IMG/VR virus record: IMGVR_UViG_3300027844_002548
Span: 1-43,178 of that record
Origin: a virus
Strand: one strand, 5' to 3'
Length of the DNA: 43,178 nucleotides
The position numbers and the translations under genes were made by a program. The notes beneath the pieces were generated by a model. It had not been told where the DNA came from. It saw only the letters and a program-made list of their open reading frames with translations, and did not search any database. Below, piece after piece: positions 1 to 43,178 of this stretch. Within the stretch, counting starts at the first letter, position 1, and the number at the start of each line of letters is the position of its first letter.

Positions 1-3
1 ATT

Positions 4-297
4 TTATCCTGTGTGGACATCTGGTGATCCTTGGGCAGTACTTGGACCACAATGAGCGCCGCCGAGAGGGGGACACAAAGCATCCGCACCGGCTGGATCT
101 GGTGCATGATGTACTACTAAAATATTATGACAAAATACTTTATTACTAGTTGCACCCAATGGGCCGCCTCCGTGTGAATTTGGATCACCATCAACTGAAA
201 CTAATAAATTATTTGCTTTAACAGTGGAATTTCCTGCAACTACTGTTGTGGCTCCACATGCCCTTGCATCTGTATCTCTATGTATTGGTATCGTCAT
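4..297 (-). CDS. PAAR-like spike tip protein
   Basis: Complete 97-residue protein that probably caps the tail-spike needle at the centre of the baseplate, as PAAR proteins (T4 gp5.4) do. It has the glycine-rich, beta-repeating layout of the family, with segments such as SVDGDPNSHGGGPLG near residues 34-48. A cluster of His and Cys in the second half (C56, H57, HH at 63-64, C74, H82, C83) could bind a metal at the tip. The ATG at 297 has no Shine-Dalgarno sequence. It lies exactly 5 bases after a late-promoter octamer at 303-310. It belongs with the tail genes expected further left, outside the window. The fold assignment is from family resemblance. Confidence 0.75.
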   Translation of the reverse strand: MTIPIHRDTDARACGATTVVAGNSTVKANNLLVSVDGDPNSHGGGPLGATSNKVFCHNILVVHHAPDPAGADALCPPLGGAHCGPSTAQGSPDVHTG

Positions 298-302
298 AAC
301 AT

Positions 303-310
303 TATTTATT
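303..310 (-). promoter_or_regulatory. T4-type late promoter, leaderless arrangement
   Basis: AATAAATA on the minus strand, followed by 5 bases and then the ATG of the PAAR gene. In T4 the octamer spans about -13 to -6, so the predicted transcript would start at the A of the ATG. Confidence 0.5.
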
Positions 311-623
311 ACTTAATAAGGCCTGCTTTTGGAGATGTTATAATACCTGTTGTCGCTTTAGTATATTCTTGTGTTACTGCATCCTGCGATTCTGCCATCG
401 CAATAACGTTACGTTCATGCACATTAATTATAAGTTTATTTGCATCTGCTGTCATCATATATGGAGCAAGTCCCATACCTTGCGGAGTTACTGATAATAC
501 TACTGGTTTTATAAACACATAAAAATCATCTTTAGATTTACCAAGTTTAGTAACAACTTCTTCGCCCGATATTAACTTAACACTTACAATCTCATTTTCT
601 TTAAATTTATTTGTTTTTAACAT
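309..623 (-). CDS. Small beta-rich protein of unknown function (Sm/SH3-like N-terminus)
   Basis: A 104-residue protein. The first half reads as a small beta barrel of Sm or SH3 type (EIVSVKLISGEEVVTKLGK, then FYVFIKPVVL), a pattern seen in conserved proteins of marine T4-like phages. The second half includes GMGLAPYMMTADANKLIIN and has no catalytic motif I recognise. It ends just before the PAAR gene and follows the SET-domain gene by 3 bases, so it is probably part of the early operon driven from 1592-1620. A nucleic-acid or protein-binding role is possible but is inference from the fold impression only. Confidence 0.6.
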   Translation of the reverse strand: MLKTNKFKENEIVSVKLISGEEVVTKLGKSKDDFYVFIKPVVLSVTPQGMGLAPYMMTADANKLIINVHERNVIAMAESQDAVTQEYTKATTGIITSPKAGLIK

Positions 624-626
624 TTT

Positions 627-947
627 TTACTCCCATGAATCATCATCAACTGTATACAATGAATATTTTGCTGTTAATTCATCACCTATGTTAATGTTAT
701 TTTGTGTTACTAAATATTTAACTTTTATTTGGTGCCAGAATCCATTGAATACAACACAATTGGGTTCATCTGAATGATTATAAAAAGCACCCAATGCTGT
801 TCTTATATACCCATGTGGAAAATTTTTATTTGCGATATGCACAATTCCTAATACAGTATCTGATTTAAACTCCTTTGTTGCTACTACGCCTAAACCATCT
901 ATACCGCTATCTTTAATAGTTAATCCGTCTGGCAATGGTCTATACAT
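627..947 (-). CDS. SET-domain protein (putative lysine methyltransferase)
   Basis: A 106-residue protein with the SET-domain signatures in order: GLGVVATKEF (residues 18-27, the N-terminal SAM-binding GxG strand), NHSDEPNC (57-64, the canonical NHSxxPN pseudoknot motif) and GDELTAKYSLY (88-98, with the conserved Tyr). SET proteins transfer methyl groups from SAM to protein lysines. This one is a minimal SET core without pre-SET or post-SET cysteine clusters. Its ATG overlaps the MazG stop by one base, so the two are translationally coupled in the early operon. The substrate is unknown; a host or virion protein is equally possible. Confidence 0.8.
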   Translation of the reverse strand: MYRPLPDGLTIKDSGIDGLGVVATKEFKSDTVLGIVHIANKNFPHGYIRTALGAFYNHSDEPNCVVFNGFWHQIKVKYLVTQNNINIGDELTAKYSLYTVDDDSWE

Positions 948-1348
948 TATAAATCGCCTTCCTTGCGATTTTCGCTATGCCAAACATCAAACTTACCGTC
1001 GGGATATCGTTCTTGTAATTTCTTTACATTCTCTGCAACTACTTCATTTGGGTCCAAATTAAGAGCCCTGCAACTGCTAATCCAATACCACATAATATCG
1101 CCCAATTCGCGTTTAAGATGAAATACATCCATAGGCTTGCCTTGAAAAATACACTTCTTAACGATCTCACTAACCTCGCCTCCCTCGCTTGATAATCCAA
1201 TTGCCCCTGTTAACAGTAATGCCATGTTAATGCCTTCTTTTTCTAAATCAGACATTCGTTGCACCATTAGTGCTAATTCATTGCTCTCAACCGAAGTTAC
1301 TGCTTCTACAAAATCTTGATACTTATTTAAGTCTACATTGGCGGCCAT
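947..1348 (-). CDS. mazG: MazG-like nucleotide pyrophosphohydrolase
   Basis: A 133-residue all-alpha NTP-PPase of the MazG superfamily, which hydrolyses (d)NTPs to the monophosphate and pyrophosphate. The metal-binding pattern ExxE followed by ExxD is visible as SSEGGEVSE (E55, E58) and ELGDIMWY (E81, D84). The C-terminal KLQERYPDGKF is also typical. MazG genes are frequent in marine phages, where a role in nucleotide salvage or alarmone control has been proposed. The start overlaps the end of the lipoprotein gene by 16 bases. The gene is expressed early from the sigma-70 promoter at 1592-1620. Confidence 0.88.
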   Translation of the reverse strand: MAANVDLNKYQDFVEAVTSVESNELALMVQRMSDLEKEGINMALLLTGAIGLSSEGGEVSEIVKKCIFQGKPMDVFHLKRELGDIMWYWISSCRALNLDPNEVVAENVKKLQERYPDGKFDVWHSENRKEGDL

Positions 1349-1575
1349 ATTTTATCCTCTTTATAACATATTGCTTTACCTTGTAAGAGATAGAATGCAC
1401 TGCAATCTTTATTCATAACATACGATAATGCATGATCAGCGGTTGTCTTATCGGTTTCAATATATGAGATTACATCCGCTCCTGTTTTAATCCACGATGC
1501 TACTTCAACTATAGGCGGCAATGCGGCACAACCCATACAAGGTAGGCATACTAAAAATACACCAAACTGTTTCAT
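1333..1575 (-). CDS. Small predicted lipoprotein
   Basis: An 80-residue protein. It has a hydrophobic N-terminal segment and a lipobox-like end (LPCMGC, acylated residue would be C16), so export and lipidation are predicted. The mature part (ETDKTTADHALSYV and NKDCSAFYLLQGKAICY) resembles small lipoproteins common in Alphaproteobacteria, in which two cysteines lie near the C-terminus. That suggests capture from a host and a role at the cell envelope, for example superinfection exclusion, but this is inference. It is the first gene of the early operon and follows a consensus sigma-70 promoter by about 20 bases. Confidence 0.65.
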   Translation of the reverse strand: MKQFGVFLVCLPCMGCAALPPIVEVASWIKTGADVISYIETDKTTADHALSYVMNKDCSAFYLLQGKAICYKEDKIWPPM

Positions 1576-1591
1576 TTTTAACTTTTGTTTA

Positions 1592-1620
1592 ATTATAACT
1601 TAATAACGAAAAGATGTCAA
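1592..1620 (-). promoter_or_regulatory. Sigma-70 early promoter of the lipoprotein-MazG-SET operon
   Basis: Perfect -35 TTGACA (1615-1620) and perfect -10 TATAAT (1592-1597) with a 17-base spacer, on the minus strand. It sits just downstream of the tail-fibre stop codon and drives the genes from 1575 down to about 309. Confidence 0.85.
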
Positions 1621-1623
1621 GAC

Positions 1624-3381
1624 TTAAAAACGTTTATTAATAAATCTAATATGCCCTGATACGGGTCTTGTATTACTGTATGTTATAAAACCAAAATACT
1701 GTTTATATGTTGCACTAGTCGAATCATCATCTGCCCAAAATACTTGTGTATCTGCTGTAACCGCCGCGTCCATTTCAACAGTTGTATTACGTGAAACAAG
1801 TGCTACGCTTGGCGTCACGCCATATTTTGTGTTAAACGCGGCATCCGATAATGCTGATGTGCCAGCATACTCATTAGTAATAACTGGGTCACCATAAATT
1901 GTTACTATTGGTGAAACTATAACACCTAAGTCAAAATCTGCACCAACTGCAAAACTAATTGCACCAGTTGCATTCATAATGTCCATTTCATTCCACTGGT
2001 CTAGTATCAATGCGTGACCATAAACATTAGTTCCATCAGCAAGCATAGGCATACTAACAGTTGCTTTACCTGTTCTTACAACATGATAAGTTACTGGGCC
2101 GGCGTCATACCACTCAACAACATAATCCATCTCAAGATTTCTTGTTCCGGAAGTATTATAATAAACACCACCTATATTAACTTGATTTGTTGTTGAACTT
2201 GAACCTAAAAGACGCATTGTTTGCGTACCTCTTACTTGGTTGCCGGCCGATCCTGAAACATTTGTTGGTCTACATTCTCTAAGTAATGGATTTCCAATTG
2301 CTATATTTGACCATAGATCGCCAGCATTATTTTCTGTAACAATCTTAATATTTGATCTTAAATGTGATAATTCTCTAGTTGGTGTGGAACCTTCCATAAG
2401 CCACGAATGGTTAAGAAACTTTGCCATATTACTTGCCGCTACATGACTTCGTGTGCTAAATCCTAAATCACTATCAAATGTATATGATGGTATTGCACTT
2501 TCTGCTGTACTATTACCATCTGTATCATCACCAAATCTTGCAATGCCTTTACCACCTGTTAAACTGCTATTACTATAATAGGCTATTCCTTCTGTAACAA
2601 ATGCGGCATTGATTGCATTGCTTGCTGATGTGATCCATTCTTGCAACCAAGTTTTAACAGTCTTGGCGGCCGCGTTAGTATAACTCGTATCAGTTATTTG
2701 AGCATTATTAAGACCAATAACGCCTTCGCCAGTTGATTCGTCAAAATATAATTGATCAACAGATAGTTTCAAAGTTAAGTCAGTTAAACTGCCACTGCTA
2801 AGATTAAAATTTGCATTAAATGCACTGATAAGATTTGTTTCTAAATCTTTCTTATTTAAGTATACAACATATACGATGTCATTTGATACTAAGGCTTCAA
2901 CTAAATTTAACTGATTAGTGCCACTGATATTATAATCACCAATAACAATTGGTACACCATCTGGATCGCCCGGTAATAATTTTTTATGACTATAATTTGC
3001 TGGAGAGTATTTGTAAATTTTTAATGTTTGGTCATTAATACCAGTTTCCAATGTAATTGAGGCGCCGGCTAATGCACTAAGTCCTGAATGTATTTTTTCA
3101 ACTGTAAACGGGCCTACACCTGTTTCGTTATCAATAATAGAACGCTTTACTGTAAACTCAATAATATTATCAGTAAGCAAAGAATTAACATGGTTATACC
3201 CACCGTTAACATTTCCTACTTGAACTGTTTTATTATGAATACCACCTAATGCATCGGCTGTATCGTTGCCAATAAATAATTCACGAGTGTCAGTAGTTAA
3301 TCCAATTTCCCCCGGCTTTAAAGGAAGCGGAAGATCACGGTGTAACCCGCGGCGTTGTTGCATTCTAGTTATTTTTGCCAC
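1624..3381 (-). CDS. Tail fibre / receptor-binding protein
   Basis: A 585-residue protein with a GTG start at 3381, preceded by GGAG at good spacing. The N-terminus (TRMQQRRG, then LPLKPGEIGLTTDTRELFIGND, residues about 5-41) is the short module that begins many phage tail fibres and major tropism determinants. The rest is Gly/Ser/Thr/Asn-rich and beta-strand-rich with no enzymatic motif, as expected for a trimeric fibre that contacts the host surface. A late promoter (GATAAATA, 3413-3420) stands upstream, consistent with virion expression. Whether this is a distal fibre or a short baseplate fibre cannot be told from sequence. Confidence 0.75.
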   Translation of the reverse strand: MAKITRMQQRRGLHRDLPLPLKPGEIGLTTDTRELFIGNDTADALGGIHNKTVQVGNVNGGYNHVNSLLTDNIIEFTVKRSIIDNETGVGPFTVEKIHSGLSALAGASITLETGINDQTLKIYKYSPANYSHKKLLPGDPDGVPIVIGDYNISGTNQLNLVEALVSNDIVYVVYLNKKDLETNLISAFNANFNLSSGSLTDLTLKLSVDQLYFDESTGEGVIGLNNAQITDTSYTNAAAKTVKTWLQEWITSASNAINAAFVTEGIAYYSNSSLTGGKGIARFGDDTDGNSTAESAIPSYTFDSDLGFSTRSHVAASNMAKFLNHSWLMEGSTPTRELSHLRSNIKIVTENNAGDLWSNIAIGNPLLRECRPTNVSGSAGNQVRGTQTMRLLGSSSTTNQVNIGGVYYNTSGTRNLEMDYVVEWYDAGPVTYHVVRTGKATVSMPMLADGTNVYGHALILDQWNEMDIMNATGAISFAVGADFDLGVIVSPIVTIYGDPVITNEYAGTSALSDAAFNTKYGVTPSVALVSRNTTVEMDAAVTADTQVFWADDDSTSATYKQYFGFITYSNTRPVSGHIRFINKRF

Positions 3382-3408
3382 AGCATAAATCTCCAGTATT
3401 ACTTAATA

Positions 3409-4089
3409 TTAGTATTTATCATAAACCTTGTAATATTCTTTTAGTTTATCAAGCCACTTACTAATATATTCATCAAACTCATCTTGTTCAATAGTAAATT
3501 CTAAATACTTTCCTTCATGTGTAACCATCATAATAACAACTGTTTTTATATCTGTGCCAAATAATTCATTATGTGCCATAGCATATGCTGAACCTTGTAA
3601 AAAATAATCCTCGATCCATTCTCGTTTTTTTACTGAACGAGATGTTTTAAAATCTATAATGGCGGGTTTATCTTTCCAAAGTCCTACACAATCTGTAGTA
3701 CCTGCATAAAGTTCGGGAGAATATAATGATGCTTCTAATCCCCATACTTCATTAACATTTACAAGGCCATTTTCAATAACTACGTCTGCTAATTTAGATG
3801 CTATTTGTCTAAGTAAATTTGTGCCGCCAGGACGCTCTATACCTAAACAATGATTTTCTAAATGTTTATGTGTTGCTGTACCTAAATTTCCGGCTTCTAC
3901 TAAAATACGTTGTGCTTCTTCTGCTCCGACACGAGCTCTCCAAGCATTAATGCCAGACATATCTTTCATGCGGCCAAGGATAGTCGTTACAGAAGGTACC
4001 TTTGCATTTCCTGTATCATAAAGACGTTCGCCATCTTTATCTGTTCGTTTTAATTTGGGATATTCGTATAATTTGTTTATTAATGACAT
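3409..4089 (-). CDS. PD-(D/E)XK nuclease of the RecB/Cas4 type
   Basis: A 226-residue exonuclease-like protein. The full motif set of the family is readable: GTATH (residues 70-74), E119, GTTD (D133), IIDFKTS (D146 and K148) and the downstream QxxxYA (Q165, Y169). These enzymes process DNA ends, and similar proteins are common in marine T4-like phages. The ATG at 4089 lies directly after a consensus sigma-70 promoter with only 6 bases between the -10 box and ATG, and there is no Shine-Dalgarno sequence, so a leaderless early transcript is likely. Roles in recombination or host DNA degradation are both plausible. Confidence 0.85.
   Translation of the reverse strand: MSLINKLYEYPKLKRTDKDGERLYDTGNAKVPSVTTILGRMKDMSGINAWRARVGAEEAQRILVEAGNLGTATHKHLENHCLGIERPGGTNLLRQIASKLADVVIENGLVNVNEVWGLEASLYSPELYAGTTDCVGLWKDKPAIIDFKTSRSVKKREWIEDYFLQGSAYAMAHNELFGTDIKTVVIMMVTHEGKYLEFTIEQDEFDEYISKWLDKLKEYYKVYDKY
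3413..3420 (-). promoter_or_regulatory. T4-type late promoter of the tail-fibre gene
   Basis: GATAAATA on the minus strand, 31 bases before the GTG start at 3381. It lies inside the end of the upstream nuclease gene, so fibre expression can be switched on late and independently. Confidence 0.7.
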
Positions 4090-4095
4090 TCTTAT

Positions 4096-4124
4096 AGTAT
4101 ACTACAAGAAATATCATTTGTCAA
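4096..4124 (-). promoter_or_regulatory. Sigma-70 early promoter of the RecB-like nuclease gene
   Basis: TTGACA (4119-4124), 17-base spacer, TATACT (4096-4101) on the minus strand. The expected +1 coincides with the A of the ATG at 4089. Confidence 0.85.
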
Positions 4125-4132
4125 TAGCCTAT

Positions 4133-4756
4133 TTACCAAGTAACATGCCATTTAAAAGTAGTATTGGATGTCGAGGCATTCTTCTGCCTAATAATTGTAT
4201 AACCTAAATCTACAAAGTTTTTAATTATTTCTGCCATTTGCTGTGTGTATGTTGTATCGATAGCAGTTGCTTGCCATACATTATAATATGTTTTACTTAC
4301 ATCTGTTGCATTTGTTATGCTTGCGGTAATACCAACATCTGATAAAATTGTGCCGGACCCGGCGGCAATTGTTAATGCAAAATTATTATTATCGCTTGAA
4401 ATTTTTAATGTGCCGGCGACTGATGTTTTACTTGCTGTAATACCTGTTAGTGCTAAAGTATTAATATCATCTACTAATGAATTAAGTGTTGTTCCACTAG
4501 CAGTAACCGTAGTACTATTAATAGTAAAAGTATCTGCGGCTGTTATTGTTGGATTATTAATTGTTCCTGTAACGGAAATAGCAGGGGTACTCATTGTCAT
4601 TACAGTGCCGTCGGAAACCGTTGCGTTTAGTAAACTATTACTAACCGCTGTTAAAATCGCTTCCTCAATTACGCGGACTTCCCTAAGTATAACAAGATTT
4701 CCTTGTCCTTGTAACTTAGCGTCGGCGGCACTAATCATTATATTGTTAACAGCCAT
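4133..4756 (-). CDS. Virion-type protein with flagellin hook IN-like motif
   Basis: A 207-residue Thr/Ser/Ala-rich protein. The middle contains TINSTTVTASGTTLNSLVDD and later LKISSDNNNFALTIAAGSG, a pattern like the flagellin hook IN motif found as an inserted domain in many phage structural proteins. The N-terminus (MAVNNIMISAADAKLQGQGN) begins like the 263-residue virion-type protein at 18117-18908. Function as a tail or head surface protein is inferred from composition. It is the last gene of a run beginning at 5825 and is separated from the nuclease gene by that gene's promoter. Confidence 0.6.
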   Translation of the reverse strand: MAVNNIMISAADAKLQGQGNLVILREVRVIEEAILTAVSNSLLNATVSDGTVMTMSTPAISVTGTINNPTITAADTFTINSTTVTASGTTLNSLVDDINTLALTGITASKTSVAGTLKISSDNNNFALTIAAGSGTILSDVGITASITNATDVSKTYYNVWQATAIDTTYTQQMAEIIKNFVDLGYTIIRQKNASTSNTTFKWHVTW

Positions 4757-4764
4757 TTCCTCTC

Positions 4765-5097
4765 CTAAGTAAGTGGATTAGCACTATCTGCCGCTTGTGC
4801 AACGGTATCTTGTGCTTGATCGGCATCTGTTGTAGCATCTGGTAAATTCTCTACTTTTAATGTTATCATTTCTACTGTAGCAGTATTTACTAAATCTGGC
4901 ATATCATTAAGTGTATCAATTAATAATATTTTATCTATATCTATACCATTGTCGTGTAACTTCTTAATAACAAATTCCGTTTCAATTTCAGTTATGCCTT
5001 GATTTTTCATCATGAACAATAGATCGCCAATTTCTGATTTAATTATATCAGCATTGGATCCTTGATCTTCACTAAAAAAAATCTCAGCAAGTTTCAT
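4765..5097 (-). CDS. Unknown acidic protein with capsid-targeting-like leader
   Basis: A 110-residue acidic protein that I do not recognise. It begins MKLAEIFFSED, fitting the leader M-[K/N/R/E]-x-x-[E/D]-[I/L/F] that recurs through this window and resembles the T4 capsid targeting sequence. The middle is helical (DLLFMMKNQGITEIETEFV) and the C-terminus is low complexity (Asp, Ala, Gln). Its ATG overlaps the stop of the gene before it (ATGA type), so the two are translationally coupled. A virion-internal location is inference from the leader and neighbours. Confidence 0.55.
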   Translation of the reverse strand: MKLAEIFFSEDQGSNADIIKSEIGDLLFMMKNQGITEIETEFVIKKLHDNGIDIDKILLIDTLNDMPDLVNTATVEMITLKVENLPDATTDADQAQDTVAQAADSANPLT

Positions 5098-5825
5098 TAC
5101 TTTTCTTCTCTACCTAGTGGTGACTCTGCTGGGCCTGCAACTTCATCGGCGCCGCCCATCATATCTTGAGTATCTTCTGCTGGAACTTCGCCTGGTATTT
5201 CTGCGGCAGGTTCCTCTTCGGGCATCCCAGGCATTTCTGGTTCTGCACCCATATCTGGAGCAGGAACTTCGCCACCTTGTAATGCTAATACTTGATCACC
5301 CATTGCATCTTTAACGCCTATAATAGCGTCTAGAGCAGATTGTAATTGTCCTTTTGCTGTATCATTAAAAGACTGTGCCTGTTGCTGACCTAAGTTATAC
5401 TTAATCTCATCAACTAGTGGCATCAATGCCTTTGTTTGAAGTTCTGCTAAATCTTCTGCCATAGCAGTAAGTTTATCAACCATATCCTGTGCGGCCAAAA
5501 GAATTTGAGCATTTTCAATCTCATCTGTTTGTTCCGAAAGATTAATTGGTTGCACCGTAGCCATAATTGAACCTTCGCTATTACTAAGAAGCATATTTAC
5601 TGCTTCAAGCATTAGCATAGTCTTCACATAACCTTTATCACTATGATATTCATTAAACTTACTATTGGAGGCAATTTTGTTTTTACGAACTTCTAATTTA
5701 CCTTTGGCCTCAATAAGGTTTGTCCTTGACGAGGTATTGTCAACGGAGACACCAAATTCTGAATTAAGCCAACGGTTAATTCTATTAAAGTGTATTGTAT
5801 TATTTGATAAATCGTTTAAAAACAT
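5097..5825 (-). CDS. Probable virion structural protein with Pro/Glu-rich tail
   Basis: A 242-residue protein. Residues 1-160 are mostly helical and coiled-coil prone. Residues from about 185 form a low-complexity Pro/Glu/Gly/Met tail (MPGMPEEEPAAEIPGEVPAE). I do not recognise a named family, but acidic proteins of this build occur in the virion gene clusters of T4-like marine phages. A late promoter (CATAAATA, 5856-5863) and an AGGGGAT ribosome-binding site precede the ATG at 5825, which supports late expression. The stop overlaps the next start. Confidence 0.55.
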   Translation of the reverse strand: MFLNDLSNNTIHFNRINRWLNSEFGVSVDNTSSRTNLIEAKGKLEVRKNKIASNSKFNEYHSDKGYVKTMLMLEAVNMLLSNSEGSIMATVQPINLSEQTDEIENAQILLAAQDMVDKLTAMAEDLAELQTKALMPLVDEIKYNLGQQQAQSFNDTAKGQLQSALDAIIGVKDAMGDQVLALQGGEVPAPDMGAEPEMPGMPEEEPAAEIPGEVPAEDTQDMMGGADEVAGPAESPLGREEK

Positions 5826-5855
5826 GCTTATCCCCTGTTTATTACTGGATAAACA

Positions 5856-5863
5856 TATTTATG
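5856..5863 (-). promoter_or_regulatory. T4-type late promoter before the 242-residue structural gene
   Basis: CATAAATA on the minus strand, 30 bases before the ATG at 5825, overlapping the end of the upstream gene. Confidence 0.65.
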
Positions 5864-6329
5864 ACTTTTGTTTCGAATTTCGAAGTTTCTCTCTTGCGTG
5901 AATCGCCTGATCTCGAGCAATTTCAAACTGTGTTTCCATAAGAACATGTTTTTGCCAGTTTCCTTGTTTCGCATATATTTTGCGTTTTTTGTTATAAAAT
6001 ATTGCTTTATAAAAATGTTTACAAAATTGTTCATTCTCTCGGATAATTTTTTTAACTTTTTCCGATTCTATTGCATTTCCTTTGTTTAATAGATATGCAA
6101 TATTAAATGCAACTTCATACAATTCGATATTATCAACAAGCGTATTATTAGTTTCTTTACAAAAAATTCTATAATGATTAATATCTTCCTTAACAACTTC
6201 CCAAGTATTACCTAAAATACCTTTTTTATGTATAATAGGTTTACCTTCCTCTACAACATTATTAACAACTTTATTGAGAGTAACTTCTAAAGTTTCCAGT
6301 ATCTTTTTCATATCAGTAGCACTAGTCAT
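5859..6329 (-). CDS. Conserved phage protein of unknown function
   Basis: A 156-residue basic protein starting MTSATDMKKILETLE. I chose the ATG at 6329 because GAGG lies 8 bases upstream; an in-frame ATG at 6383 would overlap the neighbouring gene by 19 bases and has no clear ribosome-binding site. The protein is helical with a long Lys/Arg/Glu-rich second half (EFAINY-like core giving way to KAIFYNKKRKIYAKQ and a C-terminal helix). No catalytic motif is seen. A DNA- or scaffold-binding role would fit the charge but is unproven. Confidence 0.55.
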   Translation of the reverse strand: MTSATDMKKILETLEVTLNKVVNNVVEEGKPIIHKKGILGNTWEVVKEDINHYRIFCKETNNTLVDNIELYEVAFNIAYLLNKGNAIESEKVKKIIRENEQFCKHFYKAIFYNKKRKIYAKQGNWQKHVLMETQFEIARDQAIHAREKLRNSKQKS

Positions 6330-6364
6330 AACTAACACCTCGTCATAGTTTATATTACTTATTA

Positions 6365-6817
6365 CTATTGTCGATTCGCCCAAAATTTCTGTTGATGGTA
6401 CTGCTCTTCCGCCCGTACTTTTTTACCAGGAACTGGTTCTAACTCTGATGGTAAACATACACGATGCACATCAAAACTAACTTGTCTACCATAAAAAATA
6501 TCTGTAATATCTGGAACTTGCATAATAGTATATTTGCCATGATAATCAGGTTCTAAGGATTCAATAATACTTTCTTTAATCTCATTAAAATTATCCTCGC
6601 CTTGATCTCTAACCATTATGCAAACTTGCTTTGCTTTTGAAACAGGGTCGTTACCTCTTCCCTGAAAATTTTTTTCTCCTGCTCGTAGCATTGTTTCAAA
6701 TGTTGCGCGGTGGCCTGAATTCCATGGATTAAATCTTCCTAAAAATAATGCTGTTGGTTTTGACCAATCAATTTCTGCATGATATTCCGGAAGGTCATTT
6801 GGATTATAAATCATCAT
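6365..6817 (-). CDS. Cytidylyltransferase-fold nucleotidyltransferase
   Basis: A 150-residue protein of the HxGH nucleotidyltransferase superfamily (adenylyl or cytidylyl transfer). The signature GRFNPWNSGH (residues 27-36) and the later QVCIMVRDQGEDNF and DITDIFYGRQVSFDV match the small domain found in marine T4-like phages, sometimes fused to an adenylylsulfate-kinase domain. Two points are odd. The first His of HxGH is Asn (N33), and the usual ISATxIR loop near the C-terminus is replaced by PGKKVRAEE. Activity may therefore be altered or lost. The acceptor substrate is unknown. Confidence 0.7.
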   Translation of the reverse strand: MMIYNPNDLPEYHAEIDWSKPTALFLGRFNPWNSGHRATFETMLRAGEKNFQGRGNDPVSKAKQVCIMVRDQGEDNFNEIKESIIESLEPDYHGKYTIMQVPDITDIFYGRQVSFDVHRVCLPSELEPVPGKKVRAEEQYHQQKFWANRQ

Positions 6818-7019
6818 TAACTTCTTTAAAATAATGGCCGTCTTGGTCTTCTTGCCTCATTAAAATGCCACGTTTAACTAAATTATTACAATGCTCTAAT
6901 TGTCTTTCGTCTAAATCTGTATGTCGTAGCCGGCCTTCTTTTTGAACCGCTTCAACCAATTCATTTTCTTCATTATTAACCCAAGTCTGAATGCCACCTA
7001 AAATTTCTGTATATTTCAT
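6804..7019 (-). CDS. Small winged-helix-like protein
   Basis: A 71-residue protein. The core (NELVEAVQKEGRL, DERQLEHCNNLVKRG, then DGHYF) follows the helix-helix-wing rhythm of a small winged helix, like conserved short proteins in marine T4-like phages. It starts MKYTEILGGIQ, so it also fits the capsid-targeting-like leader. Its start overlaps the stop of the ADP-ribosyltransferase-like gene (ATGA) and its end overlaps the nucleotidyltransferase start, indicating coupled translation. The DNA-binding suggestion is structural inference only. Confidence 0.5.
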   Translation of the reverse strand: MKYTEILGGIQTWVNNEENELVEAVQKEGRLRHTDLDERQLEHCNNLVKRGILMRQEDQDGHYFKEVNDDL

Positions 7020-7468
7020 TGTTCTACTTCCTCAACATTCTTTGGATCAAAAATAACTATGCCTTCTGCTTGATTATCACTAACAGCACCATCATAGCCT
7101 TTATCTTTTAATCCCATAGTTAGCATACCACCAAACATTGGGTCGTCGCTGTATTCCCATGGTTGAAAACCCATGGATTGTTTTATCTCACCAAAGTCTG
7201 CTCCAGCACTATCTGCCATCTTAAGACCTGGCTTAACTCTATATTCTTTAACTTCGCCGTCTACTTCCTTAGCAAAAAAGTCTGCCATGGACGATGACCA
7301 TGTTAAATAAACACCATTTCCTAATGCTCCTAAACCAGTGCCGCCGCCGCGTCCTGATGATCTTTGGCCGCGATAAAACACACCATCGTTGCGGTCCATT
7401 AAATTATCCCACAACTGGTTTTCAACAATTCGACTTTTAAAGTCTCGCATTAGTTCGGTTAAATTCAT
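7016..7468 (-). CDS. Putative ADP-ribosyltransferase with capsid-targeting-like leader
   Basis: A 150-residue protein. The ATG at 7468 is chosen because AAGGA precedes it and it overlaps the upstream stop (TAATG). Features expected of an R-S-E type ADP-ribosyltransferase appear in order: FYRG (R33), GNGVYLTWSSS (residues 50-60, strand plus STS-like loop, followed by ADFFA), and EGIVIFDPKNV (E135). These enzymes move ADP-ribose from NAD+ to proteins. The leader MNLTELMRDF resembles that of T4 Alt, an ADP-ribosyltransferase packaged in the head and injected to modify host RNA polymerase. Assignment to the fold is moderate; an Alt-like role is inference. Confidence 0.55.
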   Translation of the reverse strand: MNLTELMRDFKSRIVENQLWDNLMDRNDGVFYRGQRSSGRGGGTGLGALGNGVYLTWSSSMADFFAKEVDGEVKEYRVKPGLKMADSAGADFGEIKQSMGFQPWEYSDDPMFGGMLTMGLKDKGYDGAVSDNQAEGIVIFDPKNVEEVEQ

Positions 7469-8163
7469 TAGTCTTCCTTTGATGACCAATCTGGTTTACT
7501 ATCGTATGCTTTCCATTCATCATAATCTAAATATATATCTGAATCTCTATCATAATACTTGCCTTCTTTTGGATCATAATAAACTACTTTACCAGACAAC
7601 GTCATAAACGGGCCTTCTAGGCCTTGGAGTTCTGTATAACGCTCTTTATCAATTGGTGGCATTGTTTGGTAGCCTTCTTCAACCTCAAGTGACTCTTGAT
7701 GTATGTGTCCCATTGCATCACGATGTAATTCTTCAATTGCGGAAAGTAGCATATCGGCCGCTTGGGAAACTTTTCCAAACCCGCCTGTATCGCCGCCGAT
7801 TTCTCCAGTTTTCCTTGCAAGCATACTATCTTCTGAAAAACGTTCTGCAATCCAATCTAGTCTATTTGATACTTCCATAAATTGTTTATGAACAAACCTT
7901 TGATCATCGTCAGATCCTGCATCTTCTCCAATCTCGTCATATTCAATTTTGCCTGGCTCTTTTTTATCCCACCAAGCCTCTTGCATTTCTTCTTCTTTGA
8001 GAACGCCTTTGTCTTTAAGTTCATTAAGAATACGTTGAGTTTCAGTAGCAGGTGTATCTAATTCCTCTACTGTTTCTAAAGTTACAGTATCGTAATGCTT
8101 GTTGAGTCTATCAGCAAGTTCTTTCATCTCATCAATGAGGTTATTATAAGTTTTTACTGTCAT
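7468..8163 (-). CDS. Acidic phage protein of unknown function
   Basis: A 231-residue acidic protein that I do not recognise. The N-terminal half is helical (NLIDEMKELADRLNKHYD and a second helix near residues 110-145). The C-terminus is rich in Tyr and Asp (KVVYYDPKEGKYYDRDSD), a strand-rich motif seen at the ends of several structural-cluster proteins of T4-like phages. An AGGA ribosome-binding site precedes the ATG. The stop overlaps the start of the ADP-ribosyltransferase-like gene by one base, so the two are probably made together; whether they interact is unknown. Confidence 0.5.
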   Translation of the reverse strand: MTVKTYNNLIDEMKELADRLNKHYDTVTLETVEELDTPATETQRILNELKDKGVLKEEEMQEAWWDKKEPGKIEYDEIGEDAGSDDDQRFVHKQFMEVSNRLDWIAERFSEDSMLARKTGEIGGDTGGFGKVSQAADMLLSAIEELHRDAMGHIHQESLEVEEGYQTMPPIDKERYTELQGLEGPFMTLSGKVVYYDPKEGKYYDRDSDIYLDYDEWKAYDSKPDWSSKED

Positions 8164-8172
8164 AATATTATC

Positions 8173-9438
8173 CTATTTGTATTTCTTTCCTTTTTTAGCA
8201 TCTCTTGTTGCTACTGCATACATAACGCTGTCTGCATCTTTTCCATATTTTGAAAAACTCTTCTTATGTTTTTTTAACTTTTTTACATTATGCTCTTTGT
8301 TTTTTTTTTCGGATCCGGAAAGTTTTCTTTCGTCTACGCCTGCCAAATCTATTACATCATGATGATCGTCATTGCCCATATCGCTATATTGTTGCATATC
8401 AGAATCATAACTATAAAAATGCTCTCCTAATTCTTTCATTGGTACAATTATTGGATCTGAGGCTTGCATTACAACTGAATGATCTTTGCCCCATTCTCCG
8501 TGATCGCCAACGTGTCCCATTCCCGATACTCGTGGCAAAAGTTTCTCTGCTTGTGCATACGTTGGAATATTCTTAGCAAGTACATTACCTGCATCACCTT
8601 TCATTTTATAACGGCCTTCGCCGCTTTCAGGATCATTGTCACCGTACCATTCAGCATACTGTCCGTGCCATAAAATTGCATACGGTGCATCGCTCATTGG
8701 CTCGGCATCATCGTCGCCATCGTATGATGCTATTTCATCATCCATATCAAAATCATCATGTGCTTCGTTTGTTTCTTCTTTATGAGCAATAAAATCTTGT
8801 ACCATGTCAAGATTCATATCATGTAACTTTTTCCAATCTGGATCATCGGCCCATTTAATACCTGCTGCCTTATCATCAGGTATTGACCCTTCCATCTCTA
8901 CACGTTTAAAATCATCGGCAGAATCTAAATCATTATCTTTAGCAATTGCATCTAATGCTTTCGTAACACCATCATATTTTTTACCGTTGTACACATAAGG
9001 ATGATCGGCATCAATAATATCACTATGAACTTCATCTCCACCTATATATACTTTAAACACTATACCGCCATCATAGCGGTCGCCGCCAATTTCATAATAA
9101 TTCTCAGGGCCATAGCCCTTTGGCGTAACATCTGTTATTTTATAATCTTTCTTTTTAGACATGCGTTTTGCAACTTCTGGTTTTACATTGCCCTCTTTAT
9201 CAAAAAACTTTGCTAAATGTGGTGGCAATGAAGTTTCAGTAACATTCTTCTTACCAGCAAATAAAGAATCTTTAGGCATATCAATACCATGCGGATTCTT
9301 GTTCTTTTTGCTTTTCTTTTTTGTACCTGTCCGTGAAATCATTCCGCCATCACCGACCGAACTGATCGAAACCGCAATCGAACCTGCACCTGTTGCACCA
9401 GTAGTTGTTTCTTTTAATTTAATCTCATCAATCTTCAT
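8173..9438 (-). CDS. Large charged internal-type protein with capsid-targeting-like leader
   Basis: A 421-residue protein that I do not recognise. It begins MKIDEIKLKET, nearly the same leader as the next gene upstream. A Lys-rich stretch near residues 40-48 is followed by a long acidic region (DDDAEPMSDAPYAILWHGQY near 247-266) and a very basic C-terminus ending DAKKGKKYK. It contains DLAGVDERKLSG, related to the LAG(I/V) motif noted elsewhere in this window. The polar, low-hydrophobic composition suits a core or internal head protein. Its ATG overlaps the previous stop (ATGA). Confidence 0.55.
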   Translation of the reverse strand: MKIDEIKLKETTTGATGAGSIAVSISSVGDGGMISRTGTKKKSKKNKNPHGIDMPKDSLFAGKKNVTETSLPPHLAKFFDKEGNVKPEVAKRMSKKKDYKITDVTPKGYGPENYYEIGGDRYDGGIVFKVYIGGDEVHSDIIDADHPYVYNGKKYDGVTKALDAIAKDNDLDSADDFKRVEMEGSIPDDKAAGIKWADDPDWKKLHDMNLDMVQDFIAHKEETNEAHDDFDMDDEIASYDGDDDAEPMSDAPYAILWHGQYAEWYGDNDPESGEGRYKMKGDAGNVLAKNIPTYAQAEKLLPRVSGMGHVGDHGEWGKDHSVVMQASDPIIVPMKELGEHFYSYDSDMQQYSDMGNDDHHDVIDLAGVDERKLSGSEKKNKEHNVKKLKKHKKSFSKYGKDADSVMYAVATRDAKKGKKYK

Positions 9439-10307
9439 TTCTGTATCCCTGAAAGTTTTTTAAGATATTGAATGTCTTCGCCAACTGGATTTGTGTTTGC
9501 TTGCACTGTCCGGCCGGCCCATATTTTGCTTTTAATATAAGATAACATAGTTATAAATGCGGCATGAACTTCTTTAATTACACTGATCGCAGTAAAAAAT
9601 GCGCCTATTGAGGTACTGGCTGCGGTCTGCATAACCTTATCCATATTATCTTTAAGCATATCAAACGTTCCAATAAAAAAATCTTTAATACTATCAATTG
9701 CTGTGTCGACTGCTAGTCCAACAAGTCCTTGAACTTTTACTTTAATAAATGATATAAAACCATATATGCCTATAATAGTCATAAATCCAGTCCAACCTGT
9801 TATAGCCAACAACGATTGCACCTTGGCCACAAGGAAGTCTTTAACCCATATTACTTTATCAATCAACTCTTGTGGAATTGACCCACCTGATATTTGTTCA
9901 ATAAATTTATTAAAAAGGTTAATTAACGGTTTCCAAACCGTGTTTGTAAAATATTTTTTAATTTGTTGGAGTATTTGTGGCAGGCCATCTGGGTTTGTTA
10001 TAGTATCTTTTATTAGTATAGCGGCATCTTTAAAATCTTTAATACCACCGTTAATGTCATTAACGGTGGTAGTATATTTGTTACCAAGGTAAGTTTTAAC
10101 TGAATCTAACATTCCTTCATAGAGTTCTTGTTCATATAGAATTTGTTCTCTATATTTAAATGAATATACCGATTCAGTTAAAGGTATTTCAACACCTAAA
10201 ACATTTCGAATATGTGATTCTGATAACTCGGCTACCTTATTATATCTAGTAAGACCAAAAGGTGATATAATTGTTGTCTCTTTCAATATAATATCATTTA
10301 TTATCAT
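9435..10307 (-). CDS. Hydrophobic internal-type protein with capsid-targeting-like leader
   Basis: A 290-residue protein beginning MIINDIILKET. Residues about 165-200 form a hydrophobic segment with TGWTGFMTIIGIYGFISF, and further amphipathic helices follow (SIGAFFTAISVI), so membrane insertion is possible. It ends YLKKLSGIQK. The codons for LKKLSGI are shared almost base for base with the end of the gene upstream (22-base repeat) and contain the ribosome-binding site for the next gene. I infer a virion-internal protein that could act on the membrane during DNA entry; no named family is recognised. Confidence 0.55.
   Translation of the reverse strand: MIINDIILKETTIISPFGLTRYNKVAELSESHIRNVLGVEIPLTESVYSFKYREQILYEQELYEGMLDSVKTYLGNKYTTTVNDINGGIKDFKDAAILIKDTITNPDGLPQILQQIKKYFTNTVWKPLINLFNKFIEQISGGSIPQELIDKVIWVKDFLVAKVQSLLAITGWTGFMTIIGIYGFISFIKVKVQGLVGLAVDTAIDSIKDFFIGTFDMLKDNMDKVMQTAASTSIGAFFTAISVIKEVHAAFITMLSYIKSKIWAGRTVQANTNPVGEDIQYLKKLSGIQK
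9445..9466. repeat. 22-base direct repeat, copy 1
   Basis: Identical to 10314-10335. It encodes the C-terminal LKKLSG of the gene ending at 9435 and supplies the CAGGGAT ribosome-binding site for the gene starting at 9438. Confidence 0.8.
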
Positions 10308-10309
10308 TT

Positions 10310-10738
10310 CTAAATCCCTGAAAGTTTTTTAAGATCCGTAATTTGTTCATCAATAAAAAATTCTTGCGGAACCATAAATGTCTTTCCGTCAGCACTTTTA
10401 AATTCTATTTCAGATTCACCTGGTGTTACTGTTGCTTTAAAATCTTTAAGAGCAGTTTGTCCTGCATTTTGTCCAGACTTAACATTAACAACCGCTTCTG
10501 GTTGTTCCATATCAGTTGGTGCTACTGTTCCTTGTGAACCTTGTGCTGTTGGTGAATTACTTTGTGCTGGAACAACGTTAGTTACTCCTTGTAAATTGGA
10601 ACTTGGCTTTGTTTGAGCACCAGAAGTTGCGCCTCCTGTGTTTGCTACATTAGTTTTATTAGATGCCGCTTGTGTTCCTGCTGGGGCACCGGGTGGTTTT
10701 GCATTAATTTCTTCTAAATATTCTCTAAACGTTTTCAT
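10310..10738 (-). CDS. Low-complexity internal-type protein with T4-like capsid targeting leader
   Basis: A 142-residue protein. The leader MKTFREYLEEINAK is the closest match in this window to the T4 internal-protein targeting sequence (MKTYQEFIAE). Residues about 15-90 are low complexity (Ala, Gln, Ser, Thr, Pro, Asn), then a short beta-rich part precedes a C-terminal DLKKLSGI. This build (leader, disordered linker, small domain) is what one expects of an internal head protein. Its ATG overlaps the stop of the basic protein gene, and its own stop lies 3 bases from the next start. Confidence 0.55.
   Translation of the reverse strand: MKTFREYLEEINAKPPGAPAGTQAASNKTNVANTGGATSGAQTKPSSNLQGVTNVVPAQSNSPTAQGSQGTVAPTDMEQPEAVVNVKSGQNAGQTALKDFKATVTPGESEIEFKSADGKTFMVPQEFFIDEQITDLKKLSGI
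10314..10335. repeat. 22-base direct repeat, copy 2
   Basis: Identical to 9445-9466. Here it encodes the C-terminal LKKLSG of the gene ending at 10310 and provides CAGGGAT ahead of the ATG at 10307. Confidence 0.8.
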
Positions 10739-11076
10739 GTTCTATGCCACCATTTTACGCCGCCTTTTGATCGTCCTGGCGTCTTAGGACGAGTACTTTT
10801 ATTCAATTGCGTAATCCTCTTCGTAATTGGATTAAATTTCTTTGACCTTGCAGTTTTTCGTGCAATTCGTTTTCCTAATCGTGCTTTAGTTTTTCTCAAC
10901 GTAAAGCGTTTCTTCATATCTATTGGTTTAGAACACGAAGCCGCTGTAGCAACTAATCTTCCTTTGCGCCAGCCACTAGTACAACGAAATTTTTGCACAA
11001 CTTTTTTACCACGGCGAGCCCAGACTCGCCGTGCTTCAACAATAGGTTCTTCACCATATAGATCTGTTAGATTCAT
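10735..11076 (-). CDS. Very basic DNA-binding-type internal protein
   Basis: A 113-residue protein, over a quarter Lys plus Arg, of a type found across marine T4-like phages (core KKVVQKFRCTSGWRKGRLVA and CSKPIDMKKRFTLRKTKARL). Two Cys (residues 32 and 48) flank the basic middle. The leader reads MNLTDLYGEEPIVEARR. The site IVE|A fits the T4 gp21 prohead protease consensus (I/L-x-E before A/G/S), so removal of the leader and packaging with the DNA are predicted. The ATG has no Shine-Dalgarno sequence and follows a late-promoter octamer by exactly 5 bases. Confidence 0.65.
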   Translation of the reverse strand: MNLTDLYGEEPIVEARRVWARRGKKVVQKFRCTSGWRKGRLVATAASCSKPIDMKKRFTLRKTKARLGKRIARKTARSKKFNPITKRITQLNKSTRPKTPGRSKGGVKWWHRT

Positions 11077-11081
11077 ACGTG

Positions 11082-11089
11082 TATTTATG
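11082..11089 (-). promoter_or_regulatory. T4-type late promoter, leaderless arrangement, basic protein gene
   Basis: CATAAATA on the minus strand, then 5 bases, then the ATG at 11076. Predicted +1 is the A of ATG. Confidence 0.65.
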
Positions 11090-11111
11090 CGAAAAGAAGA
11101 TTTGGAAATTA

Positions 11112-11381
11112 TTATTTAAAGATGGTTGACAACATTGCGCCAAGTAATGTAATAAAAACAGCGCCGATGCCCCAAAAGAAAACTCTTTCTAAACGAGTAA
11201 TTTGATTACTATTATTATCAATTTTTTCAGTTAAACGTGTTTCCGAGTCGTCAATGTGTTGATGCAATGCGCCATATCTTTCGCTACAAATCGCCACATG
11301 GGCTTCGAGGCTGTCAGCCTCAATATCATATGTATCGCCAGAATGAACATATAACTTTTTAACTTTTGGATCGTCTGCCAT
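11112..11381 (-). CDS. Coiled-coil protein with C-terminal membrane anchor (XhlA/holin-like)
   Basis: An 89-residue protein. Residues about 45-68 form a coiled coil (DDSETRLTEKIDNNSNQITR) and residues about 69-88 one membrane helix (FFWGIGAVFITLLGAMLSTI). This N-out coiled coil plus C-terminal helix layout matches the XhlA or holin-accessory type of small phage membrane protein. A late promoter (CATAAATA, 11404-11411) and AGGAG ribosome-binding site support late expression. A lysis role is plausible, but no endolysin lies beside it in this window. Confidence 0.5.
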   Translation of the reverse strand: MADDPKVKKLYVHSGDTYDIEADSLEAHVAICSERYGALHQHIDDSETRLTEKIDNNSNQITRLERVFFWGIGAVFITLLGAMLSTIFK

Positions 11382-11403
11382 TAATAAACTCCTATAACAT
11401 TAC

Positions 11404-11411
11404 TATTTATG
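11404..11411 (-). promoter_or_regulatory. T4-type late promoter of the coiled-coil membrane protein gene
   Basis: CATAAATA on the minus strand, 22 bases before the ATG at 11381, leaving room for the AGGAG ribosome-binding site. Confidence 0.65.
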
Positions 11412-11796
11412 GTGAATTAGTCATCACAAAATACGTATTTTTGATTTTTAAACCTTTTGTTTCAATATGTTTAAATTTATCAATAACTGGCATACCATTA
11501 AATTCTTGCATTAAGGTTTTTATATTAATAGCACCGACGTGTTCGATTGCAAAAGACCACATCCAAATATTCATTACTTTATTTTTGTATTCAGATCCAA
11601 ACTTAAATTTTGTTGTTTTTTGTCGTTTTTTTTCAGGAAGATTTGAGCCCAAAGGTTGAGCTCGCATACTAATACCATTAATAATAGTATCCCAATTTTT
11701 TTGTGAGTTATCTTTTCTTCTTATTGAATGCGAAATATCTATTAAAGTATATAAAGTAAACCACGTTGCGTGTTCAAGATTAAACTCATGCATCAT
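11407..11796 (-). CDS. Conserved marine T4-like phage protein of unknown function
   Basis: A 129-residue protein. The start (MMHEFNLEHATWFTLYTLID) and the middle (DNSQKNWDTIINGISMRAQP) match a family I remember from T4-like cyanophages, where it sits in the virion gene region; no function is known to me. It is followed on the same strand by the coiled-coil membrane protein gene. The octamer AATAAATA (11805-11812) ends 8 bases before the first ATG, so the mRNA leader would be about 3 bases at most. Confidence 0.6.
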   Translation of the reverse strand: MMHEFNLEHATWFTLYTLIDISHSIRRKDNSQKNWDTIINGISMRAQPLGSNLPEKKRQKTTKFKFGSEYKNKVMNIWMWSFAIEHVGAINIKTLMQEFNGMPVIDKFKHIETKGLKIKNTYFVMTNSP

Positions 11797-11804
11797 AACA
11801 AAGA

Positions 11805-11812
11805 TATTTATT
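11805..11812 (-). promoter_or_regulatory. T4-type late promoter, near-leaderless
   Basis: AATAAATA on the minus strand, 8 bases before the ATG at 11796. It lies directly downstream of a terminator, so it would restart transcription there. Confidence 0.55.
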
Positions 11813-11819
11813 GGCCAAG

Positions 11820-11848
11820 AAAAAACCCCTTCCGAGGAAGGGGTTTTA
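11820..11848 (-). terminator. Rho-independent terminator after the small structural gene
   Basis: Perfect inverted repeat CCCCTTC-CTCG-GAAGGGG flanked by A and T runs, with TTTTTT on the 3' side of the minus strand. It ends transcription of the gene at 11869-12183. The flanking T run on the other side would also allow some plus-strand termination. Confidence 0.9.
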
Positions 11849-11868
11849 AACTCTTTCCATACTAAAAA

Positions 11869-12183
11869 TTAGTATGCGAAGTCAGCAACTGAATCTGAAC
11901 TAAGATCGATACTGTCAACTGTACCTAATGCACGAAGTGAAACTTGTAGTGCGGCGGCTGTCCATGCTGTGTCGCCTTCTACTGCGAAACGGAAACCGGC
12001 TGTCCCTACTACACCTAGGATTACAACGGTTGACTTTGTTGCAACCATTTCTAGGATCTTCTGAATTGTGCTATCAACACCCAACTTTGCTGTTGCATTG
12101 CCGGCTATTGTTACTGTGAAATGTGATAGTGAACCTACTAGTACTTGACCTGAGGCTACTCCACCATTAACTCTTGCTACCAT
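11869..12183 (-). CDS. Small virion protein, probably abundant
   Basis: A 104-residue Ala/Val/Gly/Thr-rich, beta-strand-type protein (GQVLVGSLSHFTVTIAGNA, then STVVILGVVGTAGFRFAVEG). No family name is recognised. It is a complete single-gene transcription unit: late promoter TATAAATA (12241-12248), a 50-base leader with AGGAG, the gene, and a strong terminator 20 bases after the stop. Such an arrangement is typical of a protein needed in many copies, for example a head decoration or tail tube type protein. The exact place in the virion is not known. Confidence 0.65.
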   Translation of the reverse strand: MVARVNGGVASGQVLVGSLSHFTVTIAGNATAKLGVDSTIQKILEMVATKSTVVILGVVGTAGFRFAVEGDTAWTAAALQVSLRALGTVDSIDLSSDSVADFAY

Positions 12184-12240
12184 TGGATTTTCTCCTGTTA
12201 TATCATTTGCATTAACACGATTTGTATCAATGCTTACATG

Positions 12241-12248
12241 TATTTATA
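12241..12248 (-). promoter_or_regulatory. Consensus T4 late promoter of the small structural gene
   Basis: Perfect TATAAATA on the minus strand, 57 bases before the ATG at 12183. The leader contains AGGAG at correct spacing. Confidence 0.85.
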
Positions 12249-12283
12249 CAATCGAAGGAAAAATTTACTACTAAGATATTTTA

Positions 12284-13081
12284 TTATGTTGAATATTCGC
12301 GTCTTTTGCTTTGTTTTCGGTTAAAACGCCTACCTAAAGCAAATCCACCAAGGGCTGTTGCAACCGGTAAACCTATACCAATAGCAATCTTAGACCGTGT
12401 ACTCATACCGCCTTTTGTTCCGGCTGGTTGTGCTAATTCCATATCACGTGGGGCAACGACTTTACCTTTCTTATTAACTGGAATAAATTTCTTCTCTTTA
12501 GATAATTTCATTAAGACTGGATATAATTCCGATCTACGGGCACGTATACGAAAGGCTTGCATACATCGCGTAATAATTAATGTTTTTTGTCCATGCTTTA
12601 AGTTAGACCAATCTGATGCTAATCTACGAATCGCTTTATATTGTGCATTATCTACACGCAATTGTTTCTCAAATCTAAATAGAAATTGACCATCAACTTG
12701 GGCATTAACTTTTCCTTTAGCAGAATATGCTAACCATTGTTTCAACTGAGGTTGGTTAACATTCAATGAATTACGAAAAATTTGGCTGGCTTCTTGGTCT
12801 GCCATTAATGTATTTGTATCATCTGTACCGACTAGACCGCATAACAAAACATACATATCTGTACCGTTGGTACGGAATACATTCCAGTTAGAATACATAC
12901 GAGTCTTATGTGCATAAGCCATACCCGTTGGAGCATATTTGAATTCATTTTTAAGAATTGTTATAGTACAGGCATAAAGGAAAACTAGATCAGCGGCATC
13001 TTTAGCAGTAAATTTCTTTATCTGCTTTTTTTGCCTTACTAATCTGCTTTCACAGAGTTCATTGATAAATTCTAATTCCAT
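12284..13081 (-). CDS. Internal-type basic protein with C-terminal hydrophobic helix
   Basis: A 265-residue protein. I chose the ATG at 13081 (MELEFINELCESR). An earlier in-frame ATG at 13141 would overlap the upstream gene, and the octamer GATAAATA ends exactly 5 bases before 13081. The leader fits the capsid-targeting pattern and is close to T4 Alt (MELITELFDE). The body is mixed alpha and basic (AFRIRARRSELYPVLMKL). A Gly-rich hydrophobic segment, IAIGIGLPVATALGGFALG, near residues 233-251 is followed by an Arg/Lys tail. Related proteins exist in marine T4-like phages without known function. Confidence 0.6.
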   Translation of the reverse strand: MELEFINELCESRLVRQKKQIKKFTAKDAADLVFLYACTITILKNEFKYAPTGMAYAHKTRMYSNWNVFRTNGTDMYVLLCGLVGTDDTNTLMADQEASQIFRNSLNVNQPQLKQWLAYSAKGKVNAQVDGQFLFRFEKQLRVDNAQYKAIRRLASDWSNLKHGQKTLIITRCMQAFRIRARRSELYPVLMKLSKEKKFIPVNKKGKVVAPRDMELAQPAGTKGGMSTRSKIAIGIGLPVATALGGFALGRRFNRKQSKRREYST

Positions 13082-13086
13082 AATAG

Positions 13087-13094
13087 TATTTATC
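13087..13094 (-). promoter_or_regulatory. T4-type late promoter, leaderless arrangement
   Basis: GATAAATA on the minus strand, 5 bases before the ATG at 13081. It sits in the short gap between two genes with no ribosome-binding site. Confidence 0.6.
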
Positions 13095-13112
13095 TGATTG
13101 GCGTTTTCGATT

Positions 13113-14504
13113 CTAAAACGACTTTTGAAAATTTTCAGCACTAAAGACTAAACGATCAACAATCTTTACAGCATTACCAATATGGTCAACTGCTACAAAA
13201 CCCTCTGGGTCTCGTACTTCGATAGAGCCATCTGGCATAATTTTAAATGTATCCATTGCTTTAATTTTGCTCATTTTTTCTGCAAACATGGATTTTACAG
13301 CAAACAACGATAACCATACATGATATAATTGTGTAAAGTTTTCTTTATTTGCTTCAAAAAAGTCTAGGCCTTTTTGAAGTTCTTCTGTTTTCCTATCAAC
13401 AGTATCTTGTCTTTTTGAACCAGAAATTATTTTTTCATACTTATCTTCAAAACGAGCAACATGACTTGATGCAAATGCTAAAGGATTTTCAGGGATAGTA
13501 CCATCAGATTTAATACTAGCATTAATTGTTGACTCTAAAGATTTCTTAAAATCTTTACCCATTTCTTCGCTCTCAAGAAACTGAAAAACTTTCTGGCCGG
13601 CTCCGAGAAGACTTTTATGCGCGGTATTAATTGCTGAACTAATCTTATTAGTTTCTTCTTTTGTTAATGTTACTTGCCCACTTACGTCATGTATTTTAGC
13701 ATCTTGGAACCAAACATCTGAACTTGGTTTTAAATCATCAACGCTTGCGCCAAAACTTGCTTTCATTGTAGGAATAGTATCACCATCATACTTTGTATGA
13801 AAAACAATACCAATTGTTGCTTGCTCAATTTGGTTTGCTATATCACTGCCAACCGGAACAGCATAAGTTAAACTATTTGGAGTAAATGTAAGATATTTTT
13901 CTCCATCAATCTCTTTTACCTGTTTAATATCAGATGTAAACAATAAATCGCCTTGTAAAATACCTCGATAATCAGGCGGAAAAACTTTAGGTAGATGCTC
14001 TAATACTTCTTTTAATTTACTACGCAACCCACTTAAATCAACTGCTTCGCCTTTATTTGTTCTGTCTGCTTTGTTTTGGTCAATAGCATCTGGTGTGTCC
14101 ATTATGCGAGGAGTTTTAGCAAACAATCCTTTGTCGCCCATTACAAACTTACCAGTCTCAGGATTAATACCTGCAAATATAGCAGGTGCTCCATCCCACT
14201 TAGTTGTAATGTTTACGCTTTCGGTGGCACTACCTTCGAGCATATCTAGTAGGCCTGCGGCAATATTTAATGCATCTTCGGCACCTTTATAACCACCATG
14301 TATTAAACTATCTTCAAAATGAGTTAAATGAAGATTTTTACCTTCCGCTTCTGCTTCGGTAATGCCGGCCATTTCCATATCATCTTTAATAGCCCTGCGT
14401 ACTTTTGCAAGTTTATGGAATTCTATACCTTTTTTACGAGGGATTCGAGGTCCACGGAACTTACGTTTTTGTTTAATATTAAGTATAAGTTCATTAACCT
14501 TCAT
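13113..14504 (-). CDS. Ligase/capping-superfamily nucleotidyltransferase-like protein
   Basis: A 463-residue protein of a family conserved in marine T4-like phages (I recall it as DUF6267). It carries the motif series of covalent nucleotidyltransferases: TTKWDGAPAIF (KWDG at 102-105, K102 the candidate nucleotidyl-lysine, motif I), GILQGDLLF (181-189, motif III-like), EGFVAVD (motif IV-like) and NAVKIVDRLVFS (motif V-like) near the C-terminus. This suggests an ATP-dependent RNA or DNA ligase-type reaction. The leader MKVNELILNIK and a very basic residue 11-40 region suggest packaging with DNA. Its gene starts in an 11-base overlap with the gene before it, which carries the AAAGGA ribosome-binding site. 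Confidence 0.65.
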   Translation of the reverse strand: MKVNELILNIKQKRKFRGPRIPRKKGIEFHKLAKVRRAIKDDMEMAGITEAEAEGKNLHLTHFEDSLIHGGYKGAEDALNIAAGLLDMLEGSATESVNITTKWDGAPAIFAGINPETGKFVMGDKGLFAKTPRIMDTPDAIDQNKADRTNKGEAVDLSGLRSKLKEVLEHLPKVFPPDYRGILQGDLLFTSDIKQVKEIDGEKYLTFTPNSLTYAVPVGSDIANQIEQATIGIVFHTKYDGDTIPTMKASFGASVDDLKPSSDVWFQDAKIHDVSGQVTLTKEETNKISSAINTAHKSLLGAGQKVFQFLESEEMGKDFKKSLESTINASIKSDGTIPENPLAFASSHVARFEDKYEKIISGSKRQDTVDRKTEELQKGLDFFEANKENFTQLYHVWLSLFAVKSMFAEKMSKIKAMDTFKIMPDGSIEVRDPEGFVAVDHIGNAVKIVDRLVFSAENFQKSF

Positions 14505-14736
14505 TATTAATCCTTTTTAAAGCATTACTAAATTTATCTACATTGCCTGTGCGGATTGCATTTAAAAACTTTTTTTGTAATTTTTCTGCTGTATCAGTAT
14601 CATAATTCTCAGAAATCATATTCATAATATTTGATGCAGAAGTAATAACGTGGCTTGCGCGGCTTTCGACTATCAATGCCTTGTTTTTCTGCGGTAAAAT
14701 ACTATCTATTTCATTTAAAATACTTTTTATTTTCAT
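14494..14736 (-). CDS. Small conserved helical phage protein with capsid-targeting-like leader
   Basis: An 80-residue helical protein. The leader is MKIKSILNEIDSIL, followed by KALIVESRASHVITSASNIM; IVE|S again fits the T4 prohead protease site. The remainder (TAEKLQKKFLNAIRTGNVDK) resembles short conserved proteins beside the ligase-like gene in marine T4-like phages. A late promoter CATAAATA (14759-14766) and AGGA precede the ATG. Coupled translation with the ligase-like gene suggests the two act in the same process, perhaps both in the capsid; this is inference. Confidence 0.6.
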   Translation of the reverse strand: MKIKSILNEIDSILPQKNKALIVESRASHVITSASNIMNMISENYDTDTAEKLQKKFLNAIRTGNVDKFSNALKRINNEG

Positions 14737-14758
14737 TTTAACAATTCCTGATTATATA

Positions 14759-14766
14759 TATTTATG
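14759..14766 (-). promoter_or_regulatory. T4-type late promoter before the 80-residue gene
   Basis: CATAAATA on the minus strand, 22 bases before the ATG at 14736, with AGGA between. Confidence 0.65.
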
Positions 14767-14771
14767 CTGAG

Positions 14772-16154
14772 TTACTTATTGAGCTTATTCATATTAGATA
14801 TCATTTTACGAATATCTGCTGATTTTGTTTCAACAGTTTTACCATTTACTTCTTTATCATCAGTAACATTACTTGTACGTAATACATTTTTATATATCGG
14901 AGTTGTATTATCATCTTCCTGGTCTTCATCAGACAAATCTTCAATACGCAAACTTTCTAAATTAAATCCCAGATCAACTCGTTGCCCTACACCACTGCTA
15001 CTACGTGTTTTCATAAACTGTACTTGATAACGCCCTCGTTCACGCATTGGCGCACTTGTGAAAATACCAATAACATTATCTGCTGTTTGTACTTTACTTA
15101 GTCCGCCAGCAATATGACTATGATCAAATTCAATTTCCTCAACTGCTGTTCTGTTTAACTGAGACGCTGTTATTAATAATGTATCAAGGTCTACTGCTAA
15201 ATTACGTAATTCTTCTGCAACATATTTGTCTTTAACAAACAAATCACTTGGACTTACTCGTTTATCATTTGGCATCATTAGATCTAAATAATCTATTAAT
15301 ATTGCTTGTGCTTGCTTACCGTGTTGTATTTCTAATTCTTTGAGGAATGCTTTAATTTGCCCAGTATTAACACCACTTGGCAAATATACAAGTTGTAAAT
15401 TACCTGAGGACTTTTTCATCATTCGGACTTTTAAATCAACATCATCTAAACTTTTAAATAAACTTCTACTGCTTAACCCAGTTGCCATACTATCAATACG
15501 CATTGCAACCAATTCTTCACTAAGTTCAAGTGTAATATAAACAACATTTAAACCTGCTTGCACCCAATTCAATGCAAGATTTTGCAAAAATAAACTTTTG
15601 CCTGCACCAGATGTGCCAGCAAAAATACTTAACTCACCTTTATTAAATCCACCAAATAATTTTTTATCAATTGATGTCCATCCTGTACTTACTTGCCCAT
15701 TATTATCTTTTAACTTCTGTAATCTTTCTTTTGGATTTGCAAAATAATCTGTACCTAAATTCTTTGCCAACCCTACGCTACTTGCTTCCTTAACACGTTT
15801 TTCTACAGAGAAATATTCTCCCTTTTCAATATCATCAGCACTTGCTAAAATTGCTTGCTCAAGTGCTTTAAACTTTGCAAAATCTTGAAACTCATCTAAA
15901 AACCATTCTTTATGCCTTGCTGTAACCTCAGCATCTAATTCTAATCCTATTTCTGTTTTTGCTTTAATCTGATCAATAGTAGGCATACTGTTATATTCAT
16001 CAGCATGTTTATTAATAAATTCAACCGTTGGTCTTAATTTATTATTAAAATATGTAGGTACAACTAATGATTGCACTCTAACATATAACTCTTTATCACT
16101 AATTAAAAACCCCAAAAAGAGTTTTTGGAGATCTTCTTTAAATTCTTTTACCAT
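14772..16154 (-). CDS. 41: Replicative DNA helicase, DnaB/gp41-like
   Basis: A 460-residue hexameric helicase, close to T4 gp41 in length (475). The C-terminal RecA-like domain shows Walker A GTSGAGKS (about residues 179-186), the VVYITLELSEE motif H1a, and Walker B QAILIDYLDLM, followed by the SQLNR arginine-finger region and GGLSKVQTADNVI. It unwinds DNA ahead of the phage polymerase and pairs with the primase encoded two genes upstream. It ends the replication operon; the next gene on the strand has a late promoter. The identity is secure from motif content and context. Confidence 0.92.
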   Translation of the reverse strand: MVKEFKEDLQKLFLGFLISDKELYVRVQSLVVPTYFNNKLRPTVEFINKHADEYNSMPTIDQIKAKTEIGLELDAEVTARHKEWFLDEFQDFAKFKALEQAILASADDIEKGEYFSVEKRVKEASSVGLAKNLGTDYFANPKERLQKLKDNNGQVSTGWTSIDKKLFGGFNKGELSIFAGTSGAGKSLFLQNLALNWVQAGLNVVYITLELSEELVAMRIDSMATGLSSRSLFKSLDDVDLKVRMMKKSSGNLQLVYLPSGVNTGQIKAFLKELEIQHGKQAQAILIDYLDLMMPNDKRVSPSDLFVKDKYVAEELRNLAVDLDTLLITASQLNRTAVEEIEFDHSHIAGGLSKVQTADNVIGIFTSAPMRERGRYQVQFMKTRSSSGVGQRVDLGFNLESLRIEDLSDEDQEDDNTTPIYKNVLRTSNVTDDKEVNGKTVETKSADIRKMISNMNKLNK

Positions 16155-16516
16155 TAATTTTTCTTCTGTCGCCTTATATCTAATATAAATTTTGGATCTT
16201 TTATTAATTTATCTTCTATCAAATTGAATAACTGTGTTACACTCAATGCTTTCCGTCGCAAATGTTGCATAATTCTTCCAGCAATTAATCCTTGATTATA
16301 ATTCAAATTAACTGGGCAATTAGGTTTAGTTGTTACAACAGGCTTTGGAACTGGAACGCCGTCAATATTATCAGTCTTCTCATCACTTGTTGCATTAACA
16401 TCTACACCAGTTTTATCTTTAATTAAATCTTTTAAATTTTGATTTTCTTCTTTCATAACATCAATTTCTTTTTGTAACTCATCTACTCTTTTAAACAAAT
16501 CTCCTATATGTCCCAT
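16154..16516 (-). CDS. Small coiled-coil protein between helicase and primase
   Basis: A 120-residue protein. Residues about 1-35 are a coiled coil (LFKRVDELQKEIDVMKEENQ). A Pro/Val/Thr linker follows, and residues about 72-120 form a helical basic domain (GLIAGRIMQHLRRKALSVTQ). It overlaps the primase stop by one base and the helicase start by one base, so the three are translated as a block. A primosome adaptor or loader role is suggested by this position alone. There is no clear similarity to T4 gp59. Confidence 0.55.
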   Translation of the reverse strand: MGHIGDLFKRVDELQKEIDVMKEENQNLKDLIKDKTGVDVNATSDEKTDNIDGVPVPKPVVTTKPNCPVNLNYNQGLIAGRIMQHLRRKALSVTQLFNLIEDKLIKDPKFILDIRRQKKN

Positions 16517-17508
16517 TATGCTATCCTTTTCTTAATCCCAATCTTTGTTGGATTATTCTCAACTGACTCTAATATACTCTTTAATGTAAAAATTCTTCCA
16601 TATTTCTTAACTGCATCGGCAACATCTTTTATTTCATCATCCCATTGTGGAAAACTAACTCCCCAATTATAACGAAGTGCTTCCTCAATTAATCGTTCAC
16701 CTGTTTTGTCCCTGTCCGGAACTAAAATAAATTTTCTATTAAATGTATTTAAGTAATCTGCTTGTACTTGATTTATTTTTGAGCCGAGTAAACCAATTCC
16801 ATCGATACCGATAGCATCAAATGGTCCTTCAACTAGTATAGCATACTTGCGTTCTGTTGTATATAATTGATCTAAATTAAACATATAATTTTTTTGTGTT
16901 TGAACATAATATTTTGGTCTATCAGTTTTATTTGGATATACATGTCTTGTAATCCAGCCAACAACTTTTTTCTTAAAATAGCATGGTATAATTATACGTT
17001 CATTTAAATTCATATAGGTATTAGGTGTCCAATAATAATTCCAACTACTATATACTCCTTCTCCTCTAGATTGCAAATATTCTAAAATATACTCTGGTGT
17101 ATTCTCATCTATTGGTTTTGCATCTTTTGGTAATGCTTTTTCTTCCCAATCTAATTTTATCTCTTCAATTTTTGTATTAAATATTGGATTAATTTCTCGT
17201 TCATTATAACTTTGAATTTTTAATTTGTTTACTGTAGTATCCGTTATGCCCAACCCTTTTAACAATTCAACAAACTTACTACCTAAAATACCTCCAGGTT
17301 TCCAGCCTGTTTTAAATCCACAATTAAAACAGTTAAACACAATTGAATTATCAGCAGTCATGTTAAAACCGCCTCGTTTACGTATGTCAGGACGAGTTTC
17401 ACCCATTGCAGTACACATAGGGCAATTCAACGACATCCAGCCGCCAGGACTTGCTTTCTTACCAGGAATTCTTGTTAGAATTGTTGATCTTAAATTGTCA
17501 GCAAACAT
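16516..17508 (-). CDS. 61: DNA primase, gp61-like
   Basis: A 330-residue primase. The N-terminal zinc ribbon has CPMC (C29, C32) and CFNC (C60, C63). The TOPRIM core shows ILVEGPFDAIG (catalytic Glu) and ILVPDRDKTG (DxD), followed by the DDEIKDVADAVKKYG motif near the end. It makes RNA primers for lagging-strand synthesis with the gp41 helicase. The ATG at 17508 is very close to a sigma-70 promoter (17513-17544) and has no Shine-Dalgarno sequence, so translation from a leaderless or very short-leader early mRNA is likely. Confidence 0.92.
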   Translation of the reverse strand: MFADNLRSTILTRIPGKKASPGGWMSLNCPMCTAMGETRPDIRKRGGFNMTADNSIVFNCFNCGFKTGWKPGGILGSKFVELLKGLGITDTTVNKLKIQSYNEREINPIFNTKIEEIKLDWEEKALPKDAKPIDENTPEYILEYLQSRGEGVYSSWNYYWTPNTYMNLNERIIIPCYFKKKVVGWITRHVYPNKTDRPKYYVQTQKNYMFNLDQLYTTERKYAILVEGPFDAIGIDGIGLLGSKINQVQADYLNTFNRKFILVPDRDKTGERLIEEALRYNWGVSFPQWDDEIKDVADAVKKYGRIFTLKSILESVENNPTKIGIKKRIA

Positions 17509-17512
17509 CTAT

Positions 17513-17544
17513 ATTATAGTATAAGAAAAAGTGCAATTTGTCAA
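17513..17544 (-). promoter_or_regulatory. Sigma-70 early promoter of the primase-helicase operon
   Basis: TTGACA (17539-17544) on the minus strand with overlapping -10 candidates: TACTAT at a 17-base spacer (17516-17521), TATACT at 15 (17518-17523) or TATAAT at 20 (17513-17518). The -35 box overlaps the end of the upstream gene. Confidence 0.7.
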
Positions 17545-18113
17545 CCAATTACTGTGGCTACCAAATGAACACGATCCACTTCGCCGCCATTAAACGCATT
17601 ATGGTACTTTGTATTATCAGTAATCCATACTTTACCATCTGCTGGCATATGCATTACCTCATTATCAATAACCATTAATGCACCAGGGTTAGTTATAATA
17701 GGAATGTGCAATCTCTTTTCCGGATCTCGATGCCAACTTAATGTAGTACGAGGTAACTTCCAAAGTAACCTAACTCTACCTAATTTATATTTGGTTAATA
17801 ATGTATCGTAGACTTCTTTATAATAAGTATCTTCAAATAATTTAACAAATTCAGTATATTGTGATTCATCAATTACTTCTTCACGTTGAACTTCGACGCC
17901 TGTACTATCAGGCTTGGTCCAAAATAGTCCTCTTACATTACCACCAGTAATTGAATTCGGGTCACCAGGAATTTGAGTTAAACAAATTGCATTAATATCA
18001 CATTCGATGAGAGGAGATTGCCGTGCCACTCTATCATCGATGAGTTGTAAGTCTTTCTGAAGTTTCCCAATATCAAATTCTATATCAGGGTCCTTGTAAA
18101 AGTTCTGTATCAT
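17541..18113 (-). CDS. 2-oxoglutarate/Fe(II) oxygenase, Asp/Asn hydroxylase-like
   Basis: A 190-residue protein. The Fe(II) triad can be read as LSWHRD (H128, D130) and KYHNAFN (H171), and R181 in DRVHLV is the likely 2-oxoglutarate ligand. This is the double-stranded beta-helix pattern of the aspartyl/asparaginyl beta-hydroxylase group. 2OG oxygenases are common in marine T4-like phages, but their targets (proteins, nucleic acids or small molecules) are mostly unknown. It lies between a virion-type gene and the primase operon, 3 bases after the upstream gene's stop, so it is probably read from the late promoter at 18935-18942. Confidence 0.8.
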   Translation of the reverse strand: MIQNFYKDPDIEFDIGKLQKDLQLIDDRVARQSPLIECDINAICLTQIPGDPNSITGGNVRGLFWTKPDSTGVEVQREEVIDESQYTEFVKLFEDTYYKEVYDTLLTKYKLGRVRLLWKLPRTTLSWHRDPEKRLHIPIITNPGALMVIDNEVMHMPADGKVWITDNTKYHNAFNGGEVDRVHLVATVIG

Positions 18114-18116
18114 TGT

Positions 18117-18908
18117 TTAACTTCTATGTAATACCTTATCTATTGTGCCAGTATTACCAGCATCATGTTCATAAACAAACCTAAGCCAATTACATGATAA
18201 TCTAAAGTTACTAGCATCAATTCCAGTTAATGGCGATGATGTTGAAAACGTTAAATGGTCTGCTGTAGCATTGTTAGGATATAAATCCACTATAAACCAA
18301 TTCGTTGGGGCGTCTAGATCGAGACTGCCTTCAACCCAAAAACTTCCTGCCCAAGTTGTAGCATAAAGGGCACAAGTATGTAAATTAGTTTGATAATTTT
18401 TTGTTGGACTAACATCAATTCCGGCACTTTCATATCGTGTACCATTTAAAACAAACGTTGTTACTATTGCACTAGCCGAAGGTGTTGGTATAACTCCCTC
18501 AATAAGTTCAATCGCACCTATAGCATTTTGAGATGTATCAACATACATAACGTTTTGTTCATCATTTAAATCTGTTGACGTTACACTGAATTCATAAAAT
18601 CCTTGATCTAAATTAACTGTATCTGTCCATGAAAAAAGTACATCAAATTTTCCATTGGATCCATCGGTAATCGTTGGCACTTTTTGTACTGCTAAGTCGC
18701 CAGTATTTGCATTCATAACATTTAAATATAACGTTAACAAAGAAATATTAGCGGGCCTGCGATTTTCATCAAACACTTGAAATGATATTTTATCATCAAT
18801 TCCTTTGTGTACTTTTATTACGTCATTGTACATAGTTCCGCTTAATCCTCCGTCTGTTAATGTTAAAGAATGATTTATTTTATATGTGTAAATATTATTA
18901 ACAGCCAT
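18117..18908 (-). CDS. Virion structural protein
   Basis: A 263-residue beta-rich protein of a type found in the virion clusters of marine T4-like phages. It begins MAVNNIYTYKINHSL, and the N-terminal half looks like an Ig-like or BppU-like fold (KISFQVFDENRRPANISLLT, then GFYEFSVTSTD). The C-terminal half is another sandwich-like region (WAGSFWVEGSLDLDAPTNWF). A late promoter (GATAAATA, 18935-18942) and GGAG precede the ATG. It is isolated within the replication block, so it probably moved in as a late cassette with the oxygenase gene. A surface or baseplate role is a guess. Confidence 0.6.
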   Translation of the reverse strand: MAVNNIYTYKINHSLTLTDGGLSGTMYNDVIKVHKGIDDKISFQVFDENRRPANISLLTLYLNVMNANTGDLAVQKVPTITDGSNGKFDVLFSWTDTVNLDQGFYEFSVTSTDLNDEQNVMYVDTSQNAIGAIELIEGVIPTPSASAIVTTFVLNGTRYESAGIDVSPTKNYQTNLHTCALYATTWAGSFWVEGSLDLDAPTNWFIVDLYPNNATADHLTFSTSSPLTGIDASNFRLSCNWLRFVYEHDAGNTGTIDKVLHRS

Positions 18909-18934
18909 TTGCTTTCACTCCAACACTCATAAAG

Positions 18935-18942
18935 TATTTATC
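18935..18942 (-). promoter_or_regulatory. T4-type late promoter of the 263-residue virion gene
   Basis: GATAAATA on the minus strand, 26 bases before the ATG at 18908. It lies in the gap between two divergent genes. Confidence 0.7.
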
Positions 18943-18958
18943 GGAATAAGTAATAGCA

Positions 18959-19339
18959 ATGAATGATGACATAAAACAATTGATCGAAAAATATCCATTC
19001 TTAACTGGTATTAAATATGCCAGTAAAGAAATTATCGGCATTATACAAAATCATAATTCTCACATTACTAGTATCTATTCTTTTGATTTAATTGGAGATA
19101 GCGATCTTAAGAAAAAGTTCTTACACGTAGGTGATACTTGGTGGTGGGAAAGTAATCGTATTACGCCAATAAATTTATTCCTTCCGTACGAAATGGAACA
19201 ATTTCGTTTTTGCTTACGAAACTATATAAGTAAAGATGTTGAATTTTTGTTTGGGCCAATTACAAGTCTGCATAACATAGTTAGAAAACGTATTAAGAGA
19301 CGAACAGTACAATTAGTACGTAAGATAGATAAAACTTAA
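18959..19339 (+). CDS. Conserved marine phage protein of unknown function (plus strand)
   Basis: A 126-residue protein, one of very few plus-strand genes. FLTGIKYASKEIIGIIQNHN, DTWWWESNRITPINLFLP and the KDVEFLFGPITSL region match a family I remember from T4-like cyanophages, with no known function. The C-terminus is strongly basic (RKRIKRRTVQLVRKID). It is convergent with the Pol III alpha-like gene, and their stop codons overlap by 4 bases. No good promoter or ribosome-binding site is evident upstream, so expression timing cannot be judged. Confidence 0.65.
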   Translation: MNDDIKQLIEKYPFLTGIKYASKEIIGIIQNHNSHITSIYSFDLIGDSDLKKKFLHVGDTWWWESNRITPINLFLPYEMEQFRFCLRNYISKDVEFLFGPITSLHNIVRKRIKRRTVQLVRKIDKT

Positions 19340-19899
19340 CTACATTGTTCCACTATTAAATTCATTTGTACTACAATCGCAACTGCATAAGCAATCGAAT
19401 GAGATTTTTTGAAATAATATCCACCGTCAATTGGTGCAATCCAAACTTCCTTGTTTATTGTATCCCACTCTTCATTTAACAAATAACGCTTAGATGGTCT
19501 TATAATTGCTAACACAGATGCTAATTGTTCAACTGTTCGTGGCTTTAACTGAGATACTATTTTATAATGAGCGTGTATATGAAATAACTGTTCAACAAAA
19601 TCTTTATGGTCAAGCAACTCCCACATTGGTTCTTTATTCATTAAACTATCTAAATGTTTCTCATCATTGATATCTTTATAAAGATTAACATTCAAAAGAT
19701 CTAACTTAAAATATCCTCGCTCCTCAGCCATTTTATAATCAATAGTTGAGGATCCTGTCAATGGATTTACTGGTATGCTATTAAAATATACGCCAGTGTT
19801 ATGCTTTTTATCATCAGTAATACTTGCTGGAATATGTTTTAATACCGTTAACACATCATCTCTATTTTTTAAATCAACATCAATATCAGGTAATTTCAT
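19336..19899 (-). CDS. DNA polymerase III alpha-like fragment protein
   Basis: A 187-residue stand-alone protein that aligns in pattern with the C-terminal part of the bacterial Pol III alpha catalytic region. It shows PDIDVDLKNRDD (the PDIDxD motif) near residue 4, DGGYYFKKSHSIAYA near 158-172 (the KSHxxAYA motif), and QLASVLAIIRPSKRYLL. The PHP and palm nucleotidyl-transfer residues needed for a working polymerase are absent apart from the DxD-like start. The same short protein occurs in marine T4-like phages. It could be a polymerase accessory or a decoy binding host beta clamp or template. Its start overlaps the zinc-finger gene stop. Confidence 0.65.
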   Translation of the reverse strand: MKLPDIDVDLKNRDDVLTVLKHIPASITDDKKHNTGVYFNSIPVNPLTGSSTIDYKMAEERGYFKLDLLNVNLYKDINDEKHLDSLMNKEPMWELLDHKDFVEQLFHIHAHYKIVSQLKPRTVEQLASVLAIIRPSKRYLLNEEWDTINKEVWIAPIDGGYYFKKSHSIAYAVAIVVQMNLIVEQCS

Positions 19900-20603
19900 A
19901 GGCCGGCCTCTGTTAAAACTTTTTGTACAAATTCAACTTCGTTTGGATCATTTTGAAATTTATGACTCCACGTTCCGGGATCTAATGCATCTGCTACTAA
20001 TGACATTTGTTCATCATTAAGTTGTCCTAACATACTCGTACCACTTTGACAATTAAATACAACCCATGGTGAAATTCTTCCTGTCCTAATCCAGTATGTA
20101 AATAAATTTGGATTTACTTCTCTAAAAAAATAATACCATAGTTTTCCAGATTGTTCTGCCCATTTTTGCATAAACTTAATACTACGTTCCATTGCAACAT
20201 CTGCACTTTCTCTTTTAGAATGATCTCTTACATATAATTCGTATGCGGCATCTTTGGCCCAATCATCCATTTTAACTTCATGCTTAATAAGCCAATCGAC
20301 AAATACTTCAAAATCTAAACAATTTGCGTCTTGTGCAAACTTTCCAAATTTTGTAAATCCTAAATAAAATTGTGATTTGCGAAACTCATCAAACGGTTTA
20401 TCTTTTGGTCTAACCGCAGTTGAATTTAAATGATGAAAACGCTGAAACGCTCTAAATCCTAATTGCACATACTTTTCATCCTGGCCCATGTGCCTTCGTT
20501 TTTGTTCACAGGTATGGTTACCGAGAGTTTTAACACTTTTAAATTCTCGGTTACAAAATTTACATTTAAATCCGTTACTTCTTTTTACTTCTACGTTTGT
20601 CAT
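19896..20603 (-). CDS. C2H2 zinc-finger protein, conserved in T4-like marine phages
   Basis: A 235-residue protein with one N-terminal zinc finger, FKCKFCNREFKSVKTLGNHT plus a following Cys (classic C-x2-C spacing near residues 14-17, then His and Cys around 31-33). The rest (YVQLGFRAFQRFHHL, KSQFYLGFTKFGKF, TGRISPWVVFNCQSG) matches a conserved cyanophage and pelagiphage family encoded near the clamp-loader genes. The start at 20603 is chosen to begin just before the finger; it overlaps the previous gene by 29 bases. A role in replication or late transcription is suggested by position. Confidence 0.65.
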   Translation of the reverse strand: MTNVEVKRSNGFKCKFCNREFKSVKTLGNHTCEQKRRHMGQDEKYVQLGFRAFQRFHHLNSTAVRPKDKPFDEFRKSQFYLGFTKFGKFAQDANCLDFEVFVDWLIKHEVKMDDWAKDAAYELYVRDHSKRESADVAMERSIKFMQKWAEQSGKLWYYFFREVNPNLFTYWIRTGRISPWVVFNCQSGTSMLGQLNDEQMSLVADALDPGTWSHKFQNDPNEVEFVQKVLTEAGL

Positions 20604-21060
20604 TAAAGATATCAGAAATTTGCTTGTCGTTGTATCCGAGTTTACAGGCAAGGTCTTGGAGGTCATCTTTTGTGTTCATTTCCTTTAACAAAGTTAATTC
20701 TTCATCGTTTATAGTTGGATATACATCTAATAGAAATTTATCGATAGCGTTTTCCTTAGTTCTACTATTTGGGGTTCCAACCCATTGTCCAAAATATTTT
20801 TCAGGACCGATGCCTATTACACTTAATAACAACCATTGCAACTCTGGATGGTTACTTATATCGCTGTAATGATCATTACATAGTTCATTAATAAACATTA
20901 GATAATGTTCTTTGTTTCGGTGTGTACACGTTGCCCAACGATGTATCATCCAAAAATTTACTTGACTGCTTTTCTTCATTTCAGGAGGCAACTTATTATA
21001 AAAATTTCTATCTCCCTTATTAATTGCAGGAAGTATGTCTTTAAACATATCAACTTTCAT
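20575..21060 (-). CDS. Putative clamp-loader small subunit, gp62-like
   Basis: A 161-residue helical protein starting MKVDMFKDILPAIN. The order FKDILPAIN, FWMIHRWATC, YLMFINELCN and HPELQWLLLSVI resembles the divergent gp62-type subunit of marine T4-like phages. The gene lies in the expected UvsW-gp62 neighbourhood. T4 gp62 works with gp44 to load the gp45 clamp; gp44 and gp45 are not in this window. The ATG at 21060 is used, with an in-frame TTG two codons earlier. Similarity is from memory and is weak at the residue level, so moderate confidence. Confidence 0.5.
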   Translation of the reverse strand: MKVDMFKDILPAINKGDRNFYNKLPPEMKKSSQVNFWMIHRWATCTHRNKEHYLMFINELCNDHYSDISNHPELQWLLLSVIGIGPEKYFGQWVGTPNSRTKENAIDKFLLDVYPTINDEELTLLKEMNTKDDLQDLACKLGYNDKQISDIFNDKRRSKKK

Positions 21061-21074
21061 TGTCAATTATTTCT

Positions 21075-21578
21075 TCATGTTATTACATCACCGATGTCAA
21101 TTTGATCTGGAATTTTGTTTGTTTCTTTTATAAAAAATGCACATAATGGATTAAACTTATTTTGCAATGGCATTGCTAATAAATGGCCAAATTTTAATTT
21201 TGGAAAATACCATTTAAGTTCAACAAACACGTTTACGATTTGTACAGGTGCCCAATTAGGCATATATCCTTTCAATGGGTTGTATAATAACGTTTCAAAA
21301 CCTCTATCATTTAAATTTGTTAAAGGTAATACTTCTAACATTCCTTGGCCTGGATCGCCTACTAAAATATTCCAATCTAACGGCATTTGAATTTGAAACT
21401 CGCCGATCTGTAAAACTACTGCCGGAGAACTAAAACTCTCCAAAAATATCAAAGGTAAGAAATAGTAATCAATAAATGTTGGGTCTGTTACATCGAGAAC
21501 ACAATATCTTACATCGTCAATTTCGTCAGGTAAATTATTTAAACTATACGGTTCATTTTCTACTGTTAATATTTGCAT
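21075..21578 (-). CDS. Conserved T4-like marine phage protein of unknown function
   Basis: A 167-residue beta-rich protein. DYYFLPLIFLESFSSPAVVL, the MPLDWNILVGD segment and KWYFPKLKFGHLLAMPL match a conserved family that I remember lying next to the UvsW gene in marine T4-like phages. No catalytic motif is recognised. It has its own sigma-70-like promoter (21599-21627), and the ATG at 21578 is preceded by GGAAGAG. Conservation of both sequence and position suggests a core early or middle function, perhaps in replication or its regulation. Confidence 0.6.
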   Translation of the reverse strand: MQILTVENEPYSLNNLPDEIDDVRYCVLDVTDPTFIDYYFLPLIFLESFSSPAVVLQIGEFQIQMPLDWNILVGDPGQGMLEVLPLTNLNDRGFETLLYNPLKGYMPNWAPVQIVNVFVELKWYFPKLKFGHLLAMPLQNKFNPLCAFFIKETNKIPDQIDIGDVIT

Positions 21579-21598
21579 ACACTCTTCCTACGATTGTT

Positions 21599-21627
21599 AT
21601 TATAACATCTTTTTTTTAAAAGTGCAA
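21599..21627 (-). promoter_or_regulatory. Sigma-70-like promoter after UvsW
   Basis: TTGCAC (21622-21627), 17-base spacer with an A run, TATAAT (21599-21604) on the minus strand. It stands immediately after the UvsW stop and drives the gene at 21578. Confidence 0.65.
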
Positions 21628-23082
21628 TCATTTAAATGACACTTTTTCAATATCAAACGGATACTGTGCTTCTCTATAATACTTTTTACGTGTCGTTAGA
21701 TGCCTTTTACTATATTTACAATTGCTAGTAACATCCCATATCTGCACAAAGTTTTTATCGTGTGCTTTACGTATGCCTCTACCTATACTTTGAATAACTC
21801 TTACAAATGACTTACCGGGCTCAATAAGAACAAGATTAAAAATCCTAGGAATATTGATTCCCACAGAGGCCACGCCGTAGGTTGCAACAATAAGTTTCGT
21901 ATCGCTTGTTGCAACTTCGTCATAAGTTTCTTTACGGTCTTCATTTTTAGTCGCTCCTCTTACAAATACAGCCTTTGGTAATCGTTCAATTAACATTTCT
22001 CCAGTTTTAATTTGTCCAATTAAGACTAAAGTATTTCCTGTTTCTGCAATATCACCTATTACACCAGAAAGATAATCAATACGCTTAGGATCAGATACCA
22101 AATATTTTAATTCACTTGGATAATTTGGATACTCAACATCGTCTTTTAACTGCAATACCTTAACTTCACAATTACTCAGCACACCTCTTTCTTGCAATTC
22201 GTGGGCACTAATAGAATTAATTACCTCGCCCAAACTTGCTTTAAGACTACAGAACTCGTAATCCTCTTTTGGTATTGTACCTGTTAGTCCCCAACGAATA
22301 GGAATATTTGCAAAGACGCCTGTAAGTAATTCTTTTAGCACATCTGCTTTTGCTTGATGTACTTCATCTACCATTACACATACAACGCCTTCAATAAATT
22401 GTTGTATATCAATTCCGGCTGTTTTCTTTTTGCTCTTTTTAAGTAGAACATTCAAAGATTGCCATGTACAAATAGTATGTTGGCGGCCAAACTCTTTACG
22501 ATCACCATAAAATACACCCACGTCGAGGCCAATATTAATATAATCCTCTTCTGTCTGCGTTACTAAACTCTTGTTAGGTACTATAACAATGCTACGCCCG
22601 TATTCTCCTACTAACTTACTTAGCGTAGCAGTTATAATCGTTTTGCCAGCACCTGTAGCAACCTCTTGTAGGCTTTGTAAGTGTGACAGCGAGTTATTAA
22701 CAACATCTACTTGGTAGTCTCGTAGAACAATAGCCTCTCCCTCATTAACATGCCCCTTAGGCCACGTAATATCACTTAATACATTCTCATCAATTTGATC
22801 AAACTTAAAATTCCATTGTTGCCTATGATCCTCTATGTCTAATTCGTATCCCGATTGCTGTAGTATTGGTAGCAATGTATCTAACAAATTAAGGTATGTC
22901 CTACCACCTACATCGCAGAAACGTATCATACCATCCCAGCGTCCTAACTTATACGCAGGCATATGGTATGCATATGGTAGCATAAACTTGACGGCCGCTG
23001 ATAACTTACGCCTCGTAGACGGGTCAACGTTTTCAAATTTAATGTTTACTTCGTCACGGATAACGAGTTTTGCTGTCGGCAT
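21628..23082 (-). CDS. uvsW: RNA-DNA/recombination helicase UvsW
   Basis: A 484-residue superfamily 2 helicase, close to T4 UvsW (about 503). It has an N-terminal UvsW-type domain, then Walker A EVATGAGKT, motif Ia IVIVPNKSLVTQ, a DEVH box (VMVDEVHQ), motif III WGLTGT, and motif VI QSIGRGIRKA. It unwinds R-loops and branched recombination intermediates and, in T4, shifts replication from origin to recombination mode. The start overlaps the CHCC zinc-finger gene by 29 bases. Identification is firm. Confidence 0.92.
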   Translation of the reverse strand: MPTAKLVIRDEVNIKFENVDPSTRRKLSAAVKFMLPYAYHMPAYKLGRWDGMIRFCDVGGRTYLNLLDTLLPILQQSGYELDIEDHRQQWNFKFDQIDENVLSDITWPKGHVNEGEAIVLRDYQVDVVNNSLSHLQSLQEVATGAGKTIITATLSKLVGEYGRSIVIVPNKSLVTQTEEDYINIGLDVGVFYGDRKEFGRQHTICTWQSLNVLLKKSKKKTAGIDIQQFIEGVVCVMVDEVHQAKADVLKELLTGVFANIPIRWGLTGTIPKEDYEFCSLKASLGEVINSISAHELQERGVLSNCEVKVLQLKDDVEYPNYPSELKYLVSDPKRIDYLSGVIGDIAETGNTLVLIGQIKTGEMLIERLPKAVFVRGATKNEDRKETYDEVATSDTKLIVATYGVASVGINIPRIFNLVLIEPGKSFVRVIQSIGRGIRKAHDKNFVQIWDVTSNCKYSKRHLTTRKKYYREAQYPFDIEKVSFK

Positions 23083-23236
23083 CTTTGTCGTACCTAAATA
23101 TTACACCACAATATCCACATATTGCTTCCGGTGATTTTTTGCTTACACGATAATAAACAATAGGATGAGAACCCACATTGTCCTCTCCTATACAAGAAAT
23201 ACTATTCGAACTTGTATAAACTATTACTTTTTCCAT
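23054..23236 (-). CDS. CHCC-type zinc-finger protein (NDUFS6-like), host-derived
   Basis: A 60-residue protein. C15, H24, C40 and C43 fit the CHCC zinc finger: SCIGEDNVGSHPIVYYRV, then ICGYCGVIFRY. Proteins with this pattern are standard in Alphaproteobacteria (relatives of mitochondrial complex I subunit NDUFS6), so acquisition from such a host is likely. The ATG at 23236 is used because the sigma-70 promoter at 23244-23272 lies right in front of it; an in-frame start further upstream would lie within or before this promoter. The mRNA would be leaderless or nearly so. Function in infection is unknown. Confidence 0.75.
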   Translation of the reverse strand: MEKVIVYTSSNSISCIGEDNVGSHPIVYYRVSKKSPEAICGYCGVIFRYDKDADSKTRYP

Positions 23237-23243
23237 TACAGTA

Positions 23244-23272
23244 AGTTTATATGAAATTGCCCTTAATGTCAA
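23244..23272 (-). promoter_or_regulatory. Sigma-70 promoter of the CHCC-UvsW operon
   Basis: TTGACA (23267-23272), 17-base spacer, TAAACT (23244-23249) on the minus strand. The -10 box ends 7 bases before the ATG at 23236. Confidence 0.7.
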
Positions 23273-23275
23273 GTT

Positions 23276-23306
23276 AAAAAAAGGGGCCGGCAATGAGACC
23301 GACCCC
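23276..23306 (-). terminator. Rho-independent terminator after the AAA ATPase gene
   Basis: GGGGTCGG-TCTCATTG-CCGGCCCC followed by T7 on the minus strand; one G-U pair in an 8-base stem. It ends transcription of the ATPase gene just before the next promoter. Confidence 0.85.
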
Positions 23307-23325
23307 CACCTGCCCGCTCGGCAAG

Positions 23326-24369
23326 TTAACTCATAATCTTCCTAACCATGCAAGTCGTTTCTGCTAGACGCTTCCACTTCTCATTGTTAGGAGCCATTTT
23401 AAACAAGTCTGCAATTTTGAGTACCATTCGCAATGACACTTCGCGCAGTTTTTCCTTATTATCTTCGATGTACTTAACAATCATTTTTTCTTCGTCGTCG
23501 GAAAGTTTATGATCATCCAGCATCCCGTCACCAACAATCTGATGAATACGAAGCATCTTGTCTTGCATTGTATCCAATGTTAGATCCAAATAATGACACC
23601 TAGAAATAATTGCTTCTAAATGATCTTTGATTTTGCCCATCCGGTTGCCCTTCATATGAGCATCGAACTTCAAGTTTGAAATAAAGATAATCGAACCCTT
23701 AAACTCAAAATGATCCGGAATACCTTCATTCCGCAATTTAGATGAATCAGCGTTCCAATAAATCCTACGATGCTTACCTGAATCCAACGCACCCTTAAGG
23801 ATGTTTAGTGACAACTCGTCCCAAAGAACTGTGTCACAATCATCAAGTACCAGCACCATGCCCGGATCACTGTTCTTAAATAATAGAGCATAAAGGCCCA
23901 ACGGAGTCATTGCTCCTTTAATAACCTCATACTTGGCCTTCTTGCCAGCAAGTTTATTAAAAGTGTGATGCTTCTCGAGCGTACTTTCGACACCAAATGA
24001 CTTACCAACACCCGGAGGGCCTGTTACAACCATACCTCGTACGGTACCTTCCATTGTTGCTTCGGTCATCTCATTTAGAATTTCGAAACGCTCACGAATT
24101 CGTTCAATTGCTTCTGCTTCGGTTTCTTTTGAAACTAGAGTTGGGTCTACTGTACCAGCAGGTACGTCTTTACCAACAAACGAAAAAGCGTTTTTGTCAG
24201 CAACCCTGACTCGAATAAAGCGATTGGGAAATCCAGCAACCGGCGTTCCATCAACAGTGATGAAATTATGCTTCTTGCCTTCTGTGAAACCTTTTGTAAG
24301 AGGAAAAACTACACCCTCAATTGGAGTGTTACGATACTCTCCAAAAACCTTTACCATTTGAGCGGACAT
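23326..24369 (-). CDS. AAA-family ATPase
   Basis: A 347-residue protein. The N-terminal 110 residues are unassigned. The AAA core has Walker A GPPGVGKS (about residues 117-124), Walker B MVLVLDDCDTV with the D-D-x-D variant, sensor-1-like IIFISNLKF and a helical lid. Similar ATPases occur in many marine phages, usually without known role. It sits alone between a promoter (24419-24452) with an 80-base leader and a strong terminator, with AAAGGT before the ATG. The monocistronic, terminator-bounded layout suggests high or separately controlled expression. Clamp-loader or packaging roles are not supported by its motifs. Confidence 0.8.
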   Translation of the reverse strand: MSAQMVKVFGEYRNTPIEGVVFPLTKGFTEGKKHNFITVDGTPVAGFPNRFIRVRVADKNAFSFVGKDVPAGTVDPTLVSKETEAEAIERIRERFEILNEMTEATMEGTVRGMVVTGPPGVGKSFGVESTLEKHHTFNKLAGKKAKYEVIKGAMTPLGLYALLFKNSDPGMVLVLDDCDTVLWDELSLNILKGALDSGKHRRIYWNADSSKLRNEGIPDHFEFKGSIIFISNLKFDAHMKGNRMGKIKDHLEAIISRCHYLDLTLDTMQDKMLRIHQIVGDGMLDDHKLSDDEEKMIVKYIEDNKEKLREVSLRMVLKIADLFKMAPNNEKWKRLAETTCMVRKIMS

Positions 24370-24418
24370 ATAATTACCTTTCGGTTGGTTGGTGAATTAA
24401 ATAGTTCTCATTAACTAT

Positions 24419-24452
24419 AGTATAATAATAACACATCTGGGTGATCTGTCAA
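24419..24452 (-). promoter_or_regulatory. Promoter region of the AAA ATPase gene
   Basis: TTGACA (24447-24452) on the minus strand. The -10 is uncertain: a GTTATTATTATACT run offers ATTATT (spacer 17), TATTAT (19) or TATACT (22). The same GTTATTATTATA string follows TTGACA at 26347-26375. Confidence 0.6.
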
Positions 24453-24517
24453 CCTTAACTGGGCTATTTTGACGGTTAAATGCAAGATTTCTTGGATTGT
24501 TGCAAAAATACAACAGA

Positions 24518-25072
24518 TTACCCTGATATTTTTAGGGTTTCTTTCGCATCTGCAACTTGTTTCGTCGCGATTGCGTGTAAACGAGAATTGCCCTTATCTA
24601 GCACCTGCAAAAGAGCCTCTTTTTCTCTAATATAAACTTTAGCAAAATTTGGATCGTGTTTTACGATGCTTTTGCTGTTGCTGATCAAATCAGCCAATTT
24701 TACCGTTTGTGCATCAGCACTAGCACTAGCAGAATGCTCTCTGTCCATTTCTTTCCTAAGGGCTCGATTTCCATCTTCGAGTTTACTTATATCAGTTAGT
24801 TCATTTACTAGTTTAGCGATCGCAGGACCGAAATGCTCAACAATTTCCGCATTCGTGACATTTGTGTCTTCAACGGTATCGTGCAAAAGGGCGGCCGCTT
24901 GCATTACTTCGGATCCGCCAACCGATTTAACAATCTGTGAAACTTCTATTGGATGGACAATGTAATCCTCGCCAGTGTACTTTCGTTTCTGGCCGATGGA
25001 TTCGTGGGCATCTTTAGCAAACGCCAAAGCCTTATTAACCACGTTCTCTTGATCTACCTCTATAATTCGCAT
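24518..25072 (-). CDS. SpoT-like HD-domain hydrolase (putative (p)ppGpp hydrolase)
   Basis: A 184-residue single-domain protein of the RelA/SpoT hydrolase (MESH1-like) type. Key residues are present: DYIVHP (H40), ALLHDTVED (H64, D65, E68, D69), a MDREHS segment and VKLADLISN (D128). No synthetase, TGS or ACT domain follows, so it should only hydrolyse the alarmone (p)ppGpp or a related nucleotide. The ATG at 25072 is preceded by GGAAGG; an in-frame ATG at 25090 lies upstream of that site. It is the last gene of the early operon from 25971. Removing host (p)ppGpp could restore stable RNA and nucleotide synthesis during infection (inference). Confidence 0.82.
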   Translation of the reverse strand: MRIIEVDQENVVNKALAFAKDAHESIGQKRKYTGEDYIVHPIEVSQIVKSVGGSEVMQAAALLHDTVEDTNVTNAEIVEHFGPAIAKLVNELTDISKLEDGNRALRKEMDREHSASASADAQTVKLADLISNSKSIVKHDPNFAKVYIREKEALLQVLDKGNSRLHAIATKQVADAKETLKISG

Positions 25073-25073
25073 A

Positions 25074-25331
25074 CTATCCTTCCAACTCATTTAGTATACT
25101 TATCAACTTTCTCATCTTGCCAACTTTTTTCTGCCAGAAGCCTTTTGGTATAGGCGTGTTCCAACCATTTTTGCGAGCATTGCTTATACTAGTAAATAGG
25201 CCTGCCTCAACCATAATATGGGCCATGATCCAATGCTCCTGAATCGGAACATTTTCAATATCATCAAAACCAAACAGTTCTATATCTTTATCAGAAATGC
25301 TCGGATGGACAAAATTAATTTCGTTAGTCAC
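25074..25331 (-). CDS. Small phage protein of unknown function
   Basis: An 85-residue protein with a GTG start at 25331 that overlaps the preceding gene by 8 bases. The segment EHWIMAHIMVEAGLFTSISN followed by ARKNGWNTPIPKGF looks like a small alpha/beta domain and ends in a basic helix (KKVGKMRKLISIL). GxWNxPIPKG-type segments recur in short phage proteins I cannot name. It is translationally coupled to the HD hydrolase, whose start lies 1 base after its stop codon. No function is assigned. Confidence 0.5.
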   Translation of the reverse strand: MTNEINFVHPSISDKDIELFGFDDIENVPIQEHWIMAHIMVEAGLFTSISNARKNGWNTPIPKGFWQKKVGKMRKLISILNELEG

Positions 25332-25482
25332 TGGCTTGTGCGGCCAACGTTGGCACTGCCCAAAACATTAAGCCTAAACCAATACCAGCAAACATAAAGA
25401 ACTGGGCGAACGTCATTGTATCCTGTTCAAGGCCGCCAACGGCACCCATACACAAGAACAAACCTGCAATAAATCTAATCAT
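25324..25482 (-). CDS. Small membrane protein
   Basis: A 52-residue protein starting MIRFIAGLFLCMGAVGGLEQ. The ATG at 25482 is chosen for the AAGGAGT ribosome-binding site directly upstream. Two hydrophobic segments (residues about 3-15, and 23-45 containing FFMFAGIGLGLMFWAVPTLA) predict one or two membrane crossings. It lies in the early operon with another tiny membrane protein just upstream, so it is not an obvious late holin. An envelope-modifying early function is possible. Confidence 0.6.
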   Translation of the reverse strand: MIRFIAGLFLCMGAVGGLEQDTMTFAQFFMFAGIGLGLMFWAVPTLAAQASD

Positions 25483-25492
25483 GTTAGACTCC

Positions 25493-25633
25493 TTAAATAA
25501 AAACACTAACAAGAACTATTAAGCCAATTATTGCACATGATATCAATATTAACGATACAATAAATTTTGCGATATTTGGCAAAAATGCAACTACTAAAAC
25601 TAGCAGTATTAAAAACAACAAAATCTCTAACAT
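25493..25633 (-). CDS. 46-residue membrane peptide
   Basis: A short gene found by reading the gap. It has 46 codons plus TAA, starting MLEILLFLILLVLVVAFLP and ending VLVSVFI. It is almost entirely hydrophobic, with two likely membrane helices separated by NIAKF. GAGGAG lies 8 bases before the ATG, and the start overlaps the stop of the preceding gene by 7 bases. It therefore fits the tight operon spacing on both sides. Function is unknown. Confidence 0.6.
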   Translation of the reverse strand: MLEILLFLILLVLVVAFLPNIAKFIVSLILISCAIIGLIVLVSVFI

Positions 25634-25971
25634 ACTATTTTCTCCTCAATTGGATCGAAACCACACTTAGCAACTACCCACTGTTTTCCGTCTGGGTCTT
25701 CGACTATATCGCCAACGCTCGTTGAGGACATTGGGCCAAGCCGTTCAATTTTCTCTTCTGGGCCTTGATTCCCAATATGGAATACGCCCTCTAACGTCAA
25801 TGCATCAATGTTGGCAACGTGCTCAAAAAATCCGCCAGCAATTGCTTCGCTCGGATCACCAAAAACACTGGCTTGCAACCGGGCTTTCTGCTTAGGAACT
25901 GAATCATGTCCAGTAGCATTAACCTGGGCAACCTCTTCATCTGTAAGATGAACCTGAAACAATTTAAACAT
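25627..25971 (-). CDS. Conserved phage protein of unknown function
   Basis: A 114-residue protein. The ATG at 25971 is preceded by GAGGG at good spacing; an upstream in-frame ATG at 25989 lacks one. The C-terminal half (NIDALTLEGVFHIGNQGPEE, then GDIVEDPDGKQWVVAKCGF) matches a family I remember from marine T4-like phages, a small beta-rich domain with no known role. It is the first gene of the early operon and is driven by one of the strongest promoters in the window. Confidence 0.6.
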   Translation of the reverse strand: MFKLFQVHLTDEEVAQVNATGHDSVPKQKARLQASVFGDPSEAIAGGFFEHVANIDALTLEGVFHIGNQGPEEKIERLGPMSSTSVGDIVEDPDGKQWVVAKCGFDPIEEKIVC

Positions 25972-25998
25972 ATTTCCCTCATTTCTCATTATGTATAC

Positions 25999-26026
25999 AT
26001 TATAGCATGATATCTTGGTTTGTCAA
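25999..26026 (-). promoter_or_regulatory. Strong sigma-70 early promoter of the small-gene/HD-hydrolase operon
   Basis: TTGACA (26021-26026), 16-base spacer, TATAAT (25999-26004) on the minus strand. Drives five tightly spaced genes down to 24518. Confidence 0.85.
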
Positions 26027-26060
26027 TCATATAAGTCATTGAAATATAAGGGTTTTTAAA

Positions 26061-26321
26061 TTATTTTAGCATAAAATCGGCTAATTTTGTCATTTCTTCC
26101 TGGATTACGTCAGTTTCTGCACCCATTTGACGGGAAAATCCAGCTCTTACAAACCTCATAGCAATAGCCATATCTCTGGCAAATTCATCATTTAACGGAA
26201 GATTGCGGTTATCAGCAACCTCGCCAATGTAATCAATTACCTCGGCTACAATAGTATCCAAATCATCAGTATCTAAAACAGATTTATTTGGATTTAATTG
26301 TATAATATTATCTTGGGACAT
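26061..26321 (-). CDS. Small acidic phage protein of unknown function
   Basis: An 86-residue acidic, helical protein starting MSQDNIIQLNPNKSVLDTDD. The ATG at 26321 is chosen because AAGGAG lies 9 bases upstream. Other in-frame starts further up would fall inside the promoter. The segment DEFARDMAIAMRFVRAGF and the C-terminal EEMTKLADFML read as amphipathic helices. Conserved short proteins like this occur in early regions of marine T4-like phages. Its promoter is separate from the operon that follows it. Confidence 0.55.
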   Translation of the reverse strand: MSQDNIIQLNPNKSVLDTDDLDTIVAEVIDYIGEVADNRNLPLNDEFARDMAIAMRFVRAGFSRQMGAETDVIQEEMTKLADFMLK

Positions 26322-26346
26322 TGTTATTCTCCTTATTATGTTATAT

Positions 26347-26375
26347 AATAATAACAGAAAATAACAGTTTGTCAA
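26347..26375 (-). promoter_or_regulatory. Sigma-70-like promoter of the 86-residue gene
   Basis: TTGACA (26370-26375) on the minus strand, then ATTATT at a 17-base spacer or TATTAT at 19. It shares GTTATTATTATA with the ATPase promoter at 24419-24452. The divergent plus-strand gene starts 34 bases away. Confidence 0.55.
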
Positions 26376-26395
26376 TCATTACAAATATATATCTT

Positions 26396-26403
26396 GGTAA
26401 ATA
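26396..26403 (+). promoter_or_regulatory. Late-promoter-like octamer before the CCA-adding-type gene
   Basis: GGTAAATA on the plus strand, one mismatch from NATAAATA, then exactly 5 bases and the ATG at 26409. The spacing equals that of the minus-strand leaderless late promoters. Confidence 0.4.
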
Positions 26404-26408
26404 TATGT

Positions 26409-27605
26409 ATGAGAGCATTAGAATTTTTAGTTGAGGCACAAGAAAAACTAGATAGTGACGAATTTAAACAAATTCTTACTGCTGGTGTAGTTTCACTCGG
26501 TAACCTTTTTCATAAAAACGGATTTGAACTACGTATTGTTGGTGGTGCAGTTCGAGACCTAATGCTTGGCAAATTGCCCAAAGATACAGACTTAGCATCA
26601 GATGCTACACCAGACGAAATGGTTGAAATGTTTGAAAAGGGCAATATTAAGTATATTCCAACAGGATTACAGCACGGAACAATTACCGCTGTAATTAATA
26701 AAGAACAATTAGAAATTACAACGTTACGTGCAGACGCAGAACATACTGGTAGACACGCTACTGTTGAATTTATACGTAGTTGGGAAGAAGATGCTAAACG
26801 CAGAGATTTAACATACAATGCTATGTCATTAGATTTAGACGGTACAGTATATGATTATTTTAATGGAGCAAATGACTTACAAGATAAAGTAAGTAAATTT
26901 GTAGGTGAACCGGAACAACGTATACAAGAAGATTATTTAAGAATTTTGCGCTACTTTAGATTCCAAGGACGCATTAATAATCCTACTTGGGAGAAAGATA
27001 CATTAGATGCTATAAAAAGCAATGTTAAAGGTTTAACACAAATTTCTGGTGAACGTATATGGATGGAAATGCAAAAGATACTGTTAGGTAACAATGTAAA
27101 AGACATATTAGTACATTTAGAAAAAACAGGCGTTACAAAAAATATTAATCTACCATTAGATGATATTGCACTAGCAGAAAAAGTTAGTACAATGCAAAGT
27201 CCTATTGTTCCTTTAGCAAGTCTTATGCGTAATATAAAAGATGTAGACGCGATAGGTAATGCATGGAAACTATCAAATGCAGAAATGCAACTTTTATCTT
27301 TTTTAACTGAATTTAAAAATACACCTCTAACACAGCAAAGTGCAGAAGAATTTTTAGTTGATGAAACTCATCAATATTTTGTTTATGCTCTTGCTAAAAT
27401 ACAAGACAAAGATGCTATTGCAAATCATATTAGAAGTTGGCAAGTACCAGAATTTCCTGTAACAGGAAAAGACTTAATTAGTGCAGATGTAAAACCTGGT
27501 CCTAACATGGGTGCTTTACTAACAAAGTTACGAGACGAATGGAAGTCTAAAAACTACAAACCTAGCAAAGAAGAATTATTATCAACAGTGATCGATGAAC
27601 GGTAA
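26409..27605 (+). CDS. CCA-adding enzyme / poly(A) polymerase family protein with capsid-targeting-like leader
   Basis: A 398-residue class II nucleotidyltransferase. RIVGGAVRDLMLG (GG at 45-46, RD at 49-50), DTD (D59, D61), TTLRADAE, RRDLTYNAM (131-139), EDYLRILRYFRF and SGERIWMEM are the ordered motifs of bacterial tRNA nucleotidyltransferases and poly(A) polymerases. It would add CCA (or A) to RNA 3' ends. The ATG at 26409 is used; an in-frame TTG at 26394 is less likely. The leader MRALEFLVEAQEK fits the capsid-targeting pattern, and LVE|A fits the prohead protease site. It is on the plus strand, convergent with the tRNA and synthetase genes. Confidence 0.85.
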   Translation: MRALEFLVEAQEKLDSDEFKQILTAGVVSLGNLFHKNGFELRIVGGAVRDLMLGKLPKDTDLASDATPDEMVEMFEKGNIKYIPTGLQHGTITAVINKEQLEITTLRADAEHTGRHATVEFIRSWEEDAKRRDLTYNAMSLDLDGTVYDYFNGANDLQDKVSKFVGEPEQRIQEDYLRILRYFRFQGRINNPTWEKDTLDAIKSNVKGLTQISGERIWMEMQKILLGNNVKDILVHLEKTGVTKNINLPLDDIALAEKVSTMQSPIVPLASLMRNIKDVDAIGNAWKLSNAEMQLLSFLTEFKNTPLTQQSAEEFLVDETHQYFVYALAKIQDKDAIANHIRSWQVPEFPVTGKDLISADVKPGPNMGALLTKLRDEWKSKNYKPSKEELLSTVIDER

Positions 27606-27876
27606 AGATCCATACGATTATAGTAGGCAAATACAAACTGGTAAAAGTATGGGCGAGTTCGGAGATGTAGATACAACACGAACCATAGGAAAACAAGGAT
27701 GGAAAGTAAAAATAGAGACAAACCCAAGAAAGAAAAAAAGAAGCCGAAGAAGCCTAAGTCTTAAAATTAAAAACTGGCTCCGGAGGAAGGATTCGAACCT
27801 TCACGCCCTGCCAAGGACACTGAGTAAACCGCCCAGCATGTCTACCAATTCCATCACTCCGGAACAAATTCTTTAG
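27595..27876 (+). CDS. Possible small basic protein, antisense to a tRNA in its second half
   Basis: An open frame of 93 codons whose ATG overlaps the end of the CCA-adding gene by 11 bases. Residues 1-50 look protein-like (DPYDYSRQIQTGKSMGEFGD, then GWKVKIETNPRKKK). From about residue 62 the frame runs antisense through the tRNA gene, and that part is probably not under protein selection. A second frame offers a 21-codon Lys/Pro-rich peptide ending at 27762, so a -1 shift near 27700 could end the real protein there. Treat it as a doubtful gene. Confidence 0.35.
   Translation: MNGKDPYDYSRQIQTGKSMGEFGDVDTTRTIGKQGWKVKIETNPRKKKRSRRSLSLKIKNWLRRKDSNLHALPRTLSKPPSMSTNSITPEQIL
27775..27863 (-). tRNA. 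Class II tRNA with anomalous anticodon loop (GUU at the anticodon position)
   Basis: An 89-base tRNA with encoded CCA. Acceptor stem UCCGGAG/CUCCGGA pairs fully, discriminator G73. The D arm contains GAAUUGGUAGA. The anticodon stem is CUGGG/CUCAG and the T arm GAAGG-UUCGAAU-CCUUC. The long variable arm (UGUCC-UUGGCA-GGGCG) and D loop are of the tRNA-Leu kind. The anticodon loop is CGGUUUA (27825-27831). Positions 34-36 read GUU (Asn), but position 33 is G rather than the near-universal U, and position 37 is U rather than a purine. G73, U1-A72 and GUU agree with bacterial tRNA-Asn. All stems are intact, so decay is unlikely. It starts 9 bases after the synthetase-like stop codon. Confidence 0.85.
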
Positions 27877-28703
27877 AACAAGTTACACATTTCCATTGCA
27901 CGAATAAATCTAGTCATTCCAATGCCGCCGCCTACACGTGGTATAAAATCATGACTTAAAAATTCGTCCAATTCTTTGTTAACTCTGTCCTTGCCAAACG
28001 TTCCATGCAACAAACTAGCATATTGCCCATCACTAATTGTGTGAAACATATCATGCATTTCTGTTGTATCTGCTGACCGTTCTGCAGAACCAATTGTTTC
28101 TTGTCCACAAATAATTACATCAATTTTTGCGGCTGTTCCATCACCATTTTGTTTCATGTTCCAAAATGGACTTGTGTAATTTGGAAAGTTTCGAATCATT
28201 TGTACATTACCGTACTTTTCATACATTGCAGTTTCTTCTGCATGTGTTAATTCTTCAACGCCAAATTCCGCTGACCAATCAGTGTAATCTTTTGATGTAA
28301 TTGCATCAATTGATGAAAAGCCTACTGCTTCGCATAAATCCAATTCCATTCGATATAAGTCATTAATATCCCCTGGCATTTCGAATTCAAACATAGGAAA
28401 TATAAGATCATGCCTACCAGGTATAGCATTAGGCTCTTGCCTATATGATGTTGAGACACAAAAAAAGCCCGGAACCTCAGGCTTAGTAAGTAACTCGTAT
28501 TCTAACCACATCTGTCCTGTTTGCGGTAACGGCCAAACTTGGCCGGCGTAATTATATGTTGAGACAGTTGTTGGATCTTCGCATGCCGCTAATATACTTA
28601 AACGATTTTGCGTATGTACTTCTTGAAATCCTTTGTTCAAAAAAAAGGACCGTAAACGGCCCACGCTATCCGTGAATTTCTCCGGATTAATAAGTTGTGT
28701 CAT
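27873..28703 (-). CDS. Truncated class II AsnRS/AsnA-like synthetase
   Basis: A 276-residue catalytic core of the Asp/Asn class II synthetase family. Visible are FFLNKGFQEV (motif 1 region, 20-29), SYRQEP with RHDLIFPMFEFE (motif 2, R88, E90, R97), KIDVIICGQETIGSAERS (193-210, the AsnRS-like GEIIGGSQR region) and VGGGIGMTRFIRAME (motif 3, R265). The GGGIG form also resembles asparagine synthetase A. The N-terminal OB-fold anticodon-binding domain of AsnRS is absent. It should activate an amino acid with ATP; transfer to tRNA or ammonia cannot be decided. A late promoter (28761-28768) precedes it, and the tRNA follows in the same transcript direction. Confidence 0.8.
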   Translation of the reverse strand: MTQLINPEKFTDSVGRLRSFFLNKGFQEVHTQNRLSILAACEDPTTVSTYNYAGQVWPLPQTGQMWLEYELLTKPEVPGFFCVSTSYRQEPNAIPGRHDLIFPMFEFEMPGDINDLYRMELDLCEAVGFSSIDAITSKDYTDWSAEFGVEELTHAEETAMYEKYGNVQMIRNFPNYTSPFWNMKQNGDGTAAKIDVIICGQETIGSAERSADTTEMHDMFHTISDGQYASLLHGTFGKDRVNKELDEFLSHDFIPRVGGGIGMTRFIRAMEMCNLF

Positions 28704-28760
28704 ATGTTTTCTCCAGTCAAAAAAATTTTGCTCGGAATAGAACTAAATTTTCTTTTATTT

Positions 28761-28768
28761 TATTTATA
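28761..28768 (-). promoter_or_regulatory. Consensus T4 late promoter of the synthetase-tRNA unit
   Basis: TATAAATA on the minus strand, 57 bases before the ATG at 28703. It places both synthetase and tRNA under late control. Confidence 0.8.
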
Positions 28769-28775
28769 CAATTGA

Positions 28776-29738
28776 TCAATAACCGTAAGGTATAATTACA
28801 TAATGTATTGCCAATACTATTCCAACTGAAACTATTAATCCTAACATCATTTTAAGAAAGTCTCTTCCTACAATTGGAAATACGTGCTTGAATTTATAAT
28901 TTTCCATAACAGTTGATATAGCAAGTTCTCGTCCACATAGCAATCCAACAAACACCCAAGTTGTACTCATAGGAATGTCATTTAATTCTTTAAAGAATAA
29001 CAATATGAATGCATAAACTAAATTAATTATTGTTGCTGATCGAACATACCTAGTGCCTGTTTTTTCTAAAACAATTTCTTGAATTTTGCCGCCATGTTCT
29101 CGAAATGTATATCCTAAGAACACTACAAATACAACAGATATAAAAAGCATCCATTCTATAGACAATGCTCGTGGGAGGAATACAGCAATATTTGCCATAT
29201 CGTGTGATAACCAAGTATACCATAAAAACCCAGTTGTGCCCCATTGAGCAACACGCCAATATCTTTTATGGTGTTCTTTTACTTTATCATGTTTTTCATC
29301 AATTAATCGTTCTAAAACAATCCATAAACAATACGCAACAACTGCGGCCAATGCATAACCCATAACAGATTTTACAAGCATTTTTTCCAATACAAATGTA
29401 CTAGCAAATGCCGATAACACTAGGAATGAGGTTGAAACTGGAACGCCTATTCGCGTTAACAATAAAAGTATGGCTGGTGCTGTAGCATGATACCATTGCA
29501 CTTCTTGAAATGGTATTTTATTTAATCTACCAAATGATATATCACCTGCATTAATATACCACCCATACCACATAGTTATTAATAGACCAATCGAAGCGGC
29601 GGCCCATAAAGTATACCATTTAAATTTTTCTGAATTTGATGCTAGCCATGGACCTAAGGTTTGTACACTATCATTAGCAACAACAGAATATGCGGCTAAC
29701 ATAAAACCTAGGATCATCCATAACAAAGTTATATCCAT
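28776..29738 (-). CDS. PiT-family phosphate permease
   Basis: A 320-residue integral membrane protein with about nine hydrophobic segments. Family signatures are AYSVVANDSVQTLGPWLAS near the N-terminus (the GANDxxN-type repeat), VSTSFLVLSAFAS, LSHDMANIAVFLP and IPMSTTWVFVGLLCGRELA, which are the two inverted PiT repeats. It would import inorganic phosphate (ion-coupled) into the host during infection, meeting the phosphate demand of DNA replication. Phage- and virus-borne phosphate transporters are known from marine systems. A weak GGAG precedes the ATG, and the terminator at 29755-29789 separates it from upstream transcription. No clear promoter of its own is visible. Confidence 0.82.
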   Translation of the reverse strand: MDITLLWMILGFMLAAYSVVANDSVQTLGPWLASNSEKFKWYTLWAAASIGLLITMWYGWYINAGDISFGRLNKIPFQEVQWYHATAPAILLLLTRIGVPVSTSFLVLSAFASTFVLEKMLVKSVMGYALAAVVAYCLWIVLERLIDEKHDKVKEHHKRYWRVAQWGTTGFLWYTWLSHDMANIAVFLPRALSIEWMLFISVVFVVFLGYTFREHGGKIQEIVLEKTGTRYVRSATIINLVYAFILLFFKELNDIPMSTTWVFVGLLCGRELAISTVMENYKFKHVFPIVGRDFLKMMLGLIVSVGIVLAIHYVIIPYGY

Positions 29739-29754
29739 ATATTATAAAGACTCC

Positions 29755-29789
29755 AAAAAAAAAGCGAGTGACTATTTCTAGTCACCCGC
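29755..29789 (-). terminator. Rho-independent terminator of the small RNA unit
   Basis: GCGGGTGACTA-GAAA-TAGTCACTCGC followed by nine T on the minus strand; an 11-base stem with one G-U pair and a GNRA-type loop. It isolates the phosphate permease gene from upstream transcription. Confidence 0.92.
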
Positions 29790-29924
29790 CTAAAAGTTAA
29801 CTAAACACTCGCTCGTTATTGTTACGTCTGTGACAATTAACAATCATACCGTGTTATCTTTTACTTAATACTTCTAATTTCATCATTATAGTGTTTAGCG
29901 TATCGCGATTGATGCCTATGCATC
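29764..29924 (-). ncRNA. Candidate structured small RNA under a late promoter
   Basis: About 160 bases between a consensus late promoter and a strong terminator, with no convincing gene inside (best frame 20 codons). Predicted RNA pairings: a 5' hairpin GAUGC-AUAG-GCAUC starting at the expected first base; a 9-base long-range helix CUAAACACU (29890-29898) with AGUGUUUAG (29801-29809); inside it, AUUGUUA (29838-29844) with UAACAAU (29818-29824); and the terminator stem. GCGAGUG just upstream of the terminator can also pair with its 3' arm, giving an alternative fold. No known RNA family is recognised. Confidence 0.6.
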
Positions 29925-29929
29925 AATGT

Positions 29930-29937
29930 TATTTATA
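29930..29937 (-). promoter_or_regulatory. Consensus T4 late promoter of the small RNA
   Basis: TATAAATA on the minus strand, placed directly after the stop codon at 29938. Predicted +1 is about 29924, the first base of the 5' hairpin. Confidence 0.75.
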
Positions 29938-30348
29938 TTAAAGTATATTCTCTCTTGCAAGAATTTGTTCATCTGTATCAGTTAACTCTACCGAAGATCC
30001 AACATTTAATTCTAAAATCTTTTCACTAATTGTTACTCTCTCCTTGCGAAGATCTGATAACTTTGATTGAAAAGATTCCATACCGTGACGTACAAGTTTC
30101 TCATAACGTCCGATTAAATTATTAAGTTGGACTCGTTTTGTTAATAGCGTACTAACACCCGTTTCAACGTTTGCTTTACCAACTTTATCACGCAAACTAT
30201 ACAATACAGATTCAACCTCTTCTAGATGGGTTAATTTCTGTTCTAAATCGGCGGTCTCTTCACCTTGGCCGTGAGCAAGATTAACATCTGATACCGCTTG
30301 ACGAATTTGCTCTTGCAAAGTTGCGGCTCTACGTAAATTGATTTTCAT
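29938..30348 (-). CDS. Coiled-coil protein of unknown function
   Basis: A 136-residue, mostly helical protein with extended coiled-coil character (ADLEQKLTHLEEVESVLYSL and KLSDLRKERVTISEKILEL). The middle (GKANVETGVSTLLTKRVQLN) resembles short conserved proteins in the early region of marine T4-like phages, and there is a passing likeness to DIP1984-type proteins. It has its own near-perfect sigma-70 promoter and AAAGGAG before the ATG at 30348. Being next to UvsY, UvsX and gp32, it may belong to the recombination set, but no motif shows this. Confidence 0.55.
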   Translation of the reverse strand: MKINLRRAATLQEQIRQAVSDVNLAHGQGEETADLEQKLTHLEEVESVLYSLRDKVGKANVETGVSTLLTKRVQLNNLIGRYEKLVRHGMESFQSKLSDLRKERVTISEKILELNVGSSVELTDTDEQILARENIL

Positions 30349-30382
30349 TTATACACTCCTTTTAATTACAATGTGTCAAACC

Positions 30383-30411
30383 ATTATATACTATGTTTAT
30401 CAACTTGTCAA
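30383..30411 (-). promoter_or_regulatory. Consensus sigma-70 early promoter
   Basis: Perfect TTGACA (30406-30411), 17-base spacer, perfect TATAAT (30383-30388) on the minus strand; AAAGGAG lies between it and the ATG at 30348. Confidence 0.9.
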
Positions 30412-30414
30412 TAG

Positions 30415-30900
30415 TTATTTATTTGGATTCCCATAAAATATATTAATTTCAGAATCTTCCAAACCAGCAACTCTCAATTTAACAATATTATTAATTTGGA
30501 ATTGCTTTGCTTCCAGTGCTTTTAATACACCAAGAAATTGATTTCGTAAAAGTCCAAACTGGTTAATTAATTCTGTTTGATCAACTACTTCGGATTCCCC
30601 ATCAACATACGCTCCGGCATCTCTACTAGTCAATGCCCGTTCATATTTCTCTAAAAATTTTCTAAAGGTTCGTGCTCTAATTCTTCGTAACTGAATATTA
30701 AGATGCTCAAGAATTGCTTCAATTTCTTGTAACTGAGAAAAACGAGTCTCAACAATAGCAGGAAGCACACTTGAAGATTTTTCAATTGACCCATGCATGG
30801 GTATCTCCTTACGTGCTTCTACTAATTGTTCTTCGTAATACTCGATACAATCAGGAAGATTACTAATGTTACTTGAAACTTTCTCATACCAATTAGCCAT
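30415..30900 (-). CDS. uvsY: UvsY-like recombination mediator
   Basis: A 161-residue helical protein. The C-terminal LLRNQFLGVLKALEAKQFQI and NNIVKLRVAGLE match the end of UvsY proteins (T4 UvsY ends with a similar KSRGFAIKH segment), and the N-terminus (CIEYYEEQLVEARKEI) matches marine T4-like UvsY orthologues as I recall them. UvsY helps load UvsX onto gp32-covered single-stranded DNA. The gene lies in the gp32-UvsX operon, overlapping the previous stop by one base, which supports the assignment. Confidence 0.65.
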   Translation of the reverse strand: MANWYEKVSSNISNLPDCIEYYEEQLVEARKEIPMHGSIEKSSSVLPAIVETRFSQLQEIEAILEHLNIQLRRIRARTFRKFLEKYERALTSRDAGAYVDGESEVVDQTELINQFGLLRNQFLGVLKALEAKQFQINNIVKLRVAGLEDSEINIFYGNPNK

Positions 30901-31139
30901 TAATATTCGTCATCCGTTTCTTCGTCCGAATCTTCAAATTCTTCTACTTCATTAAAATAATCACTTAATGCATTATCTAAATAATCATCTTGTCCTGTAT
31001 AATCTTTTAACTCTTCAACGTCGCCGAGGCCATCATAAACATCAACGATTCTTCTTGCGGCATCATATCTATCCTTTTGGGGGATATAATTTTTAATTGC
31101 CGTCCACATTTCTGTAAAGAAATCAGGTAATTCACTCAT
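30900..31139 (-). CDS. Small acidic protein between UvsX and UvsY
   Basis: A 79-residue acidic protein. FFTEMWTAIKNYIPQKDRYD and ARRIVDVYDGLGDVEELKD make a helical core, and the C-terminus is a Glu/Asp tail (EEFEDSDEETDDEY). Short acidic proteins of similar design sit in this operon in marine T4-like phages. I do not recognise a function. The acidic tail could mimic DNA or contact gp32 or UvsX. The ATG is preceded by GGAG (from CGGAGAAAAG) and the stop overlaps the UvsY start. Confidence 0.5.
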   Translation of the reverse strand: MSELPDFFTEMWTAIKNYIPQKDRYDAARRIVDVYDGLGDVEELKDYTGQDDYLDNALSDYFNEVEEFEDSDEETDDEY

Positions 31140-31179
31140 ACTTTTCTCCGCAATAATATATGCAATCGTGGATATTTAC

Positions 31180-32262
31180 CTATTCCTCATTTATTTCTGA
31201 AGAAATAGGATCATTCTCAACTTCAATTACCGGTTCTAATACTACTCCATTTGCTTTTTCTTGCAAAATAATCGGTAATGTCTCTGCATTCCATCCCTTT
31301 CTAAAGTATATATGTTCTTTTCCAGTATTGTCTTTATATAATAACCTATTACCTTGCTTAACAAGATCACCAGATTTTTCAAATAGATCAATTAATCCAC
31401 TGTATGGGCTCATTCCTGTCTCATACGGAATCTCAACTTGCACTGATTCAAATGGTTTTGAAAATCTTGTTTTCATGACTTTCATTGCGGCTCTAATTCC
31501 TAAAACCTCAGAAACCTTATTACCATCTGCATCAACCTTAAGTTTTAATTTCCGCATAGCAACAACAATAGAACTTGCATACACAAACCCTTGGCCGCCT
31601 GATATCTTGTCATCTGGATTAAACATATCCTGAGAAGAATATGTATGGTTTGTAACTATAAATCCAATTGGATATGGAGCAATATTATTAACTGTATTAC
31701 GAATTAATGCTGTAAGCGCCTTAGGCTTGCGTCCTAAATCACCTTTTAGATCGCCGGCTTCAAATTGTTTAATATCCGTTGGCGATAACAACATACCTAA
31801 ACTATCAATAATAATTACTACTTTTGGGCATTCGTCGTATTGCTTGCCCCCGTTTTCTTCTTTGTATCCTTTAAGAAATTCTGATAATGTTTTAGCAACA
31901 CTATCAATCATAGATACATTAATTTTTAGAAGTTTATCTTCGCTTGTATCTACACCAAGTGCTTGTAGCCAAGTATTGTCAAGTGCATTTTCGCTATCCA
32001 TCATAACAACAAAGCAATCGGACGCTTGTGCATTACGGGCTAAATTACCGCTCACCACTAAACTTTTTCCGGATCCAGATTCGCCAGCAAACATTGTTAC
32101 CTTACCGAGAGGAACACCTTTATAAAAGTCTCCGCTAATAAGATAATTTAATGCATAACTGCCAGTGTCAATCCAGTCCTTAGGATCATTGAAGCCGAGA
32201 CTTAAGCCATCAATGTTTTTTGTTAAACTTTTTCTTAATTTAGAAAAATCGTACGGTCTTAC
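31180..32262 (-). CDS. uvsX: RecA-like recombinase UvsX
   Basis: A 360-residue strand-exchange protein. Walker A is GESGSGKS (about residues 61-68), Walker B KVVIIIDSLGML, with FIVTNHTYSSQDMF as the L2-adjacent region and ISGGQGFVYASSIVVAMRKL as the conserved late motif. It catalyses homologous pairing that starts recombination-dependent replication. The ATG at 32262 is chosen for the GGAGGA ribosome-binding site; longer readings would cross the hairpin at 32286-32311. It lies downstream of gp32 in the same operon. Identification is firm. Confidence 0.93.
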   Translation of the reverse strand, partial: VRPYDFSKLRKSLTKNIDGLSLGFNDPKDWIDTGSYALNYLISGDFYKGVPLGKVTMFAGESGSGKSLVVSGNLARNAQASDCFVVMMDSENALDNTWLQALGVDTSEDKLLKINVSMIDSVAKTLSEFLKGYKEENGGKQYDECPKVVIIIDSLGMLLSPTDIKQFEAGDLKGDLGRKPKALTALIRNTVNNIAPYPIGFIVTNHTYSSQDMFNPDDKISGGQGFVYASSIVVAMRKLKLKVDADGNKVSEVLGIRAAMKVMKTRFSKPFESVQVEIPYETGMSPYSGLIDLFEKSGDLVKQGNRLLYKDNTGKEHIYFRKGWNAETLPIILQEKANGVVLEPVIEVENDPISSEINEE

Positions 32263-32285
32263 CATTTGCGTCCTCCATGTGAATG

Positions 32286-32311
32286 ATTGGGAGGGGTTCC
32301 CCCCTCCCAAT
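32286..32311 (-). promoter_or_regulatory. Strong hairpin between gp32 and UvsX genes
   Basis: Perfect 11-base inverted repeat ATTGGGAGGGG-GGAA-CCCCTCCCAAT with no T run after it. It cannot be a normal terminator. It could be an attenuator, an mRNA-stabilising 3' end for gp32, or a processing site lowering UvsX relative to gp32. Confidence 0.7.
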
Positions 32312-32316
32312 AACTA

Positions 32317-33288
32317 CTATTCAGATGCATTCTTACGACTACGAATCATAGCAAGAATATCTTCTGCACTTGATTTCTCAGTATTATTAGTAGCAGTTTC
32401 TGTAACCTCTTCCTTATCAGGTACCGGTGTATCAACCTCTTCAACAGACTTTGATGTGTCGGCTGACACAGTTACAGTAGGTTTTGAAGTTGTTTTATTT
32501 GGATTATCAACACCATATGGGCGATAATAATCGCCCCATTTATTAGCATCATAAAGTTCGCCATCAACTGATGCTTCAAACATTTCATAGATTACCTCTA
32601 CTCCTCTTGCGTCTGGACGCTTTGGTAGATAATCATTAAGTGTGAACAGACCATGTGTATTAATTGCCTCAAGTTCCTCTTCTCCCAAAGTACGCTCACG
32701 ACGAGCCCAGTTCGAAGTTGAATAATCAGCATACTGACCTTTCTGTGTTTTAGTAAGTCGGAAATCTGTACCGCTTGTATAATCAGTTGGTAAGTTTTCC
32801 ATTTCAGGATCCATTAACGCCGCTTTAATAATCTTAAAAATAGACGGATTAATAACAAAGCGTCGAACTGGATTCTCTGGTTTTGCATCACCTTCCAATG
32901 GATTATTTACAACAAACCCTTGAAAGATGTATGAACGCTTTTTCCAATACTTGCGACCAATGTCTTCAAGTGTCGGGTCCTTAAACCATGGACGGATTTT
33001 TGCGTGTACTGGACAGGTTTCTCCCCACATTTCAATGCACGGTACGTTAACCGTAACTGGTCTTGCTTCGTCTTGCCCTTTTACTCCAGGGAAAGTAATA
33101 CGAATCATTTGACGCTCTTGCCAAAAGAATGTATTGCTTTCGTCCCCGTCGGGAAGAAAACGCATCGTTGCTGTAGTATCGTTGGGGATATTCCAAAACG
33201 CATAAATTGCGTTATCTGTTTCGCGAGGTCCAGACTGACGCTGATCCTGTGCCGCGAGTTTTGCCCTTAGTTCTGCCAATGTAGCCAT
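32317..33288 (-). CDS. 32: Single-stranded DNA-binding protein gp32
   Basis: A 323-residue ssDNA-binding protein. It has a basic N-terminus (LAELRAKLAAQ) for cooperative self-contact, an OB-fold core with aromatic residues and a zinc-binding segment CIEMWGETCPVH (C84, C92, H95), and an acidic, Ser/Thr-rich C-terminal tail that in T4 recruits partners. Size and layout match T4 gp32 (301). It is first in the recombination operon, driven by a consensus sigma-70 promoter (33354-33382), with GGAG before the ATG. Identification is firm. Confidence 0.92.
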   Translation of the reverse strand: MATLAELRAKLAAQDQRQSGPRETDNAIYAFWNIPNDTTATMRFLPDGDESNTFFWQERQMIRITFPGVKGQDEARPVTVNVPCIEMWGETCPVHAKIRPWFKDPTLEDIGRKYWKKRSYIFQGFVVNNPLEGDAKPENPVRRFVINPSIFKIIKAALMDPEMENLPTDYTSGTDFRLTKTQKGQYADYSTSNWARRERTLGEEELEAINTHGLFTLNDYLPKRPDARGVEVIYEMFEASVDGELYDANKWGDYYRPYGVDNPNKTTSKPTVTVSADTSKSVEEVDTPVPDKEEVTETATNNTEKSSAEDILAMIRSRKNASE

Positions 33289-33353
33289 TATTAGTTCTCC
33301 TGTATTAGCCTAATGTTAGTTTTAAGTTGAGTTTTATATACTTAACTAGATAC

Positions 33354-33382
33354 AGTATAGTATCTAATTCAACAAATGTCAA
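33354..33382 (-). promoter_or_regulatory. Sigma-70 early promoter of the gp32-UvsX-UvsY operon
   Basis: TTGACA (33377-33382), 17-base spacer, TATACT (33354-33359) on the minus strand. A 65-base leader with GGAGA follows, which could allow translational control as for T4 gene 32. Confidence 0.88.
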
Positions 33383-33429
33383 CCATTTTTTTGTGACATA
33401 AACAAATTAACAATAATATATCCGGCTGA

Positions 33430-33783
33430 TCAAATCTCATCAGAATCAACTATTTCCATATCTGCTTTAACTTTTGGAAATGCTGAATGATCTGGTAGAT
33501 CATCCTTAACTGTAAACATTAATTCTTTTACTCTTTCTAGTGATTTATCTTTTGGTGTAATAGTACCGGAGTAAATTGTATCATGATGATAATCAGCAAT
33601 AATTTCATTGTCGTCGGCTTCAAGTACTTGCCATTGCTTAATAGCATTAGTTAAAATTGCATCAACAACATCTTTTTTACTATCTGCAACCCAAGAACGA
33701 CCAGGACGGGCAACGTCTAATACAATGTATTGCGTTTCCTCTTCCTCTTGTATAGTCTCGTTTAATAAATCATTGAGTTTCAT
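33430..33783 (-). CDS. Small protein with capsid-targeting-like leader
   Basis: A 117-residue acidic protein. The leader MKLNDLLNETIQEEEE is the cleanest example of the shared leader in this region. The body (TQYIVLDVARPGRSWVADSK, then VDAILTNAIKQWQVLEADDN) reads as a small alpha/beta domain that I cannot name. The late-promoter octamer TATAAATA (33789-33796) lies exactly 5 bases before the ATG, and no good Shine-Dalgarno sequence is at normal spacing, so a leaderless late mRNA is predicted. An internal head location is inferred from the leader. Confidence 0.55.
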   Translation of the reverse strand: MKLNDLLNETIQEEEETQYIVLDVARPGRSWVADSKKDVVDAILTNAIKQWQVLEADDNEIIADYHHDTIYSGTITPKDKSLERVKELMFTVKDDLPDHSAFPKVKADMEIVDSDEI

Positions 33784-33788
33784 AATAA

Positions 33789-33796
33789 TATTTATA
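33789..33796 (-). promoter_or_regulatory. Consensus T4 late promoter, leaderless arrangement
   Basis: TATAAATA on the minus strand, 5 bases before the ATG at 33783. It overlaps the stop codon of the small frameshifted gene upstream. Confidence 0.75.
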
Positions 33797-33924
33797 TCCC
33801 TGCTAAATGTTTAAGATGATTTATTGCTTCACTCTTTTTTGTTTTGGGTCCAAAGTCTTCTGGGTGTTCTTTCCAATGTTTATTTAAGGCATCAACATAC
33901 TTCAAGTATTTCTTCGACTAACAT
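33792..33924 (-). pseudogene. Small frameshifted gene ending in HLKHLAGI
   Basis: An ATG at 33924 with AAGGG in front reads MLVEEILEVC and then stops. In the +1 frame an open reading continues as YVDALNKHWKEHPEDFGPKT and ends NHLKHLAGI at 33792. Joining the frames near 33902 would give a roughly 43-residue protein with the shared leader and the shared LAGI C-terminus. It may be a broken gene, a sequencing error or a programmed +1 frameshift. A 37-codon version from a TTG at 33905 is also possible. Confidence 0.45.
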
Positions 33925-33935
33925 AGATCAATCCC

Positions 33936-36323
33936 TTAAACGCCTGCTAAATGCTTAACACGATCTAATGTTTCTGAGACTTCGTCGTCTTCGTCGTCAT
34001 TATCGTCGTCATTATCATCGTCAGTTTCTTCCTTCTTGCCATTTTTAGCATCAAGCATTTTCTGGAAAGCGGCTTTTTGTGCTTCGCTTTGTGCTTCGTC
34101 TATTTGTTCTTCGTCATCATCAGTTTCGGCGTCTTCAATAACTGGATCTATACCTGCTAAATGTCTAACACGGTTTCGCGTTTCAAGGGCTGGGTCTGCA
34201 TCATATTCAAGATTTTGGCCTAAATCATCTAGCTCTTCTTCTTGCCCTGTGTTGTCAAGATAACCTTCTAGATGTGCAAGTTCGTCTTCCTGCATACCTT
34301 GCTCACTAAAGCCAAGATCATATCCAGTAATGTCACTAATTGCTTTTTCAAAACCCGAATCAGTATAAATTTGATATGGACCATCATGGTCAACATAAAC
34401 ACTTATGGTATTATCATCCTCGTCGTCTTCATCGCCAGTTCTAACACTAATAGTCGAAACATGAACCGAATCAACTGGTTCATCAATACCATGTTCAGAA
34501 TTCATCCAAATACTATCACCTGCTAATGGAATATCTTTATTAACAGTAATTTCTGTTTCTGAAAACTTATCTTCACGAATTACTGATTCTGCTAATTCCC
34601 AACCGTCAACTAATGCACTGTCTAATTCTTCGGCGTCAATCACTTTTACTTCGCCGTCCTTAACTACCATTGCATCAGTGCCGTCGCCTTTATATTGGCG
34701 TGGCTCGCCTTCGTTAATAACTTCCTCACCACTTAATGCAGAATAAACATCTTCTGTTTTAAGATCATATTCCTTTGCAACTTCTTCACACATACCTTTA
34801 ATCTTACGGATTAATGGTGAACCGTCACTCATACGTGGCAAGTTTGCCATACGTTGTTTTGCATCAGCAACTGCGCGACTAAAGTCTACAAACTCATCTT
34901 CTGAAATTTTAACTGTTTCAAACAATGCTTTATCACTAGCAACATCTTCTAACCAACTTTCAAATTGCTTACCTTCTGGTGCATACATATCATCCGGCAT
35001 TTCTTCGGGATTCTCATCATCGATACTTGGGCCTGCGTCAGCATCAGCAGAGGCTTTTTTAGCAAACAACCCTTTATCTCCGGCTCGTTGCATAACAGTT
35101 TTAACTATATCAACTTCTTCACTCGAAATGCTTGCTCCCTCGTCTTGCATTTTCTCACCTGTACGTGCCAAAAATGCTGATAACAAGTCATCCTTAATAA
35201 TTGCTGATAACTCTCTAACTTTGTAAGAGATCTCATCTCTTACACTTGCAAACTTCATAATATTCGCACTCGAATATTCATCTTGGCCTGCTGATGGTGT
35301 ATGAAACTCTGCTTCTTCGGCTTTGCTCTTAAGTAAATCAATGTCCTTTAACTGATCGCCAACTGATGGCTGTGGTTTAACACGATATTCTATAATTTTG
35401 GAAATTAGCGGTAGTGACTCTTCAAGAGACTCAGGGAATTCTCTTGTAGTAAACATATCTTTAAGTTCTGTAACTTTCTCATCAGTAGTTTCTCGTACTG
35501 TATTATCAATTGATTCTACTGCTTGACCATAATTCTTAACACTAGTGAGTGCAACTAATTGTTCTTTAATATTTGCATAACGTTCTTTGACTGCTTCAAC
35601 AGCATCACCTGTTTCCTCACTAACAAACTTAGGTGATCGTGCATAACGCAAAAACTTTTGTACTTGAGCATATTCCTCTGACAATCCTGTAATGTGGCTT
35701 CCTACATCATCATGTGTAATGCCTCCCATACTTACATGTCTTGCCATTGCTCTCGCACCTGCTAAATGTATATGCGGATATTGAAATCTTTCTCCGGCGC
35801 CATTTTCGATAAACAGTGCCTTAATGTGACGGCTTCGTGAACCGCGTACTTCTTCGTCAATTGATTTTGTATGTCTCACGATTAATTTTACTTTGTTATC
35901 ATGTAACTGATAACTAGATTTACTACTTCCTGACATCGGAGACATTCCCTCTGCCATATTTTTCATTGCTAATTCCTCATCATTCATTGATTTAACTGCT
36001 TGATGCACATAATCCTTTGGTTTTAAGGTATGTCCAAACGTTCGTAGATCAAAATTCCATCTGTTTTTAGTTGCAATACTTTGCAACGTTTTACGTAAAT
36101 TCTCAATTTCATCTAATTCTACCGAATCTGGTTTGTGCAATTTTATAGTTTTTAAAGTTTCGTCAAGTGTAATCATAACATTAGAAGGCTTTAAAAAGAA
36201 CCTTCTGGCTTCACGATCGTCAAGAGTTTTATCTCCGTTTTCAGAAAACATTTCTAAACGAAAGCCTGTACCTTTGATCACCTTGCGAACTTCGGTGGCT
36301 ATATTTTCTATACTCGAACTCAT
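33936..36323 (-). CDS. Large conserved phage protein, probably virion-associated
   Basis: A 795-residue protein. The N-terminal 250 residues contain a conserved block (SSYQLHDNKVKLIVRHTKSI, then RGSRSRHIKALFIENGAGER and YPHIHLAGARAMARHVSMGG) that I remember from large unknown proteins of T4-like cyanophages. The middle is helical; the last 300 residues are strongly acidic and partly disordered. It holds two LAG motifs, NRVRHLAGID and the C-terminal DRVKHLAGV. The ATG follows AATAAATA by exactly 5 bases. It lies directly after the terminase gene, so a head or packaging-related role is possible. Confidence 0.6.
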   Translation of the reverse strand: MSSSIENIATEVRKVIKGTGFRLEMFSENGDKTLDDREARRFFLKPSNVMITLDETLKTIKLHKPDSVELDEIENLRKTLQSIATKNRWNFDLRTFGHTLKPKDYVHQAVKSMNDEELAMKNMAEGMSPMSGSSKSSYQLHDNKVKLIVRHTKSIDEEVRGSRSRHIKALFIENGAGERFQYPHIHLAGARAMARHVSMGGITHDDVGSHITGLSEEYAQVQKFLRYARSPKFVSEETGDAVEAVKERYANIKEQLVALTSVKNYGQAVESIDNTVRETTDEKVTELKDMFTTREFPESLEESLPLISKIIEYRVKPQPSVGDQLKDIDLLKSKAEEAEFHTPSAGQDEYSSANIMKFASVRDEISYKVRELSAIIKDDLLSAFLARTGEKMQDEGASISSEEVDIVKTVMQRAGDKGLFAKKASADADAGPSIDDENPEEMPDDMYAPEGKQFESWLEDVASDKALFETVKISEDEFVDFSRAVADAKQRMANLPRMSDGSPLIRKIKGMCEEVAKEYDLKTEDVYSALSGEEVINEGEPRQYKGDGTDAMVVKDGEVKVIDAEELDSALVDGWELAESVIREDKFSETEITVNKDIPLAGDSIWMNSEHGIDEPVDSVHVSTISVRTGDEDDEDDNTISVYVDHDGPYQIYTDSGFEKAISDITGYDLGFSEQGMQEDELAHLEGYLDNTGQEEELDDLGQNLEYDADPALETRNRVRHLAGIDPVIEDAETDDDEEQIDEAQSEAQKAAFQKMLDAKNGKKEETDDDNDDDNDDEDDEVSETLDRVKHLAGV

Positions 36324-36328
36324 ATATG

Positions 36329-36336
36329 TATTTATT
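36329..36336 (-). promoter_or_regulatory. T4-type late promoter, leaderless arrangement
   Basis: AATAAATA on the minus strand, 5 bases before the ATG at 36323, overlapping the terminase stop codon. Confidence 0.6.
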
Positions 36337-37930
36337 AAATTAGACCTAATGGGAGGGGCAGTTCGAAGCCAGTATCGTCATCAGCGGCGTTTTGAGCCAT
36401 TCTTTCGTGAATTCTGTCGTCATATTTTGCTAAATGATGACTAATTCGAAGTACCAATAACGTTGCCGCTACTAAATCATCAGATTCCCCCAATTTTGCC
36501 TGAAATTTTAATCCGTGTGCTACAAAATTCTTTAATTCTCTTACTAAATTATTACTATATATTTTTATTTTATTAGACTCTACTAAATTTTTAAGCATCG
36601 AACACATTGCTATTTTTGTCTTTGCTGTAGTAGTAAAGCCTTTTCTAAATCGTCGGGTGGCGCTTCCTGCTTTTGGTTGACTTATCATTTGTCCAGGAAA
36701 ATTTTCTTCCCCAGTATATTCAATAACAGTTAATGCGGCTTCACCGAGTGTGTTGTTTTCTACACTCCAATAAATTTCTGTTTCTAAATGTGTACCTTCT
36801 TTATAATCTGTTTCTTTTGCAATATACATTAAAATGTCTTGCATAATTTTTAATTGGCGTTTTACTGGAGACTTATTATGTTGCCATTCCGCAATCTGCT
36901 CCATTGTTGTACCATCATAAACTTCAATGGCCGCTGAATTTCCGCCTGTGCCCAAACTTGGATCTAAGCCAACAAGATAAATACCGCCTTTCGTCGGTTT
37001 CTTAAACCAACGCACTTCTCCAGTTCTCAATACTGGTTCTCTTCCTTTTAAACCAACTAACTTTAATGGATCAATTAATGTTTCATCGTAAATAATAAAC
37101 TCACACAAATGCTCTCGTCTAAAACGTTCTTCACCAACGCGGGATCTTTCCCCCTTTGCCCATTCGTCATCACGGTCTGGGTGCTCTTGCCAAGTAACTT
37201 TAAAACCTGAGAATCCATTGCGTCCTAATTTTTGATGGTCGCCGTGTTCATCAATTGTATTATTTGCTTCTCGCCAAATTGATGCAAATTGATCATCATC
37301 ACTATTAGGTGTAGATGTAATAATACATTTACCACCTGTTGCTAATGTTGGAGATAAGGAAGTCCAGAACTCTTGTGCTACTCTTGGTTGCACAAATGCA
37401 AACTCGTCACAGTAAATAAGTGACAAGGACATACCGCGTCCAGTATTATCTGTAGTTGTTGATGATTGTATTCTCGACCCATTATCAAAATCTATACTAT
37501 TTCTATTGTAGTTAGTCACACCAGGCCGAATAAAATCCGGTACGCTCTCATAAGCATAACGCACACGTTGCATAATTTCAGCAGAACCTTGATATTTGTG
37601 TGCGGCAATTAATATTGTACTGTCTGGAATGAACATTGCATACCACAACAAATAGCCTGCGGCAACAGTAGTTTTACCCATCTGTCGTCCACACATATTA
37701 ATACTAAATCTATTCTCATGATAATTGTCTACCAATTCTACCTGATAATCATATGGGTCAAATAATAGCCTTCCGCGAACCGGATGCTGTATATACATAA
37801 AATTACTCATAAAGTATAAAGGACCCGTTGTCTTGTCCATACATTCTTTTAAATGTGTTATTTCTTCTTTAGTATACTTTATCGACTTATGAGCAGATTT
37901 AATTAATTTACTGTCTGTACCTTGTGGCAT
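36335..37930 (-). CDS. 17: Terminase large subunit, gp17-like
   Basis: A 531-residue DNA-packaging motor. The ATPase domain has Walker A CGRQMGKTT (residues 80-88), Walker B LIYCDEFAF and the coupling motif IITSTPN. The nuclease domain has GLDPSLGTGGNS (catalytic Asp), the SVENNTLG region and ESDDLVAATLL (second acidic site). It is somewhat shorter than T4 gp17 (610), as is usual for marine T4-like phages. AAAGGAT precedes the ATG at 37930. The small terminase subunit is not obvious; the short gene before it is of unknown function. Identification is firm. Confidence 0.95.
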   Translation of the reverse strand: MPQGTDSKLIKSAHKSIKYTKEEITHLKECMDKTTGPLYFMSNFMYIQHPVRGRLLFDPYDYQVELVDNYHENRFSINMCGRQMGKTTVAAGYLLWYAMFIPDSTILIAAHKYQGSAEIMQRVRYAYESVPDFIRPGVTNYNRNSIDFDNGSRIQSSTTTDNTGRGMSLSLIYCDEFAFVQPRVAQEFWTSLSPTLATGGKCIITSTPNSDDDQFASIWREANNTIDEHGDHQKLGRNGFSGFKVTWQEHPDRDDEWAKGERSRVGEERFRREHLCEFIIYDETLIDPLKLVGLKGREPVLRTGEVRWFKKPTKGGIYLVGLDPSLGTGGNSAAIEVYDGTTMEQIAEWQHNKSPVKRQLKIMQDILMYIAKETDYKEGTHLETEIYWSVENNTLGEAALTVIEYTGEENFPGQMISQPKAGSATRRFRKGFTTTAKTKIAMCSMLKNLVESNKIKIYSNNLVRELKNFVAHGLKFQAKLGESDDLVAATLLVLRISHHLAKYDDRIHERMAQNAADDDTGFELPLPLGLI

Positions 37931-37938
37931 GTTATCCT

Positions 37939-38199
37939 TTAAAATTTCTTCTCAAAATCCACAACACGGTAATCATTAGTAACCTGTAGATCCCATGGAT
38001 TGTGATCGCCATGTGCGATTGTTACTTCTTCAATTACTGCTTCTATATTTTCTTTCCAAAAATCTAAAAAACGATATGATCGAGCAAAAGCAGGTGGAAC
38101 ATCCATGTACTGCCATATAAATTGTTGCAGTATATGATTATAGTCAGGCATCCAATAATACACTGACATTGTAGTTAGACGATACTCCTTTAAAAGCAT
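37939..38199 (-). CDS. Small conserved protein upstream of terminase
   Basis: An 86-residue protein. I chose the ATG at 38199 because AAGGAGGG lies 5 bases upstream; other in-frame ATGs at 38223 and 38169 are less well placed. YYWMPDYNHILQQFIWQYMD and FLDFWKENIEAVIEEVTIAH resemble a short family I remember from T4-like cyanophages, with no known function. Its position just before gp17 invites the idea of a small terminase, but its sequence does not look like gp16. It has a late promoter at 38232-38239. Confidence 0.55.
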   Translation of the reverse strand: MLLKEYRLTTMSVYYWMPDYNHILQQFIWQYMDVPPAFARSYRFLDFWKENIEAVIEEVTIAHGDHNPWDLQVTNDYRVVDFEKKF

Positions 38200-38231
38200 A
38201 AGAACCCTCCTTGACAAATACAACTGTAATT

Positions 38232-38239
38232 TATTTATA
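38232..38239 (-). promoter_or_regulatory. Consensus T4 late promoter of the terminase unit
   Basis: TATAAATA on the minus strand, 32 bases before the ATG at 38199; expected +1 about 38226, followed by AAGGAGGG. Confidence 0.8.
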
Positions 38240-38250
38240 TGATTGGAGAT

Positions 38251-39738
38251 TTAAGGTTTAGTTGGGTTTATTTGAGTGATGGGATCGTCCCGCTCAATCT
38301 TATATTTAACATCCGCAATATGTTTTAATAGATCGCCCATTTCGATGGTATTTCTTAAATAACTTTCTGAAGGTTTAAGATTCGATCTAATTTGAACCAA
38401 CATTTCTTTGCCTGCGAATACTTCTTTTGCATCCGATCCTACCGGAACGCCAAAGATTTTAATTACTGGAGGGGTTGCTTGATAATCTATCTTTAAATCA
38501 AACTGTTTCATTGCTTCATGTAACTCTGGACCAAAGAATAATTCTTTATATCCGGGTGCGTTTGGTGTAGTTTTTAAAATAACCATGCTAACGTTTGGGT
38601 CGTTGTTTGTGGCGAAATGCTTAATACCTGAATAAAGTCTGTCTAAAAATGTAACTTCTTTCTTTGTATTACCTGCAAGTTCGGCTTTTAACTCAGTAAA
38701 TACTTTTTCATATATTTTCTGTAAAATCTCGAAACTCTCTTTTCGGCCGACTCCCTCTAACTGGTCAATCCAAGTATCGGGTATATCTACTCCAAGAATC
38801 TTGTTAAAATATTCTTGAAAAACCTCAAATGTATCTCCACTAACTTGGCCAAACTGTTTTACATCACCTGTTTTAGCACTTAATAAACTAATTGTTATAT
38901 CATCAACAGTTAAAAATAAATCTGCTTTAGTGCCTTTTTGATCCATTGTACCATCTGATGTAACTTTTACCATATTTTTTTTGCCATTTTCAATTATTGT
39001 TTTAACTGCGTTTGTAACAGTTTGATTAGTATTTGCCCACATGACTGCTGATCTATTCAATCCAGCCATTTTAGGATGCCAGGTGCCTGATTTGATTGCT
39101 TTTTGAATTGCTGTAAAACCCGATCTATTCAAAACTAATTTAAAGTATAACTCATCGGCGTCAGAATTCGGAATGTTATTAGGGCCGAGATTAACCTCGG
39201 TCCAAACTTCGCCCTGTAAAGTTTTTGCGGCTTCGGTAATCGTCATCGATTTAAGAACGTTTATAATATCCTCTTCGGTAATATCAACATTAGGTGATCT
39301 AAATTTAGCAGTTGCCGCGGCACCTAAAAATGCTTCGCCGACATCACCTGCATTAAATCCTTTACCGGATTTAAATTTATCCGATTTATGTACATGACCC
39401 ACCGGCACTGTATCTTTAGTACCTTGAATGGTTAATCTTAAAGTTTTATAGTTGCCGACAGGAACAATTCGATCAGGTCCTGCATCGGTCACTTCCACGT
39501 TGGTTTTGTCCGTTGGTATCTCATCTTGGCCATAATATACTTGAGCAAGTTTTTTTGCGTCTTCTTTCTCAAATGTTACAAAATTACCATATTTCTTCCA
39601 TGAGGCGCCTTCTAATTCAACTTCCTCGCCGTTATTAATAAACGTAATTAATTGATCAAGATACTCTCCATATCTTTTAGCAAGATCACCATGTGATAAG
39701 CCTTTTTCAATTAAAAATATAAACTCACTCGCTTTCAT
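38251..39738 (-). CDS. Nuclease-like internal protein with capsid-targeting-like leader
   Basis: A 495-residue protein. The ATG at 39738 is chosen because it starts the leader MKASEFIFLIEKG; an in-frame ATG at 39780 lies deep in the neighbour. Two blocks suggest a PD-(D/E)XK or restriction-endonuclease-like core: GDVGEAFLGAAATAKF (131-146, helix with Glu) and GTKADLFLTVDDITISLL followed by SAKTGDVKQFGQVSG (D273, K289, then Gln). I recall a like block in cyanophage proteins of unknown function. Packaging in the head and injection would make it an entry-stage nuclease. Fold assignment is tentative. Confidence 0.55.
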   Translation of the reverse strand: MKASEFIFLIEKGLSHGDLAKRYGEYLDQLITFINNGEEVELEGASWKKYGNFVTFEKEDAKKLAQVYYGQDEIPTDKTNVEVTDAGPDRIVPVGNYKTLRLTIQGTKDTVPVGHVHKSDKFKSGKGFNAGDVGEAFLGAAATAKFRSPNVDITEEDIINVLKSMTITEAAKTLQGEVWTEVNLGPNNIPNSDADELYFKLVLNRSGFTAIQKAIKSGTWHPKMAGLNRSAVMWANTNQTVTNAVKTIIENGKKNMVKVTSDGTMDQKGTKADLFLTVDDITISLLSAKTGDVKQFGQVSGDTFEVFQEYFNKILGVDIPDTWIDQLEGVGRKESFEILQKIYEKVFTELKAELAGNTKKEVTFLDRLYSGIKHFATNNDPNVSMVILKTTPNAPGYKELFFGPELHEAMKQFDLKIDYQATPPVIKIFGVPVGSDAKEVFAGKEMLVQIRSNLKPSESYLRNTIEMGDLLKHIADVKYKIERDDPITQINPTKP

Positions 39739-40057
39739 CGTCGGCGCCCATTTCAATTTCATTAAGATCCATGAGAGCATCTCGAAAACGTTTTAATACT
39801 ATTGGATCTGCTTCTTCAACATTAAACCCTTCAAGTTCGTCTACAATATGTTCTAACCGCTTTGCTTGTTTAATAAGACTGCCACTCATGCCGCCCCACA
39901 CTCGGTGATCACCTACTTCTGGGGAACGATCGGCTGGGCGGCGGCGCCACAATGCTTGATCATGTGAAGCATCAAAGGCATCATGGCCGCGCTCACGCTT
40001 TTCGCGTTCTGCGGCATCAGATTCCCAATCCTCATTTACAATCTCAAAAAACTTCAC
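39725..40057 (-). CDS. Small highly charged protein with capsid-targeting-like leader
   Basis: A 110-residue protein with a GTG start at 40057, giving MKFFEIVNEDWESD. The body is rich in Arg, Asp and Glu (AAEREKRERGHDAFDASHDQ, then ALWRRRPADRSPEVGDHRVW), and the C-terminal half is helical (SLIKQAKRLEHIVDELEGF). No family is recognised. The gene overlaps the nuclease-like gene by 14 bases and follows the 835-residue gene by 5 bases. All three carry the leader and are probably made and packaged together (inference). Confidence 0.5.
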   Translation of the reverse strand: MKFFEIVNEDWESDAAEREKRERGHDAFDASHDQALWRRRPADRSPEVGDHRVWGGMSGSLIKQAKRLEHIVDELEGFNVEEADPIVLKRFRDALMDLNEIEMGADDESE

Positions 40058-40062
40058 AGTAG

Positions 40063-42570
40063 TTACTCGCTTTTATAGTCTGTGTATGCTTTTGAGAATT
40101 TTTCCTCTAACGATTCTGCATTAAGATAAGGATTGTCGCCTTGTCTTGCACTTACTGTGCGTTGCTTTGGTTGCTTTTTCTCGCCTGCGCCATGTATCGG
40201 TAAATCAGATCTGGACCAATATTTTGGCTTACTACGTGGGTCTTGTTCAACACTTTCATACTCTTCGCCATCATCATCATGGTCGTGCTCGCCATCATTT
40301 GGATGTGAATGTGTCATACCGTCGTGGTCATGTTCATCGCTATTGCTTCCAATGTTGTTTAACTTCTGTACTAAGTCGCCCATACTTTGTGGGCCTGCTG
40401 GCTCATCGCCATCAAGGTCAACGCCAACAATTTCATCACCATCTGGTTCTGAATGGCCGGTTGAAACGCCCGCCAAACTTAATACTTTCATTAATTCATC
40501 AGGAGCATCACTAGTAACATTCATAGTTTTATGAGTATTACCATCATCTTGGGTGATGTTTAGATTGTAATTTGTTTTAGGTTCTGGCATTACCTCAGGA
40601 CCTGTTGGATCACAAACACCACACATTTCATCGATTTTCATTATTCTCTCCATTAAATCATTTAACTCTTCATTACTAACTGATTCACCAATTAGGGCCA
40701 TAAGGCCTGCATGGGTTACATTGCCTTGTGGTACTTGTACCATACCATTATCAATAATCATTTGTGCTAAATCTTGCAATACTTGATCGTCTGCTGGGCC
40801 TGCTGGTTCTTCAGCGCCTGCTTCGGCGCCGGCTTCGGCATCGGCATCTGCGCCTGCTTCGGCATCGGCATCTGCGCCTGCTTCGGCATCCGCGCCTGCT
40901 TCTGCACCTGCTTCTGCACCTGCTTCTGCTTCGGCATCCGCGCCTGCTTCTGCACCTGCTTCTGCACCTGCTTCTGCTTCGGCATCTGCACCTGCTTCTG
41001 GTTCTGCACTTACGTCAATTCCTGCTGATGAAAATGCATTATCAACTGTATCAGCGCCAATTCCAGCATCAACTACTATATTTCTAATACTTGCTGAATC
41101 TTCTGGTGAACCTGCTTTTTTCCATGCGTTTACTAAACCATCTACTGATATTGCGCCAACATCGGCTACGGCAGCGGCGGCCTTGGCCAGCACACCACCC
41201 ATTGCTGTTTTTATTCCAGCAAAATTAAGTTCATATAAATGATCGTCATTTTCTTCAAAACTTTCTTTAGCAGTTTCTTCTCCAGCACCTGCTGGAATCA
41301 TTTCGGCTGGAACTGGTTTTTCAGGTTCTTCTGGTTCGCCTGCTTTTGTTGCGGCTGCCTTTAATTGATCTGCTTGTTGAACCGCCGCTTGTGCCGCGGC
41401 CGCAACAGGGCCTTGTGCCGCTTCTAAATTAGTTAATAAACCGTCGAGATTATCATATTGACCTATAACTTGTTCTAATTGATCAATTGACATTCCTGTT
41501 TCTTGTGCCGATTTAATTGCATCTACTGCCGCTCGCATTGTTCCTTGGATAGGGTCGTTTTGCAAACCTGCCATCATTTCATGATATTTTGCTACTTCTG
41601 TATACCATTCTGGCGACCAATTACCGCCGGTGGCCGAGACTGCCGCTTTTGCGGCTTCAAATTGTTCATATACATCAGGTGGCATAATAATATCATAACT
41701 ATAATGGAAAGCATTAATACTACCCGTCGATTGAATTGACATAGCACCATCTAATTCAGCAACAAGATCACCATATTGATCAGTTACTCCGGCCATTGCA
41801 TCCTCAACATTGATCGCTTTCATGGCCGCTTCCATTCCTTCAATGTCTTCGATACCTGCCATTTCAATATTAGAAATAACACCGTCGCCAAGCCAATTGG
41901 CCGCAAAACCAACAAGAGCACCAATTGCCGCTGTTTTTCCTGCTCTACCAACTGCTGTACTTAACTTTTCGCCTGCAATCAAATCGTTACCTGCTCTCAT
42001 TACAAAACCAGCAATAGCGCCGCCGGCTGGGCCAGCGATCATGCCGCCTGCTAATGTAATTACAGCAACAATAATTGCTTGTTTACCTGGGTTCTCTTTA
42101 CCCCACTTACCATATGCTTGTACTTGTTTAACTAGAGCCGCCCCCATTGGACTGTCTTCTAGTTTAACTTTCATTTCTCCAATCTTTTTAGCAACTAAAG
42201 CATCAAAATTTTGTACTGGTTCAGTATCTTGAATCTTTTTACCTAAGTCGTTAAGTGCCTTATTGGCCGCTTTTACCGCTTTAACTGGTAAACTTTTACC
42301 AATTGCTTGTGTACTTTTCTTTAATAAACCTGGATTACCGGTTGCTTCTATATGGCCATCAACTGCTTGTTGAAAAATAGCATTTACTTGGTCTGGTGTA
42401 ACTGCCGCTTCTGATAAAATTAACCGTTTATACTCATTAATATAAGGCATCAATGTTTCTTCAACTTGACGCATTACTTCTTTTTGTTCAGATGTAAAAT
42501 TATCTAAATCAGATCCAAGTTCGCTCTCATATAGATACATTTTTTTATTTTTTAATTCTGTTAGTTTCAT
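40063..42570 (-). CDS. Large internal-type protein with membrane segments, Ala/Glu repeats and His-rich region
   Basis: An 835-residue protein. Leader MKLTELKNKKMYLYESE, where LYE|S fits the prohead protease site. Residues 165-192 are a glycine-zipper membrane segment (AGGMIAGPAGGAIAGFVMRA) and 213-228 another hydrophobic stretch. About residues 520-595 are repeats of Ala-Glu-Ala-Gly-Ala-Asp type. Near residues 755-790 there is a His/Asp-rich stretch (DEHDHDGMTHSHPNDGEHDH) that may bind metal. The glycine zipper plus leader suggests an ejected protein that enters the membrane during DNA delivery. No named family is recognised. Confidence 0.6.
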   Translation of the reverse strand: MKLTELKNKKMYLYESELGSDLDNFTSEQKEVMRQVEETLMPYINEYKRLILSEAAVTPDQVNAIFQQAVDGHIEATGNPGLLKKSTQAIGKSLPVKAVKAANKALNDLGKKIQDTEPVQNFDALVAKKIGEMKVKLEDSPMGAALVKQVQAYGKWGKENPGKQAIIVAVITLAGGMIAGPAGGAIAGFVMRAGNDLIAGEKLSTAVGRAGKTAAIGALVGFAANWLGDGVISNIEMAGIEDIEGMEAAMKAINVEDAMAGVTDQYGDLVAELDGAMSIQSTGSINAFHYSYDIIMPPDVYEQFEAAKAAVSATGGNWSPEWYTEVAKYHEMMAGLQNDPIQGTMRAAVDAIKSAQETGMSIDQLEQVIGQYDNLDGLLTNLEAAQGPVAAAAQAAVQQADQLKAAATKAGEPEEPEKPVPAEMIPAGAGEETAKESFEENDDHLYELNFAGIKTAMGGVLAKAAAAVADVGAISVDGLVNAWKKAGSPEDSASIRNIVVDAGIGADTVDNAFSSAGIDVSAEPEAGADAEAEAGAEAGAEAGADAEAEAGAEAGAEAGADAEAGADADAEAGADADAEAGAEAGAEEPAGPADDQVLQDLAQMIIDNGMVQVPQGNVTHAGLMALIGESVSNEELNDLMERIMKIDEMCGVCDPTGPEVMPEPKTNYNLNITQDDGNTHKTMNVTSDAPDELMKVLSLAGVSTGHSEPDGDEIVGVDLDGDEPAGPQSMGDLVQKLNNIGSNSDEHDHDGMTHSHPNDGEHDHDDDGEEYESVEQDPRSKPKYWSRSDLPIHGAGEKKQPKQRTVSARQGDNPYLNAESLEEKFSKAYTDYKSE
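40806..41010. repeat. Coding tandem repeats (Ala/Glu/Gly/Asp) in the 835-residue gene
   Basis: Degenerate 6-, 12- and 18-base units on the minus strand, made of GCC, GAA, GCA, GGC and GAT codons encoding (Glu/Asp)-Ala-Gly-Ala-type repeats. The units GCTTCTGCACCT and GCTTCGGCATC (plus strand) recur many times. Likely to vary in copy number by slippage. Confidence 0.85.
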
Positions 42571-43178
42571 CCTGCTGATACCTCCCCGGCTGGCTTCTTG
42601 CTGGCGGCTAATCGTCCAGGACTTGCTTTCATTGCTTGGCTTGTTAAAATTCTACCAATAGTATTTTTTAATTTTACGCGATCACTGTCATTTAATTTTT
42701 CAACTTGGCCAAGTACCTTATTTTGTGCTGGTGTACTTGCTTTTGCCGCATCATTATTAACTGGTGGAGAACCTTTAGGGCCGATACTGTCCGCATCAAT
42801 TGCATAGGCTTGAGCATCTGTTTGATTAGGTTGTCGAACCTGTGCTTGTGGGTCGCCTTCGGCATCTTTAGTATCTAAATATTGTACAAATATGCCATCT
42901 TGTGGTTTGCCTTTTGAAGTTATATAACTAACTTCATCACCATTATTAAACTTTTGTGCTGGCGTGGCTGGCGTGGCTGGCGTTTCTGGTTCGCCTGCGG
43001 CTCCTGGTTCGCCTGCGGCTCCTGGTTCGCCTGCGGCTCCTGGTTCGCCTGCGGCTCCTGCGGCTCCTGCGGCTCCTGGTTCGCCTGCGGCTCCTGCCGC
43101 TCCTGCCGCTCCTGCGGCTCCTGCCGCTCCTGCGGCTCCTGCCGCTCCTGCGGCTCCTGTTGTGCCTGGTTCGGCTGC
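42567..43178 (-). CDS. Collagen-like repeat protein, N-terminus beyond the window
   Basis: The last 203 codons of a gene that continues past the right edge; its TGA overlaps the next ATG (ATGA). From the window edge it reads as Gly-x-y repeats, first GAA triplets and then units of GEPGAA, followed by ETPATPATPAQKF. The remaining 130 residues (DEVSYITSKGKPQDGIFVQY, then KLNDSDRVKLKNTIGRIL) form a non-repetitive, mildly basic domain ending KKPAGEVSAG. Collagen-like stretches are known in phage fibres and virion proteins; here the neighbours suggest an internal or structural protein. Confidence 0.65.
   Translation of the reverse strand, partial: AAEPGTTGAAGAAGAAGAAGAAGAAGAAGAAGEPGAAGAAGAAGEPGAAGEPGAAGEPGAAGEPETPATPATPAQKFNNGDEVSYITSKGKPQDGIFVQYLDTKDAEGDPQAQVRQPNQTDAQAYAIDADSIGPKGSPPVNNDAAKASTPAQNKVLGQVEKLNDSDRVKLKNTIGRILTSQAMKASPGRLAASKKPAGEVSAG
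42961..43178. repeat. 9- and 18-base tandem repeats encoding collagen-like Gly-x-y
   Basis: Plus strand units GCGGCTCCT and GCCGCTCCT alternate near the right edge, and GGTTCGCCTGCGGCTCCT repeats as an 18-base unit before that. The array runs off the window. Slippage-prone. Confidence 0.9.

What the first reader, a model, noticed from the sequence alone, without database searches (positions are those of the whole stretch)
7016..7468. Compact Alt-like ADP-ribosyltransferase candidate
A 150-residue protein with R33 (FYRG), a GVYLTWSSS strand-loop and E135 in EGIVIFDPKNV, the order expected of R-S-E ADP-ribosyltransferases, plus a leader like that of T4 Alt. T4 Alt is packaged and modifies host RNA polymerase at entry. 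This could be a minimal version doing the same in a marine phage.
Basis: partly seen in the sequence, partly recalled or inferred. Interest (0 to 1): 0.75.

Follow-up and report, generated by a model that had tools for sequence, protein, structure and literature searches.

The report
Leader-tagged phage ADP-ribosyltransferase-fold cargo protein

Summary
The ORF is real (7016-7468, minus strand, 150 aa; dN/dS 0.04-0.51 in 8 pairs of relatives). No curated family names the window protein. Its predicted structure (pLDDT 81) matches ADP-ribosyltransferase (ART) folds. Profile comparison ties it to the polyvalent-protein ARTs (Pfam ART-PolyVal, H-Y-[EDQ] clade): E 5e-10 to phage DC33, against shuffle level for T4 Alt. 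The leader claim is strengthened: 18 of 22 intact non-giant relatives carry a short leader ending [L/I]-x-E. Nine consecutive genes of one relative share one such leader. A T4-type prohead protease lies in a contig of the same phage. Neighbouring genes are syntenic with a virion cluster of jumbo phage Atu_ph07 shown by mass spectrometry. Best reading: head cargo of polyvalent-ART descent with a novel R-Y-[E/D]-G active site. Activity and target are unshown.

The parts
7016..7468 (-). ART-fold head-cargo protein, 150 aa (precursor)
   Evidence: ORF; ART fold; profile match to ART-PolyVal
7421..7468 (-). leader residues 1-16 (MNLTELMRDFKSRIVE), predicted capsid-targeting and cleavage sequence, cut after E16
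   Evidence: [LI]-x-E rule of the T4 gp21 protease; leaders of relatives
7370..7372 (-). R33 codon, strand 1; invariant 25/25; where the H-Y-[EDQ] clade has His
7307..7309 (-). Y54 codon, strand 2; invariant 25/25
7064..7066 (-). E135 codon, candidate catalytic acid; E15/D6/I5 of 26
7061..7063 (-). G136 codon; column of the canonical catalytic Glu; invariant Gly 26/26
6804..7019 (-). next gene, overlaps the ART gene by 4 bp; homologue of Atu_ph07 gp046 'virion structural protein' (PHROG 16215)
6365..6817 (-). nucleotidyltransferase-like protein with GRFNPWNSGH motif, two genes downstream; the same domain class is fused to the ART in six relatives
5097..5825 (-). homologue of virion structural proteins of jumbo myoviruses (PHROG 14154)
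7468..8163 (-). upstream gene, translationally coupled (TAATG overlap); unknown
8173..9438 (-). neighbour with leader MKIDEIKLKE
9435..10307 (-). neighbour with leader MIINDIILKE
10310..10738 (-). neighbour with leader MKTFREYLEE, nearest in the window to T4 MKTYQEFIAE
10735..11076 (-). neighbour with leader MNLTDLYGEEPIVE; the site before the conserved domain is kept as IVE, ILE, VVE or VIE while the leader varies

Best explanation
The gene encodes an internal head protein with an ADP-ribosyltransferase fold. It is made late with neighbouring virion proteins (inferred from overlapping genes and synteny). The 16-residue leader docks it in the prohead core and is cut after I-V-E16 by the T4-type prohead protease (inferred from the motif, its conservation and the protease gene). 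The 134-residue domain (17-150) is then packaged with DNA and injected (inferred). In the cell it binds NAD+ in the ART cleft with R33 on strand 1 and Y54 on strand 2, and most likely transfers ADP-ribose to a host macromolecule, with E/D135, one residue before the usual catalytic position, as candidate acid (inferred). By descent it is a divergent branch of the polyvalent-protein ARTs, not an Alt. The target is unknown.
For: Fold: AF2 model pLDDT 81.4, pTM 0.75; 21 BFVD matches at E<=1e-3, those with informative names mostly MuF-fusion, ART-PolyVal-like or PARP proteins; in the VIA second look nearly every named row is, by my knowledge of the entries, an ART-superfamily structure (MbcT Z 6.7, diphtheria toxin 6.3, AcrIF11 5.3, PARPs about 5). 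Ancestry: hhalign to phage DC33 ART (itself Pfam ART-PolyVal 2.5e-22) E 5.4e-10, Prob 96.6; L011 ART2 94.6%; 60 shuffles reach at most 1.35%. Cargo: leaders ending [LI]-x-E in 18 of 22 intact non-giant relatives, although leader length varies 8-16; nine consecutive L054 genes, the ART among them, share M-x-L-R-[RHY]-R-x-[YHF]-[LI]-x-E; window ORFs show [LI]xE at residues 8-16 in 17 of 53 against 119 of 1193 internal windows; S77 protease in the 72.8 kb contig holding the identical gene and in the records of L042 and L056; synteny with Atu_ph07 gp044-gp050, inside its CDS 31-76 cluster, 29 proteins of which were found by ESI-MS/MS. Active site: R33 25/25, Y54 25/25, acid at 134 or 135 in 24 of 26. 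A catalytic acid in the loop before this strand has a precedent in AcrIF11 (D115; D146/E147).
Against: The canonical Glu column is Gly in 26/26, and 2 of 26 (L053, L057) have no acid at 134 or 135, so the domain could be a non-catalytic NAD+ binder. Single-protein fold matches are weak: best PDB Foldseek E 1.4e-3, VIA Z at most 8, and only two of five AF2 models exceed pLDDT 70. Pfam gives nothing for the window protein and at best E 0.0038 (below cut-off) for 3 of 19 relatives. Two relatives (L036, L037) end the leader in MHE, L042 in VFE, and L055 has no such leader. The leader enrichment is not significant in 13 of 23 loci. The S77 protease is not in the window itself and was found in 3 of 26 records, most of them fragments. 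No virion of this phage has been analysed.
Confidence: 0.6

Rival explanations
1. A compact member of the T4 Alt (R-S-E) family that ADP-ribosylates host RNA polymerase at entry.
For: Leader type like Alt MELITE and the internal proteins; an Arg on strand 1 as in R-S-E ARTs; T4-like phage.
Against: No profile match to T4 Alt beyond shuffles (Alt tested as a single sequence only); no S-T-S motif, the serines vary and Y54 is invariant as in the H-Y-[EDQ] clade; closest profiles are ART-PolyVal.
Confidence: 0.07
2. A packaged pseudo-ART: it keeps the fold and binds NAD+, ADP-ribose or a nucleic acid but does not transfer ADP-ribose, for example as a sponge for NAD-derived immune signals or as a structural head protein.
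For: Canonical catalytic column is Gly in 26/26; residue 135 varies E/D/I; two members lack any acid at 134 or 135.
Against: Strong conservation of R33, Y54, K83 and D126-G127 and of an acid at 134 or 135 in 24 of 26; catalytic acids in this loop have precedent in AcrIF11.
Confidence: 0.22
3. A packaged NAD+-consuming enzyme (NADase or NAD+ phosphorylase, RES-like) that acts on the cofactor pool rather than on proteins.
For: RES toxins are among the best PDB folds (MbcT E 0.018, Z 6.7; Xre-RES Z 5.2); by recollection RES toxins also pair a strand-1 Arg with a Tyr.
Against: By recollection RES uses a helix Glu and a C-terminal Ser; the helix position here is Phe/Ala (alignment). The nucleotidyltransferase-like partner suggests NAD synthesis only by loose analogy (one search names it cytidyltransferase).
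Confidence: 0.1

Closest known systems
ART-PolyVal / polyvalent-protein ARTs (Tox-ART-HYD2 clade, PF18760; phage DC33 giant protein)
   Same: Fold, strand-2 G-x-Y-[LF]-T pattern with Tyr, the GYDG...IVIFDP ending, profile match E 5e-10; predicted packaged and injected effectors (PMC5512222, passages read)
   Different: Strand-1 His is Arg (25/25); catalytic Glu/Asp column is Gly (26/26) with the acid usually one residue earlier; a 134-residue stand-alone domain with a short leader instead of a domain in a giant protein
T4 Alt (RNA polymerase ADP-ribosyltransferase)
   Same: ART-superfamily enzyme carried in the head of a T4-type phage, with a short leader fitting L/I-x-E cleavage
   Different: R-S-E site, 682 aa, no profile similarity found
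T4 internal proteins IPII/IPIII
   Same: Leader MKTYQEFIAE; relatives have MKTFKQHITE, MKTFKTLLTE, MKTFKQMLKE
   Different: Mature parts unrelated as far as examined
Atu_ph07 gp381
   Same: Leader MKWQDLSE followed by a compact ART-like domain (Pfam ART-PolyVal E 4e-4, below cut-off); by place and length probably the Atu_ph07 protein among the BFVD matches
   Different: Keeps the strand-1 His (YHGS); no profile match to this family
AcrIF11
   Same: Small ART-fold phage protein; fold match Z 5.3; acid in the loop before the last strands
   Different: Anti-CRISPR, not head cargo; H20/Y46 in the Pae2 homologue

Membership tests
T4 Alt / R-S-E ARTs | Arg on strand 1 | tested here: met
   R33 in 25 of 25
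T4 Alt / R-S-E ARTs | Ser (S-T-S) on strand 2 | tested here: not met
   Strand 2 reads Y-L-T-W; S58 in 2 of 25
T4 Alt / R-S-E ARTs | Glu at the catalytic column | tested here: not met
   Gly136 in 26 of 26; residue 135 is E15 D6 I5
T4 Alt / R-S-E ARTs | Sequence homology to Alt | tested here: inconclusive
   No match beyond shuffles, Alt given as a single sequence
ART-PolyVal / H-Y-[EDQ] clade | ART fold and profile homology | tested here: met
   hhalign E 5.4e-10 to DC33 ART, shuffle control, BFVD matches
ART-PolyVal / H-Y-[EDQ] clade | Pfam PF18760 above its cut-off | tested here: not met
   0 for the window protein, 3 of 19 relatives weakly, best E 0.0038
ART-PolyVal / H-Y-[EDQ] clade | His on strand 1 | tested here: not met
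   Arg in 25 of 25
ART-PolyVal / H-Y-[EDQ] clade | Tyr on strand 2 | tested here: met
   Y54 in 25 of 25
ART-PolyVal / H-Y-[EDQ] clade | E, D or Q on strand 5 | tested here: not met
   Gly at the column; E/D one residue earlier in 21 of 26
T4-type internal head protein (capsid targeting sequence) | N-terminal leader ending [LI]-x-E | tested here: met
   IVE16; 18 of 22 intact non-giant relatives
T4-type internal head protein (capsid targeting sequence) | Prohead protease of S77 type in the same phage | tested here: met
   E 9e-19 in the contig of L030, which holds the identical gene
T4-type internal head protein (capsid targeting sequence) | Presence in the virion and actual cleavage | not testable with these tools
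   Needs virion mass spectrometry
ADP-ribosyltransferase (activity) | NAD+-dependent transfer of ADP-ribose | not testable with these tools
   Needs an assay

The most novel reading that the evidence does not exclude
A separate ART subfamily with an R-Y-[E/D]-G active site, outside the three described clades (H-H-h, H-Y-[EDQ], R-S-E), acts as leader-tagged head cargo of T4-like marine phages. The shared [L/I]-x-E leader marks a whole set of co-packaged effectors, to the point that nine consecutive genes of one phage carry the same 11-residue tag, so that the injected protein set of uncultured phages can be read from sequence.
Probability: 0.4. Interest if true: 0.68.

Novelty: new variant of a known kind. 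Interest (0 to 1): 0.52.

Why it matters
Head-packaged ARTs were known as Alt or as domains of giant polyvalent proteins. A compact, leader-tagged version shows how the same effector domain can be delivered alone, fused to a nucleotidyltransferase-like domain, or inside a giant protein. The active-site replacement asks whether ADP-ribosylation can work with Arg in place of His and Gly in place of the usual Glu. The leader rule gives a way, testable by virion proteomics, to predict the injected proteins of uncultured marine phages.

Tried and rejected
Sequence searches with no answer: Pfam, PHROGs, NCBIfam and PDB sequences for the window protein; tblastn of the window protein in phages, of L058 ART in phages, of L055 ART in plasmids; a scan of 84,980 bacterial and archaeal genomes with A3 found 91 pattern matches and no relative. 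Megablast of window 1-20000 in phages: none.

Alt ancestry: rejected; Alt was given as one sequence, so a distant link is not excluded. Reading E135 as an invariant catalytic Glu: rejected. Atu_ph07 gp381 as a close relative: no profile match.

Second structure job, the fused L042 protein: pLDDT 47.7, pTM 0.38, too poor to search; no fold is claimed for the nucleotidyltransferase half. Its reading as an NAD-making enzyme is not supported: PHROGs names it cytidyltransferase and Pfam CTP_transf_like is at its threshold.

S78 protease (PF04586): 0 of 6 records. S77 protease: 2 of 16 and 1 of 10 records, not in the 42 kb contig of L054. In one search I chose the cluster and the control genes after seeing the leaders (10 of 18 against 2 of 19), so it is illustrative only; one search took ORFs by length without choice, but its overlap rule dropped some genes (for example it shows 0 of 3 in L053 although its ART has a leader). 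Foldseek against the PDB gave no match at E <= 0.001.

Literature: ART-PolyVal is named in one paper of the library (listing only). Searches combining capsid targeting sequence with ART and nucleotidyltransferase, or with prohead protease, LxE and cyanophage terms (listings only) showed no paper whose title or abstract start describes this family; absence from print is claimed no further than these searches.

Full report
Observation. It is a conserved gene: 31 viral-contig loci hold a relative plus one domain-level match in a giant protein (L011). dN/dS is 0.04-0.51 in 8 of 8 pairs. No relative was found in 84,980 prokaryote genomes, and the window protein has no match among 50,697 phage records.

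Phage. The window's large terminase is nearest to jumbo myoviruses of the T4 supergroup (PA5oct, Phosso, Atu_ph07, GAP32; 46-54% identity). PHROGs finds UvsX, gp32-type single-strand binding protein, DnaB-type helicase, primase and several virion proteins. Three contigs carry the identical ART protein. One of them, 72.8 kb, also holds a T4-type S77 prohead protease (E 9e-19); so do the records of L042 (4e-27) and L056 (2e-38). The S77 protease was found in 3 of 26 records searched, most of them fragments, and not in the window itself.

Fold. AlphaFold2 with 11 relatives gave pLDDT 81.4 and pTM 0.75 for the best model; the five models range from 57 to 81. Against predicted viral structures there are 21 matches at E <= 1e-3, led by a MuF fusion protein and including several proteins named ART-PolyVal-like, PolyVal ADP-ribosyltransferase or PARP. 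Against the PDB no match reaches 1e-3; the best is an ejection-complex protein of cyanophage A4 (1.4e-3), then the RES toxin MbcT and AcrIF11. The second look lists, by my knowledge of the entries, almost only ART-superfamily structures below the cyanophage chain. Each Z value is middling, but their agreement makes the ART fold likely.

Ancestry. A profile of 19 relatives aligned to the polyvalent ART of Limnohabitans phage DC33 (itself Pfam ART-PolyVal, 2.5e-22) with E 5.4e-10 and to a domain of L011 with 6.5e-8. T4 Alt gave score 15.5, within the range of 60 shuffles of the DC33 sequence (maximum 18.7). The polyvalent ARTs are described as His, Tyr, Asp on strands 1, 2 and 5, and Alt as R-S-E (PMC5512222, passages). 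Three clades are recognised: H-H-h, H-Y-[EDQ], R-S-E (PMC9503650, section 27).

Active site. Over 25 sequences with the column (26 for the C-terminal part) R33 and Y54 are invariant, K83 and D126-G127 too, and S130 is kept in 25 of 26. Residue 135 is E in 15, D in 6, I in 5; three of the five with I have E at 134, and two (L053, L057) have no acid at either. In both polyvalent-ART alignments the catalytic Glu falls on G136, which is Gly in 26 of 26. The pattern R-Y-[E/D]-G fits none of the three clades. Another domain of L011 also has Arg with Tyr but keeps the Glu, so the Arg may have come first (inference). AcrIF11 shows that the acid may sit in this loop and be Asp or Glu (PMC12421852, passages). 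I therefore think catalysis is more likely than not, but a pseudo-enzyme is a serious rival.

Leader. T4's prohead protease cuts after L/I-x-E, and ten leader residues of IPIII suffice for packaging (PMC9026906, section 9 and passages). Of 22 non-giant relatives (the window protein included) with an intact N-terminus, 18 have [LI]-x-E ending at residue 8-16, just before the ART domain or the fused domain, counted from the correct inner Met in L053. The misses are L036 and L037 (MHE), L042 (VFE) and L055 (no such leader); L045 and L057 are cut at the N-terminus and left out, as are duplicates. Examples: MKTFKQHITE, MKTFKTLLTE, MRFHHLIE, MKQFKDFITE, MLLRQLTE. In unselected ORFs of the window the motif occurs at residues 8-16 in 17 of 53 against 119 of 1193 internal windows (p 9e-6); over 23 loci it is 91 of 359 against 800 of 8779, significant (p < 0.05) in 10 of the 23 loci and not in 13. 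In L054 nine consecutive genes, the ART among them, begin with variants of M-x-L-R-R-R-x-Y-L-A-E and then diverge (in two of them the leader starts at an inner Met). This is hard to explain except as a shared targeting tag.

Neighbourhood. Genes 5097, 5859, 6804, 11407/11869 have homologues in Atu_ph07 gp044-gp050 and, 5859 apart, in Phosso. The Atu_ph07 genes lie in CDS 31-76, where 29 proteins were found in virions by ESI-MS/MS (PMC6102473, passages); its record calls gp044 and gp046 virion structural proteins. In six relatives the ART is fused behind a leader and a nucleotidyltransferase-like domain, with the linker kept as (V/I)-(I/S)-E-S in five of the six. In the window, L025, L053 and L057 such a gene is adjacent or two genes away. 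The partner's chemistry is not known.

Verdict. The finding is real and better than stated on delivery, but wrong on class. It is a leader-tagged head-cargo protein of polyvalent-ART descent with an altered active site. Fold: likely (about 0.9). Packaging: likely (about 0.85). NAD+-dependent ADP-ribosylation: about 0.6. RNA polymerase as target: unsupported.

Noticed in passing
L054:5372-10283 (IMGVR_UViG_3300028840_006412): Nine consecutive genes share an 11-residue leader M-x-L-R-[RHY]-R-x-[YHF]-[LI]-x-E and then diverge; one is the ART. No S77 or S78 protease was found in the 42 kb contig.
   Followed up: partly
L040:4177-5178, L041:7404-8420, L042:7410-8420, L043:7257-8471, L044:7401-8426, L047:7299-8315: Fusions: leader, nucleotidyltransferase-like domain (GRMNPPTIGH), ART; five of six keep (V/I)-(I/S)-E-S at the linker, perhaps a second cleavage site.
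   Followed up: partly
L011:148-4863: 1571-aa protein combining several ART-like domains (one Arg-type, one His-type) with a polyA-polymerase/tRNA nucleotidyltransferase domain.
   Followed up: partly
window 10735-11076: Small protein whose leader varies between relatives while the site (IVE, ILE, VVE, VIE) and the following domain are kept; another likely head-cargo protein.
   Followed up: partly
window 13113-14504: PHROG 455 homologue (N-terminal half); a relative in L053 shows KWDGAPAI, which recalls nucleotidyl-transferring ligases (from memory); relatives carry leaders MKATEFLTE, MRARELLTE, MISFRELTE.
   Followed up: no
L069:9485-11821 (Atu_ph07 gp053): Leader MKWNDLNE followed by NPIYRGM; another leader-bearing protein with an Arg-Gly motif in the virion cluster.
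   Followed up: no
L030:6032-7186: The homologue of window 8173-9438 is shorter here (the ATG ORF matches 381 of 421 aa, 99.7% identical), perhaps a frameshift or an assembly error.
   Followed up: no
L072 (Limnohabitans phage DC33, PQ492659): Record is filed under Inoviridae but is 39 kb long with a 9.4 kb gene holding a polyvalent ART; the taxonomy looks doubtful.
   Followed up: no
window 40767-40985: Repetitive ORF (KQKQVQKQ repeats) inside the 835-aa ORF 40063-42570 on the same strand in another frame; that ORF begins MKLTELKNKKMYLYE.
   Followed up: no

Follow-up and report, generated by a model that had tools for sequence, protein, structure and literature searches.

A TRNT1-type CCA-adding enzyme with a predicted capsid-targeting leader, a candidate for injected cargo in a T4-like marine phage

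Introduction

The prohead protease gp21 of phage T4 cuts after the motif L/I-X-E, and ten residues of the T4 internal protein IPIII suffice to package foreign proteins and enzymes, which are then delivered into the cell (PMC9026906, PMC5694885). The word CCA is absent from the survey of polyvalent proteins (Iyer 2017, PMC5512222), and the CCA-adding enzymes of jumbo phages have been treated as part of RNA repair rather than as cargo of the virion (Iyer 2021, PMC7824862). Our literature searches, with most subscription journals outside their coverage, returned no report of virion CCA enzymes or of CTS-like leaders in marine phages. T4-type capsid-targeted cargo is already known; a CCA enzyme as such cargo is, as far as we found, unreported.

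Here we analyse a linear IMG/VR virus fragment of 43,178 bases, hereafter the window, whose large terminase shares 54% identity with its counterpart in Pseudomonas phage PA5oct and 45-49% with those of other large T4-like phages. The contigs L002-L004 are near-identical to the window, and L003 is part of a 72.8-kb record that we refer to as the sibling contig G001. We propose, at a probability of about 0.62 for the reading as a whole, that the window encodes a late-made, leader-targeted TRNT1-type CCA enzyme that would be cleaved, injected and active at entry.

Overall structure of the CCA-adding enzyme

Plus-strand genes are scarce in the window; as the earlier note had counted, there are two or three of them, at 26409-27605, 18959-19339 and possibly 27595-27876. 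The first is the gene of interest.

26409-27605, plus strand: TRNT1-type CCA-adding enzyme (tRNA nucleotidyltransferase), 398 aa, assigned by Pfam/PHROG/NCBIfam, PDB, Foldseek and AF2

The 398-residue translation opens MRALEFLVEAQEKLDSDEFK and matches PF01743 at residues 41-161 (E 6e-35), PF12627 at residues 195-246 and phrog_2244 (E 1e-60). The presence of both a PolyA_pol head and an RNA-binding domain, together with a full-length Foldseek match, places it among the class II tRNA nucleotidyltransferases. The catalytic motifs DxD, RRD and EDxxR are all intact, and the motif residues GG45-46, R49, D59/D61, R131-R132-D133, E174-D175 and R178 are invariant across the phage homologues. The AlphaFold2 model has a mean pLDDT of 90, and structural similarity search with it using Foldseek returned TRNT1 first (E 2e-32, 41% identity); all top matches are TRNT1, followed by bacterial CCA enzymes. 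The top PDB sequence match is also human TRNT1 (311 bits), the alignment starting at residue 12 with EKLDSDEFKQILTAGVVSL against MKLQSPEFQSLFTEGLKSL. As judged from its sequence, the window protein is a complete CCA-adding enzyme, with CCA addition itself a predicted activity, which bears out the earlier assignment of this gene to the CCA-adding type.

No CCA enzyme of >60% identity was found among the isolates of a 50,697-record phage collection, in which the best isolate match is Atu_ph07 (38.6%, the alignment beginning at residue 22). A profile search of IMG/VR yielded 80 loci, including a marine phage clade 50-65% identical to the window enzyme, most members of which have a leader of this type. 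A quick tree was made from 128 sequences, with cellular enzymes sparsely sampled; in it, human TRNT1 grouped inside the phage enzymes (98% SH-aLRT for the human sequence with 45 phage rows) and away from the alphaproteobacterial enzymes included. Eukaryotic mitochondrial and phage CCA enzymes might share a common ancestry, a lead only at this limited sampling.

The N-terminal leader and its predicted cleavage site

26409-26435, plus strand: nine-codon leader MRALEFLVE, a predicted capsid-targeting sequence with a predicted prohead-protease cut after Glu9 (between 26435 and 26436), based on pLDDT, TRNT1 alignment, relatives and the L/I-X-E motif (PMC9026906)

The leader MRALEFLVE and the protease-type site LVE/A are present exactly as first described. 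Residues 1-10 (MRALEFLVEA) are disordered in the AlphaFold model, with a pLDDT of 35 against mostly >90 for the remainder, and lie ahead of the start of the TRNT1 mature chain. In the model, the first ten residues are an appendage, separable from the folded enzyme. None of 71 cellular homologues has a comparable leader; we dropped the idea that it is a family-wide trait of CCA enzymes, as it is absent from cells and from most other phage homologues.

The segment FLVE-9/A matches the T4 prohead-protease motif L/I-X-E. Taken alone, an L-x-E within ten residues is weak evidence; the leader stands beyond chance because it recurs in relatives and a promoter box is present. The sibling contig encodes a gp21-type prohead protease (PF03420, 64 bits, above cut-off), whose gene is truncated where the contig stops. 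Next come the gene of a probable core protein (phrog_10922) and that of the major head protein (phrog_138), which has HLTE/AA about 43 residues from its N-terminus.

Further genes of the window open with leaders of the same kind:

4765-11076, minus strand: leader-gene-rich region (MKLAEI, MFLNDL, MKYTEI, MNLTEL, MKIDEI, MIINDI, MKTFREYLEE, MNLTDL), from the leader-pattern scan
10735-11076, minus strand: leader gene MNLTDLYGEEPIVEA with a TAAATA-N5-ATG box, from gene-start and box scans
12284-13081, minus strand: leader-like gene MELEFINELCES with a TAAATA-N5-ATG box, from gene-start and box scans
13113-14504, minus strand: DUF6267 gene with leader MKVNELILNIK (PF19782, E 9e-89)
33430-33783, minus strand: leader gene MKLNDLLNET with a TAAATA-N5-ATG box, from gene-start and box scans
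38251-39738, minus strand: leader gene MKASEFIFLIEKG, from the leader-pattern scan
40063-42570, minus strand: leader gene MKLTELKNKKMYLYES, from the leader-pattern scan

Within the leader-gene-rich region, 5097-5825 matches a virion structural family (phrog_14154, E 7e-20). The DUF6267 protein is widespread in cyanophages and pelagiphages, and its TKWDGAPA motif recalls, by eye, a nucleotidyl-ligase motif. The CCA gene itself is solitary, lying beyond the leader-gene region and on the opposite strand from the genes around it.

The leader pattern occurs at 15/76 gene starts of the sibling contig against 7/424 internal Met, and at 14/56 starts of the window, an enrichment that is partly circular because the pattern was defined after viewing the window; the neighbourhood test described below is less so. 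In the sibling contig, a hydrophobic-x-E lies within residues 7-20 in 11/16 leader genes against 18/60 others (p 0.008). Whole-genome enrichment of the pattern was not clear in the relatives G004 or G008, and for this reason we relied on the neighbourhood and promoter tests instead.

Leaders and mosaic proteins in relatives

CCA homologues of >50% identity bear leaders such as MRINEVILHEE, MRLNEVILHEE, MLINEVLIYEE, MRAFEFLIED and MKIFEVTEVKD. Other >50% homologues have upstream domains and a linker (e.g. ESLNEEALNV, ALREEALNV) where the leader would stand, and the long CCA-containing mosaics open with leaders themselves (MRLHEFKIE, MKFKDIKVKE, MKISDLTED). A hydrophobic-x-E was found in the leader or linker zone of 29 of the 32 distinct rows of the clade against 16 in letter shuffles, compared to 4/12 against 3.2 expected in other phage homologues; the excess is supportive yet modest, because the rows are related and not independent. 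The leaders are short and variable, and a clean L/I-X-E is absent from the G005 CCA leader MKIFEVTEVKD.

The window copy is a single-domain protein by Pfam, not a multi-effector polypeptide of the polyvalent kind. Such polypeptides were found in seven relatives (G004, G005, G006, G007, G008, G011 and G035). The 1,216-aa protein of G008, which starts MRLHEFKIEKP, combines a SpoT-type HD, the CCA enzyme (~455-840) and an NT5C HAD phosphatase. That of G011 (1,184 aa) has NT5C, a ParB-like stretch recognized by eye, and CCA; that of G007 (1,020 aa) has CCA, NT5C and GNAT; that of G035 (1,270 aa) has HD_4 and CCA; and in G004, G005 and G006, CCA is followed by NT5C in one protein. Moreover, separate NT5C-type genes adjoin the CCA gene with leaders of their own, namely MIINEIVSTHP (G010), MLIREIISEKP (G020) and MLIEEIISEEE (G022), the last of which matches the PHROG deoxyribonucleotidase family.

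As a side observation, the loci L299, L300, L312, L314 and L270 (G007, G009, G031, G035 and G011) encode leader-tagged mosaics of 1,000-1,270 aa built from shuffled modules: HD_4, CCA, NT5C, GNAT, ParB-like and a basic C-terminal kind. By eye, a zinc-peptidase-like motif, HELIH, is also present in the G011 mosaic.

The window has a hydrolase gene related to one of these modules:

24518-25090, minus strand: SpoT-type HD hydrolase with a possible start at 25072 (MRIIEVDQEN); HD_4 E 6e-21, TIGR00691 spoT_relA E 2e-25

It lies 1.3 kb from the CCA gene and shares 57% identity, across 166 aa, with the HD domain that G008 carries in its CCA polyprotein. The enzymes are fused in one lineage and are separate leader-tagged genes in another, and would therefore act in the same place.

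Gene neighbourhoods and a probable role as virion cargo

In G004, the CCA gene has the tail sheath gene (phrog_10581, E 1e-232) on one side and the tail tube gene (phrog_4542, E 2e-57) on the other. Matching gene order gives the same sheath-CCA-tube position in G019-G022, G024, G025 and G027, the families having been confirmed in G004 and the G019 contig stopping within its CCA gene. In seven others (G003, G005, G006, G008, G011, G031 and G035), the CCA gene lies among leader genes. In G014, the CCA gene, with leader MRAFEFLIED, stands beside an unrelated DUF6267 gene with the near-identical leader MRAFEFLTEA. Overall, same-strand neighbours of CCA genes show the leader pattern in 30/115 cases across 16 marine regions, against 6/126 for the neighbours of 18 other CCA genes from phages (p 3e-6 by Fisher's test). 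We regard these relatives as the decisive sequence-level evidence for a probable cargo role. The packaging first proposed from the window alone has thus gained a separable leader, leaders in relatives, a protease in the sibling contig, the -5 box described below, and positions in tail operons and leader runs; packaging itself is what we infer from them.

Alternatively, the enzyme could be made late and stay unpackaged, maintaining host and phage tRNA ends in the infected cell, its leader a tolerated tail or a by-product of leaderless mRNAs. This would accord with CCA enzymes being common in jumbo phages and explained there as RNA repair (PMC7824862), with the many phage homologues that have no leader, and with the tRNA gene adjoining the window gene. 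We nevertheless think it unlikely, as the leader recurs clade-wide with varied letters and one pattern, also on long fusions and on unrelated neighbours; one would not expect such recurrence, or a place in sheath/tube operons, of a tail that is simply tolerated.

The same operons (G004, G019-G022, G024, G025 and G027) would suit an enzyme that is virion-associated without being head cargo, docked by its leader in the tail or neck. However, the gene orders differ in the window and in other relatives, and a leader combined with L/I-X-E and a gp21-type protease fits the T4 head route, so that we judge docking improbable and retain the reading as injected head cargo.

A late-promoter-like box at a fixed distance from the start codon

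T4-like late promoters have TATAAATA as their -10 element. A similar box precedes the CCA gene.

26396-26408, plus strand: late-promoter-like box GGTAAATA at 26396-26403, with exactly 5 nt between its end and the ATG, supported by spacing statistics
33936-36323, minus strand: virion structural protein family gene with the box and without a leader (phrog_13484, E 1e-28; the PA5oct homologue is annotated as structural)

TAAATA occupies 26398-26403 and is followed by 5 nt and the ATG of the CCA gene. The window has six TAAATA-N5-ATG occurrences, where shuffles give an expectation of 1.8 and not one in 100 reached six, and all six stand at listed ORF starts (297, 11076, 13081, 26409, 33783 and 36323). 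The 5-base late-like spacing claimed at the outset therefore holds beyond this one gene: in the sibling contig, the box lies at exactly -5 in 6/75 gene starts, against 0.053 expected (p 2e-11). These six are the CCA gene, the leader or leader-like genes MKLNDLLNET, MELEFINEL and MNLTDLYGEE, a gene for a virion-structural-family protein, and a gene directly after a tail-tube-like gene; the last shares the 12-mer CTTGGTAAATAT with the CCA gene. The box is tied to structural genes because 33936-36323 carries TAAATA-N5-ATG. It also stands at -5 ahead of the CCA genes of L005, L268, L304, L305, L306 and L308; in G004, the CCA gene is the only gene with a -5 box, and TAAATA-N5-ATG exceeds chance in G008 and G011 too.

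Late expression of the CCA gene is predicted from the late-type box at fixed spacing. With the box so near the ATG, the transcript would start at or next to it, which suggests leaderless late mRNAs in these phages. An ordinary early or middle tRNA-repair gene, with leader and promoter likeness arising by chance, would be in keeping with a single gene opposite in strand to its neighbours and with the RNA-repair theme. It is made improbable by the strength of the -5 box and its recurrence at CCA genes of separate G004-type lineages, as well as by the recurrence of the leader in relatives. Late-made cargo thus remains our preferred reading.

Substrate of the enzyme and the adjacent synthetase-core/tRNA pair

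The earlier note had left the substrate between CCA addition and polyadenylation, and of these CCA addition is favoured: a poly(A) polymerase or RNA-tagging enzyme, conceivable from the class II family shared with PcnB, is very improbable and was dropped, as family and structure scores favour CCA enzymes far above PcnB, with 224 bits for the NCBIfam CCA model NF009814 against 127 for pcnB (both under the curated cut-offs), 311 bits for human TRNT1 against 83 for bacterial poly(A) polymerase in PDB, and Foldseek matches to TRNT1 ahead of bacterial CCA enzymes. Action of the enzyme against tRNA-cutting defence is possible.

Downstream, the CCA gene converges on a tRNA gene with a partner.

27775-27863, minus strand: tRNA gene (anticodon GUU, long variable arm, encoded CCA), convergent to the CCA gene
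27873-28703, minus strand: AsxRS-like class II synthetase catalytic core (phrog_29758), the partner of the tRNA, from Pfam/PHROG and structure search

A PDB sequence search with the synthetase core gave no match, whereas the structure search by Foldseek matched the AsnRS core (TM 0.75, ~18% identity); the protein lacks the anticodon-binding domain. It is encoded in >590 viral loci, and the pair recurs in many marine viral contigs. Among the viral loci L009-L088, the tRNA lies 4-11 nt downstream of the synthetase core in most, and in two they overlap. ARAGORN found a tRNA in 48/78 viral loci, amounting to 41 distinct sequences, and in most of the others one is visible by eye. The anticodon is GUU, rarely GUC, and position 33 is often not U. 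The two look like an enzyme and a tRNA dedicated to each other, perhaps for something other than ordinary decoding.

We considered and rejected a functional tie between the CCA gene and the pair. As had been pointed out, the tRNA encodes its own CCA and needs no such enzyme, and the genes mostly occur apart: the CCA gene is present in 1/12 pair-bearing contigs, and the synthetase in 2/12 CCA contigs, one of which is the window's sibling.

Several observations concern the surroundings of the pair. In L005:4047-5500, from a 92% relative, other sequence stands in place of the 3' half of the tRNA, and the frame of the CCA gene extends to 467 aa into the tRNA remnant; the tRNA there looks broken and the synthetase core is retained. 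In the window, the plus-strand ORF at 27595-27876 (93 aa, with a basic middle) overlaps the CCA stop by 11 nt and runs antisense through the tRNA gene; it may be a small gene or chance. A membrane protein gene with a weak PHO4 phosphate-transporter match (28776-29738, minus strand) adjoins the synthetase core, with the same adjacency in L005.

Discussion

We propose that a T4-like marine phage would transcribe its CCA gene late, from the TAAATA box 5 nt before the ATG, and that MRALEFLVE, like a T4 capsid-targeting sequence, would draw the enzyme into the prohead core. There, the gp21-type prohead protease would remove the leader after Glu9, leaving a mature enzyme that starts AQEKLDSDEF and that would be ejected along with the DNA. 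Once in the new cell, it would restore or maintain the 3'-CCA ends of tRNAs ahead of phage gene expression. In related phages, the CCA domain would be delivered as one module of a mosaic cargo protein whose other modules include a SpoT-type hydrolase and HAD phosphatase.

Given these fusion partners, the role may be a broader one: translation would be restarted at entry, with the companion hydrolase and phosphatase perhaps reversing the shutdown of translation in a cell that is starved or mounting a defence. An extended version, which we hold tentatively and at less than even odds, is that marine T4-like phages inject a translation-restart kit of CCA enzyme, SpoT-type alarmone hydrolase and HAD phosphatase, as separate leader-tagged proteins or as a protease-cut polyprotein, which would repair tRNA ends and clear (p)ppGpp at entry.

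If the cargo reading is true, the virion carries an enzyme central to tRNA maturation, and the phage would therefore set the translation state of the host before its first transcript. RNA repair would then join nuclease inhibitors and ADP-ribosyltransferases among the known cargo of T4-type heads, and the entry of the phage would be linked to tRNA damage and to the stringent response. The rule of a leader, an L/I-X-E and a box 5 nt before the ATG would, moreover, predict injected proteins in many uncultured marine phages.

Among known systems, the closest relative with a solved structure is human TRNT1, a mitochondrial enzyme (1ou5, 4x4w, 8cbm) that resembles the window enzyme over its full length, with 41-43% identity and the same domain layout and motifs; where TRNT1 has a mitochondrial transit peptide, the window enzyme has a short leader with a protease-type site. 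Jumbo-phage CCA enzymes (Atu_ph07, CcrPW and others; PMC7824862) belong to the same family and are 35-39% identical to the window enzyme, but they have no leader and, unlike the marine clade, their neighbours rarely bear one. The polyvalent proteins (Iyer 2017, PMC5512222) are likewise mosaics of effector domains, as are relatives of the window gene, and may enter with the DNA; the window copy differs in having a single domain, and here the phages are T4-like and their proteins bear leaders. Among T4 proteins, the internal proteins and Alt, whose capsid-targeting sequences are cleaved by gp21 (PMC9026906, PMC5694885), are alike in the short N-terminal leader, the L/I-X-E, the gp21-type protease and the late-type box, whereas the putative cargo of the window is a tRNA nucleotidyltransferase and the letters of its leader differ.

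Follow-up and report, generated by a model that had tools for sequence, protein, structure and literature searches.

In the textbook route the pyrimidine branch from aspartate begins with two steps, catalysed by aspartate carbamoyltransferase and dihydroorotase, and dihydroorotate is itself a cyclic ureide of aspartate. Charged tRNA can also act as a metabolic carrier, as Glu-tRNA does in tetrapyrrole synthesis. That an enzyme built like a synthetase can work outside translation has a precedent in asparagine synthetase A (AS-A) and the related AS-AR, with AS-A making asparagine without a tRNA (PMC9437257). For tRNA-Asn, the anticodon together with G73 forms a transplantable bacterial Asn identity set, and the U1-A72 pair directs the amidation of Asp-tRNA-Asn by GatCAB (PMC9976931). 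Within the open-licence papers searched no description was found of the synthetase-tRNA pair considered here, or of an aminoacyl-tRNA synthetase-like pyrimidine enzyme.

The tRNA and synthetase-like gene of the window

The window, by which is meant the whole stretch of 43,178 nucleotides that was analysed, carries a tRNA beside a gene for a protein similar to asparaginyl-tRNA synthetase (AsnRS). The features of this locus are:

27775..27863, minus strand: class II tRNA with anticodon GUU, G73, U1-A72 and an encoded CCA (ARAGORN tRNA-Asn(gtt); Rfam)
27827..27829, minus strand: anticodon GUU (34-36) of this tRNA, with G33 at 27830 and U37 at 27826
27873..28703 (28703-27873), minus strand: stand-alone AsnRS-like class II catalytic core of 276 aa (ORF translation; Pfam PF00152; predicted structure)
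28761..28768, minus strand: TATAAATA, an octamer resembling a T4-type late promoter, located before the start of the synthetase-like gene (octamer scan of the window)

This is the one tRNA that ARAGORN calls in the whole window, as tRNA-Asn(gtt). The Rfam tRNA model missed it when the whole window was searched at the gathering threshold, with a focused search of 501 bases recovering it at 39.7 bits (E=5.4e-7). Its cloverleaf has 7 acceptor pairs (UCCGGAG/CUCCGGA), 5 anticodon pairs and 5 T-stem pairs, the anticodon loop is CGGUUUA and the variable arm of 17 nt forms a stem of its own. An earlier, sequence-only reading had described this class II tRNA with its encoded CCA, lying 9 nt past the stop of a class II Asp/Asn synthetase core that lacks the OB-fold, and both descriptions are borne out. 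It had also proposed a late promoter, of which part stands: the octamer is present and all five such octamers in the window are on the coding strand, but their total is not above chance (5 found, 7.3 expected).

The sole Pfam match of the 276-aa protein is to PF00152 (tRNA-synt_2, the core of the D/K/N synthetases), over the cut-off at E=1.4e-11. An AlphaFold model built from 63 homologues has a mean pLDDT of 93.5 and in Foldseek it matches the catalytic cores of AsnRS and AspRS with a query TM of about 0.75; Pfam, the model and Foldseek all give a core only, the OB-fold anticodon-binding domain being absent. Whilst phmmer with the single protein retrieved no PDB relative, profiles did retrieve relatives, and in the profile search with the family the top match is AsnRS (2xgt, E=1.9e-13), AS-AR being much weaker (3p8t, E=7.7e-4). 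By the curated models the protein is not an AsnRS, as the AsnRS family models score it at 24.9 bits (cut-off 414) and 19.1 bits (cut-off 342.6). Nor do the curated AsnA and AS-AR models (PRK06462) include it, giving 15-20 bits where the cut-offs are 309-389.

The catalytic residues are unchanged in all 63 rows of the family alignment, including R88 and E90 of motif 2, R265 of motif 3, and E42. The last of these aligns with E279 of human AsnRS, the position being counted by hand along the alignment, and E279 is a residue that contacts Asn (PMC10831071). A family stretch of the form Q-x-x-Q-x-x-L-E resembles that of AsnRS (Q-S-S-Q-L-Y-L-E), unlike that of AspRS (Q-S-P-Q-L-Y-K-Q), with the residue after Q-x-x-Q-x-x-L being Glu and not Lys. 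The ATP/Asn-type active site thus looks intact, and the protein looks like an active adenylating enzyme of the Asn type.

At least about 600 relatives of the protein were matched in IMG/VR; megablast did not find a close phage record for the window and a plasmid search was negative. In PHROGs the protein belongs to PHROG 29758 with the function given as "unknown", and in the Prochlorococcus phages P-SSM2, P-SSM5 and P-SSM7 the family is annotated as "tRNA ligase" (T4-GC 194), in all three adjoining an annotated tRNA-Asn. This abundant gene has been listed until now only under these two labels.

Other genes of the window lie around the pair. Just past the tRNA on the opposite strand is a gene for a CCA-adding enzyme (tRNA nucleotidyltransferase; 26394-27605, plus strand, PF01743, E=6e-35, PHROG 2244), which could keep up tRNA 3' ends. 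Upstream of the synthetase-like gene there is a membrane protein with weak similarity to PHO4 phosphate transporters (28776-29738, minus strand). Further away are an HD-domain phosphohydrolase (24518-25090, minus strand, PF13328 HD_4, E=5.6e-21) and an aspartyl/asparaginyl beta-hydroxylase domain (17541-18113, minus strand, PF05118, E=2.5e-10), the latter of a class reported in cyanophages too.

Conservation of the tRNA and of the pairing in marine phages

In most marine phage relatives a tRNA lies directly downstream of the synthetase-like gene, and this adjacency recurs across a divergent clade. In an alignment of the tRNAs 97.9% of the pair cells were paired (73% in shuffles) and two-sided compensatory change was found in 21 of 24 pairs (14.6 in shuffles). 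A covariance model then gave 149 distinct tRNAs among the matches listed. The recurring adjacency and the compensatory changes argue that the pair is not due to chance, and it is very likely that tRNA and enzyme are functionally coupled. The synthetase-tRNA adjacency that the sequence-only reading would have looked for in relatives is there.

The anticodon of these listed tRNAs is close to invariant, with G34 and U35 in all 149, U36 in 147 and C36 (giving GUC) in two. G73 is found in 149 of 149 and U1-A72 in 148, so that GUU and G73 on a Leu-like, long-armed body, as first noted for the window, are strictly kept across the family. The variable loop is long, unlike that of a class I tRNA-Asn, at 17 nt in the window and mostly 13-39 nt in relatives.

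The rest of the anticodon loop is another matter. Among the 149, position 33 has 120 U, 17 C, 10 A and 2 G, with U33 lost throughout one subclade; position 37 has 127 U, 10 A, 9 G and 3 C, and hence a purine in only 19. A pyrimidine at 37 is nearly family-wide and the G33 of the window is local to the relatives of this phage, so the odd loop noted in the window holds for the family at 37 but not at 33, and a conserved G33 was rejected as a family signature. Most of the tRNAs keep U33 and a few combine it with G37 or A37, so that a decoding role is conceivable, and these few look able to decode. Overall the determinants for charging are conserved, with those for decoding relaxed.

How the tRNA is charged bears on this pattern. 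An invariant anticodon beside an enzyme with no anticodon-binding domain is more easily explained if the anticodon is recognised by host AspRS or AsnRS. Charging by a host enzyme also fits better with the switch from GUU to GUC in two relatives (L011, 3859-3958; L025, 3868-3966), in both of which the class II body is retained, this Asp anticodon is followed by G37 and the conserved motifs of the enzyme are unchanged.

In the tree the marine phages form one clade (SH-aLRT 95), a few tRNA-bearing rows of which are marked tRNA-less in the tree labels. Outside it, in cells, freshwater phages and huge phages, no such tRNA was found; elsewhere in the huge-phage records, within the stretches read, there were ordinary tRNAs only. 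As the tRNA is confined to the marine clade it was probably gained once and lost later in some members, and some marine relatives do appear to have lost it. In one contig (L087, 6858-6890) all that is left of the tRNA is the pair of acceptor strands (TCCGGGG-T-CCCCCGGAGCCA), owing to an internal deletion or an assembly artefact.

Several other genes were seen near the pair in phages. A lipase-like gene is often directly downstream (L083, 5935-6549; L059, about 4217-4984; also P-SSM2), four marine phage contigs (L031, L054, L065, L076) have predicted tmRNA genes nearby, some with long or unusual tags, and one phage-like contig has an ORF like glutamine synthetase (L163, about 3660-4322, minus strand).

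Pyrimidine genes around the family in bacteria and phages

The family is not limited to phages. A scan of GTDB genomes gave 125 relatives, many 52-62% identical, with carriers that include Patescibacteria, Bacteroidota, Rickettsiales, Dependentiae and Pasteurella atlantica. No adjacent tRNA was found at the bacterial loci, and no dedicated tRNA in the two closed genomes of Pasteurella atlantica and Coatesbacteria, where the class II tRNA matches fetched were Leu, Ser or Tyr. Since the bacterial, freshwater-phage and huge-phage relatives are without the tRNA, the chemistry of the enzyme need not use one. Pasteurella atlantica also has a separate AsnRS of its own besides the family member.

It is apparent that many bacterial homologues lie among pyrimidine genes, with pyrE/pyrF as neighbours at 21 loci and pyrD as a neighbour at 17. 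In Bandiella and Midichloriaceae the order is AsnRS-like-pyrF-pyrE-pyrD, and in Pasteurella atlantica pyrD, the family gene, pyrF and a pyrE-like gene are side by side. In three Flavobacteriia carriers, and in most of those from Patescibacteria, pyr genes do not adjoin the family gene. At the Patescibacteria loci (L093-L164) without pyrimidine context the neighbours that recur are dnaX, ftsQ, serS and a dus-like gene for a tRNA-dihydrouridine synthase. In a MAG of candidate division SR1 (L155, 6001-6063) the frame of the homologue appears to be broken at a UGA, which would make sense if SR1 translates UGA as an amino acid.

The same context is found in phages, with a PyrD-like and/or PyrE-like gene within 3 kb of the family gene in at least 20 distinct loci, the PyrD calls passing the Pfam cut-off and the PyrE calls being based on similarity to the Bandiella gene. 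The background in 50,697 phage records was one PyrD match and no PyrE. Three loci have the order pyrD - synthetase-like - tRNA - pyrE (L256, L270, L442), in three pyrD precedes the synthetase-like gene by 63 bp (L059, L063, L090) and in two pyrE lies upstream of it (L043, L403). In the 43-kb fragment that forms the window, the ORFs scanned included no pyrimidine gene.

The carriers of the family also mostly lack PyrB and PyrC. PyrB passes its cut-off in 14 of 14 controls but in 2 of 30 carriers; within Bacteroidia 1 of 11 carriers passes, compared with 273 of 294 non-carriers (Fisher p=2.8e-10). The Bacteroidia sample comprised 295 genomes, 273 of them with PyrB over the cut-off, and the one carrier inside it (G005) is among the 11 sampled genomes without any PyrB match. 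The PyrC models pass their cut-offs in 2 of the 30, the same two as for PyrB (one Coatesbacteria and one messy MAG). Retention of PyrC in the Bacteroidota carriers was considered and rejected, as six weaker matches read by motif as allantoinase (five) and dihydropyrimidinase (one), and the corresponding family models confirmed one of each. Of the 30 carriers 23 have PyrD, and with PyrB and PyrC absent and PyrD present a single gene appears to bridge the gap to dihydroorotate. On the strength of these gene contents and neighbourhoods it is highly probable that the protein family has a function in pyrimidine synthesis.

Proposed function and comparison with known systems

The best explanation, which we put forward tentatively, is that an undescribed AsnRS-like family replaces PyrB and PyrC, and that in marine phages the tRNA is a carrier of Asn or Asp for the enzyme. 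The family enzyme would take the place of aspartate carbamoyltransferase and dihydroorotase, yielding dihydroorotate for PyrD, PyrE and PyrF, and its substrates would most likely be asparagine (or aspartate), ATP and a one-carbon unit. If asparagine were the start its amide nitrogen would become N3 and CO2 would close the ring through an ATP-activated carbamate, bypassing both carbamoyl-aspartate and dihydroorotase; a core that binds Asn and adenylates it could plausibly catalyse such a ring closure. GUU and G73, with U1-A72 for amidation, may let the host charge the phage tRNA with Asp or Asn; the phage enzyme could then use the aminoacyl-tRNA as a substrate or as a source of Asn, so that the tRNA would be a metabolic carrier and not mainly a decoder. 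Supplying or presenting Asn on a tRNA would be useful where Asn arises mainly on tRNA. In its full form, with Asn on or released from a dedicated and largely non-decoding tRNA being turned into dihydroorotate, bacteria using free Asn or ordinary Asn-tRNA and phages moving a mobile pyrD-synthetase-tRNA-pyrE cassette, the proposal is a reasonable possibility, a little short of an even one.

This departs from the view first taken of the window, that of a self-contained system in which an enzyme charges its own tRNA; with relatives that have no tRNA and sit in pyrimidine operons of genomes without PyrB and PyrC, that is not the best reading. A dedicated pair whose product is not meant for decoding agrees with the coupling and the relaxed decoding features, but the protein is restricted neither to phages nor to the tRNA. 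An amino-acid donor for another reaction, which was among the options offered, agrees with the carrier proposed here, the pyrimidine link lying outside what that reading could see.

It is possible, though less likely, that the enzyme makes dihydroorotate (or carbamoyl-aspartate) from a free amino acid and ATP with no tRNA involved, and that the phage tRNA separately decodes Asn codons or supplies Asn indirectly. The bacterial homologues, which share 52-62% identity, manage with no tRNA of their own, the pyrimidine context is the same in cells and phages, and AS-A/AS-AR is a precedent (PMC9437257). Yet throughout the marine clade the tRNA stays with the gene, has an amino-acid identity that agrees with the enzyme family, sits between synthetase and pyrE in the pyr operons and in most members has an anticodon loop unlike that of a normal decoder. 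That same loop weighs on the suggestion that the core enzyme charges the tRNA with Asn and boosts the decoding of AAU and AAC late in infection, as a purine at 37 is found in 19 of 149 and a whole subclade is without U33. An intact class II site, the near-invariant GUU (147 of 149), U33 in 120 of the 149 listed, a possible late-type promoter and the general habit of phages to carry tRNAs would all suit such a translation role. However, it leaves the pyrimidine context unexplained, as it does an anticodon that is fixed without an anticodon-binding domain and switched to GUC in two relatives with no change in the enzyme motif, and we regard it as unlikely.

Supply of asparagine by an AS-A-type synthetase, with the tRNA using or releasing the Asn made, could draw on the weak similarity to AS-AR (3p8t, E=7.7e-4) and the below-cut-off matches to "asparagine synthetase A" models. 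AsnRS profiles are closer (E=1.9e-13) however, the residue after the Q-x-x-Q-x-x-L stretch is Glu and not Lys, and the loss of PyrB would go unexplained. Furthermore, of the 13 carriers tested 12 match the Asn_synthase family, some of them weakly, and AsnA is present in 3, though in a few carriers the protein could fill a gap. A pure asparagine synthetase is thus disfavoured by both the profile ranking and the other asparagine synthetases of the carriers, and this supply role is improbable. Least probable by far is that the tRNA is a decoy, or a spare that resists a host anticodon nuclease, an idea also raised for the window as replacement of a cleaved host tRNA. Drift at 33 and the unusual 37 could spoil recognition by a nuclease with charging identity kept, but the tight link to the synthetase-like gene and to pyrimidine genes would be unaccounted for, and neither a nuclease partner nor other positive support was seen.

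Should the replacement of PyrB and PyrC by an AsnRS-derived enzyme be true, an essential pathway would have a new point of entry, and UMP synthesis would be explained in those Bacteroidota, Rickettsiales, Pasteurella and Patescibacteria that have pyrD/E/F without pyrB/C. Phages would gain a compact means to feed DNA synthesis and, if the tRNA takes part, a second central pathway would run on charged tRNA, after tetrapyrroles.

Set against known systems, the family shares with AsnRS (class IIb) the catalytic fold, motifs 2 and 3, the Asn-contacting Glu, the Q-x-x-Q-x-x-L-E stretch and its best PDB matches; it differs in having no OB-fold, in scoring far below AsnRS cut-offs and in occurring in pyrimidine operons and in genomes that already have an AsnRS. 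With asparagine synthetase A and archaeal AS-AR (3p8t), which are metabolic, it shares a stand-alone Asp/Asn synthetase core without an anticodon domain, but the similarity is remote, other asparagine synthetases are found in the same genomes, and the presence of the family goes with loss of PyrB. To PyrB and PyrC it is alike only in its proposed place upstream of PyrD, PyrE and PyrF, for its fold is unrelated and it is a predicted ATP-dependent adenylating enzyme found where both are missing.

On the side of the tRNA, the GluTR route to tetrapyrroles and the indirect synthesis of Asn-tRNA by GatCAB likewise have charged tRNA as a metabolic substrate, a carrier role that we infer here. To our knowledge neither has a pyrimidine product or a phage-specific tRNA. 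The U1-A72 mark of tRNA-Asn that serves GatCAB is present in the phage tRNA (PMC9976931). A synthetase that adjoins an unusual tRNA is also seen in PylRS/tRNAPyl and ProRSx/tRNA-ProA; those serve decoding, whereas in the present family the features needed for decoding are relaxed and the enzyme also occurs with no such tRNA. With canonical tRNA-Asn the family tRNA has in common GUU (147/149), G73 (149/149) and U1-A72 (148/149), and it is set apart by its long variable arm, by G33 with U37 in the window and by a purine at 37 in just 19 of the 149 listed.

Follow-up and report, generated by a model that had tools for sequence, protein, structure and literature searches.

A phage-encoded AsnRS-type catalytic core and its companion tRNA with Asn identity: a possible tRNA-dependent entry into pyrimidine synthesis

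The tRNA and its partner gene in the window

The window, a stretch of viral DNA analyzed over its full 43,178 nucleotides (IMG/VR record IMGVR_UViG_3300027844_002548), contains a tRNA gene and a protein-coding gene that ends 9 nt upstream of it on the same strand. The features considered here are the following:

27775..27863, minus strand: tRNA gene with Asn identity (U1-A72, G34U35U36, G73), from ARAGORN, a family alignment and covariation
27825..27831, minus strand: anticodon loop, C32 G33 G34 U35 U36 U37 A38, with the register set by covariation
27873..28703, minus strand: AsnRS-type class II catalytic core without an anticodon-binding domain (P0001; PHROG 29758), from PF00152, an AlphaFold2 model and a structure match

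ARAGORN assigns 27775-27863 on the minus strand as tRNA-Asn(gtt). The acceptor stem (UCCGGAG/CUCCGGA) is followed by G73, the CCA end is encoded at 27775-27777, and the anticodon stem (CUGGG/CUCAG) contains a single G-U pair. The body is Leu-like and of type II, with a Leu-like D arm and a variable arm of 17 nt in place of the short type I variable loop of bacterial tRNA-Asn. Like its family, the tRNA has the identity features of bacterial tRNA-Asn (GUU, G73 and U1-A72), and it lacks U33 and A37 (the t6A site) of the bacterial decoding loop: the loop at 27825-27831 reads TAAACCG on the plus strand and CGGUUUA in the RNA, with G33, the anticodon GUU and U37. The original prediction, made from the letters alone, had described a loop without U33 or a purine at position 37; it is confirmed at exactly these coordinates, and it was also accurate on the acceptor end, the D loop of Leu type, the variable arm of 17 nt and the lone G-U pair in the anticodon stem.

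The loop register is confirmed by covariation in an alignment of 51 homologous tRNAs. An alternative stem that would give a normal Leu anticodon is ruled out, with the anticodon stem 99.6% paired and all five of its pairs covarying among the 51 homologues. An assembly error behind the odd loop is argued against by contigs from other samples (L002, L003), which have the identical gene pair and loop. At the gathering threshold Rfam gave no match anywhere in the window, and the single, unmodified tRNA sequence does not have a cloverleaf as its minimum-energy fold.

The partner gene, which the original prediction did not mention, encodes a protein of 276 residues. P0001 matches the Pfam family PF00152 (tRNA-synt_2, class II D, K and N synthetases) with an E-value of 1.4e-11 (44.4 bits, cut-off 25) and falls in phrog_29758, annotated as of unknown function. 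Its NCBIfam matches all lie far below cut-off, and are to AsnRS, AspRS, asparagine synthetase A and LysRS; P0001 scores 24.9 bits against an AsnRS equivalog cut-off of 414, and 17.7 and 16.8 bits against PRK06462 (archaeal asparagine synthetase A), where the cut-offs are 322 and 389 bits. A phmmer search of PDB sequences with P0001 gave no match; profiles did match. The AlphaFold2 model (pLDDT 92.9, pTM 0.90) has as its best structural match the catalytic domain of AsnRS (8h53; Z 28.2, rmsd 2.0, 246 residues aligned). Since residues 4-6 of the model align to the start of that catalytic domain, the N-terminal OB-fold anticodon-binding domain of AsnRS is missing.

P0001 has the motif 2 and motif 3 arginines of a class II D, K, N core. 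The motif 2 residues R88, E90 and H98, as well as R209 and the motif 3 residue R265, do not vary among 55 sequences from phages and cells, so adenylation looks intact. Two further positions differ from AsnRS in HMMER alignments: the motif 1 proline aligns to an invariant Gln32, and the glutamate of RHLxE to Ile101. In AsnRS, this glutamate is taken to read the Asn amide. The two replacements suggest that the amino-acid pocket is changed, and, given Ile101, the substrate may not be plain Asn.

On the other side of the tRNA, a CCA-adding enzyme encoded at 26394-27605 on the plus strand (PolyA_pol head domain, 6.4e-35) faces it, though the tRNA encodes its own CCA; in relatives of the P-SSM2/P-SSM7 type, CCA is not encoded. 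The gene upstream of the pair, at 28776-29738 on the minus strand, encodes a protein distantly similar to phosphate permeases (PHO4 at 29 bits, under the cut-off). L016 and L022, both of which are without the tRNA, seem to have a frame similar to this PHO4-like protein directly after their copy of the partner gene.

The gene-tRNA pair and the tRNA family in viruses

Five IMG/VR scans, with up to 80 of the matches listed kept from each, and five phage records gave at least 326 viral loci with at least 232 distinct genes. The tRNA lies downstream of the gene in 177 of the 232 distinct genes listed; it is absent from 45, and the remaining 10 have less than 300 nt of downstream sequence. Gene and tRNA are always on the same strand, with an offset of -2 to 224 nt (median 16 nt). 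A tRNA finder that uses structure only, run from -30 to 260 nt after the gene, found 180 tRNAs, 177 of which agree with the family sequence criteria; as just three were dropped, the pairing is not a product of these criteria. The viruses with the pair number in the hundreds and are mostly marine. No recurrent third gene was found beside the phage pair, the commonest neighbor family occurring in 15 of 96 clusters.

Among named phages, the gene is found in Prochlorococcus phages P-SSM2, P-SSM5 and P-SSM7 ('tRNA ligase', T4-GC 194), and it also occurs in huge uncultured phages (735 and 484 kb). In one of the phage records (L083, AY939844.2), we find the tRNA directly after the 'tRNA ligase' gene, at L083:4814-4899; the annotated tRNA-Asn at 164094-164179 is about 2 kb away, and its coordinates look stale. 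In L392, the tRNA found 38 nt after the gene, in the place usually taken by the special one, is a normal tRNA-Leu(UAA), which hints at the origin of the Leu-type body.

Family statistics were taken from 151 distinct tRNAs, for which G73, U1 and G34U35 formed part of the selection. G34 and U35 are present in 151 of 151, U36 in 148 (C36 in 3), G73 in 151 and U1-A72 in 150. The chimera that had been proposed from the window alone, a Leu body with Asn identity, fits this conservation. Position 37 is U in 134, A in 10, C in 4 and G in 3, so that the purine is lost in 138 of the 151; position 33 is U in 118, A in 16, C in 15 and G in 2. U33 and a purine at position 37 occur together in 12 of the 151 family members, compared with 75 of 77 other distinct tRNA calls from the same loci, and the two exceptions among the latter look like false calls. 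The predicted loss of loop features is therefore real, with a different reach for its two halves: U37 is a family trait, and absence of U33 is specific to lineages (33 of 151). On a quick protein tree, the non-U33 label changes 11 times, with at least seven changes forced by well supported branches, which points to repeated loss of U33 within the family. The alignment of 51 sequences has standard pairs in 97.4% of its paired cells and double changes at 22 of 24 pairs, and in the first 108 family members the variable loop ranges from 6 to 38 nt. An Asp anticodon (GUC) with G37 replaces GUU-U37 in 3 of the 151 tRNAs (L012, L026), from which Asp may serve as well as Asn.

According to PMC9976931, bacterial Asn identity is transferable by the anticodon and G73, U1-A72 confers amidation of Asp-tRNA(Asn), and in yeast t6A37 blocks aspartylation. 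Since the identity set is kept and R37 and U33 are not, the family appears to retain what charging needs, with determinants suited to host AsnRS or ND-AspRS and to GatCAB, and to have lost what the ribosome requires; decoding would be poor. The phage enzyme is without an anticodon domain, and the fixed anticodon is probably best explained by another protein, a host synthetase, reading it. The suggestion in the original prediction that the tRNA has been released from ribosome use fits this pattern, and we consider off-ribosome use somewhat favored.

Pyrimidine genes around phage and cellular relatives

No pyr gene match was found in the window. Elsewhere, a pyr gene lies within 1 kb of the gene on the same strand in 10 of the 232 viral loci listed. 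L338 and L323 have the order pyrD, gene, tRNA and pyrE-like phosphoribosyltransferase on a single strand; further tRNA genes lie in the gap after pyrD. In three distinct contigs (L289, L292 and L293), pyrD is located 63 nt upstream of the gene. A pyrE gene is found in L107, L112, L129 and L165, and the two that were scanned (L107 and L165) are over the cut-off of TIGR00336; L044 has a short pyrE-like gene. Pfam gave no match for the short proteins of L338 and L044, which are called pyrE-like for their similarity to the pyrE-like gene of cellular operons.

These short proteins belong to a phosphoribosyltransferase-like family of 130-159 residues at the pyrE position (L338:5935-6327, L323:5935-6327, L044:2323-2754 and L197:7413-7892), which is accompanied by a short PyrD of 229-236 residues. 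Possibly, these are minimal versions of OPRT and DHODH associated with this route.

A profile scan of GTDB contigs gave 125 cellular relatives, of which 80 loci were kept. Near the gene in these 80 loci are pyrF (21), pyrD (19) and pyrE (5). The taxa include Patescibacteria, Aureispira, other Bacteroidota, Pasteurella atlantica, Midichloriaceae and others; a few appear to be phage contigs within MAGs (L172, L173, L180 and L236 have the tRNA). In the L197 locus of Pasteurella atlantica, pyrF comes 1 nt after the end of the gene and a pyrE-like gene comes next; pyrD lies upstream, on the opposite strand. The Pasteurella protein falls inside the phage clade on the tree, as does that of a Rhodospirillaceae MAG, and neither has the special tRNA nearby. 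The best 30 loci from cells and huge phages (26 genomes or records) yielded no special tRNA with the covariance model R1, which scores tRNA-Leu highly and hence discriminates poorly; ordinary tRNA-Leu and other normal tRNAs were found. The Patescibacteria gene has conserved synteny with dnaX (L175, L176, L184, L187, L191, L192, L195, L198, L224 and L246) and, in most, with a dus-like gene; a tRNA-Gln, also with U1-A72, lies 1.2-5.4 kb downstream.

Cellular genomes with the gene mostly lack the first enzymes of the pathway. Among 16 such genomes, with absence calls that rest partly on MAGs, PyrB is over cut-off in 2, PyrC in 2 (6 at E<=1e-3), CarB in 2 and PyrD in 14, and in 14 control genomes PyrB and CarB are over cut-off in 14 of 14 and PyrC in 11. 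This is the distribution of an alternative source of dihydroorotate, found together with PyrD and in place of CarB, PyrB and PyrC, with the exceptions of G004 (PyrB and PyrC), G010 (CarB only) and G013 (all three, PyrB and CarB as partial matches). In the order of G012, the gene is present in 8 of 248 genomes, and we compared these 8 with the first 20 listed of the 240 without it. PyrB was found in 0 of 8 versus 16 of 20 (plus one partial), CarB in 0 of 8 versus 16 of 20 (plus one split) and PyrC over cut-off in 0 of 8 versus 16 of 20 (Fisher p=1.6e-4 for each, uncorrected for relatedness). Of the 8 genomes with the gene, 7 retain PyrC-like paralogues that score under the cut-off, so the product in some genomes could be carbamoyl-aspartate. 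In Pasteurellaceae, PyrB is found in 0 of 140 genomes and the gene in 3 of 140; apparently, a lineage that had pyrD/E/F but lacked the entry enzymes acquired this single gene. From the cellular evidence, the enzyme probably makes CarAB, PyrB and PyrC dispensable.

A possible role in pyrimidine synthesis

De novo pyrimidine synthesis is taught as a single conserved route via carbamoyl phosphate and carbamoyl-aspartate. The link of the enzyme to this pathway appears well supported by genomics, and a pyrimidine role is probable; tRNA dependence and the chemistry are what we infer. We hypothesize that an AsnRS-derived, class II adenylating enzyme that lost its anticodon-binding domain supplies dihydroorotate, the substrate of PyrD, in place of CarAB, PyrB and PyrC. 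The most plausible reaction would be asparagine + bicarbonate + ATP -> dihydroorotate, in which the side-chain amide of Asn would give N3 and C4, and bicarbonate C2. This would be the simplest route because Asn already holds N1, C4-C6 and N3, and only C2 is missing.

The cellular pyr evidence and the phage tRNA evidence would both fit if the enzyme acts on tRNA-bound Asn (or Asp). The host would charge the phage tRNA with Asn via the kept identity set, either by AsnRS or by AspRS followed by GatCAB. Loss of R37 and U33 would keep the tRNA from decoding and available to the phage enzyme, for which the charged tRNA would be the bound form of the amino acid, as substrate or carrier. Cells and huge phages would use ordinary tRNA-Asn, and other phages would bring a tRNA that translation cannot drain. 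That phage gene and tRNA form a two-part cassette for pyrimidine synthesis is, in our estimate, an even bet. In the full proposal, the AsnRS-core enzyme would use bicarbonate and ATP to convert the asparagine bound in Asn-tRNA to dihydroorotate, many bacteria would rely on it instead of CarAB-PyrB-PyrC, and marine phages would carry it together with a dedicated Asn-tRNA unusable by the ribosome. We put this forward tentatively, at somewhat below even chances. Counting against the cassette are the 12 of 151 tRNAs that keep both U33 and R37, the restriction of the pyr link to 10 of 232 phage loci, and the presence of the gene alongside PyrB and PyrC in G004. The tRNA would not be needed universally, since 45 of the 222 viral genes that can be judged have none nearby, and ordinary Asn-tRNA would have to replace it there.

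The special tRNA did not turn up in the cellular loci covered, so that it may assist the enzyme without being essential to it. The enzyme would then make dihydroorotate from a free amino acid, much as archaeal asparagine synthetase A produces Asn, and the phage tRNA would serve separately, for example as a sensor, a transcript spacer or an Asn store. The occurrence of the enzyme without the special tRNA in cells and huge phages, and the Pasteurella and Rhodospirillaceae copies inside the phage clade with no such tRNA nearby, agree with such a division, as does the match of the fold to archaeal asparagine synthetase A, which has no anticodon domain (3reu, Z 24.7). We regard it as unlikely all the same, as it leaves unexplained why 177 of the 222 judgeable viral copies retain the tRNA, and why Asn identity was kept while decoding features were lost.

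The retained motif 2 and 3 residues and the GUU anticodon would also suit a translation pair, in which a mini-AsnRS charges its own tRNA for AAC/AAU codons and the altered loop resists anticodon nucleases of host defense. Altered loops can evade tRNA-targeting defenses. Reading of ANN codons involves t6A37, however, which the 138 of 151 tRNAs without R37 could not carry; the conserved anticodon could not be read by an enzyme lacking the anticodon domain; and the relatives in cells are located in pyr operons and occur to the exclusion of PyrB. These points make a translation pair quite improbable. Slimmer still are the chances of an off-ribosome pair that works outside pyrimidine synthesis, with the charged tRNA donating Asn or Asp to a peptide, lipid or base: the tRNA features and the 222 of 232 phage loci without a pyr gene within 1 kb would allow it, but no other transferase family recurs beside the pair among the neighbor families listed, and gene context in cells and in some phages speaks for pyrimidines. 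Phage attachment sites often contain pieces of tRNAs, but the reading of this tRNA as a host tRNA copy that is decaying or marks an attachment site is ruled out for practical purposes by the covariation that maintains all helices and by the fixed identity bases.

If the pyrimidine proposal is correct, a single AsnRS-like enzyme replaces the first three enzymes and constitutes a second pyrimidine route, which would explain how lineages with pyrD/E/F and no pyrB live. Phages would feed the replication of their genomes outside host control of ATCase, and, if the paired tRNA is the substrate, a tRNA would have been selected for nucleotide synthesis and not for translation.

In the mostly open-access journal literature covered by our search, neither this pair nor a pyrimidine route that is tRNA-dependent or AsnRS-like is described. 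The records of P-SSM2 and P-SSM7 contain the same gene and the neighboring tRNA-Asn (60.9-62.4% identity), as annotation with no function beyond the name 'tRNA ligase'. In picocyanobacteria, an asnB-pyrB2-pydC cluster is described as a possible alternative pyrimidine pathway (PMC10119275); it is another gene set than the phage pair.

Compared with AsnRS, the phage enzyme shares the fold of the catalytic core (8h53) and the invariant R88, E90, H98 and R265, and differs in the missing anticodon-binding domain, the score below the equivalog cut-off, Gln32 at the motif 1 proline and Ile101 at the RHLxE glutamate. Archaeal asparagine synthetase A, an AsnRS paralogue without the anticodon domain, is likewise a stand-alone AsnRS-like core of similar length, but matches by profile at E 3e-4 only, and the phage-type enzyme sits with pyr genes; we know of no tRNA partner of the archaeal enzyme. 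With CarAB-PyrB-PyrC, the enzyme shares the place before PyrD, as judged from genome context and mutual exclusion, although here one unrelated enzyme would stand for three. Charged tRNAs serve metabolism in GatCAB amidation, in the conversion of Glu-tRNA to a tetrapyrrole precursor and as cell-wall tRNAs; to our knowledge, there is no pyrimidine-making example. The phage system would resemble these in using a charged tRNA as an off-ribosome substrate, and has U1-A72 as in GatCAB substrates, but it differs in its dedicated phage tRNA with a Leu-type body and U37.
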